In this document: positions 1 to 35,592 of the stretch, in pieces
How the letters are laid out: every line of letters starts with the position of its first letter
How positions within the stretch are numbered: position 1 is the stretch's first letter
IMG/VR virus record: IMGVR_UViG_3300017818_001536
Coordinates: 1 to 35,592 of that record
DNA length: 35,592 nucleotides
Source of the DNA: a virus
Strand: one strand, 5' to 3'
Program-made: the position numbers and the translations under genes
The notes under the pieces: generated by a model
Databases searched by the model: none
What the model was told of the DNA's origin: nothing
Seen by the model: only the letters and a program-made list of their open reading frames with translations

Positions 1-123
1 ATTCGTTGTGCTACAGATTTAGATGACTTTAAAAGAATGAGTAATTTAGATCTTATGTGGGCAGGCGAAATGGAACTACCTAAGTACAAACGATTTATGT
101 TGATCGGCAGGAAACATGTTTAA
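1..123 (+). CDS. C-terminal end of an unidentified protein (partial)
   Basis: An open frame enters from the left edge and runs 40 codons to a TAA at 121-123. The tail ends with residues FMLIGRKHV. It overlaps the start of the next radical SAM gene by 8 bases, the same coupling used throughout this operon, so it is probably the preceding gene of the same plus-strand unit. The fragment is too short to assign a family. An AdoMet methyltransferase or glycosyltransferase tail is possible, but no diagnostic motif is visible. Confidence 0.6.
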   Translation: MRCATDLDDFKRMSNLDLMWAGEMELPKYKRFMLIGRKHV

Positions 124-1183
124 GTTTAGTGATTTAAAAAATATACACTTCGAAATTACTAATCGTTGTCAGGCAAGTTGTCCTATGTGTAGTAGAAATT
201 ATCACGGAGGATTAGAAAATCCTTTGATAAAATCTCAAGATTGGACACTACAAGATTTTAAAACAATAATAACAGATACAGTACTAACACAACTTGAAGG
301 ATTTTATTTTTGTGGAAACTTTGGCGACCCTATTATTAATAATGATTTAATTGATATGTGCCAATATAGTTCAAGTGTAAATCCTAATTTATATATTAGA
401 ATACACACCAACGGCGGCGCAAGAAATAAAGATTGGTGGAAAAAATTAGCAAAAGCATTACCCTCTGCTCACAATGTAATTTTTGCTATTGATGGATTAA
501 AAGACACTCATTCGTTATATCGAATAGGTACAGATTTTAATAAAGTTTTAGATAATGCTAAAGCGTTTATACAAGCAGGCGGCACAGCTGAATGGGCATT
601 TATTAAATTTAAGCACAACGAACATCAATTGCAAGCGGCAGAAGCACTTGCTAAAGATTATGGATTTGCACGTTTTACATATAAAGATAGTGCAAGATTT
701 GTTGCTACTAAAAACTTTGAAGTTCTTAACAACAACGGAGAAGTTATATACAATTTACAGCCGCCTACTGGTAGTAAAATTAATTTAATTACACAAGATA
801 CTATAGACAATTATAAAGATATTGTAAACGCAAGTGAAATTGATTGTTATGTAAAACAAACCAAAGAAATCTATATAGATGCATACAAGAATGTTATGCC
901 GTGTTGTTTTTTAGCAAGTATACCTTATAATTATAGTACAACTAATGACATAGCAATAAAAATAAAAACTGAAATTGAAAATCAATATAAAGATCTTGTT
1001 AATGATTTAGGTAATACAAATGCATTAGAAAAATCTATTCAAGATATAATTGACTCAACATCTTGGCAAACTGTATGGAACAAGTATTGGAATGAAAAAA
1101 AGTTAATTACTTGTGCAAGGACTTGCGGAGTTAATAAACTTAGTAAACCTAAAGATCAGTTTATTGAAAAAGTAGAACTATGA
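116..1183 (+). CDS. Radical SAM protein with SPASM-like C-terminus
   Basis: This 355-residue protein has the radical SAM CX3CX2C motif at C18, C22 and C25, which binds the [4Fe-4S] cluster that cleaves AdoMet. The core follows with a GNFGDP segment near 68-72. The C-terminal part carries C244, a CC pair at 263-264 and C333/C337, a SPASM/twitch-like arrangement expected to hold an auxiliary Fe-S cluster. SPASM enzymes commonly modify peptides, proteins or sugars. It overlaps the upstream partial gene by 8 bases and the downstream PP-loop gene by ATGA, so it is translationally coupled in a radical SAM operon. The family is secure; the substrate is not known. Confidence 0.9.
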   Translation: MFKFSDLKNIHFEITNRCQASCPMCSRNYHGGLENPLIKSQDWTLQDFKTIITDTVLTQLEGFYFCGNFGDPIINNDLIDMCQYSSSVNPNLYIRIHTNGGARNKDWWKKLAKALPSAHNVIFAIDGLKDTHSLYRIGTDFNKVLDNAKAFIQAGGTAEWAFIKFKHNEHQLQAAEALAKDYGFARFTYKDSARFVATKNFEVLNNNGEVIYNLQPPTGSKINLITQDTIDNYKDIVNASEIDCYVKQTKEIYIDAYKNVMPCCFLASIPYNYSTTNDIAIKIKTEIENQYKDLVNDLGNTNALEKSIQDIIDSTSWQTVWNKYWNEKKLITCARTCGVNKLSKPKDQFIEKVEL

Positions 1184-1881
1184 TATATTTTAACTCAAAT
1201 TGGAAAAACATAGGTATTAGTTTAAGTGGCGGAGCAGATAGTGCTTTGTTAGCGTATCTTGTTTGCTCACAAGTTAAAGATACACGAGTACACATTTTAA
1301 GTCATGTTCGTATGTGGAAAACAAGACCTTGGCAACGTTACGATAGTATTAATGTTTTTAACTGGTTACAAAAACGTTTTCCTAATATTGAGTTTATTCG
1401 TCACGAAAACTTTATTCCACCTGATTTAGAATATGGTGATAAAGGTGCGTATATTGAAGATGAATATGGACAAGTTCGTAGCGGTGATCAAATTATAGTA
1501 AGATCTCATGCAGAATGGGTTGCTGTGACTGAAAAGTTAGATGCCTGGTATGCAGGTAAAACTAAAAATCCAAGTGATCCTAAAATTACAAAAGGTATGC
1601 CTGATAGAGATATTACTAAAGAAGATCCAAATGAACTTGTTAAAGAGTTTATGGGTGTTACAGTTTGTCATCCGTTCTTGTATACAGAAAAAGATTGGAT
1701 TATTGCTCAGTATGTTGAACATGATATTTTAGACTTATTAAATATCACACGTAGTTGCGAAGGCGACTTTGAAGATTTAGATTATACAAATTATATACCT
1801 GGACAAGAAGTACCAGAATGTGGAGAATGTTTTTGGTGCCAAGAGCGTAACTGGGCAATGGATAAAAATAATGTCAAATAA
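1180..1881 (+). CDS. QueC-like PP-loop ATP pyrophosphatase
   Basis: This 233-residue protein shows the PP-loop SGGADS at residues 16-21, which binds ATP and adenylates a carboxylate or similar group. The C-terminal CGEC..C..R segment (C214, C217, C220) plus upstream C193 forms a four-cysteine zinc site. QueC (7-cyano-7-deazaguanine synthase) ends in a similar motif, but there the first cysteine is much closer; here 20 residues separate C193 and C214. No QueD, QueE, FolE or DpdA homologue was recognised in the window. It may instead activate an acid or amidate a product for the surrounding radical SAM enzymes. The start overlaps the previous stop as ATGA. Superfamily is confident; preQ0 synthesis is doubtful. 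Confidence 0.8.
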   Translation: MIYFNSNWKNIGISLSGGADSALLAYLVCSQVKDTRVHILSHVRMWKTRPWQRYDSINVFNWLQKRFPNIEFIRHENFIPPDLEYGDKGAYIEDEYGQVRSGDQIIVRSHAEWVAVTEKLDAWYAGKTKNPSDPKITKGMPDRDITKEDPNELVKEFMGVTVCHPFLYTEKDWIIAQYVEHDILDLLNITRSCEGDFEDLDYTNYIPGQEVPECGECFWCQERNWAMDKNNVK

Positions 1882-3256
1882 GATTAAAGAATATCAAGAC
1901 ACAATACATAAAGTTAGCGGTACTCCTACTTTCTGTGTACTACCTTGGATACACTTTGCTACAAGACCCAATGGCGATATGCGACTATGCTGTAGTGCAA
2001 ACGCAAGCGGTGCTGGCGAAGATCACGAAGTAGGTCTTGTTAAAATGGAAAACGGTCGCCCGGCAAACTTTGGTCGTGAAACACCTATGGAAGCATGGAA
2101 CAACGACTATATGAAAAGTGTACGTACAACTATGCTTAAAGGAGAAATACCTGCAAGTTGTACAAAATGTTTTCAAGAAGAATCAAAAGGTATTGTAAGT
2201 AAGCGTATTTGGGAAACAGGAACATGGCATGAAGATGGCGTTGACATTCCGGAACTCATCCGTCAAACTAAAGAAGATGGCACAGTACCGGAAGAGTTAG
2301 TATATTTAGATTTACGTTTAGGACATACTTGTAATATTAAGTGTGTTATGTGTAGTCCTCATGATAGTTCAAAATGGGTTTCTGATCACAAGAAACTTAT
2401 TCCTGTATTACAAGATCCTGAAGTTAAAAGACAAATGCAATGGGATCGCAAAGAGTTTAATAACAAGTGGCACGAAAAAGATACGTTTTGGGAAGAAATG
2501 TATGCACAGATTCCTAATTTAAAACAAGTATACTTTGCTGGCGGCGAGCCTTTGATGATTAAAGAACACAAGCAATTTATTGAAGAAATTATTCGTCAAG
2601 GATATCAAGATAAAATTTTACTTCGTTATAACTCAAACGGGTTGTTAGTAGATGAAGATTTAATTGAACTTTGGAGTAAGTTTAAAAAAGTTAAATTTGC
2701 AGTAAGTATGGATGCATGTTATGAACGTGATGAATATATTCGCTATCCAACTGACTTTAAAACTGTAGAACGTACTTTACATTTACTTGATAATACTCCA
2801 GATAATATACAAACAAGTTTAGCAACAGCAATACAAATATTCAACGTAAAACATTTGCCAGACTTTATGAAGTGGAAAGTTGAAAGCGGATTTAAAAAGT
2901 TAAATTCGGGTAACGTTCCAGGCGGTGTGCAGATGGGCGGAGGTTTAGTTAATATGCACTTATTGTACATTCCTACGTTTTTAAGCATACAAATTCTACC
3001 TAAAGAAGATAAGCAAGAAGTTGAAGAACGCTTTATGGACTTTAAAGACTGGCTGTGGAAAAACTATAGACAGGACGATGACTATTGGAAAATTAATCCG
3101 TATGGTTGGAAACGTTGGGAAGCAGTATTAAAGCATATGAACGCAGAAGATAATAGTTATCTGCTACCTGGATTTAAAGAGTATACAAATAAACTTGATG
3201 CTATTAGAGGATTGCAAGCGGCTAAGGTATTTCCTGAGTTAGCACATTTATTGTAA
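1871..3256 (+). CDS. Radical SAM protein with N-terminal twitch domain
   Basis: The ATG at 1871 gives 461 residues and overlaps the PP-loop gene by 11 bases. A further upstream ATG at 1820 would lie deep inside that gene and add only non-conserved residues. An N-terminal twitch/SPASM-like half carries C22, CC at 40-41 and C97/C100. The radical SAM motif follows at C154, C158 and C161. This order, auxiliary-cluster domain before the core, matches the 'twitch domain-containing radical SAM' group as I know it. GGEP, typical of radical SAM cores, is visible further on. The closest relative in the window is the minus-strand gene ending at 7163. The substrate is unknown. Confidence 0.88.
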   Translation: MSNKIKEYQDTIHKVSGTPTFCVLPWIHFATRPNGDMRLCCSANASGAGEDHEVGLVKMENGRPANFGRETPMEAWNNDYMKSVRTTMLKGEIPASCTKCFQEESKGIVSKRIWETGTWHEDGVDIPELIRQTKEDGTVPEELVYLDLRLGHTCNIKCVMCSPHDSSKWVSDHKKLIPVLQDPEVKRQMQWDRKEFNNKWHEKDTFWEEMYAQIPNLKQVYFAGGEPLMIKEHKQFIEEIIRQGYQDKILLRYNSNGLLVDEDLIELWSKFKKVKFAVSMDACYERDEYIRYPTDFKTVERTLHLLDNTPDNIQTSLATAIQIFNVKHLPDFMKWKVESGFKKLNSGNVPGGVQMGGGLVNMHLLYIPTFLSIQILPKEDKQEVEERFMDFKDWLWKNYRQDDDYWKINPYGWKRWEAVLKHMNAEDNSYLLPGFKEYTNKLDAIRGLQAAKVFPELAHLL

Positions 3257-4320
3257 TGACAGATTTTACTACTCTCGAGCCAGTAAGGGATAAATTTTTT
3301 CATGTAGAATGGGAAACAACTCTTAAATGCAACCTTGACTGTAGCTATTGTGGTGACGGCCACGACAATAAATTACCACATCCTTCATTAACAGAAAGTT
3401 TAGATACTGTTGATTTTATTTTTGAGTATGTAAATTATTATATGGAGCGAAAGCCTCAAGAACATAGGCATGTTAATATAAATGTATTTGGAGGCGAAAG
3501 TTTATTCCATCCTAAAATTATAGAAATTTTAAAATATTTACGAAATAAAAGACAGGAATATGATTTTAGTTGTAATGTAAGTACAATTACAAATGCTATT
3601 GTTGGACCAAAACTATGGTCAAATCTTGCACAATATTTAGATTATTATACAATTAGTTATCATGCTGAAAGTACTACAAAACAGCAACAAATGTTAAAAA
3701 ATAATGTATTATATTTAAAATCAAAAAATAAAAATTTTCAAGTAAACATTATGATGCACAATAAACATTGGGATAATTGTATTGCAATGGAAAATTGGTG
3801 TAAAGAAAATGACATTAAATATCATTTAAGACAAATTGATCATGATTGGTTTGATAGAAGATTTAACTATACAGCAGATCAAAGTGAATATTTAACAGGA
3901 GAAAAACCAGCCGGATTAGGATTAATTGCTATTGCGGCACTTACTGGACAAATTGATTTATCTAATCATGGCAGAGCTTGTTGCGGCGGCCAACCTATGT
4001 GCTGTGGCTCTAATGAAGTTGATTATGTAAAAGGTAATAACTTTAAAAATTGGTCGTGTTCTGTAAATGAATTCTTTTTGTATATAAAACAAAATACTGG
4101 CGAAGTATACACAAATAAAGATTGCAAAATGAATTTTAAAAACAAGGTAGGACCAATAGGACATTTAAAAGATACTAAATCTATTCTCGATAGTATTAAG
4201 AAAAATCCTGTTATTACTTGTAAAAAGAAAAGTTGTTGGTGCGGATTATGTGCGCCAAAAGCCAAATATAAAGAAGACTACGAACGTATAATGGTTAAGT
4301 ATAGAAATGAAGTTAACTAA
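3256..4320 (+). CDS. Radical SAM protein, CCGG type with C-terminal Cys cluster
   Basis: This 354-residue protein has the radical SAM motif at C25, C29 and C32 (CNLDCSYC) and a FGGES segment. A CCGG motif with further cysteines lies near 240-250. The C-terminus has CX4CXCX2C at C322, C327, C329 and C332. These extra cysteines suggest one or two auxiliary Fe-S clusters (SPASM-like). The start overlaps the previous stop by one base (TAATG), with no Shine-Dalgarno sequence, so it relies on coupled translation. The best relative in the window is the minus-strand gene 5259-6278, which shares CCGG and the identical C-terminal spacing. The substrate is unknown. Confidence 0.88.
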   Translation: MTDFTTLEPVRDKFFHVEWETTLKCNLDCSYCGDGHDNKLPHPSLTESLDTVDFIFEYVNYYMERKPQEHRHVNINVFGGESLFHPKIIEILKYLRNKRQEYDFSCNVSTITNAIVGPKLWSNLAQYLDYYTISYHAESTTKQQQMLKNNVLYLKSKNKNFQVNIMMHNKHWDNCIAMENWCKENDIKYHLRQIDHDWFDRRFNYTADQSEYLTGEKPAGLGLIAIAALTGQIDLSNHGRACCGGQPMCCGSNEVDYVKGNNFKNWSCSVNEFFLYIKQNTGEVYTNKDCKMNFKNKVGPIGHLKDTKSILDSIKKNPVITCKKKSCWCGLCAPKAKYKEDYERIMVKYRNEVN

Positions 4321-5287
4321 AATACAAAATAATTTAAAACCTAATCAATTGCGTATTGAATATATGTTGGGCAATTTATGCAATCATAAATGCTCGTATT
4401 GTTTTCCTGGAAGCAATGAAGGATCGCACCCTTGGCCTGATATTAATCAAGTTAAAACTAATCTTTCTCATTTATTAAACTACTATGAAAAGAGAGGTAA
4501 AGATTATTTTCAATTATATCTAATAGGAGGCGAACCAACATTATGGAAAGAACTTCCTGAGTTTTGTCGATATTTTAAAGAACATTATAACTGTCAAATT
4601 AATATTTCTACAAATGGATCAAGATCAATAAGTTGGTGGGAGAAAAATGCAGACTGCTTTGATGTGATAGAAATTAGTGTACATCACGAGTTTGCAAAAG
4701 TAGAGCATCTTAAGAAGGTTGCAGACCTAATATATAAAAAAAATATATATGTAAACTGTAACGTATTAATGGATTATGGACATTTTGAAAAATGTAAAGG
4801 AATTGTAAATCAATTAAAAACAAGTAAAAAGCGTTGGCCAATAATTGCTAAAACAGTAAACATAAATGGCGCAACTTTTTATAATAATGAAGAAACAAAA
4901 TATCTTGAAAACAGTTTAAAGCGTATGCCTAATTTGTTTTGGTATTGGCGTGTTAGTGTAGATACTGAGATGAAATTAAAACTAACATTTAGTAACGGTA
5001 GTACTAAAAAAATTGTTGGAGATAATTATATCTCACTTCATAATCTTAATAAATTTGAAGGTTGGACGTGTGACTTGGGATTAGATGTTATTAAGATATT
5101 TCAAGAAGGAACAATACGATCAAACTGTCAACAAAAATTATATAGATTAAATTATGATTATAATTTATATGATAAAGATTTTGTTAAAAAATTTAATCCA
5201 AGATTATGCAATGTAATATGTCAGCAAAAAGTTTGCGGCTGTAGTGGAGAAATTAGTATTAATAAGATAAGTCCTGAATATCAATAG
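4307..5287 (+). CDS. Radical SAM protein, short C-terminal Cys type
   Basis: This 326-residue protein carries the radical SAM motif CNHKCSYC at C25, C29 and C32 and GGEP further on. Its C-terminal cysteines are C301, C305, C310 and C312; the last two with C305 form CX4CXC, as in the minus-strand gene 6271-7170. It overlaps the upstream radical SAM gene by 14 bases and is the last gene of its operon. Its 3' end overlaps the convergent minus-strand gene by 29 bases, with no terminator between them. It is likely an Fe-S tailoring enzyme acting with its neighbours; the reaction is not known. Confidence 0.87.
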   Translation: MKLTKIQNNLKPNQLRIEYMLGNLCNHKCSYCFPGSNEGSHPWPDINQVKTNLSHLLNYYEKRGKDYFQLYLIGGEPTLWKELPEFCRYFKEHYNCQINISTNGSRSISWWEKNADCFDVIEISVHHEFAKVEHLKKVADLIYKKNIYVNCNVLMDYGHFEKCKGIVNQLKTSKKRWPIIAKTVNINGATFYNNEETKYLENSLKRMPNLFWYWRVSVDTEMKLKLTFSNGSTKKIVGDNYISLHNLNKFEGWTCDLGLDVIKIFQEGTIRSNCQQKLYRLNYDYNLYDKDFVKKFNPRLCNVICQQKVCGCSGEISINKISPEYQ

Positions 5288-6278
5288 CCTTTGGAACACA
5301 CATTCCGCAACCACATCTATTATTTGGACATACTATTGTTTTATTAAAATTGCTTTTAGCGTACTCTAAAATTTTATCAATGTTATTTAAATTGCCTATA
5401 GGGCCTCTTAGACCGTCGTGTAGTGCTTGACAAGTCTGATGATGATATACGTTGCCCGTATGTTGATCAATGTGTAAAAAGTACTTGTTTACAGTACAAT
5501 ACCAGCCTTTAAAGTTAGTATCAATAAAGTTTACATCTTGCCATTCACCGTTTACTTTACCTTGCATACAACGTCCGCCACAGCAGTTGCGACCCTCTTT
5601 AGGTTCTGTAACTCCTAAATAATTAAAATACCATTGTTTTTGCTCGTCTGAATAATCATGTGATGTTCTGCGATTACTGCCATCAGAATCAATAAACCAT
5701 CCCTTGCGTTCTACAATGCCATCGCCTATTGGTCTTGGGTTATGGTTAATACCTAATTCTTTTAATTCGTTACATAGGTTAACACATTCATCAAAGTAAT
5801 CAACATGCATCATTACATTTACTTGAAACCATAAATCAGTTTTACCAAGTAATTTTATATTTTCAATTACTTGTTTTTTCAATACAGGATCTGCCTCTGC
5901 ATGGTAACTAACGGTTATACCGTCAAATAGTTCTGATATACGTTTTGTATTTTTAGGATGCCAGGCTCCGTTTGTTGTAAGACTTAATCTAAAACGTGTT
6001 TCGTTATTATTAATATATTCTGCAAGTTTCCAAAATGCAGGATTTACTGTAGGTTCGCCACCTGTAAAATTTATATTTACAAGGTCGCTATAGATTTCTG
6101 TATACTCTCTTACAAACTTAAAAGTTTCTAATAGTTCTTCGTAAGTGTGTAATGGACTTTTTAAATCATGTCGACTTGCTTCACAATAAGTGCAGTCGTA
6201 GTTACAGCGTCTACCAATGTCCCATGTAACCATTAGTCTTTCAAAGCCAGCTAATTTTACAGCAGTTGTTTTAATCAT
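5259..6278 (-). CDS. Radical SAM protein, CCGG type with C-terminal Cys cluster
   Basis: The ATG at 6278 gives 339 residues and overlaps the upstream gene by 8 bases. A longer frame reaching 6359 would run deep inside that gene and is rejected. The radical SAM motif is at C25, C29 and C32 (CNYDCTYC), with a TGGEP segment in the core. A CCGG motif and a C-terminal CX4CXCX2C (C317, C322, C324, C327) match the plus-strand gene 3256-4320 in order and spacing. It is the last gene of the minus-strand trio, and its 3' end overlaps the facing plus-strand gene. An auxiliary Fe-S cluster is likely; the substrate is unknown. Confidence 0.88.
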   Translation of the reverse strand: MIKTTAVKLAGFERLMVTWDIGRRCNYDCTYCEASRHDLKSPLHTYEELLETFKFVREYTEIYSDLVNINFTGGEPTVNPAFWKLAEYINNNETRFRLSLTTNGAWHPKNTKRISELFDGITVSYHAEADPVLKKQVIENIKLLGKTDLWFQVNVMMHVDYFDECVNLCNELKELGINHNPRPIGDGIVERKGWFIDSDGSNRRTSHDYSDEQKQWYFNYLGVTEPKEGRNCCGGRCMQGKVNGEWQDVNFIDTNFKGWYCTVNKYFLHIDQHTGNVYHHQTCQALHDGLRGPIGNLNNIDKILEYAKSNFNKTIVCPNNRCGCGMCVPKAIDIQDLSY

Positions 6279-7170
6279 CTTTAACCTTTGAAAGAGGAAT
6301 ATCTGCGGCACAAGTACACCATTCTCTTGTACATATAATAGGTTGTTCTGGAATTTCAAAGTCGCCGTCGTATATATTACCTAAACTGCCACCTACACGA
6401 CAAGTGGCACGATGCACATCACCGTCCCAGTTAATCATTAAACTTTCAATTCCGGCATTACATTTCCATCCTTTAAATTGATTTTTATGTTCTTTGATAA
6501 CGTCATTAGCATGAATTTGTATACCGTCGTCAACAACACAGTTGGGTAATGCTGTAGCAGTATTATCAATTATCCATTGTAAGTCTTTTTCTTTATAACG
6601 CATGTCGTCAAACCAGTCGTGTTTTTCAGTCCAACGAATCCTACGAATAGCATATGGAATATTGTGTCCGTGTAGTCTTGCAACAGCCTGTTTTACATTT
6701 ATCATATGTTCGTGGTGCGCCATTACATTTACATGAAAAGGAGTGCATTCATTTGTTTCATTTAGTTGAGCATAAAATGTAATATTATCTAAAGCTCTTT
6801 CCCAATGCTCGTTATCAAAATGTAAACTAAACACATAATGACTTACTGGTTGTCTCTCATACCATTCTGGAGAGCGTAGTCCGTTTGTAGTTACATTAAC
6901 CCAATCTAATCTTTGGTGTGCATGTTCGATTAATTCTTCTATGTCAGGATGTACACACGGTTCACCACCTGTAAAACTAACACGAATAGGCTTACCTATT
7001 TCTGCAAGTGCATCAACAGCATCGAGTAATACTTTTATATTAGTGTGAGGACTAAAGTTGTCATGTATTTCTGCAGGACAATACGCACAGTCTAAGTTAC
7101 AACGCTTACCTAAATTCCATTCAACTTTGATACTATCTTGATGAGGCCATTTAGATGTAATGCTATACAT
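6271..7170 (-). CDS. Radical SAM protein, short C-terminal Cys type
   Basis: This 299-residue protein has the radical SAM motif CNLDCAYC at C24, C28 and C31, then TGGEP, and a C-terminal CX4CXC at C280, C285 and C287. The C-terminal pattern is like that of plus-strand gene 4307-5287. It overlaps both neighbours by 8 bases, so the three minus-strand radical SAM genes 5259-8431 form one translationally coupled operon. It is shorter than the CCGG-type paralogs because it lacks the CCGG insert and the final cysteine. Function in detail is unknown. Confidence 0.87.
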   Translation of the reverse strand: MYSITSKWPHQDSIKVEWNLGKRCNLDCAYCPAEIHDNFSPHTNIKVLLDAVDALAEIGKPIRVSFTGGEPCVHPDIEELIEHAHQRLDWVNVTTNGLRSPEWYERQPVSHYVFSLHFDNEHWERALDNITFYAQLNETNECTPFHVNVMAHHEHMINVKQAVARLHGHNIPYAIRRIRWTEKHDWFDDMRYKEKDLQWIIDNTATALPNCVVDDGIQIHANDVIKEHKNQFKGWKCNAGIESLMINWDGDVHRATCRVGGSLGNIYDGDFEIPEQPIICTREWCTCAADIPLSKVKDD

Positions 7171-8431
7171 AATTTTTAAACTCCGGATTTACACTAAGGA
7201 AATCTTGCCCGCGAGTTTTGTCTAATGCACGATTAAAGTTTACACAATCTTGCCAATGTGTATCATACATACATTTCGCCTGTAAAAAGTTAATATTATC
7301 GTCAATTTGTTGGAGAGTTACTTTTTTAAGTAATTCGTTTTCTTGTATTATTTTATAATCTAAAACTTTGTTTTTCATTTCATGCAACTGAAAAACTACT
7401 TTATCCTTTAGATCAGGCGGCAATGTTTGCGCTGAAAGTGCCATAGGATAGTTTACACGATGCGAGTAAAAAACAATGCCCATTTCATTTAAAAAGTAAT
7501 CTATCACTTTATCAATTTGCATAATATTATTTGCTTGTACAGTAAATGCGCCTACTACTCTGCTTACGTTAGGAAACGATTTAAATACTTTTACATTTTC
7601 TTCTATTTCACTAAATTTGCCGTTGCCTCTAATGTACTCATAGACATCGTGTATACCGTCTATACTTACGTTTACAGCAATTGATTTAAACTTAGGCCAA
7701 TAGTCGTGTATGGTACGTCCGCCTTTTATACCTAACGTAGTGCCGTTTGTAGCATACTTTAGTTCTATATTGTCGCCATACTCTGCAAGTTTGTCAAGTA
7801 TCTTATAATGATAAGGATCCATTAATGGTTCTCCGCCAGCAAACTCTACCCTACGGAAGTGCGGCAATAGTTTTTCAAAACTTGTCCACCAATTGTCTGA
7901 ATTGTCAAACGGACCAATATACTGCCCAGGTTTGTCTACAAGTTTTTCAACTGTAGGAATAAGATAATTGTTTTCTTTTTTATAAAATTCTGTAACTTGA
8001 TCCCAATCTTTCCAACTTGTGCTATCCAAAGGATTACACATACGACATTTTAAGTTACACAGGTTATTAAGTTTAATTTCCATAGTAGGAAATTCAAACG
8101 GCATTGTGTAATCTTCTTCTAATGCGTCTAATGCATCAGGGTATAAGTTTATACGTGCCTCAGGTATTACCCCTGCTATATGACGCTGTCGTAAGCTCTG
8201 TACACCCTGATCTTCGAGGTCAAAGCACGGTTTGCATACATCAGGACGCTCGTTATTCAGTACTTGACGGCGTACTTCACGCATAGCATCACCATTCCAA
8301 ACTTCTTCAAGACTTTCGTTTTGAATCCATCCAACAGGTTGACTACGACAACATACCTTAATAGCACCATCTTCGCGTGTAGCAAGCCCTGTAAAAGGGT
8401 GCATACAAAATGTGCATGAGTTACTGTTCAT
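7163..8431 (-). CDS. Radical SAM protein with N-terminal twitch domain
   Basis: This 422-residue protein begins with a cysteine-rich twitch-like half (C6, C9, CC at 27-28, C66/C69), then the radical SAM motif CNLKCRMC at C125, C129 and C132 and a GGEP segment. The domain order and the WN-D...C-x2-CF stretch match plus-strand gene 1871-3256. It is the first gene of the minus-strand trio. No Shine-Dalgarno sequence precedes its ATG. Instead the late-like octamer GATAAGTA ends 5 bases before the ATG, so the mRNA may begin at the start codon. The substrate is unknown. Confidence 0.88.
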   Translation of the reverse strand: MNSNSCTFCMHPFTGLATREDGAIKVCCRSQPVGWIQNESLEEVWNGDAMREVRRQVLNNERPDVCKPCFDLEDQGVQSLRQRHIAGVIPEARINLYPDALDALEEDYTMPFEFPTMEIKLNNLCNLKCRMCNPLDSTSWKDWDQVTEFYKKENNYLIPTVEKLVDKPGQYIGPFDNSDNWWTSFEKLLPHFRRVEFAGGEPLMDPYHYKILDKLAEYGDNIELKYATNGTTLGIKGGRTIHDYWPKFKSIAVNVSIDGIHDVYEYIRGNGKFSEIEENVKVFKSFPNVSRVVGAFTVQANNIMQIDKVIDYFLNEMGIVFYSHRVNYPMALSAQTLPPDLKDKVVFQLHEMKNKVLDYKIIQENELLKKVTLQQIDDNINFLQAKCMYDTHWQDCVNFNRALDKTRGQDFLSVNPEFKNYV

Positions 8432-8436
8432 ATTGA

Positions 8437-8444
8437 TACTTATC
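8437..8444 (-). promoter_or_regulatory. Late-type promoter, leaderless
   Basis: The minus strand reads GATAAGTA, one base from the T4-like NATAAATA late consensus, followed by TCAAT and then ATG. T4 late transcripts begin 6 bases after the octamer, which here is the A of the ATG at 8431. No Shine-Dalgarno sequence is present. The same octamer and spacing recur at 20420-20427. Confidence 0.5.
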
Positions 8445-8457
8445 CATTATATGCGTA

Positions 8458-8465
8458 TATAAATA
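8458..8465 (+). promoter_or_regulatory. T4-type late promoter, leaderless
   Basis: A perfect TATAAATA is followed by TTATT and ATG at 8471. The predicted transcription start, 6 bases after the octamer, is the A of the start codon. No Shine-Dalgarno sequence is seen. With the minus-strand element at 8437-8444 it fills the 39-base divergent spacer. Confidence 0.7.
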
Positions 8466-8470
8466 TTATT

Positions 8471-9142
8471 ATGATATCGCCTACTAATTATACAATAGAT
8501 TTAACTAAATTGCAAGAGGCAAAGGAAGAATTACCAACTGTAGATTTTAAACTTGCTTTAAACCAACCTACAGGAGACTTTTTCTACGAACCTTGGGAAA
8601 TAAAAACAGAATTTCAAGGTACAGTGTGGGATGATATCTTACAATCATTAGGCCAAAATATAGGTGAAGCAAGACTTATTAAGTTAGAGCCTGGAACATG
8701 TTATCATAGTCATAGTGATATTGATAATAGATGGCATTTAACTATTGAAGCAAAACAAGCATACTTGGTTGACATTACATCTAAAAAAATATATACTTGT
8801 GTTGACGACGGAGTATGGTATGATATGAATGCAGGCACATTACATTCTGCAACTAATTTTGGCAACACTGACAGAGTACAGTTAGTAGTTAGACAACTTC
8901 TACCAAAAAACGAGTTAGAAGAATCTGTAAATGTAATAGTGACACTTAAACAATATCGCCCAGATTTTCGATATATTTTTGATAATACATTAAGCCCTTG
9001 GCTTAATTTTCAAGCAAACAATGCAAAAATTTTAACTAATTTTAAAAACGAAAATAACATAGTATCATTTGATATTGATCCTAAAGCAATAGATAATTTA
9101 AAAGCACTATTAGATCCTATATTTGAAGTAAAGGTGGCGTAA
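8471..9142 (+). CDS. Asp/Asn beta-hydroxylase-like 2OG-Fe(II) oxygenase
   Basis: This 223-residue protein has a double-stranded beta-helix iron site: H81-x-D83 in the HSHSD segment, then RWHL at 87-90, distal H125 in GTLHSATN, and R135 or R141 as candidate 2-oxoglutarate-binding arginine. The RWHL and HSATN spacing resembles the aspartyl/asparaginyl beta-hydroxylase family, which hydroxylates side chains using O2 and 2-oxoglutarate. It is the first gene of a long plus-strand operon of similar enzymes. The next gene begins on its stop codon (TAATG), preceded by an AAGGTGG ribosome site. The substrate could be protein or a small molecule. Confidence 0.72.
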   Translation: MISPTNYTIDLTKLQEAKEELPTVDFKLALNQPTGDFFYEPWEIKTEFQGTVWDDILQSLGQNIGEARLIKLEPGTCYHSHSDIDNRWHLTIEAKQAYLVDITSKKIYTCVDDGVWYDMNAGTLHSATNFGNTDRVQLVVRQLLPKNELEESVNVIVTLKQYRPDFRYIFDNTLSPWLNFQANNAKILTNFKNENNIVSFDIDPKAIDNLKALLDPIFEVKVA

Positions 9143-9702
9143 TGGACTATGTAGGAAATACTGGATCCCTTATTGATTGGGATAAAATAACATCTTCGCT
9201 TGACAGTAAACAAGGTTTAGTTATTGGTCATGCAGACGAAGCGTTTAAAGATGTAGAGAGAACTCCAAACGAAGATGCACAAATAAAAATGCTTATAGAA
9301 GCCGGATACAATGACATGGATTCTATTGAATGGGCTAATTTTTTCTCAGGGCAAGACTATGATACTAATATTGACAAAGTTTTTGGAGATATTGTAAATG
9401 CAGACTGTATGGTATCTTGGATTAGTAGAATACGTCCGGGAAAATGTGTTCCTTATCATTGGGATTTTAACGACGAGTACACTGAGCAAATTGAAGCAAA
9501 CCGACCAAACGTAGTTAGATATATTGCACACATTTGTGACCCCAGTTTTGGACAAGTTTTTTGGTGTGAAGATAAATGTAACTGGAATGAAGAAAAAGGT
9601 GCAATTTATAAATGGAAAGATTTTGAATCATACCATGGAGGGTCAAACTTTGGACTTAGAAAAAAATACCTTTATAATTTTTTAGCAGTAAGGAGATCTT
9701 AA
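9142..9702 (+). CDS. HxD...H oxygenase-like protein, tandem paralog 1
   Basis: This 186-residue protein has RPGKCVPYHWD with H106-x-D108, then H165 in a YHGGSNFGL segment and basic residues just after (R173, K174, K175). That fits the iron triad of a 2OG-Fe(II) or related cupin-fold oxygenase. It shares an N-terminal EAGYNDMDSIEW-type stretch and the C-terminal HGG motif with the next two genes, so the three arose by tandem duplication. A TAATG junction couples it to each neighbour, and an AAGGTGG ribosome site lies upstream. Function is inferred from fold motifs only. Confidence 0.65.
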   Translation: MDYVGNTGSLIDWDKITSSLDSKQGLVIGHADEAFKDVERTPNEDAQIKMLIEAGYNDMDSIEWANFFSGQDYDTNIDKVFGDIVNADCMVSWISRIRPGKCVPYHWDFNDEYTEQIEANRPNVVRYIAHICDPSFGQVFWCEDKCNWNEEKGAIYKWKDFESYHGGSNFGLRKKYLYNFLAVRRS

Positions 9703-10247
9703 TGGCAGAATTTGTAGGAAACTTTTTTGCTGGAAAATGGGATAGTATTATTGCATTACTTTCAGTTCAAGACGGAGAGCCAAGACGCTTTGATCAAAAG
9801 TTTTTTGAAAATACAGATGGACGTTTTGATGAAAATATTAAAATGTTAAAAGATGCTGGCTACGATAAAGTTGACAGTGTTGAATGGATTAATTATTATC
9901 CAGGTAAACATTTTGACGAACTATGTGTTAAAGAATTTGAAAAATTTGTAGGTATGAAATGCGCCAGAGCCTGGATTAGTAAAATCCGTCCAGGCAAATA
10001 TGCTCCAATACATAAAGATATTGATGATAATATTGAAGAATATCAAGCACAAGGAGATTTGTATAGATTTAGCACATTTATTAGTCAACCATCTCCTGGC
10101 GGAGTATTTGTGTTTGAAGATCAATGTTTTCATTATGAAACTTCAGGAAATACATATAAATGGAATCATTATATGGATTGGCACGCTGGCGGCAACTGTG
10201 GACTAAAAGACAAGTACATGTTTCATTTTTTAGGGATTAAGCAATGA
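9702..10247 (+). CDS. HxD...H oxygenase-like protein, tandem paralog 2
   Basis: This 181-residue protein has RPGKYAPIHKD with H104-x-D106 and distal H161 in WHAGGNCGL, the same plan as both neighbours. An AAGGAGA ribosome site precedes the start. The DAGYDKVDSVEW stretch near 51-62 aligns with the equivalent stretch in paralog 1. The expected role is an Fe(II)-dependent oxygenase acting on a late phage product; the cosubstrate is not proven because the 2OG-binding arginine is replaced by lysines (K169, K171) in this region. Confidence 0.65.
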   Translation: MAEFVGNFFAGKWDSIIALLSVQDGEPRRFDQKFFENTDGRFDENIKMLKDAGYDKVDSVEWINYYPGKHFDELCVKEFEKFVGMKCARAWISKIRPGKYAPIHKDIDDNIEEYQAQGDLYRFSTFISQPSPGGVFVFEDQCFHYETSGNTYKWNHYMDWHAGGNCGLKDKYMFHFLGIKQ

Positions 10248-10798
10248 AGTATATAGGTAACTCAAATAAAGAAATGAACTGGCCAGAGCTTATGGATATA
10301 TTAACAAGTATACCTCCAAGAGAGCGAGGAACAGATCAAGAAGACGATATTCATATTGATAATCCCAAAGTACAACAATTAATAAAGGTATGGGAAAACG
10401 CCGGCATTAAAAATAGTCCGGACATACAATGGGTTGATTTTTTACCGGATATGCATTTCCCTGCAGAATGGGTACAAAAATTTGGAGATTGGTTAGATGT
10501 TGAACCGGCAGGTGCTTGGGTAAGTTCAGTTCCTCCAGGATACATGGTTCCTTGGCATCCTGATTATAAGATGCCAGACGAAGAACAAGAATGGCTTGCA
10601 AAAGGGTATTTGCATCATTATACCTGTTACATTTGCAAACCAAGTTTTGGTCAAGTATCGATAGTTGATAAAGATGCTGTCTATAATGCAACACAAGGAG
10701 ATGTGTACGAATGGGACGATTGGCAAGATTGGCACGGCGGTCTTAATATGGGTTTAGAAACAAAATATATGTTTAACTTTTTTGGATGGAAAAAATGA
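10244..10798 (+). CDS. HxD...H oxygenase-like protein, tandem paralog 3
   Basis: This 184-residue protein has PPGYMVPWHPD with H105-x-D107 and distal H164 in WHGGLNMGL. It is the third member of the tandem set and overlaps paralog 2 by ATGA. The positions of the triad are nearly identical in all three (H104-106, D106-108, H161-165). The N-terminal 60 residues and the region between the metal ligands differ most, which suggests distinct substrates or positions on one substrate. This is inference from sequence comparison by eye. Confidence 0.65.
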   Translation: MKYIGNSNKEMNWPELMDILTSIPPRERGTDQEDDIHIDNPKVQQLIKVWENAGIKNSPDIQWVDFLPDMHFPAEWVQKFGDWLDVEPAGAWVSSVPPGYMVPWHPDYKMPDEEQEWLAKGYLHHYTCYICKPSFGQVSIVDKDAVYNATQGDVYEWDDWQDWHGGLNMGLETKYMFNFFGWKK

Positions 10799-11364
10799 AG
10801 TCAAAGTATTGTATAGATTTAAATTTACCAGTTAAACATCCTTTAAATAATTTAGACTGCATTCATAGAGAAGGAACTGATCCTGATATATTTTTTGTTG
10901 ATCATAGTGACGTTAGTGATGAATATAAAAGTTGGATTGAAGAACAAGACTTAGTTATGACATATCCTCCTTTAATTTTTTATACTCCAACTTCCCATCA
11001 GATTGGCATTCATATTGATGGCCCTGGAGAATTAATGGACCGTGCTTGTATGAATTGGTGTATTGGCGGCCCAGGAAGTTTGATGAATTGGTGGTCAATA
11101 AAAGATGGTTGTGGGCCTTTTGAGGAAACAGAAACACAAGCAGGTACACCATATGCACAATATCATCCTAATGATTTAGATCATTTACACAGTCAACCTG
11201 TAAAATGGCCAAGTATAGTACAAGCTGGTATCCCACATAATGTTATGAATGGAAAATGGGAACCACGTTGGGTAATTAGTTGCGATTTAAGTTTTAAAGA
11301 CAGACCTGAAGATGGCCTAACAATGTCTGAAGCAGAAGATTTATTCAAACAATGGATAGTTTAG
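10795..11364 (+). CDS. 2OG-Fe(II) oxygenase-like protein
   Basis: The ATG at 10795 overlaps the upstream stop as ATGA and gives 189 residues; an ATG at 10786 is less likely. The motif H73-x-D75 in QIGIHIDG, distal H148 in GIPHNV and R158 in PRWVISCD make a complete HxD...H...R site of the kind that binds Fe(II) and 2-oxoglutarate. It is not close to the tandem trio, and belongs to another branch of the fold. It sits in the middle of the oxygenase operon and overlaps the next gene by 13 bases. Confidence 0.65.
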   Translation: MKSKYCIDLNLPVKHPLNNLDCIHREGTDPDIFFVDHSDVSDEYKSWIEEQDLVMTYPPLIFYTPTSHQIGIHIDGPGELMDRACMNWCIGGPGSLMNWWSIKDGCGPFEETETQAGTPYAQYHPNDLDHLHSQPVKWPSIVQAGIPHNVMNGKWEPRWVISCDLSFKDRPEDGLTMSEAEDLFKQWIV

Positions 11365-12056
11365 ATACAAAGTTTTATACTGAAAACAAAAGCAAAAGTT
11401 TTACATTTGCTCCGTTGCCTGACGGAACTATAGAAGAACAAGCAAAATGGATTATGCAACAAAAGCATATTGGTTGGTTAGAATTAGATAACAGTCATCC
11501 AATAGAACTAATTGATAATCTAAATTATTATCCACATAGAGGACATGAAACACACACTGGCTGGAGTAGTTTTTGCTTACACGGTTTAGGAGAAGATAAA
11601 ATTGCAACAGCACCAACATATGGTTATGATGAGTTTGAAGCTCCATATAAGTTTACAGAAATTTCTAAAAATTTTCCTAAAACAATAGACTATTGGAATA
11701 ACTTTCCAGCCGAAAAGTTTACAAGAATACGTTTTATGAAAATTGCCGCAAATGGTAGTATTAGTGTGCATAATGACGGTTATGATAATGTTCCAGAAAA
11801 CTTTGATCCCCTTGATGGTATATTACCAATTAATGTTGCTATAGTACATCCTAAAAATTGTGAAATGATTATAGAAGATTGTGGCTCAGTGCCTTTCTCT
11901 CCGGGAAAAGTTTTTCTAATTAATGTAGCAAAAAATCATATGGTAGTAAATAAATCTAATACTGATAGAATACATCTTATTGCAAATATTATATTAGGAA
12001 ATAAAAAAGCAGAATTTTGTAAAATGCTGGTTAAAAGTTATGTCAAACATTGTTGA
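11352..12056 (+). CDS. Asp/Asn hydroxylase-like 2OG-Fe(II) oxygenase
   Basis: This 234-residue protein has H140-x-D142 in SISVHNDG, distal H196 in AKNHMVVN and R206 in DRIHLIAN, a complete jelly-roll oxygenase site. The wording around the distal histidine (H-x-V-x-N-x5-R) resembles aspartyl/asparaginyl hydroxylases. It is the sixth gene from the late promoter at 8458 and overlaps the next gene by 17 bases. The role is presumably hydroxylation or another oxidation of the cluster's product. Family fairly confident, substrate unknown. Confidence 0.68.
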   Translation: MDSLDTKFYTENKSKSFTFAPLPDGTIEEQAKWIMQQKHIGWLELDNSHPIELIDNLNYYPHRGHETHTGWSSFCLHGLGEDKIATAPTYGYDEFEAPYKFTEISKNFPKTIDYWNNFPAEKFTRIRFMKIAANGSISVHNDGYDNVPENFDPLDGILPINVAIVHPKNCEMIIEDCGSVPFSPGKVFLINVAKNHMVVNKSNTDRIHLIANIILGNKKAEFCKMLVKSYVKHC

Positions 12057-13440
12057 ATACAAAAGTAAAAATACTGATATTGTTTTTTTAATGGTAGACT
12101 ATACGTCTAAAATTAATAATGACTGGACAAGAGAGTTAGTTAAAAATCTTTCTGATTTTGTATTATCTAATATTGTACAAAAAGGTTATACAGTATTACA
12201 AGGTATAAACGAAAAAGAATTATTAGATAGTGCTAAAGAATATAAACATGCAGTAGTTTTTGCTACTGGTACTGAATTTACAAACGGGTCAAAATTTTTT
12301 GAAGCACTTGAAGAAGCAGTAAAGAAAGAATATTTCCTACAAGGGCATATACCAGATAGAGGCGAAGGCTATTATCAATTACATGAGCAGTGCTATTTTA
12401 TTAATTTAGAAATATATAGAGAATTAGAGTCGCCTGAAATTGGTGAGTTTTCTTTTTATAATGAACATACACAAATAAAACCTTTGCGTAGTAAACAAAA
12501 TATACACGATGATTACACACCTATTTGGATTAAACCTGGAAACAAAGAACAGCATTACATTCATAAGTGGCATGGCTGGAATATTTTAAGTATTGCATTT
12601 CAACATAATTTGCCAGTATTAATTTTTGACGAAAGTATTAGAGATAACAAACAATACTACTATGCAGAGTATCAGGAATCATTTGATCTTGCACAAGAGT
12701 ATATGTATGGAAAACAAACTGTAAGTACACAGCCATTATTTTATCCACTTAATACTGAAGAAGTAACTGAGTTAGATGTGGAAGTTATCCATCAACTTGT
12801 TACGCAAGCAAGTGGTTTAAATTGGATTGATCTTTTATTAAAAAATGGTTATGACGAAAATACTACTGTTACGTTTGTAGATAATAATTTTTTTGCTTTA
12901 GAGTGTATGCATTTTATTACACAATGGAACGGAAAAAATTATCCGGATATGATAAACAAGTTTACTAACTTTAAGACACGGTTTGCAGATTTTACTATGA
13001 GTAAAAAACTAACTATGAATGCAAATGAAATTCAAAATCAATGGGATAAATTTTTAACAAAACATCCTAATTGGGAAGATACATGGGACCTTATTAAAGC
13101 AAGAGTAGAGTTTAAATTTATTCATGCAGATTTAGTATTAAATAGATCATTGCCAGTTAATGTTTGGTTAGAAGATTGTCAAAATACAGTTGTACATCTT
13201 AGTCATATATTTAATTACGACCCTGTTGCTCCATTTACGCCTTTAAAATTAAGAATTGATAACGAAAATAATTTAATACAAAGAATAGCAGAACATTGTC
13301 CTACAGCAAAAATTGTATTTGATAAAAGATCTGCCGAAGGCTATATAGATAGTTCTTATATTGATTCTGCTGAAAATATGGATTTAATTAATAAAGGTAA
13401 TTTAAAATTACCTACTTGGCATTATGGAGATTGGTCATGA
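12040..13440 (+). CDS. Large protein of unknown function
   Basis: This 466-residue protein has no motif I can assign with confidence. The N-terminal 270 residues contain mixed alpha/beta stretches and no radical SAM or PP-loop motif. The middle has VTFVDNNFFALECM followed by WNGKNYPDMINKF, which reads like a Rossmann strand and helix and could belong to a methyltransferase-like domain, though a GxGxG is absent. It lies between the oxygenases and the SDR and is coupled to both (17-base overlap upstream, ATGA downstream). It may supply a transferase or scaffold function. Confidence 0.75.
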   Translation: MSNIVEYKSKNTDIVFLMVDYTSKINNDWTRELVKNLSDFVLSNIVQKGYTVLQGINEKELLDSAKEYKHAVVFATGTEFTNGSKFFEALEEAVKKEYFLQGHIPDRGEGYYQLHEQCYFINLEIYRELESPEIGEFSFYNEHTQIKPLRSKQNIHDDYTPIWIKPGNKEQHYIHKWHGWNILSIAFQHNLPVLIFDESIRDNKQYYYAEYQESFDLAQEYMYGKQTVSTQPLFYPLNTEEVTELDVEVIHQLVTQASGLNWIDLLLKNGYDENTTVTFVDNNFFALECMHFITQWNGKNYPDMINKFTNFKTRFADFTMSKKLTMNANEIQNQWDKFLTKHPNWEDTWDLIKARVEFKFIHADLVLNRSLPVNVWLEDCQNTVVHLSHIFNYDPVAPFTPLKLRIDNENNLIQRIAEHCPTAKIVFDKRSAEGYIDSSYIDSAENMDLINKGNLKLPTWHYGDWS

Positions 13441-14030
13441 AAATAGCAATCACAGGTCATACAAGTGGAATTGGTAAAGGCATATATAATTTTTACCAAA
13501 GTAAAAATATTGAGGTAAAAGGGTATAGTTTAGAAAACGGGTATGACATTAAGGACTATAATAAAATACTCGACGATAGTATTGATTGTAATATTTTTAT
13601 AAACAATGCATACAGTTATTATACCCAAAGTAAAATAGTTGAAGCTTGGGGTAATTTACACAAAGACTCTAAAGATTTAATTATTAGCACCAGTAGTATT
13701 GCCGCTGAGCCATTATTAGAAATAGAAAATTTATTTCCTCATCTTGTTCCTTATAGCAAAGAAAAATATGCTATAAACAAAGCAAGTTGGAATTTAAACC
13801 ATAGCGAAGCATTATGTAAGGCAAGTGTAATTATGCCAGGAGTCGTAGACACAAGTTTTTATAATCCATATGACACTGAAGAACAAAATGGTATAGAATT
13901 ATATAACAGGGTTATGGAAACAAATAGTATTATTACTGTAGACGATTTAGTTAAGACTGTAGATTTTATTGTTCAAAGTTGGAATGGAAGAAATTTTATA
14001 GCAAGTATGACGGTGTTAAATGCATATTAA
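13437..14030 (+). CDS. Short-chain dehydrogenase/reductase (SDR)
   Basis: The ATG at 13437 overlaps the previous stop as ATGA and gives 197 residues. The NAD(P)-binding TGHTSGIG lies at 6-13, an NNAY motif at 56-59, a serine-rich STSS at 84-87, and the catalytic YAINK pair is Y111/K115. The PGVVDT segment follows the active site as is usual. It is shorter than most SDRs (about 250 residues), lacking some C-terminal sequence. It would oxidise or reduce a hydroxyl/carbonyl group. Its closeness to an amidinotransferase and an aminotransferase would allow oxidation, amination and amidination in sequence. Confidence 0.85.
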   Translation: MKIAITGHTSGIGKGIYNFYQSKNIEVKGYSLENGYDIKDYNKILDDSIDCNIFINNAYSYYTQSKIVEAWGNLHKDSKDLIISTSSIAAEPLLEIENLFPHLVPYSKEKYAINKASWNLNHSEALCKASVIMPGVVDTSFYNPYDTEEQNGIELYNRVMETNSIITVDDLVKTVDFIVQSWNGRNFIASMTVLNAY

Positions 14031-14439
14031 AGATTGGATAAACAGAATTTCAAAATCGCAAGAATTATTAGGTGGATATTCGGTCTGTCCTTATGCTAAA
14101 AATGCACAATATGAAATTGTTAATACCAACGGGCGTAACATTACAGCCCCAACGGGAGATTTTGAATTAGTAATTTATGTATTACCGGACGATTATTCAC
14201 AAATAAAAGTTGAAGAAATAGCACAGGAATACAATTTATTATATAAAGAATTGGTATTTTTACCAGATCCAAAAGATCGATATACAGAAATTAATGGTGT
14301 ACAAACAAATAACGGAAAACAAAATTTAATTCTTTGCCAGCCAAGGGCTAAACTAACAGAAGCAAGAGAAAGACTTGCTAAAACTGAGTATTATAGTTAT
14401 TGGGACGAAAATTATTTACAGGAGATTTTAGATACATGA
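14020..14439 (+). CDS. Small protein with CPYA motif (DUF1415-like?)
   Basis: This 139-residue protein has a GYSVCPYAKNA segment near residue 23, then an alternating strand/helix region. The 'CPFA' motif with a following alpha/beta region recalls DUF1415 proteins, but I cannot confirm that by eye. It overlaps the SDR by 11 bases and the amidinotransferase by ATGA, so it is made with them. Function unknown; a redox or metal role for the single N-terminal cysteine is possible. Confidence 0.6.
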   Translation: MHIKDWINRISKSQELLGGYSVCPYAKNAQYEIVNTNGRNITAPTGDFELVIYVLPDDYSQIKVEEIAQEYNLLYKELVFLPDPKDRYTEINGVQTNNGKQNLILCQPRAKLTEARERLAKTEYYSYWDENYLQEILDT

Positions 14440-15509
14440 CATGTTGGACAGAATATGATCCATTAAAAGAAGTAATTGTAGGCGACTGTAATACTTCTGG
14501 AGATTTTGATTGGTTCCTTGACGATAAAGTAAAACCTAAGTTTAACCTTATATTAGAAGAAACAAAAGAGGATTTACAAAATCTTAGCGACTATCTAACA
14601 AAGATGGGAATTAAAGTACACAGACCTATTCCTACAAAATTTAATGGCGAAGTAGATTTAGGAAATTTTAAAATACCTAATCCAGCAAGTCCTATTGTTC
14701 CACGAGACCAATACTTGTCATATGATAATAAAATAATACAGACATATACAAGCATGGTAGATAGATATCTTGACAACTCAGCATACTATCATATCTTTAA
14801 AGAATTTTTTGACCGTGGTTATAATTGGATTAGCATGCCACCGCCTGTATTAGAAGACTTAGCAGAAACAGAAAAATGGTGGATTAAGGGAGAAGAAATT
14901 TATCACGATAAATTTAAAGACAAACTTCTTTGGCATACAGCAACAATGTTTAAATTAGGTGATGCTTTAATTACTAATACAAACGGACCTGGAAATAATC
15001 TTGGATTAGAATGGATGTCCCGTAACTTAAATGATATTAAGATAGTAGAAAATAAAGACACACATCAGCAAGGCTTTGGCCATATTGATCACGGTTGGTT
15101 TATGACTGATGACGAAACTGTATTTTGTGTAGATAAAAGTTGGGTTCCAGCAGTATTACATAATAAAGAAATTATTGAACTACATGAATATTTTGATCCG
15201 TTTAACGAAGAAAAGTTCTTTATGGACTATACAAGTACAAACGGAAAGTATAGTGTTGAATGGTTAGATAAATGGCTTAACGGATGGAAAGGATATTCTC
15301 AAGAATGTTTCTTTGATACTAACGTATTAGTTTTGGACAGCAATAATATATTGTTTACTAATGAGCAACCTCGTATTTTTAAATTGATGGAAAGTAGAGG
15401 TATTAACTGTCATGTAGTACCACAACGTCACAGTTTTTTCTGGGAAGGTGGTGTACATTGTTTAACTTTAGATTTAGTTAGAGACGGTAACAAGAGAATA
15501 ATATTCTAA
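14436..15509 (+). CDS. AGAT/StrB-type amidinotransferase
   Basis: The ATG at 14436 (ATGA overlap) gives 357 residues. The pentein-fold hallmarks are present: PRDQ near residue 89-92, the GHID segment with H216 and D218, and the C-terminal GGVHC with catalytic C342. Glycine amidinotransferase and inosamine-phosphate amidinotransferase transfer an amidino group from arginine to an amine, making a guanidino compound and ornithine. The length fits that family. It ends the plus-strand operon and overlaps the convergent aminotransferase by 36 bases. The acceptor amine is unknown. Confidence 0.85.
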   Translation: MTCWTEYDPLKEVIVGDCNTSGDFDWFLDDKVKPKFNLILEETKEDLQNLSDYLTKMGIKVHRPIPTKFNGEVDLGNFKIPNPASPIVPRDQYLSYDNKIIQTYTSMVDRYLDNSAYYHIFKEFFDRGYNWISMPPPVLEDLAETEKWWIKGEEIYHDKFKDKLLWHTATMFKLGDALITNTNGPGNNLGLEWMSRNLNDIKIVENKDTHQQGFGHIDHGWFMTDDETVFCVDKSWVPAVLHNKEIIELHEYFDPFNEEKFFMDYTSTNGKYSVEWLDKWLNGWKGYSQECFFDTNVLVLDSNNILFTNEQPRIFKLMESRGINCHVVPQRHSFFWEGGVHCLTLDLVRDGNKRIIF

Positions 15510-16703
15510 TATTGCGTTTTCAAGTCTATTTTTAAGATCAGTAAAGTATTGTTCGTCAGCATTTAATGGAATACAAATTAAAACGCCTTCTTTCATATCA
15601 TTCCATATACCTATACTAATGCCGTGTTTAGTACACACAGTTTCAAAATCGTCATTAAAAGGACGTTCTTTGTTTAGGTCTAAATGAAACATCAATCCAT
15701 GATGTCTATAATCACTAATGACATTGTTATTTTTAAGATAATCAAAAATATCCAAAGAATTTTCTAAAATTTTAGGATAATTGTCATATACATTTTCTTC
15801 TTCAAGACATTTTATATAGTGTAACGCACTAAGTATTCCAGGCATTGAAAAGCTGTAAGTAAATCCGTGTTGTAATATTTGATATCTTGCATAATCGTAT
15901 ACACGTTCGCTCACCATACATGCCGATAACGGATAAAATCCACCAGTTAATGCTTTACCTAAAGTAAAAATATCTGGTTTAACAAGATTTTCAAATCCTA
16001 AAAATGTTCCTGTTTTGCCTCCGCACATTGCAATGTCGTCAACAACAAGAATTATATCATATTTGTCGCAAATAGCTCTAAGTCCTTGCCAAAATTCTTT
16101 AGGTAAATTATACATACCCATTTGCCACGAGCAAGTTTCAATAACTATACAGCTGACATCATTGTTTAATGAATTTATGAGTTGTTCTAATTTTTCAAGA
16201 TCGTATGGAGATGAGTGACATTTGTCATGTCGTCCATAATAGTCGTAAATATAATCACATCCGCTTATGCTTGTACTCATAAACGTACTACCGTGATAAG
16301 CATATTCAAACCCTATAATATGTGTCTTAGGAGATCCTTTTTGAACATGATACATATGTGATAATTTTACAGACGCTTCAATACTGTCGCTACCTGATAG
16401 TGCAAAAACACTTCTATAACCGCCACTAATATCATATAATTTTTGTGCAAACTCTAATACATGCTCGTTAGTTAATAAAAATTCTCCAGTACTTGTAGGA
16501 TTAGTTTTAAGTTTTTCGGAAACACTGTCAATAAAATCTTCTCTATCAAATCCTAAAGTAAAGCATCCGCAGTTGCCTAACCCTAAGTCAATTACGTCTT
16601 TGTTATTTTCAACAAAGCCAAATTTTGTAAAGTGAGATACATTGCGTGGAACTATGTCAGTAGAATGGTCTGTAAAGGGAAATATTAATTTTGAATCTGT
16701 CAT
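15474..16703 (-). CDS. Class III PLP-dependent aminotransferase
   Basis: This 409-residue protein has the class III landmarks: GSDSIEA at 104-110, YHGST at 136-140, the VVDDI..CGGKTG segment with D222 contacting the PLP nitrogen, and the Schiff-base lysine K250 in GKALTGG. Members include ornithine, acetylornithine, diaminopelargonate and taurine-type aminotransferases, and glutamate semialdehyde mutases. It would aminate a carbonyl, perhaps for the amidinotransferase opposite. It overlaps the upstream oxygenase-like gene by ATGA. The exact substrate cannot be read from sequence. Confidence 0.88.
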   Translation of the reverse strand: MTDSKLIFPFTDHSTDIVPRNVSHFTKFGFVENNKDVIDLGLGNCGCFTLGFDREDFIDSVSEKLKTNPTSTGEFLLTNEHVLEFAQKLYDISGGYRSVFALSGSDSIEASVKLSHMYHVQKGSPKTHIIGFEYAYHGSTFMSTSISGCDYIYDYYGRHDKCHSSPYDLEKLEQLINSLNNDVSCIVIETCSWQMGMYNLPKEFWQGLRAICDKYDIILVVDDIAMCGGKTGTFLGFENLVKPDIFTLGKALTGGFYPLSACMVSERVYDYARYQILQHGFTYSFSMPGILSALHYIKCLEEENVYDNYPKILENSLDIFDYLKNNNVISDYRHHGLMFHLDLNKERPFNDDFETVCTKHGISIGIWNDMKEGVLICIPLNADEQYFTDLKNRLENAILEYYSLVTVSN

Positions 16704-17296
16704 TTTATTAAACTTAGTGAAAGTGCTATTCTTGTATCAGTAATATTTTCAACACTGTGAATTTCTGATACGTTTAGTTGGAACCAATTGTCTTGTTCCA
16801 GTTTATGTGTTTCTTTTATCTCTAATTTTTCATATGGTATACAAGTTTGCGGATCAACCGTTTTATCTTTAAATGCATCTCTTACTTTATAGTAACACGT
16901 ATCTGGATCGCCGCCTGTATCAATTATATATAAAACTGCATGTGTTCTTATTTCGTCTACATGAGGTGCTACATATATACCATTTCTAATCAATTGAATA
17001 GACGAATATGGAACTTCAAATGGAATATTATCTTTAATCCAATTTTGTATTAAACTGTCTGTTTCTAAAAATTCAAAATCTGCCATTTCGGAAAAAAACT
17101 CTTTAGACTTATTAAAAGGTATACCTAAAGTATTATCTTCGTTTATTGAAATATTAGATACTTCTTCAATTATAGCATCGTTTGCTGACATGTGTACATC
17201 AGCAACTAATTTTGTTTTATAGTTGTTTACAAGTTGTTTTATATGAGTTTTGATCTCGTCTGAAGGATGCGGTAAATTTAATTGTTCAACATTCAT
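16700..17296 (-). CDS. 2OG-Fe(II) oxygenase-like protein
   Basis: This 198-residue protein has H112-x-D114 in VAPHVDE, distal H180 in EIHSVEN and R189 in TRIALSLS, a complete HxD...H...R site in a jelly-roll pattern. It is the first gene of a two-gene minus-strand unit with the aminotransferase. No ribosome site precedes the ATG; CATAAATA ends 4 bases upstream of it, so the transcript probably starts at or one base before the ATG. The substrate is unknown. Confidence 0.68.
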   Translation of the reverse strand: MNVEQLNLPHPSDEIKTHIKQLVNNYKTKLVADVHMSANDAIIEEVSNISINEDNTLGIPFNKSKEFFSEMADFEFLETDSLIQNWIKDNIPFEVPYSSIQLIRNGIYVAPHVDEIRTHAVLYIIDTGGDPDTCYYKVRDAFKDKTVDPQTCIPYEKLEIKETHKLEQDNWFQLNVSEIHSVENITDTRIALSLSLIK

Positions 17297-17300
17297 ATTG

Positions 17301-17308
17301 TATTTATG
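17301..17308 (-). promoter_or_regulatory. T4-type late promoter, near-leaderless
   Basis: The minus strand reads CATAAATA followed by CAAT and the ATG at 17296. The predicted transcription start, 6 bases on, is 17295, one base inside the start codon; one base of freedom would make it exactly leaderless. No Shine-Dalgarno sequence is visible. Confidence 0.6.
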
Positions 17309-17322
17309 GAAGCACTTATGCC

Positions 17323-17330
17323 AATAAATA
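17323..17330 (+). promoter_or_regulatory. T4-type late promoter with normal leader
   Basis: AATAAATA on the plus strand predicts a start near 17336, giving a leader of about 19 bases that contains an AGGAG ribosome site at 17344-17348 before the ATG at 17355. This is the conventional arrangement and contrasts with the leaderless promoter facing away on the other strand. Confidence 0.65.
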
Positions 17331-17354
17331 TATTTTGAATATCAGGAGATCTAA

Positions 17355-18962
17355 ATGAAAATAGTTATTATTGGCGGCGGTAGCTCAGGTTGGATGACAG
17401 CATCTTGGCTTAATCGTTACGTGCCTAATAACGAAATTACACTAATTGAAAGTCCAAATGTAGCAAGAATTGGTGTTGGTGAATCTGTAACAGTTCATAT
17501 TAAAGAATTTTTAAGTGCATTAGATATTGATGAAACTCAGTTTATGTACGAAACTGGCAGTGTATACAAATATGGAAATAATTTTATCAATTGGGTGCAT
17601 GGCAAAGGCGAATGGGAAAATTTTACATTTGGATGGAATAAAAGTCAACACCATTTGCTAAGGTCTCCGTATCACGGCGTTAACTGGTTAGATCATAGAG
17701 ATGTAAAAGCAGACGAAGTTAGATTTACTGATTATTGGTTAGAGCTGTATGATAAAGGCTTAGTAGATAAAAGTTTTACACACAGTTACACTTGTTGGCA
17801 TCATTTTACAGAACCTAACTTAGCACCTTATATTGAAAACAATCCGTATTTAAACGGTAATGATTTAGCGTGGGCATACCATATTAACACAGAAAAGTTT
17901 GCAGATTATTTAAGAGATTATGTGGCAGTACCACGAGGCGTAATTAACAAATACGCACATGTAAACAAAGTAGTTACTAATAGTAACAATATTGAAAAAC
18001 TTATATTAGATAACGGTGAAGAAATACATGCAGATTTATTTGTTGACTGTTCAGGATTCCATCGTGTATTAGTTAATAATTTTCAAGATGTAAAATGGAA
18101 ATGGTATAATGACCATCCAGGCGACACTGCATATGTTTGTCAAGTTGATTATGAAGATCCAGAAACCGAAATGGTAAACTATACTAAAAGTATAGCAATG
18201 GACCATGGATGGGTTTTTGATATTGACTTATATCATAGACGAGGAACAGGTTATATTTTCTCAAATGATTTTGTATCTGACGACGAAGTATTAAAAGAAT
18301 ATCATGAAAAGATTTTAACTAAGCCTAAGTTTGAACCAAAAAGGTTACACTGGGATAAAAAACGAATGATTGAACCTGGGTTTGGTAATGTCTGTGCTAT
18401 AGGAATGACAATTGGCTTTGTTGAACCTATGGAAGCAAATATGCTTGGTGTAATATCTAATAGCGCCTGGGAACTTACTCATGCATTGGCAAATAACAAC
18501 TACAATATTGATACAATGGATTGGTCTGTTTATAATAAGCGTTTAGGGTATACGTTTGATGATATTGCAGATTTTATACTTGTGCATTATACCTTATCTC
18601 AGAGAGAAGATACTGATTTTTGGAAAGAAATGAGAAGCATAGGAATTAAAAATAATCATGAACAATTATTAATAGACAAGTATTTAGATCCTAAATCTAC
18701 TATTGATAGCGCAAGTCATGCTGAAGGATTCTTTCCTGACTTTATGTGGTTAGAGCTTGCCGCGGCCTGGGACTTGGATTTAAGTAAATGGCCAAGAAAA
18801 AAGGTTGATCTTGAAGAGGTAGCATTAGCAAAAGCACATTTTGAATACCTTGACAAAGGTTTAAAAGTTGCTTCGAAAAGATTCCAAAATAACTATCACT
18901 TTTTGCGAGAGCATAGATTTAAAGGAATGTCATATTTAGAATGGCTTGAGAAAAAGTATTAA
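17355..18962 (+). CDS. Flavin-dependent (tryptophan) halogenase family protein
   Basis: This 535-residue protein starts with the FAD-binding GGGSSGW at 7-13. GVGES at 40-44, K72 in YKYGNNFINW (position of the lysine that relays hypohalous acid in PrnA/RebH) and FVEPMEA with E357/E360 (position of the catalytic glutamate) are all present. The usual WxWxIP motif is changed to GWVFDIDL at 285-292. Family members chlorinate or brominate indoles, phenols or pyrroles using FADH2, a halide and O2. It is a single-gene unit with its own late promoter and an AGGAG ribosome site, and its stop overlaps the convergent gene by 4 bases. Whether it halogenates is open. Confidence 0.88.
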   Translation: MKIVIIGGGSSGWMTASWLNRYVPNNEITLIESPNVARIGVGESVTVHIKEFLSALDIDETQFMYETGSVYKYGNNFINWVHGKGEWENFTFGWNKSQHHLLRSPYHGVNWLDHRDVKADEVRFTDYWLELYDKGLVDKSFTHSYTCWHHFTEPNLAPYIENNPYLNGNDLAWAYHINTEKFADYLRDYVAVPRGVINKYAHVNKVVTNSNNIEKLILDNGEEIHADLFVDCSGFHRVLVNNFQDVKWKWYNDHPGDTAYVCQVDYEDPETEMVNYTKSIAMDHGWVFDIDLYHRRGTGYIFSNDFVSDDEVLKEYHEKILTKPKFEPKRLHWDKKRMIEPGFGNVCAIGMTIGFVEPMEANMLGVISNSAWELTHALANNNYNIDTMDWSVYNKRLGYTFDDIADFILVHYTLSQREDTDFWKEMRSIGIKNNHEQLLIDKYLDPKSTIDSASHAEGFFPDFMWLELAAAWDLDLSKWPRKKVDLEEVALAKAHFEYLDKGLKVASKRFQNNYHFLREHRFKGMSYLEWLEKKY

Positions 18963-19618
18963 TATACTTCTTTATAAATTTGCGGCAACGGGTCTTCGGG
19001 CCATTTAACGTATTCAGTTAAACTATGTTTGTTTAAAATAGCAAAGTCTACCTTACCATCTGGCCATACACTGTCTATAAAGTTTGCACGTTCTTCGTTA
19101 AGTATAGGACGATACAAATTTATATTAATAGGTTGTTCACTGTAATCACAAGTTGTATAAAATCCAAATGCTTTTAAACTACTATTTTTTACAAAGTGAT
19201 AACAAGGATACATTGTAATTTTATAAACTTGATTTTCCTTTATATCTGCAACAATTTGTTTTAATTGTTCCTTCCAGTTAGGAGCAACGTCATTTAAGTT
19301 ACGGCCCGACTCAATAATTTTTTCGCAACATTCGTTATTCCATTCTATAAACACTTCTCTAACATTAGTGTCTATGTCAACTAAATTAGCACACCAATCA
19401 TATTTGTTAAATTTTTTAAGATATTTTACTTCTCGCTGGAAACAATCTTCTGCAAGTTCTTCGCTTATTGGTTCGTTTCTAAAACTATTAGTTGGGTCAA
19501 ATCGCATACATAGAATTTTACCATCTGGGCTTACTAATGGTTCGTATATAGCACCCGTAGGCCAAGGAGTTCCGTGACTATCTACACTGTAGTAATGATT
19601 CCAATTAGTAGTGTTCAA
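18959..19618 (-). CDS. Kinase-like-fold protein of unknown function, paralog A
   Basis: This 219-residue protein is a paralog of the plus-strand gene at 20441: both begin MNT, have a Y-Y/D-G opening, a stretch of the F-x-REV/IKYL type near 65-75, an EVFIEW/IYLEVDG strand, and a 'HPxSYF/YPCYHFV' segment near 150. The order looks like a small protein-kinase/phosphotransferase fold with a degenerate catalytic loop; that is a weak impression, not a motif match. It overlaps the upstream oxygenase-like gene by 14 bases, forming a two-gene unit. Confidence 0.65.
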   Translation of the reverse strand: MNTTNWNHYYSVDSHGTPWPTGAIYEPLVSPDGKILCMRFDPTNSFRNEPISEELAEDCFQREVKYLKKFNKYDWCANLVDIDTNVREVFIEWNNECCEKIIESGRNLNDVAPNWKEQLKQIVADIKENQVYKITMYPCYHFVKNSSLKAFGFYTTCDYSEQPININLYRPILNEERANFIDSVWPDGKVDFAILNKHSLTEYVKWPEDPLPQIYKEVY

Positions 19619-20414
19619 GATTGTGTATACCTAATTTTTTTCTAAATTCTTCTGTAAATGTACAATCAATACGTAGACCGTATTCTTGTTCTTTAGATCC
19701 TTCACCACCATGCCAGTCTTGGTCATTCCAAAAAGCGGCATTAGAATTTATGTAATGTTTATTTTGGGTGTCTGGATCCCATATATAAAATCCTCTTTTT
19801 GTGCGATATCGTATATGTATAAATTCATTATTGTGCGAAGTATATCCTTGATCATCTCCGTCCTTTCCGTCTAAATCTCTATGTTCAAATGCATGTCCGT
19901 CGTGATCGCAATGAAAGAAAATAACACGACCAATACGATTAATAATATTTTGATCAACAAGATTTTCAACCCACTTAACTACTCCTGGAAAATATTTTTG
20001 TTCTTCAGTAGGCTTGCGCTCTGCATTGCGTTTATCCCAAGAACCTTCTTCCCAAAGAAAATAATAGATATAAGGATCATTAGCACCTAATGCACCTTTA
20101 AGGTAGCGTGTAAATAAATTACGCTGTTTATAGTCTTTAAAATCTGTTGGAAAAATTTCTTGACCGTGTAATTTAATAGGATCGTCATCTGGAAGTTCTT
20201 GATACTCTGCAAATGCTTTATATATTGGCTTCCAGTTTAAAATATAACTCATGTCGTCAAATTTAAAACCTGGTGACATCCATGTTCCTTCTTTTGCATA
20301 ATCCCTTGCTTGTGCAAAACCCTTGCATATTTCGGGGTGCAGGTTTTTAAATCCTTCTACATCTAAGTAGGGATCTAAGTTAATATACGGTTTTCCGCCA
20401 ATTCCTTTAATCAT
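19605..20414 (-). CDS. HxD...H oxygenase-like protein, long form
   Basis: The ATG at 20414 gives 269 residues; the longer frame to 20504 would run into the divergent gene. The metal site is H178-x-D180 (EHRD), distal H235 in DQDWHGGEG and R248 in YGLRIDCTF. The DWHGG motif matches the three tandem paralogs at 9142-10798, with a longer N-terminal half. The start is preceded by GATAAGTA plus five bases with no ribosome site, so translation may be leaderless. An iron oxygenase role is inferred from the motif. Confidence 0.68.
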   Translation of the reverse strand: MIKGIGGKPYINLDPYLDVEGFKNLHPEICKGFAQARDYAKEGTWMSPGFKFDDMSYILNWKPIYKAFAEYQELPDDDPIKLHGQEIFPTDFKDYKQRNLFTRYLKGALGANDPYIYYFLWEEGSWDKRNAERKPTEEQKYFPGVVKWVENLVDQNIINRIGRVIFFHCDHDGHAFEHRDLDGKDGDDQGYTSHNNEFIHIRYRTKRGFYIWDPDTQNKHYINSNAAFWNDQDWHGGEGSKEQEYGLRIDCTFTEEFRKKLGIHNLEHY

Positions 20415-20419
20415 ACTAA

Positions 20420-20427
20420 TACTTATC
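20420..20427 (-). promoter_or_regulatory. Late-like promoter, leaderless
   Basis: The minus strand reads GATAAGTA, then TTAGT, then the ATG at 20414. The predicted start 6 bases after the octamer is exactly the A of the ATG. It abuts the divergent element at 20428-20435, and together they form a near-perfect 16-bp inverted repeat. Confidence 0.5.
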
Positions 20428-20435
20428 GGTAAGTA
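20428..20435 (+). promoter_or_regulatory. Late-like promoter, leaderless
   Basis: The plus strand reads GGTAAGTA, then TGTAT, then the ATG at 20441. The predicted start is exactly that A. It deviates from the consensus at two positions but mirrors the minus-strand element next to it, which supports a paired divergent promoter. Confidence 0.45.
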
Positions 20436-20440
20436 TGTAT

Positions 20441-21115
20441 ATGAACACAGAGTTTGATTATTACTACAATTTAGACGGAACTCGTAACAACTTAGTGTAT
20501 ACAAGTTTAATATCTAAAAACAAACAAGTATTCTGCCAGTGGTACTACAACGACGGAGTTTACCATAAAAATAAAAACGAGGTTGTAGATCCTAACTTAA
20601 TGGAAGAAAAATTTAAACGAGAAATTAGATATTTGTCGTTAATGTCTGTTAAGTATCCAGACCTTGTACCTGTGTATAGTACAGATATCCCTGATAATAA
20701 AATTTATTTAGAAGTTGATGGCATTGATTTTTGGAATCGTGCAGAATGCAAGATAGAAAATTATAGTAAAGTAGTACCTGATTGGCAAGATCAAATGCTT
20801 GAAATAATTAAAGCACATAAAGAATTAGGCATACACAAATACAGTATGCATCCGTCAAGTTATTTTATCGTAGACGGCAAGTTAAAAAGTATGAATTATT
20901 TCTTTACATATAGTAAAGGAGAAACACCAGTTAGTATTAAAGAAGTTGAAAGCCATTTATCTGTTAATAGACGAGATAAAATGAAACAACATCTTGAAAC
21001 ATTAGGAATTGAATGGGATAAGCCACAGTCGTGGGAAACAATGGATAAATTATGTTGGAATAGTTTTAGATCAAACTATCCTGATGACTTTATAGAGAAA
21101 GCAATCAATGTATAA
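20441..21115 (+). CDS. Kinase-like-fold protein of unknown function, paralog B
   Basis: The second ATG at 20441 is preferred over 20435 because it aligns with the MNT start of the paralog at 18959-19618 and sits 5 bases after a late-like octamer. The 224-residue protein has F-KREIRYL near 65-72, an IYLEVDG strand near 90, and MHPSSYFIVDGKL near 145 where a kinase catalytic loop would fall, but the catalytic Asp and Asn are missing. It is the first gene of a three-gene unit with the GNAT-like and radical SAM genes. Real gene is likely; function is not known. Confidence 0.65.
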   Translation: MNTEFDYYYNLDGTRNNLVYTSLISKNKQVFCQWYYNDGVYHKNKNEVVDPNLMEEKFKREIRYLSLMSVKYPDLVPVYSTDIPDNKIYLEVDGIDFWNRAECKIENYSKVVPDWQDQMLEIIKAHKELGIHKYSMHPSSYFIVDGKLKSMNYFFTYSKGETPVSIKEVESHLSVNRRDKMKQHLETLGIEWDKPQSWETMDKLCWNSFRSNYPDDFIEKAINV

Positions 21116-21662
21116 AGTAATTCCGTTTTCAGATGATCTTGATTTAGAAGAGTTTTACAGTAAAGCAAAAGCAAAAGGTTTTGAAAATAATTCGAGTCGC
21201 TTTTGGTTAAAAGATTGTTTTCGTAATGAAGCAGAAAGCGAAACTTGGATACTTTATTACAACGACAAAGCAGTAGGAAGTGTAGCGGCACACAGTTTTC
21301 CAGAAATGGGAGACAATGCATATCGTATTGCCGCTCGTACTTGTGTTTTTACAGATGAGTTACCACTAAATAATTTACGTACAGTAAAAGGTATCACTAC
21401 ACATCAAAATGCAACAGCACAATTTTTAATACCCACTTGCATTGAATGGGCTGGTAAGAATAATAATTTATATATTACTTCAAATGAAAATGCAAGTGGG
21501 TCACAGAGATTAGTTCATAGAATATTTTTTCCAGCATTAGTTAAAACTGGTCAAGCAGAATTAGCAACTGAATTAGAATATAGAGGTACTAAACAGAGTG
21601 TATGGAAAATAAACGTAGATAGATTTTACGAAGAATTAGAGAAACACGGAAAATGGCAATAA
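21108..21662 (+). CDS. GNAT-like acyltransferase (tentative)
   Basis: This 184-residue protein has an AVGSVAAHSF segment near 55-62 that fits beta-strand 4 of GNAT N-acyltransferases, followed by helix/strand alternation. The R/Q-x-x-G-x-G/A acetyl-CoA loop is not clearly present. It overlaps the upstream kinase-like gene by 8 bases and the radical SAM gene by 10 bases, so it is made in a fixed ratio with them. Acylation of an amine is the expected activity if the fold is right; another alpha/beta protein cannot be excluded. Confidence 0.45.
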   Translation: MYKVIPFSDDLDLEEFYSKAKAKGFENNSSRFWLKDCFRNEAESETWILYYNDKAVGSVAAHSFPEMGDNAYRIAARTCVFTDELPLNNLRTVKGITTHQNATAQFLIPTCIEWAGKNNNLYITSNENASGSQRLVHRIFFPALVKTGQAELATELEYRGTKQSVWKINVDRFYEELEKHGKWQ

Positions 21663-22741
21663 AAGAAACAGTTAGTTTATGTGAACATTGTTATAGGCAT
21701 GTTCCTGCACAGGTATTTGAACGTGACGGAAGTGTATGGATGTCTAAAGAATGTCCAGATCACGGAGTTGTCGAGTATATGATTGAACGTGATGCATTGT
21801 TTTATAATTCTTTAGATTACGATGTACATGCTTATGACATACCTAATAGTATTATGATAGAAGTTACAGACAGGTGTAATTTAAATTGTCCGCACTGTTA
21901 TCATGAACCAGAAAACAAAACAACTGATAAACCAATAAGTTCTATTATGTTGCAACTTGAAAAATGGCCTGTTGATGCCGGTGGTGTAATCCTTGCTGGA
22001 GCAGAACCAACTATTAGAAAAGATTTACCTGAGCTTATTGAAACAATATACAATTGGCAACAAACTACAAATCGCACACATCAAGATATTACTATCCTTA
22101 CAAATGGTGTAAAATTAAGTGATAAAAAGTGGGTTCAAAAAATTAAAAATGCTGGATGCAGAGCTGTTATGATAGGAATGAATCATCCTTCTTATCAAGG
22201 AGAAACTGTACATCGAAAACAATTAGAAGGTGTAAAAAATTGTAAAGAAGTAGGTTTAATGATATATTATATTGGTTACACAATTGAAACCTATGACCAC
22301 TTGCCGTTTATTTTAAATGAAATACAAGAATTAGGTGATAGTGCTATACAATATAGAATACGTGCTGGTAGTGATATAGGTAGAAATCCTGACGAGCCTA
22401 AAGTATTTCTTAGTGATAATGTAAATGAAATTAGAACACTTGCTATAGAAAATAACTGGACTTGGGAAAAAATACCGGGTGATGATAATTTATATCATTA
22501 CATGGTTAAAATTAATGATATTACGCATCGTATTATACAATGGAGTGATCCTAAAACAATTGATATGAAAGAATTAAAATGTGGACCGTGGTGCGATTTT
22601 GTTCCTGGGAAACCTGTTAGCAATTTCTTACATCAAGTTATGTTACGTGATGCCGCTGTAAACGAAAATAGAATATTACTTGATACTGTCCCCCAGGAAT
22701 ATACCTTTAGATCGCGGAACGTGTTAAGAAGCGACCATTGA
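21653..22741 (+). CDS. Radical SAM protein with N-terminal zinc/rubredoxin-like motif
   Basis: This 362-residue protein opens with C10-x2-C13 and C34-x2-HG (H37), then the radical SAM motif CNLNCPHC at C75, C79 and C82. This order recalls the archaeal MJ0619/tetraether synthase (Tes) group, whose members act on lipids or pterins by methylene or radical C-C chemistry, but those proteins are longer, around 500 residues. It differs from the seven radical SAM proteins at the left end, which have the extra cysteines elsewhere. The 3' end overlaps the convergent speD gene by 35 bases. Family certain, subfamily tentative. Confidence 0.85.
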   Translation: MAIKETVSLCEHCYRHVPAQVFERDGSVWMSKECPDHGVVEYMIERDALFYNSLDYDVHAYDIPNSIMIEVTDRCNLNCPHCYHEPENKTTDKPISSIMLQLEKWPVDAGGVILAGAEPTIRKDLPELIETIYNWQQTTNRTHQDITILTNGVKLSDKKWVQKIKNAGCRAVMIGMNHPSYQGETVHRKQLEGVKNCKEVGLMIYYIGYTIETYDHLPFILNEIQELGDSAIQYRIRAGSDIGRNPDEPKVFLSDNVNEIRTLAIENNWTWEKIPGDDNLYHYMVKINDITHRIIQWSDPKTIDMKELKCGPWCDFVPGKPVSNFLHQVMLRDAAVNENRILLDTVPQEYTFRSRNVLRSDH

Positions 22742-23063
22742 TCTGTTTAGGGTTAAAATATTCTTTAACCTTTTCTTCTGCTATATTTGCATCAAACTCT
22801 TTACAACTAAAAACATCAATATAAGCAGATTTTGATTTTGTAACAAAATGTGCTGTTAGGTTGCTTGTAGTAATCATTTGTAAAACGCTATAGCCTTCGT
22901 TGTCTGTGCCTGGTAATAGATATTCAATTTGCGGATCTCCATGTGCAATCATTTCAATTGATTCAATTGTGTCTTTTATAAATTTTTTAATATGAGATTC
23001 GTCTGTAATATTTTCACAGCCTGAACAATCTAATATTAAATGGTGTCCCCAAGGTGTTTCCAT
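22707..23063 (-). CDS. speD: S-adenosylmethionine decarboxylase proenzyme
   Basis: This 118-residue protein matches the short bacterial AdoMetDC (SpeD/SpeH) form: METPWGHHL start, then TTSNLTAH where the pyruvoyl-forming Ser is S67 and the catalytic His is H72, and YIDVFSC with C87. The residue after the Ser is Asn where many have His, and the residue before is Thr where Glu is usual, so self-cleavage efficiency is a question. The enzyme makes decarboxylated AdoMet, the aminopropyl donor for spermidine. It overlaps the upstream SGNH gene by 28 bases. speD is known as an auxiliary gene in marine T4-like phages. It could also feed an aminopropyl group to the tailoring cluster. Confidence 0.88.
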   Translation of the reverse strand: METPWGHHLILDCSGCENITDESHIKKFIKDTIESIEMIAHGDPQIEYLLPGTDNEGYSVLQMITTSNLTAHFVTKSKSAYIDVFSCKEFDANIAEEKVKEYFNPKQINGRFLTRSAI

Positions 23064-23731
23064 AATAGTCCTGCCAGTTCGTTGTGTGCATTTTGGTCAT
23101 AATGCAAGTAGGGTTGTTGTTTAAAGTTATTGACCTTACACCAGCTTAAATAGCTGTTAAAACCGTCTAATTTCGTCATATAGCTGTATGTAACAGAAGT
23201 CATAGACAAGTGCATTACACGGGCTTTATATGCGCTACAGAGGCTATTTACGCAGTTATATACGTACTTTATATTGTCGTATTGTCTTAAAATATGTTCA
23301 ATATACATATCATTAAACGGATGTATCATAGGACTGCTTTTAGAATCTTTGTCTATCATGCCTGTCCATTGCACACCTGCTTGTATAAAATTATCTGAAT
23401 CTCTACCTAAGAAAAGTCCTTCGTCTGGATAATAAAATTCAGTTCGATCTGGACTTGTATAGCCAAATATTACTAAACAATTTTCTTCAATAGTATCGAT
23501 AAGTTTACGTAAACTACGATCATTACTACCGCCTGTTAGTGCATAGTTTTCACATGGAACATTTAACTTATTCGCAAGTATTTGAGGAAATGCTAATTTT
23601 TTGCCTTCAGCATCTGCTTCTTCTAAAGTAATTTTACCTTGCAAATAATCGTTAAGCGTATGAGTGGAAGCCAGTTCGCATCCTGCAACGTGGCTGTCAC
23701 CAAAAGCAAGTACTTTCTTAATATTATTCAT
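23036..23731 (-). CDS. SGNH/GDSL-type hydrolase
   Basis: The ATG at 23731 gives 231 residues; an alternative ATG at 23740 adds three. The GDSH block lies at 11-14 with the nucleophile S13, a TGGSND block follows near 66-71, and the C-terminal D212...H216 supplies the catalytic acid and base. SGNH hydrolases are esterases or deacetylases, often acting on cell-surface or glycan esters. It leads a two-gene minus-strand unit with speD. The start is separated from the divergent radical SAM gene by only 11 bases. Confidence 0.75.
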   Translation of the reverse strand: MNNIKKVLAFGDSHVAGCELASTHTLNDYLQGKITLEEADAEGKKLAFPQILANKLNVPCENYALTGGSNDRSLRKLIDTIEENCLVIFGYTSPDRTEFYYPDEGLFLGRDSDNFIQAGVQWTGMIDKDSKSSPMIHPFNDMYIEHILRQYDNIKYVYNCVNSLCSAYKARVMHLSMTSVTYSYMTKLDGFNSYLSWCKVNNFKQQPYLHYDQNAHNELAGLLWKHLGDTI

Positions 23732-23737
23732 TAAATA
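23730..23737 (+). promoter_or_regulatory. Late-like promoter, leaderless
   Basis: The plus strand reads ATTAAATA, then CATTT, then the ATG at 23743. The predicted start is exactly the A of the ATG. The element overlaps the ATG of the minus-strand SGNH gene, and the opposite element at 23738-23745 overlaps the plus ATG. Confidence 0.5.
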
Positions 23738-23745
23738 CATTTATG
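23738..23745 (-). promoter_or_regulatory. Late-like promoter, near-leaderless
   Basis: The minus strand reads CATAAATG, one base from consensus, then six bases, then the ATG at 23731. The predicted start is 23732, one base before the ATG. It faces the plus-strand element head-on. Confidence 0.4.
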
Positions 23746-25359
23746 TTCCAAGTCGTACTATTTACCGACGCACCATACCCCCACCATCGAATTCGTGGCT
23801 ACGGTGTGCATCGTATTGCATCTGAAATTAGAAAGAATGGCTATAGTTGTTTAGTTGTTGATTTTAGTTCAGCACTAACTTTTGAGAAATACAAAGAGCT
23901 AATAGATTTATCTGTTGGTGACGAAACTCTTATGGTAGGATTTTCAACTACCTGGTTACCATATCGTTTGCCAAACCAAGAAGGGTATACCAATGAAATA
24001 CCTGGACATGATATTGGTGAAGATAATAGATTTTCAAGCGATAAAACTGAAAAGCATAATTGGCGAACAGAAAATATGGTTGCAGAGTTTGGTAAAGCAC
24101 AAGTTGATGAATGGTTAAAATATCCTAAAACAATTAATCCAAATGTAAAAATAGTATTAGGTGGAGCAAAAACAGACTTTTATATGGACCTACCTCATGT
24201 AGATAATTTTATATTTGGCATAGCCGAGACTATGACTATAGATTATTTGAACAGTTTAAGTGGTAAAGGACCTAAACGTATATTCAATAAAATGATTGAT
24301 TACGATAGAAAGGCACACAACACATCGTGGGATTTTAGAGAAAGTCAAACAAATTATACCGATTTTGATTTTATACAACCTCAAGAAACTTTAAACCTTG
24401 AAGTAGGTAGAGGATGTAGATTTAAATGTGCATTTTGTAATTTTCCGTTAATTGGACAAAAAAATGTAAATGATTATTTAAAATATCCAGAAAACATTAA
24501 AGATGAACTTCTTAAAAATTATGAAGAATGGGGAACTACAAAATACTTTATAGTAGATGATACATTTAATGATAGTACGCAAAAACTTGAAATGCTTGCT
24601 AAAGTAATGAGCGACTTGCCGTTTGATATTAAGTTTTGGTGCTATACACGTATTGACTTATTAGCCGCAAAGCCTGAACAAATGGAACTAATGAAAGAAC
24701 TTGGAGTTGCTGAAACATTCTTTGGTCTTGAAACATTTAATGATAAAAGTTCTCGTACTATTGGTAAAGGTATGGCATCAAGTAAACGTAAAGACACCTT
24801 ATATAAAGCAAAAGAAGTTTGGGGAGATCGTGTATGGATGGAAGGTGGATTTATGATTGGATTGCCTTACGAAACAAGATTTTCTTGGAGAGAAACTGTT
24901 GATTGGTTAAAACGTGACGATTGTCCTTTAGACATATCAACTTGTTATCCATTAAATATAGCTAAGAAAACTGATAGAAATAAATGGTTTCCAACAAGTT
25001 GGTTTGATAATAACTATGAACAGTTTGGTTATAGTTTTCCGTTAGATGATGGATCATTAGAAAGTATGATCTATTGGGAAAAGGATGACGATACTGATAT
25101 AAAGAATTTTGGCGAAGCGGCACAAATGGCGGAAGAAAGTACAAAAGAATTACAACCTTATCAACGTACACGCCAAGGTGATTTTTATGTAAGTTCATTT
25201 AACGATCCCAGACTATGTGATAGAGAACGCACACTTGATATGACAGCCAAAGAATACGGAAACCTTATTAAAGATATTGACTTTGAAGAACTTTATTTTG
25301 ATACTGTTAATAGAGATTATTTTGATAAGTTATTTAAAAAATTAAAAGGTTTAAATTAA
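23743..25359 (+). CDS. B12-fold radical SAM protein, paralog 1
   Basis: This 538-residue protein has an N-terminal alpha/beta half of the cobalamin-binding type (strands VVLFTDAP, CLVVDFS, VGFSTTW, IVLGGAKT) without the DxHxxG motif. The radical SAM motif CRFKCAFC follows at C225, C229 and C232, with a DDTFND segment after it. B12-dependent radical SAM enzymes often methylate unactivated carbons or rearrange rings. The next gene is a full-length paralog starting one base into this gene's stop (TAATG). No ribosome site precedes the start; a late-like octamer sits 5 bases upstream. Confidence 0.85.
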   Translation: MFQVVLFTDAPYPHHRIRGYGVHRIASEIRKNGYSCLVVDFSSALTFEKYKELIDLSVGDETLMVGFSTTWLPYRLPNQEGYTNEIPGHDIGEDNRFSSDKTEKHNWRTENMVAEFGKAQVDEWLKYPKTINPNVKIVLGGAKTDFYMDLPHVDNFIFGIAETMTIDYLNSLSGKGPKRIFNKMIDYDRKAHNTSWDFRESQTNYTDFDFIQPQETLNLEVGRGCRFKCAFCNFPLIGQKNVNDYLKYPENIKDELLKNYEEWGTTKYFIVDDTFNDSTQKLEMLAKVMSDLPFDIKFWCYTRIDLLAAKPEQMELMKELGVAETFFGLETFNDKSSRTIGKGMASSKRKDTLYKAKEVWGDRVWMEGGFMIGLPYETRFSWRETVDWLKRDDCPLDISTCYPLNIAKKTDRNKWFPTSWFDNNYEQFGYSFPLDDGSLESMIYWEKDDDTDIKNFGEAAQMAEESTKELQPYQRTRQGDFYVSSFNDPRLCDRERTLDMTAKEYGNLIKDIDFEELYFDTVNRDYFDKLFKKLKGLN

Positions 25360-26963
25360 TGTTCAATGTAATTTTGTTTACTGATACACCTGAAATAGGA
25401 ACTCGACTAAGAGGGTATGGTGCTCATAGATTAGCTTCTCATATAAGAGAGCGCGGATATACTTGTTTAGTTGTTGATTTTATGTCTGCAATAACACTTG
25501 ACATATACAAAGAAATTATGAATTATGCAGTGGGCAAGGATACCTATATGGTAGGTGTTTCTGCAACTTGGCTTCCTTATAGAATGACATTAGTTGATCC
25601 CGATTTAGACGAAACACAAATACACGATCCGGGACGTACTGATGATACAGAACATAGACATGTTAAAAAAGATCAATTAGAAAATTTTTTAGATCAAAAA
25701 ATGCAAACTGCTATGGTTAAGAACCAAACAGAGCCTTGGTTTGAACATGTTAAAAATCTAAATCCTAAAACTAAAATTGTCTTAGGCGGAACTAAAATAG
25801 GAATGTATACTGATATGAAAATGGTAGACAATCTGTTTATTGGATATTCCGAAACAATGGTTATAGATTATCTTGATAGTTTAAGTGGAAAAGCAATGCC
25901 ACGTATCTGGAATAAAGTTATTGATCATGATCAAAAGGCTCAAGCACCAGTATGGGATTATCGAGTAAGTCAAACACGTTATACAGATTATGATTTTATA
26001 CAATCAATTGAACCTTTGTCGTTAGAAGTTGGCAGAGGTTGTAGATTTAAATGTAAGTACTGTTCTTATCCTTTAATAGGACAAAAAAATATTAATGATT
26101 ATTTAAAAGAAGCTGATGTTTTACGTGATGAACTAATGACAAACTACGAAAAACACGGAACTACACGTTATTATATTATTGATGATACATTTAATGATAG
26201 TGTACAAAAAGTAAAATATTTTTTAGATGTTGTAAAAAGCCTTCCTTTTAAGATTAGTTATTGGTGTTACTTAAGATTAGATTTATTAATGGCGTTTCCT
26301 GAAATGATTCCTATGTTAAAAGAATCAGGTTTAATACAATGTTATTTTGGTATTGAAACATTTAATCACAAGGCTGGCAAAGCAGTTGGTAAAGGCGGCG
26401 ACCCTGACAAATTAAAACAAACACTTTACGAATGTAAAAGAATTTGGGGAGACGAAGTAAACATACAGGCAGGATTTATAGTAGGTTTACCTTATGAAGA
26501 TTCTGAATCTGTTATGAAAACATCAGAATGGTTGTGTAAACCTGATTGTCCTATTGACATTAAATGGGTATTTCCTTTAAGTATCGGTCATGGAGATCAT
26601 GAAGTAATGAAATATACATACAGAAGTGAATTTGACAAGAATTCGCATTTATACGGTTATTCAATTCCTGATAAAAAGAAATTTTGGGAATGGTTTAAAG
26701 ATGATGATACTGATATTGATTCTATGGCAAAGGCAGAAGAAGTATCTTTAAAGGCTGAAGAACCAATATACAATAGACCATTTAAAAAGGATATGTATAT
26801 AGCCAGTTTACCTCACCCTATACTGTCTGATATTGAACAGACTGCAAAAATGTCTGATGAAGAATACGAGTCGTTAATAGAAAGTATAGATGCGTCTGCT
26901 TTGTTTACTGAATCAGTAAACGAAACTTATTTTAAACCTTTATTGAATAAATTAAAGAGCTAA
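25359..26963 (+). CDS. B12-fold radical SAM protein, paralog 2
   Basis: This 534-residue protein follows the same plan as its upstream paralog: a B12-fold half lacking DxHxxG (RLRGYGAHRLASHIR at the start), then CRFKCKYC at C228, C232 and C235 and DDTFND. Long stretches are shared, for example FKC, PLIGQKN and the EVGRGCRFK block. It overlaps the preceding gene by one base and ends overlapping the convergent fibre gene by 12 bases. Cobalamin use is possible but unproven. The pair most likely acts on the same product. Confidence 0.85.
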   Translation: MFNVILFTDTPEIGTRLRGYGAHRLASHIRERGYTCLVVDFMSAITLDIYKEIMNYAVGKDTYMVGVSATWLPYRMTLVDPDLDETQIHDPGRTDDTEHRHVKKDQLENFLDQKMQTAMVKNQTEPWFEHVKNLNPKTKIVLGGTKIGMYTDMKMVDNLFIGYSETMVIDYLDSLSGKAMPRIWNKVIDHDQKAQAPVWDYRVSQTRYTDYDFIQSIEPLSLEVGRGCRFKCKYCSYPLIGQKNINDYLKEADVLRDELMTNYEKHGTTRYYIIDDTFNDSVQKVKYFLDVVKSLPFKISYWCYLRLDLLMAFPEMIPMLKESGLIQCYFGIETFNHKAGKAVGKGGDPDKLKQTLYECKRIWGDEVNIQAGFIVGLPYEDSESVMKTSEWLCKPDCPIDIKWVFPLSIGHGDHEVMKYTYRSEFDKNSHLYGYSIPDKKKFWEWFKDDDTDIDSMAKAEEVSLKAEEPIYNRPFKKDMYIASLPHPILSDIEQTAKMSDEEYESLIESIDASALFTESVNETYFKPLLNKLKS

Positions 26964-28169
26964 TATATAACTTTTGAATGCGGCATAGTCGCCTGCGCCG
27001 TCTTGTAAGGCCGATTTTAGTTCTGCAATACTTATATATCCTGGAATAGTACCGTTTACAGCATCTACAAGTAATGAACTGTCGTCTGCAAATACACTAC
27101 CATTTACATCAGCTGAAATTGACTGTGCTGTAATTTTACCTGGAATTGTTGCATTACCATTTGGATAAAAACCAAATTCAGTAAACTGAGTTTCACCTGT
27201 TCCTGGTACCGGAATAACCATACCACAACCGCCTGACAGCTCGCCAGTTACTCCGTCTACGGCTGTAACAAATGTAGCAAAAGAACCTGTAGTTTGATAG
27301 TCAGTACCGTTCCATGCTGATGTTGCAAATGCTCCAGTGATGTCACCTACATTCATTGTTTGTGGAGCATCGTATGTTCCACGAGAAGTAACAGTTCTTA
27401 GTGTAGGTCCTTCAAGGCCATCAAATACACCATCAATTTGAATACCGTCACCTTGGCCGCCAAATACTCTTAAACCTGAAGTATTATCTTTAGTACCAAT
27501 TTCTACTGGATTTTCTAATCCGTCTTCGCTTATATTTGTACCATAAATTTTCTGCGTCCAAATAGATTTAGAAATAGCATCTACAATAGTTGTGCTGTCG
27601 TCTGCAAACACAGACCCAACAAAGTTACCATTAATAGAGTCAGCATAAACGTTATTAACAGTAAGACTTGATGTTGCGGCATCATAAACAACAGTACTGT
27701 CATTTAATACAATATTGCCTGTCATAATAGAATCAGATCTAATTTGACCGTCAACTGTTAAACTTTCTGTATAAACGTTTCTCCAGTTACTTGTAGTAGT
27801 ACCTAAGTCATATGATGCATCACTTCCAGGAATAAGTGAACTACCAATTTGACCGCCTACAATAACGTTATCTTCAACGCCGTCGCCTAAATTAATGTTA
27901 CCTGTAGCAGTAATAAATCCGTCAATTTGGATATTACCTGCACCAGTAATATTATTACCGTTTAAGTCTAAGTTTGAATTTAATGTTGGATTTGAGTCAT
28001 TAATTAACTGGCCGGAAATTAAAATTCCGCCTTGTTCTAATGAAGTACTTGGTGCAACTTTACCGCCAACATACAGCTGATTTGTATCTGTTGTATATAT
28101 CAGTTCGCCTTCAACAGGTGTAATACCTTGTCTTTCAGCATCGGTCCCACGTCTAATTTGTAATGCCAT
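26952..28169 (-). CDS. Phage fibre or tail-associated structural protein
   Basis: This 405-residue protein begins with MALQIRRGTDAERQGI and GELIYTTDTNQLYVGG, the N-terminal domain seen on many phage fibres and tail-tip proteins (hyaluronidase/Mtd N-terminal type). The body is rich in Gly, Asn, Ser and Thr with short repeating strands, and GSVFADDS...VDA occurs twice (near 180-200 and 365-385). It is expected on the virion, probably for host attachment. It has its own late promoter (GATAAATA at 28203) and an AGGAGT ribosome site. Its 3' end overlaps the facing radical SAM gene. Confidence 0.82.
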   Translation of the reverse strand: MALQIRRGTDAERQGITPVEGELIYTTDTNQLYVGGKVAPSTSLEQGGILISGQLINDSNPTLNSNLDLNGNNITGAGNIQIDGFITATGNINLGDGVEDNVIVGGQIGSSLIPGSDASYDLGTTTSNWRNVYTESLTVDGQIRSDSIMTGNIVLNDSTVVYDAATSSLTVNNVYADSINGNFVGSVFADDSTTIVDAISKSIWTQKIYGTNISEDGLENPVEIGTKDNTSGLRVFGGQGDGIQIDGVFDGLEGPTLRTVTSRGTYDAPQTMNVGDITGAFATSAWNGTDYQTTGSFATFVTAVDGVTGELSGGCGMVIPVPGTGETQFTEFGFYPNGNATIPGKITAQSISADVNGSVFADDSSLLVDAVNGTIPGYISIAELKSALQDGAGDYAAFKSYILAL

Positions 28170-28202
28170 TCTTATTTCACTCCTGGAATGATTTTGCTAT
28201 AG

Positions 28203-28210
28203 TATTTATC
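28203..28210 (-). promoter_or_regulatory. T4-type late promoter
   Basis: The minus strand reads GATAAATA, predicting a start near 28197 and a leader of about 28 bases with an AGGAGT ribosome site at 28179-28184 before the ATG at 28169. It is a conventional late promoter for the fibre gene. Confidence 0.7.
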
Positions 28211-28225
28211 TCTTCCACGAATTAA

Positions 28226-28534
28226 TCACTTTCTCTTTTTAAGGAAAGTTGCAGTGCGTTTCTTAATGTCGTTCTTGACTTTTTCAGTATCAAGTCTAAA
28301 ATCAACACTGCTAATACTATCCTCATATTCATCTAACAATGACTCAAGTGCTTCTTCTAAATTAACATCTTCAGGGTTTCTGTTTGTATCAATTTCCCAA
28401 ACTTTACCATCAGAAAACGTAATTCTGACAGAGTGTAAATACTCCACCGGAACTGCTTGTACTTCAATATCTTTTAAGATATCTGGCCATTGTGCTACTA
28501 CTTCTTTTGGAAGTCTTGCTTTGTTTTTAGACAC
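28226..28534 (-). CDS. Conserved-type phage protein of unknown function (GTG start)
   Basis: This 102-residue frame begins at a GTG at 28534 (VSKNKARLPKE), overlapping the upstream gene by 8 bases, with GAAGAG just before. The nearest in-frame ATG, at 28630, and the longest frame from 28651 run inside the upstream gene and give low-complexity basic sequence, so GTG is preferred. The C-terminal half has acidic and basic alternation (LEEALESLLDEYEDS). It belongs to the 29400-28226 late unit, next to the fibre gene. No function can be read. Confidence 0.65.
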   Translation of the reverse strand: MSKNKARLPKEVVAQWPDILKDIEVQAVPVEYLHSVRITFSDGKVWEIDTNRNPEDVNLEEALESLLDEYEDSISSVDFRLDTEKVKNDIKKRTATFLKKRK

Positions 28535-29144
28535 TCTCTTCAGACTTTTTTGCTTTGGCTTTCTTAGTTGGCGCCAGCTCTTCGGCTTGCTCTCGTAATG
28601 CTTTTGCTTCTTTAAACATTCTATCTGCATCACTTCTATATTTAGCGGCAAGCTCTTCGTCTGAAAGTACTTGGTTTTCTGTAGCCGCTGCCTGTACTTC
28701 TACAGGAGCTTCCATCTTATCTAAATCATATTCTTCTGCAACTACTTCTCTTTTAGCAGTATCTTTCACTGCTAAATCAGCAACTGTAACTCCTTGCTGT
28801 TCTGCAATAAGTTTGTTTAATTCAGCAAGATTAATTGTAGTTTGTGTATCTGGAACCATTTCTACATCTGCTTGTTTCACTTTTACCATCTTACCAGTAG
28901 TATGGAAACGAGCTAACATATTAGATCCATCGGATAGTTTTGTACGTGCCATTACATCTGCAAACTCATTTGCTGATTGTCCAGCATCGGATTCAACTGT
29001 TCTAATTAGTGTATCGTGATCTGCTGAATCTAAATTTTCAGTTGTAACAACAATAGCACTGTCGCTTTCGTTAGGAACTACCCTATAAGCAACAATTACT
29101 TTTCTTTGATTATTGACCATTCGGCCTACATGTTTTAATGCCAT
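28527..29144 (-). CDS. T4-like marine phage conserved protein
   Basis: This 205-residue protein begins MALKHVGRMVNNQRK. From memory, proteins with a similar start are annotated as hypotheticals in marine T4-like phages, which I cannot check here. The C-terminal third is Ala/Glu/Lys-rich (EELAAKYRSDADRMFKEAKALREQ region) and likely helical or coiled coil. A GGAG ribosome site precedes the start, and it lies one base downstream of the preceding gene. Expression from the late promoter at 29433 suggests a structural or assembly role. Confidence 0.78.
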   Translation of the reverse strand: MALKHVGRMVNNQRKVIVAYRVVPNESDSAIVVTTENLDSADHDTLIRTVESDAGQSANEFADVMARTKLSDGSNMLARFHTTGKMVKVKQADVEMVPDTQTTINLAELNKLIAEQQGVTVADLAVKDTAKREVVAEEYDLDKMEAPVEVQAAATENQVLSDEELAAKYRSDADRMFKEAKALREQAEELAPTKKAKAKKSEESV

Positions 29145-29145
29145 A

Positions 29146-29400
29146 TTATTCTCCGTTAGTTTCAGGCGCCGCTGGGGGCTGTGGTTGCTGTTGTTGTGCT
29201 ACAGCACCTAAGAAACCTTCTAATTTACCGTACGTTTGACCTACAGTAACCATTTCATTTGGTTTAAAAGCACCTCGTTGACTTGCAACATCAATAATTT
29301 GTTTAAGTGCTTGCAGATCTTGAACAGTTAAATCAGGGCCTGCCTGTTGTTCTGTTTCAGGTGTTGAAACATTATCTGTTTTTGCTTTATCGTCAGACAT
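29146..29400 (-). CDS. Small acidic/Gln-Pro-tailed phage protein
   Basis: This 84-residue protein has an acidic N-terminus, a helical LTVQDLQALKQIIDVASQ stretch, a GAFKPNEM segment, and a Q/P/A-rich tail. From memory, similar short proteins occur beside the previous one in marine T4-like phages. An AGGAG ribosome site at 29409-29413 lies 8 bases upstream. The function is unknown; a small virion or assembly protein is likely from the late promoter and neighbours. Confidence 0.75.
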   Translation of the reverse strand: MSDDKAKTDNVSTPETEQQAGPDLTVQDLQALKQIIDVASQRGAFKPNEMVTVGQTYGKLEGFLGAVAQQQQPQPPAAPETNGE

Positions 29401-29432
29401 TTAGCGTTCTCCTTATAGTTAAGTGCTACTAT

Positions 29433-29440
29433 TATTTACT
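29433..29440 (-). promoter_or_regulatory. T4-type late promoter
   Basis: The minus strand reads AGTAAATA, one base off consensus, predicting a start near 29427 and a 27-base leader with an AGGAG ribosome site. It drives the 29400-28226 unit. Confidence 0.55.
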
Positions 29441-29723
29441 TGTATTTAAGATGAGGACATGCCAAAGTGAAATAGGATAATTCTTTTGCATCTTCAAATC
29501 CTATTCTTAATCCTTTGGTAATTTGGTTACTTGCGTCCAAATATGAAACATTTGAAACAAAAAACCGTCCTTTTAAATTATTCTTAATCCATTTAACAAT
29601 AGTTTCTTCTAAGTTATATATTTGTAATTTAAGATTAATAGACTCAAAGTGAGGCGGCAAAACTTGCAACCTCCTCACTTGATAAAAATTTAAAGGATTA
29701 GGTTCTTTAAATCGCTTCTTCAT
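29436..29723 (-). CDS. Small protein of unknown function
   Basis: This 95-residue protein has a basic N-terminus (MKKRFKEPNPLNFYQVRRL) and alternating strands and helices; no motif is recognised. It overlaps the VWA-like gene by 17 bases and is probably co-transcribed with it. It has an FE(D/E)AKELSYFTLACP ending. It may be a small nucleoprotein-type factor, but nothing proves it. Confidence 0.65.
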   Translation of the reverse strand: MKKRFKEPNPLNFYQVRRLQVLPPHFESINLKLQIYNLEETIVKWIKNNLKGRFFVSNVSYLDASNQITKGLRIGFEDAKELSYFTLACPHLKYK

Positions 29724-31008
29724 AATGTGTTGTTACTCCAAAGGGGCCTTCTAAATTCTTATCATGATGTGAATGAATTAAAAATACTGTATCACAGTAG
29801 TCTGGATCGCCCCAGCTATCCCATGCATAACCGTCTGTAAACATAATGAACTTCTTGGGTTCAATACCTTGTTCTTTCATATACGTCCAGTTACACATAA
29901 AGTCAGTGCCACCGCCGCCGTAGATTTCATATTCAGTTAAATCTTTGCCGCCATCTGCACTAAATTCTTGTTCATTGTATACCTCAGTATCAAAGCACCA
30001 AATTTTAATATTGTAATCTTGATACTGGTCCATAATACCTTTTACTTCGCCTAAGAAATCCTTTGCTTGACTATTACCAATTGACCCACTCATGTCAAGT
30101 GCAACACAAATATCAATTGTTTCATCGAAGTCTTGCCCTGGAAGAATAGCGCCAGTATGCCAACCTTTGCGGTTTGGACGACTAAATGTAAAGTCGTTTT
30201 TAACAGTAGATTGAATCTGTTGCTGTAAAATTTCACGCCAATTCATTTTAGGCTCAGTAAGCTCTTTAATCATACGCTGAACTTCACCTGGTGTATTACC
30301 AGCGCCTGCGGCCTGTGCCGCTTGCATCATAGATTCTTTAATTTCGTCTCTAATTTTTTTTGCTTCTTCTTTAGTAAACTTAGGCTTTTTCTTGCTTACA
30401 CTATTACCCTTTGAATCTTTTTCTTCTTTGCCTTCCTCGGCAGCACCGTCATCGTCACCTTCACCGTCAAGGTGTTCGTCAAGCAACTCACCAAGTTCTT
30501 CTAAAAATTCTTTACCGCGCTCTTTTGCTTCTTCAAACAAGTCGTCATATACTGCTTCAGACTGCCAACCTTCATATTTAAAGTCTTGATAGCAATCAAC
30601 AAGTTTAGGTTTTTCGCCAATGCGATCTCTTACAAGAATGTTGTTTACAATGTAATCTGCGGCAATGTTATAAAGTACAGGGTCGCGATCATCTCTACGA
30701 CCTAAGTGATCAAATACGCAGTGTAAGATTTCGTGAGCAATAACAAACTCAATTTCTTTGTTTGACATTGCATTAAAGAATTGAGTATTAAAGTAAAGGT
30801 TGCGTCCGTCTACAGCCGCAGTAGGTAACCAATCATCTGCCGCCATAATGCGTAAACGAGTTGCCATATTACCAAAGAATGGATGTCGAAGTAGTAAGCC
30901 TACTCGTGCAACAATAATGCGTTCGAGTGTTTCTTCACGCATTGCATCAAGTTCTTCTGGTGTAATATCAGGATTTGGCGTCCAATGTTTAGTGCCCGCT
31001 ACGCTCAT
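29707..31008 (-). CDS. VWA-like metallopeptidase-type protein (DUF2201-like)
   Basis: This 433-residue protein has a zinc-peptidase motif H92-E93-x2-H96 in AHEILHCVFDH and, after an acidic/Lys linker at about 180-220, a von Willebrand A-type MIDAS with D305, S307 and S309 (DMSGS) and a GGGGTDF segment. This matches the DUF2201 'predicted metal-dependent peptidase' plan. It is encoded next to a MoxR-type ATPase, the usual partner of VWA proteins, in a substrate-remodelling pair. A sigma-70 promoter at 31041-31069 and an AGAGGAC ribosome site precede it. Confidence 0.85.
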   Translation of the reverse strand: MSVAGTKHWTPNPDITPEELDAMREETLERIIVARVGLLLRHPFFGNMATRLRIMAADDWLPTAAVDGRNLYFNTQFFNAMSNKEIEFVIAHEILHCVFDHLGRRDDRDPVLYNIAADYIVNNILVRDRIGEKPKLVDCYQDFKYEGWQSEAVYDDLFEEAKERGKEFLEELGELLDEHLDGEGDDDGAAEEGKEEKDSKGNSVSKKKPKFTKEEAKKIRDEIKESMMQAAQAAGAGNTPGEVQRMIKELTEPKMNWREILQQQIQSTVKNDFTFSRPNRKGWHTGAILPGQDFDETIDICVALDMSGSIGNSQAKDFLGEVKGIMDQYQDYNIKIWCFDTEVYNEQEFSADGGKDLTEYEIYGGGGTDFMCNWTYMKEQGIEPKKFIMFTDGYAWDSWGDPDYCDTVFLIHSHHDKNLEGPFGVTTHYEEAI

Positions 31009-31040
31009 AATTTTGTCCTCTTTGCTAACTTTATATACTA

Positions 31041-31069
31041 ATTATACACAAATATGACATATAAGTCAA
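31041..31069 (-). promoter_or_regulatory. Sigma-70 promoter for the VWA-like gene
   Basis: On the minus strand TTGACT (31064-31069) and TATAAT (31041-31046) are separated by 17 bases, a near-consensus sigma-70 promoter. The predicted start is near 31034, followed by an AGAGGAC ribosome site before the ATG at 31008. It implies expression early by host RNA polymerase. Confidence 0.8.
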
Positions 31070-31100
31070 GAAAAATGGGCAGTTTCCTGCCCATTTTTTA
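31070..31100 (-). terminator. Rho-independent terminator after the MoxR gene
   Basis: An 8-bp stem ATGGGCAG/CTGCCCAT (31075-31082 with 31087-31094) has a GAAA loop on the minus strand, which is a stable GNRA tetraloop, followed by TTTTTC. It ends the MoxR transcript, and the next promoter's -35 box begins one base after the T-run. The A-run on the other side gives T's on the plus strand too, so it may work both ways. Confidence 0.85.
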
Positions 31101-31102
31101 TA

Positions 31103-32191
31103 TCATGCCTGCTGTGCGGCCTGAATATATTTGCCAAATTTTTCATGAAATTCATCAAAACAATCAATTTCGTCTGGATCAATTGGCAAGTTGTATTGTG
31201 TAAGAGCAAGTTTCATACCCATAACAACCAGTTCTGTCTCGAAGTTATCCATTACAAAACGCAGGAAGTTGTTAACTTTAGCATCAAACTTTTTATCGTT
31301 CTTATCACAAGCTTCTTTAAGTTCATAGCAAAGTGAAACCGTTAAGGAATATGTTGCACTGATTTCTTTCGATTTCATTTCACTTACTTTGCCGTCCAAA
31401 ATATCAGTTGGATTAGGCATTGAACTGGCAACCTTACGGTGTGCCATAAACTTGACTGCAAGGCCTTCGCCTACTGCACCACTTACAAGATCTGTAGTTG
31501 TGCTTTCGTCAAGATCGTCTTCGAGCAATTCTGATACAAACGACCAACTACGTGGTGTTGCAAAAGAACGTGAAGGAGACTTTGGATCAAAATCGTATAA
31601 GTCTTTCTTACTAAAGTTAAGAAAGCCTACAACGTCTTTATGAATTTTGTTATCAACTGCCCATGCAAACCAGTCATCAAATGAAACAGCAAGTTCCAAA
31701 TGGATGAAACGATTTGCTAACGGTGCTGGCATACGATATGTAACACCCTTGTCAGCATCACGGTTACCAGCCGCAATAATCATTACATTGTCTGGCAGTT
31801 TATATGTACCTACCTTACGGTTAAGAATGAGCTGGTAAGCCGCCGCTTGTACCGCAGGAGCCGCAGAGTTCATTTCGTCTAAGAACAATACAATATTGTC
31901 GTATTGTTTTGCAAATTCTTCGCTTGGAAGTTCTTGTGGAGCACCCCATACCATAGCATTATCGTTTGCAGAGTAGTATGGAATACCTTTAATATCTGTA
32001 GGTTCCCAAAGTGAAAGACGAACGTCAATCAAATGTGAATTAGGCAGACTGTCTGTAATCTGTGCAACAATATCAGACTTACCAATGCCTGGAGGTCCCC
32101 AAAGGAAGATAGGACGTTTTTTACTAATAGCATGTTTAATGCTTGACTTTGCCGAGTTTGGGCTTACTGTGCGTGTTGCTGTTGCTTCCAT
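31103..32191 (-). CDS. MoxR-type AAA+ ATPase
   Basis: This 362-residue protein has Walker A GPPGIGKS at 32-39 and Walker B VLFLDEM with D105/E106, then the NRDADKG sensor-like segment, all typical of MoxR AAA+ ATPases. They partner with VWA proteins to remodel or activate target proteins; the VWA-like gene lies immediately downstream. A strong sigma-70 promoter precedes it (32242-32269) and an AGAGGGA ribosome site lies close to the ATG. The target in the phage cycle is unknown. Confidence 0.88.
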   Translation of the reverse strand: MEATATRTVSPNSAKSSIKHAISKKRPIFLWGPPGIGKSDIVAQITDSLPNSHLIDVRLSLWEPTDIKGIPYYSANDNAMVWGAPQELPSEEFAKQYDNIVLFLDEMNSAAPAVQAAAYQLILNRKVGTYKLPDNVMIIAAGNRDADKGVTYRMPAPLANRFIHLELAVSFDDWFAWAVDNKIHKDVVGFLNFSKKDLYDFDPKSPSRSFATPRSWSFVSELLEDDLDESTTTDLVSGAVGEGLAVKFMAHRKVASSMPNPTDILDGKVSEMKSKEISATYSLTVSLCYELKEACDKNDKKFDAKVNNFLRFVMDNFETELVVMGMKLALTQYNLPIDPDEIDCFDEFHEKFGKYIQAAQQA

Positions 32192-32241
32192 TATATATTC
32201 CCTCTTGTGTGAATCAGTGCTTAATTTCTAACTATATATAT

Positions 32242-32269
32242 AGTATACACTCTACACGTTTAATGTCAA
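32242..32269 (-). promoter_or_regulatory. Sigma-70 promoter for the MoxR gene
   Basis: TTGACA (32264-32269) and TATACT (32242-32247) on the minus strand are 16 bases apart. A 14-bp palindrome ACTATATATATAGT at 32231-32244 overlaps the -10 box. The transcript would begin near 32235, with a leader of about 45 bases. Confidence 0.75.
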
Positions 32270-32288
32270 GTACTTTTTTACCAAAAAG

Positions 32289-32675
32289 TTAATCTTTTTT
32301 CTGGCGGTTCATTGCTTTAGTTAAGCCATATTTTCGTATATCGCCAGAAAAAAGATGAAGTTCGAGTGCTTTCTTTTCGTCCGTTACTGTAATACCTTTT
32401 CGGCCCATATAGTAAGGACAGTCAATAAACTTATCTAAAAATATAATGGTTTGAGTGGTAATTTCAAAATCTATAGGATATGGAACGTCATATGTAGATA
32501 GTTTTAGATCTTCTGTAATTACACGAAGACCTTCGTCAGTAAGGCGTAAGCCGCCAGAATCTTTTGCTCTTGTATTCTGCCACCACTGTGGTAAATGTTC
32601 TTTAATTGAAACATCATTAACAGATTTATCAAGTTGTTTTAGAAATATTTTTGTATAGGTTTCTTTCCAGTTCAT
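32289..32675 (-). CDS. Phage protein of unknown function
   Basis: This 128-residue protein has an aromatic LPQWWQNTRAKDSGGLRLTDEG stretch near 28-49 and an ENDING rich in basic residues (KAMNRQKKD). From memory, a similar WW...GGLRLT pattern occurs in hypotheticals of marine T4-like phages, unverified here. It overlaps the upstream gene by ATGA, so both are made from the promoter at 32995 or from read-through. No function can be assigned. Confidence 0.7.
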   Translation of the reverse strand: MNWKETYTKIFLKQLDKSVNDVSIKEHLPQWWQNTRAKDSGGLRLTDEGLRVITEDLKLSTYDVPYPIDFEITTQTIIFLDKFIDCPYYMGRKGITVTDEKKALELHLFSGDIRKYGLTKAMNRQKKD

Positions 32676-32965
32676 TGTGACAATGGAATACTTTCGCCTT
32701 GGTTAAGTTTGATAACTTCAAAATCGTTACAGTTAAACATATCGTTTAGTTTTTTTGCAAGATTAATTGCATGACCTGGATTTGAAAAAGATACTTTTTT
32801 GTATTTAGGTCCAGGATAGTTTGTAAGTATGTTAGCAGATTTAAGGTTAAAAGGTTCGCCCTTAAAGAATACAGCCCATATGGCTTCTGCTTTTAATACT
32901 TGATCAGATCTATATGTTTTTTTATCTACATGTTCTAATAGAACATTTGGTTTTGGTCTGCTCAT
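32672..32965 (-). CDS. Small conserved-type phage protein
   Basis: This 97-residue protein has a conserved-looking NYPGPKYKKVSFSNPGHA stretch (around 48-65) and NLAKKLN after it. From memory this resembles short hypotheticals of marine T4-like phages. The start has an AAGGATT ribosome site lying in the loop of a potential hairpin whose stem includes the first two bases of the ATG, and a late promoter just upstream. Function unknown. Confidence 0.72.
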   Translation of the reverse strand: MSRPKPNVLLEHVDKKTYRSDQVLKAEAIWAVFFKGEPFNLKSANILTNYPGPKYKKVSFSNPGHAINLAKKLNDMFNCNDFEVIKLNQGESIPLSQ

Positions 32966-33002
32966 ATGCGTAAATCCTTAATAATATACGCATATATTTA
33001 TC
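32963..33002 (-). promoter_or_regulatory. T4-type late promoter overlapping a start-codon hairpin
   Basis: The minus strand has GATAAATA at 32995-33002, predicting a start at about 32989. Perfect 9-bp arms (32964-32972 and 32987-32995) can pair, with the AAGGATT ribosome site in the 14-base loop and the A and T of the ATG in the stem. Transcripts from this promoter would lack most of the first arm. Confidence 0.6.
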
Positions 33003-33026
33003 TCTTTTAGCAGTTATCTACGTAGT

Positions 33027-33263
33027 TTATTTCCAGCCAGTTCCGCCGTCCATTGTTACTTTAATGACTTCATCTTCTTTTGTAGCATTTTTAATAAGTA
33101 ATGTTTCTAAATCTCCGTTCAGCCTTGTCATTACTTCACCAATAGTAAAAGCTAATCTTTTTGCTGATGCCATATCGAGCTTAACTTCTTTAGCATTGCC
33201 AGTGTCTGCTGTTTTAACTTGTTGTAAAAACATTTGAATAGGATTTGTGTTAATAGGATCCAT
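33027..33263 (-). CDS. Small protein of unknown function
   Basis: The ATG at 33263 (MDPINTNPIQMFL) is preceded by GGAGGT at 33269-33274, five bases upstream, which fixes the start and gives 78 residues; a longer frame to 33293 lies within the previous gene. It overlaps that gene by 14 bases. The sequence is helical (NAKEVKLDMASAKRLAFT) and ends DGGTGWK. From memory, short proteins of this sort are common in marine T4-like phages; function unknown. Confidence 0.72.
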   Translation of the reverse strand: MDPINTNPIQMFLQQVKTADTGNAKEVKLDMASAKRLAFTIGEVMTRLNGDLETLLIKNATKEDEVIKVTMDGGTGWK

Positions 33264-34056
33264 TAAGTACCTCCGGTATAAATTTTTCTGCAATTATTTT
33301 ATGTGCATCAAAATTGTAATGTTCTTCATCTATTTTCATTTCTTCTATATCAATATTTAAATTATCTTTAATCCAAATATTTGCAGGAGTTTCAAAAACT
33401 TTTACATTTTTAAGATCTCCAAACATATTTAAGTTTTCTGACATTTGTACCCTATCATTTATTCTCCAGATATATACTGGTACATTGCACATTGAGTCAA
33501 TTACAAAAATGTCTTTGCAATATTCTTCATTTTTAAGATGTGTAACAATTTCTGTATGAAACTTCATATGCATATAATTAGTATCAAAGCCCTTCCAGTC
33601 ATACCCGCCGTTGAGCTCAGGACAACCTTCATCATACATTCCTACACTATCCCATTTTACTTTTTCATTCCATTCAACTACGTTATAATCTCGAGTATTA
33701 TAATCATCATAAAGAACAAACTTGTCAGATTCTAAAAATTTTCTTGTAAAATATCCAGGTTCGAGATGTCTAAACTTTAAATCAAGATTATTGCCCATTG
33801 GCCATCTGTCCCAATATGTAGACTGTATTAATACACCATCAATTTTATGTGTATTAAGTACATGTCTAATCCATCGAGGATACTTACTATTTGGTGCTCC
33901 AGAACCTGCATAAATGTAGCAGATGTCGTCTGCTAAAGATTCTGCATAAATTTTTGCATAATTATTATCTTGCCAGTGGAACTTATCACCAGACTTTTCA
34001 TTCCAATGAAATCCGTTTGTATGACTACATCCTACAAATAATAAGTTACCTTGCAT
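33250..34056 (-). CDS. SGNH-like hydrolase (tentative)
   Basis: This 268-residue protein begins with LLFVGCSHTNGFHW, which places GCSH where the GDSx block of SGNH hydrolases lies, has GSGAPNS near 57, and ends with FDAHKIIAEKF where the D-x-x-H acid/base would be. Cysteine before the nucleophile Ser is unusual. It resembles the accessory-region protein at 23036-23731 in plan but not closely in sequence. It overlaps its neighbours by 11 and 14 bases. An esterase or lipase-like role is possible. Confidence 0.55.
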   Translation of the reverse strand: MQGNLLFVGCSHTNGFHWNEKSGDKFHWQDNNYAKIYAESLADDICYIYAGSGAPNSKYPRWIRHVLNTHKIDGVLIQSTYWDRWPMGNNLDLKFRHLEPGYFTRKFLESDKFVLYDDYNTRDYNVVEWNEKVKWDSVGMYDEGCPELNGGYDWKGFDTNYMHMKFHTEIVTHLKNEEYCKDIFVIDSMCNVPVYIWRINDRVQMSENLNMFGDLKNVKVFETPANIWIKDNLNIDIEEMKIDEEHYNFDAHKIIAEKFIPEVLNGSY

Positions 34057-34507
34057 TAACCTTACTCAACGCCTGACGCATTTCTATTTCTGTTTTAAAT
34101 GGTCCTTGAGTCTCGTAACGTTCGATAGTAATTAATTTAGGGCAAAATGATTTAACCCATCCTTTGTCAAAACGAATAATATAGTATCCGGCACAGTAAA
34201 TACTTTTAGATTTTTTACTTTTTGTAAATAACGGCAATTTACGTTTAACGTCGAGCATATCATTATACGGAGTACAACTTGTAGGATAACCGTGAATTTC
34301 TTTAATATGTGTTTCAACAATGTTTAGTTTTTGCCAATCTACTTTTCCGCCAAGTCTTTTTGTTAGTTGATTTTTTGTTAAAAACCGTGTACCGCTTGCG
34401 TCACTAAGCATATACTGATCTTCATTAAAGGATAGAGTACCGACTTTTTGGTTATCTTGTTCAACAATCCAGAACTTATTTTTTAATACTTCTTTTGCTT
34501 TAATCAT
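34046..34507 (-). CDS. Conserved-type phage protein of unknown function
   Basis: This 153-residue protein begins MIKAKEVLKNKFWIVE and has strands VGTLSFNEDQYMLSD early on, with two Lys/Ser-rich stretches mid-protein. From memory, proteins with a similar start sit next to nuclease genes in marine T4-like phages. It overlaps the RNase H-like gene by ATGA and the SGNH-like gene by 11 bases, so it is in the same transcription unit. Function unknown. Confidence 0.75.
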   Translation of the reverse strand: MIKAKEVLKNKFWIVEQDNQKVGTLSFNEDQYMLSDASGTRFLTKNQLTKRLGGKVDWQKLNIVETHIKEIHGYPTSCTPYNDMLDVKRKLPLFTKSKKSKSIYCAGYYIIRFDKGWVKSFCPKLITIERYETQGPFKTEIEMRQALSKVNAR

Positions 34508-35490
34508 TTAGGATACCTCGCTTGTAAGGGTTGTGCATATTGTGCCGCTTGGTCTGCAATACGTTGCATATCCCATTTAGCACAGAACTTCATAAGACGC
34601 ATACCAACTTGTGTAATGTCTTTAGGTTCAACTTCTGCAATAGTGTTATCAATTATCTCTCTAATGTCTGTAGGCTGTGCAGACAAATCACAGAGTGTTA
34701 CATTGCGGTTGTAGTCGTCCAAAACACGGTGCTCATCGCCATTATGATCAACCCAACGCTGTAGCATAAGATTATTCCAGTTATAACCTTTCGTGGCCTT
34801 ATCGTCATATGCTTCCAGTAGGCCAACTTTATTCTTTGTACCTTTCTTTCTAACACCCGGATAAGCGGAGAAAACATTGTCACTTGTATCACCTCGCATA
34901 CATTTTTCAAATAGTAGCCATTGTGGGTCTGGAGCACCTTTAGGCTCTCCTGTCTTTTTATCAATCACAGGCTGTTTCTTTTTGTCATCAAAGTAACCTT
35001 CATGTGTAATAATTGTGTTATTAACGCCATTATACTGTTTAACGTTAGGTGCAATAAGTTGTGCAAAGTCGCCATCTGTACTAATAATAACATGATCGTC
35101 ATTAGGATGATTCTGTACCCAACCTGCAATCAAATCATCTGCTTCAAGTTGCGGATGACGCATCATTGTACAGTTAGTCTTTGTACCAATAAAGTCTTTA
35201 AACTCGTCAAAGATCTCCCAAAACACAGTATCTTCTTCTTGCTGTGCAGGAGTCATTGCATCACGAGTTTCTTGTCTATTGCGCTTGTATGGCTCGTAAT
35301 AGTCTTTACGCCAACTACGACCTTCTAAGCAGAACACAACATGATCTGCATTAAAGTCTGTCCAAGCCTTTTTAACACTGTTTAGTGTAATATGTAGCGC
35401 CATGCCTACTTTCGTGTCAAGATCGCCACGTACAACGTGTCGAGCTCTAAAGAAAGTATTTGCTGTGTCTACTAAAATATATGTACTCAT
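34504..35490 (-). CDS. rnh: T4 RNase H-like 5'-3' exonuclease (FEN family)
   Basis: This 328-residue protein has the 5'-nuclease acidic residues: D8 (ILVDTANTFF), E116/D118/D119 (LEADDL) and D139/D141 (STDGDF), plus KRNR at 70-73 in the arch-type region and a CMRGDTSDN helix-hairpin-helix start. T4 RNase H removes RNA primers and nicks flaps during lagging-strand synthesis. Length is close to T4 RNase H (305). The promoter at 35524-35552 is sigma-70-like, consistent with early replication expression, and a GAGGAC ribosome site is close to the ATG. Confidence 0.85.
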   Translation of the reverse strand: MSTYILVDTANTFFRARHVVRGDLDTKVGMALHITLNSVKKAWTDFNADHVVFCLEGRSWRKDYYEPYKRNRQETRDAMTPAQQEEDTVFWEIFDEFKDFIGTKTNCTMMRHPQLEADDLIAGWVQNHPNDDHVIISTDGDFAQLIAPNVKQYNGVNNTIITHEGYFDDKKKQPVIDKKTGEPKGAPDPQWLLFEKCMRGDTSDNVFSAYPGVRKKGTKNKVGLLEAYDDKATKGYNWNNLMLQRWVDHNGDEHRVLDDYNRNVTLCDLSAQPTDIREIIDNTIAEVEPKDITQVGMRLMKFCAKWDMQRIADQAAQYAQPLQARYPK

Positions 35491-35496
35491 TTGTCC

Positions 35497-35592
35497 TCAC
35501 TGACATAAATCTTCATACTTAATAGTATACTGTCTATGCTTGCTTTTGTCAAATTTAAAAACAGGAATATATCCAAAAAGTTTCTTCAAAAT
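35497..35592 (-). CDS. C-terminal end of an unidentified protein (partial)
   Basis: An open frame from the right edge on the minus strand runs 31 codons to a TGA at 35497-35499 (KKLFGYIPVFKFDKSKH then TIKYEDLCQ). It looks protein-like and ends 6 bases before the RNase H-like start. If real, the sigma-70 promoter for that gene lies inside its coding end. Too short to identify. Confidence 0.5.
   Translation of the reverse strand: MLKKLFGYIPVFKFDKSKHRQYTIKYEDLCQ
35524..35552 (-). promoter_or_regulatory. Sigma-70 promoter for the RNase H-like gene
   Basis: On the minus strand TTGACA (35547-35552) and TATACT (35524-35529) are 17 bases apart. The transcript would begin near 35517, with a GAGGAC ribosome site at 35493-35498 before the ATG at 35490. 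The match is good enough for host RNA polymerase. Confidence 0.75.

Follow-up and report, generated by a model that had tools for sequence, protein, structure and literature searches.

Two facing operons in a marine viral genome fragment each carry radical SAM (rSAM) genes of the same three types, and it can be asked whether a three-enzyme unit was duplicated here or whether the two runs have separate histories. The window (the whole stretch of DNA analysed) is the entire 35.6-kb IMG/VR viral record IMGVR_UViG_3300017818_001536. An initial annotation read the locus as three paralog pairs, i.e., a working unit kept twice, possibly as heteromeric or sequential enzymes acting on two related substrates. 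Its gene calls hold: all six rSAM ORFs are present where it placed them and all pass the Pfam Radical_SAM (PF04055) cut-off (33.8-52.2 bits against 29.5), and the window does contain both trios, with the last two types in swapped order. Six rSAM genes within 6.6 kb are far from a chance occurrence, and the layout is conserved among the phages compared. A seventh rSAM gene (A355) and a QueC-like gene share the plus operon with P1-P3; a terminator-like site was looked for between the facing operons and none was found. The features are listed below with their presence among 83 relatives that carry P1 and M1 orthologues; where a contig stops within the array, these counts are minimum values.

1-123, plus strand: 3' end (40 codons) of MT200, class-I methyltransferase-like protein of 200 aa, truncated by the window edge; 79 of 83
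116-1183, plus strand: A355, rSAM protein (PF04055 33.8 bits), first complete gene of the plus operon; 70 of 83
1180-1881, plus strand: QueC-like PP-loop ATPase with SGGADS loop and C-terminal Cys motif (phrog_1550, 2.6e-10); 63 of 83
1871-3256, plus strand: P1, N-twitch rSAM protein, in a clade with Bdellovibrionota proteins
3256-4320, plus strand: P2, CCGG-type rSAM protein with C-terminal auxiliary-cluster cysteines (PF04055 33.8 bits; clade support 100), optional; 18 of 83
4307-5287, plus strand: P3, short rSAM protein with C-terminal cysteines (PF04055 44.5 bits), in a separate clade, optional; 60 of 83
5259-6278, minus strand: M3, CCGG-type rSAM protein (PF04055 52.2 bits) with bacterial relatives, optional; 41 of 83
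6271-7170, minus strand: M2, short rSAM protein (PF04055 49.9 bits); 83 of 83
7163-8431, minus strand: M1, N-twitch rSAM protein
8471-9142, plus strand: AspH1, Asp/Asn beta-hydroxylase-like, divergent from M1 (PF05118 22.2 bits, just below the cut-off of 22.6); 64 of 83

The most probable start codon of M3 is the ATG at 6278, not the TTG at 6359. MT200 is called methyltransferase-like on motifs judged by eye; its 40-aa window fragment is 70% identical to the C-terminus of the copy in L322. Neither MT200 nor F394 had a Pfam or PHROG match, and GT239 was matched below cut-off only. The QueC-like protein scores 16.9 bits with PF06508 (cut-off 22), and classical QueC identity was set aside; a Bdellovibrionota homologue reaches 27.6 bits. 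In the relatives the QueC-like gene mostly adjoins M1 instead.

The CX3CX2C motif is found in all six rSAM proteins, which otherwise fall into two kinds. P1 and M1 belong by score to the N-terminal twitch family NF033640 (395 and 332 bits against a cut-off of 170), show conserved C, CC, and CxxC motifs ahead of the rSAM core, and match the SPASM/twitch domain PF13186 at the N-terminus (22.1 and 34.5 bits, cut-off 21.5). P2, P3, M2, and M3 score 17-44 bits with NF033640 and gave no PF13186 match in the Pfam search; they have in common a C-terminal WxC...C...CX4CXC motif, and their C-terminal Cys set is invariant across 25 sequences. A CCGG segment occurs in P2 and M3 and is absent from P3 and M2. 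Since CX4CXC is present in all four proteins, it does not mark the proposed "short CX4CXC type", and "short" denotes the lack of the CCGG segment only. The N-twitch scans were carried out with a narrow alignment, a nine-row diverse alignment being too variable.

The duplication hypothesis predicts that P1 and M1 are sisters. Aligned directly, they are 26% identical (138 bits). In profile comparisons P1 scores 1166 with bacterial P1-like proteins and 384 with M1, while M1 scores 404 with another bacterial N-twitch group. Screening of whole bacterial genomes recovered a Bdellovibrionota M1 relative that adjoins an M2-like gene and matches the window M1 at 223 bits; with the same program, phage P1-M1 comparisons score approximately 121-126 bits. 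P1 groups in the tree with Bdellovibrionota proteins (SH-aLRT 97-99) and M1 with different Bdellovibrionota proteins (92), and forcing the two phage proteins together is 83 log-likelihood units worse (p-AU 8.7e-11). An earlier N-twitch tree also placed P1 beside Bdellovibrionota, yet P1+M1 monophyly then gave p-AU 0.21; the first AU tests (0.21 for P1/M1 and 0.24 for P3/M2) were run without the right bacterial relatives. All supports are SH-aLRT values from quick searches in which several rows are long-branched. By these comparisons P1 and M1 are each nearer to bacterial proteins than to one another, the very outcome that the initial annotation had named as refuting it, and with this sampling the N-twitch genes cannot be counted as a duplicated pair.

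The other two pairs differ in their outcome. P3 and M2 are 23% identical (65 bits), and M2 scores higher with P2 (92 bits) and M3 (77 bits); in profile comparisons M2 scores 260 with M3 and 188 with P3 (bM2 rows, contaminated by M3-like sequences, were left out). The free tree places P3 and M2 in separate clades, and a joint clade is 41 units worse (p-AU 0.06). P2 and M3 are 32% identical (166 bits). M3 scores 621 with bacterial M3-like proteins and 545 with P2; the CCGG proteins form one clade (support 99) in which M3 joins bacterial rows first (82-89), and a joint P2+M3 clade has p-AU 0.39. A deep sister relationship is thus plausible for P2/M3, the sole pair left so, and these two may be true paralogues. 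Of the three pairs proposed, P2/M3 is the plausible one, P3/M2 lacks support with M2 nearer to M3, and P1/M1 is rejected. Elsewhere in the window, two B12-binding-type rSAM genes (23743-25356 and 25359-26960, plus strand) lie in tandem and are 47% identical; on sequence they make a much better candidate for local duplication than the six array genes.

Next, we compared the array among relatives. Five scans of viral collections yielded 141 distinct viral groups, and orthologues of both P1 and M1 are present in 83 of these; M1 alone matched 290 stretches in IMG/VR, the best 80 of 290 at 84-89% identity. P1 faces M1 in 81 of the 83. P2 was found only alongside M3 and P3 (16/16 in the tree set), the co-occurrence having Fisher p values of 8e-7 with M3 and 0.004 with P3; an independent-pair test that takes kinship into account gives a median p of 0.03 in favour of P2-P3 and has too little power for P2-M3. 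In 15 of the 17 relatives with both genes the plus-strand order is P3 then P2, mirroring M1-M2-M3, so the "swapped" order in the window is the rarer state. Median identities separate a slow tier (M1 0.72, P1 0.68, M2 0.59, MT200 0.57, and QueC-like 0.57) from a fast tier (P2 0.46, AspH1 0.42, A355 0.39, and P3 0.38). The array therefore consists of a slowly evolving core (MT200, P1, M2, M1, and the QueC-like protein) and a fast or optional shell (A355, P3, M3, P2, and AspH1). The notion of a working unit survives in part: P1, M1, and M2 occur together nearly everywhere and P2 accompanies P3 and M3, but the trio itself is not constant.

An ancient inverted duplication of the N-twitch/short/CCGG trio followed by strong divergence would explain the identical three classes on both strands and the mirrored order in those 15 of 17 relatives, and the P2/M3 result, with the borderline one for P3/M2, agrees with it. 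We nevertheless consider it very unlikely. P1+M1 is rejected at p-AU of about 9e-11 with each protein in a different outside clade, P3 and M3 vary independently of one another, and the trio is missing as a unit in most relatives. The comparisons suggest that the two runs are mostly separately kept enzyme lines, not copies, and the whole-unit duplication first proposed has to be abandoned.

The phages that carry the array can be placed from other genes. The window encodes a 5'-3' exonuclease and a MoxR-type ATPase that are approximately 50% identical to the versions of PA5oct-type jumbo phages. The longest array-bearing relatives are 331-357 kb, and a T4-type gp23 capsid gene is present in 9 of 11 long relative records tested; the one capsid protein that was set against isolates, the gp23 of a long relative, shares 71-72% identity with those of PA5oct, a Vibrio jumbo phage, and Sinorhizobium phage Phosso. 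Judged by these genes, the array-carrying phages are T4-like marine jumbo phages. Among isolated phages only weak matches to the array proteins were found (21-28% identity; Vibrio, Campylobacter, and Acinetobacter phages and a marine single-cell virus), those to P1 and P2 being partial, and P3 had no match among the isolated phages searched. A 3.5-kb contig assigned to a "Thermoplasmata" archaeon (L341, 1-3537) scores 885 bits for phage-type P1, 452 for M3, and 364 for M2, and was judged to be a misplaced phage contig.

Cellular counterparts are found in Bdellovibrionota. In two genomes, G012 (937-kb contig) and G016 (917-kb contig), there are islands with N-twitch, A355-, M3-, M2-, QueC-, MT200-, AspH-, amidinotransferase-, and GT239-like genes; the contig size and the ordinary neighbouring genes argue against misplaced phage DNA. 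A355 homologues lie near P1 homologues in this phylum. Of 97 genomes sampled from the phylum to which G012 belongs, 24 carry N-twitch matches above cut-off; at E 0.001 the number of matches reaches 18 in some genomes, other rSAM proteins being included in it. The same families are common to the bacterial islands and the phage array; unlike the latter, the islands are chromosomal, carry more N-twitch paralogues, and have a different gene order. Our literature search found no paper on Bdellovibrionota rSAM islands. It is conceivable, though doubtful, that a modular rSAM pathway for an undescribed surface polymer or modified virion or host molecule, with a fixed core and swappable tailoring enzymes, is common to marine jumbo phages and Bdellovibrionota. 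In the G016 island the M2-like gene directly before the M1-like gene (M2-like gene at L365, 14295-15397; G016:C1:754294-755396) is divided between ORFs of 250 and 118 aa that overlap, either a frameshift or a real split.

In the phages the array lies within a larger rSAM island. The 11 long relatives have 11-16 PF04055 matches each, packed in several of them within approximately 22-40 kb. UDP-glucose dehydrogenase, epimerase, cytidylyltransferase/mannose-6-P isomerase-type protein, and carbamoyltransferase genes are found above Pfam cut-offs in the islands or their flanks; the glycosyltransferase matches of several island genes are weak or under cut-off. A tail-fibre-like protein of the window (26955-28169) carries the N-terminal domain of the major tropism determinant (Mtd_N), and its homologues flank the islands of G001, G004, and G002. 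Adjacent structural-looking proteins with a common GYGQ motif (L356 779-2761 and L362 5824-7812) are encoded beside the G001/G002 islands; a Pfam search of one gave no match.

Structure comparison gives limited guidance on the substrate. The AlphaFold models of M3 and M1 are confident (pLDDT 90.6 and 90.9), and the closest solved folds are SPASM/twitch enzymes, both peptide-acting (SkfB, SuiB, and anSME) and sugar-type (BlsE and DesII). The top match of M3 is the sugar-nucleoside enzyme BlsE (Z 17.6), with which the peptide enzyme SkfB ties (Z 17.1), so fold matches do not discriminate sugar from peptide enzymes. The M1 N-twitch aligns weakly (E 0.004) with the twitch of the aminocyclitol dehydrogenase BtrN; BtrN does not appear in the VIA-align match list for M1, an absence that is compatible with kinship. 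BtrN, BlsE, and SkfB resemble the array enzymes in combining an rSAM fold with an auxiliary cluster domain, but the fold alignments show 14-19% identity and the twitch of P1 and M1 is N-terminal rather than C-terminal.

We tentatively favour one convergent array of rSAM tailoring enzymes working sequentially on one substrate, the likeliest being a sugar or glycan precursor, over two copies of a trio. Each enzyme would use the 4Fe-4S cluster bound by CX3CX2C to generate a 5'-deoxyadenosyl radical, and the auxiliary cluster (N-terminal in P1 and M1, C-terminal in the others) would serve substrate binding or electron return. The enzymes may act in sequence on a shared substrate, with P1 and M1/M2 installing conserved modifications, P3 and M3 providing alternative or additional steps, and P2 acting after, or together with, M3; the product would alter the host surface or the virion. 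The earlier idea of sequential enzymes would be compatible with this scheme; that of a duplicated unit serving two related substrates finds no support. The sugar-nucleotide genes and Mtd_N protein in or beside the islands, the bacterial islands of the same families, and the likeness to BtrN and BlsE speak for this scheme, in which a glycan is the most likely substrate. The hydroxylase-like neighbours would fit a protein substrate as well, and the majority of SPASM/twitch enzymes with known function act on peptides. Our second choice, possible but less probable, is that the enzymes modify a peptide or a protein such as a tail fibre or another receptor-binding or virion component, with the AspH-like and 2OG-oxygenase-like hydroxylases as partners. 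It would suit the presence of SkfB, SuiB, and sactipeptide- and sulfatase-maturing enzymes among the top fold matches, an island adjoining tail genes including that of the Mtd_N protein, and an AspH-like neighbour in 64 of 83 relatives. Against it, the sugar-nucleotide enzymes of the island would be superfluous, and the array has no precursor peptide gene: all neighbouring gene pairs from 116 to 8431 overlap, which leaves no room for one, and no conserved short ORF family (at least 45 aa) was found among the common families of the relatives. A RiPP cluster was set aside since no precursor peptide gene lies beside a maturase.

Two further readings concern nucleotides. Changes of DNA bases that involve 7-deazaguanine or depend on rSAM enzymes are known in other phages, and the QueC-like and methyltransferase-like genes, which would be the partners in hypermodification of phage DNA or nucleotides, belong to the core. 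We regard such a role as unlikely, given a QueC-like protein below the QueC cut-off, an array situated among tail and sugar genes, and identical families in bacterial chromosomes. In NCBIfam, M3, P3, and P2 match prokaryotic viperins best, and the PADLOC matches of all six proteins are prokaryotic viperins too, as would be expected of anti-viral or superinfection-exclusion enzymes making modified nucleotides. These matches, pVip of PADLOC included, span the shared rSAM core only (approximately residues 16-130 of M3), the best NF038283 score is 56.9 bits (M3; cut-off 180), and the C-terminal auxiliary-cluster cysteines are present. The viperin reading was set aside on the sub-threshold, core-only match, and we consider it highly improbable.

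Radical SAM chemistry is costly and oxygen-sensitive, so a phage with 11-16 such enzymes must gain something specific. Hundreds of viral contigs carry the conserved core, and predatory-type bacteria have counterparts of it; it offers a defined gene set for expression and testing, and a way of asking what phages build by radical chemistry. That T4-like marine phages can be rich in rSAM genes is already published: a 183-kb genome with 12 rSAM genes, and others with fewer Fe-S genes, have been described (Nishimura et al., 2017; PMC5332604). This is the same general phenomenon; that paper ties the rSAM genes to Fe-S metabolism, and array structure, families, and bacterial relatives do not enter the section concerned. 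Variable rSAM cassettes are likewise published for the host-recognition cluster of pelagimyophages, a hypervariable island with sugar genes beside tail-fibre genes (PMC7029224); those phages are complete at 132-164 kb, whereas the array relatives reach 331-357 kb, and the one capsid protein compared resembles those of PA5oct and other jumbo phages. The literature searched holds no function for NF033640. As far as that literature shows, the fixed core/shell array, its setting in a jumbo lineage, and the toolkit shared with Bdellovibrionota are new.

Several other genes of the window were observed around the array. Three tandem ORFs of one family (9142-10795, plus strand; 181-186 aa) have a 2OG-oxygenase-like HxD...H motif by eye and no Pfam match. 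An amidinotransferase-like gene (14400-15506, plus strand; GGVHC motif by eye, without a Pfam match) has a homologue in the G016 Bdellovibrionota island (147 bits). A class-III aminotransferase and an AdoMet decarboxylase are encoded on the minus strand at 15477-16703 and 22710-23063, and a tryptophan-halogenase-family protein (17355-18959, plus strand; 297 bits) lies within the same phage island as the array.
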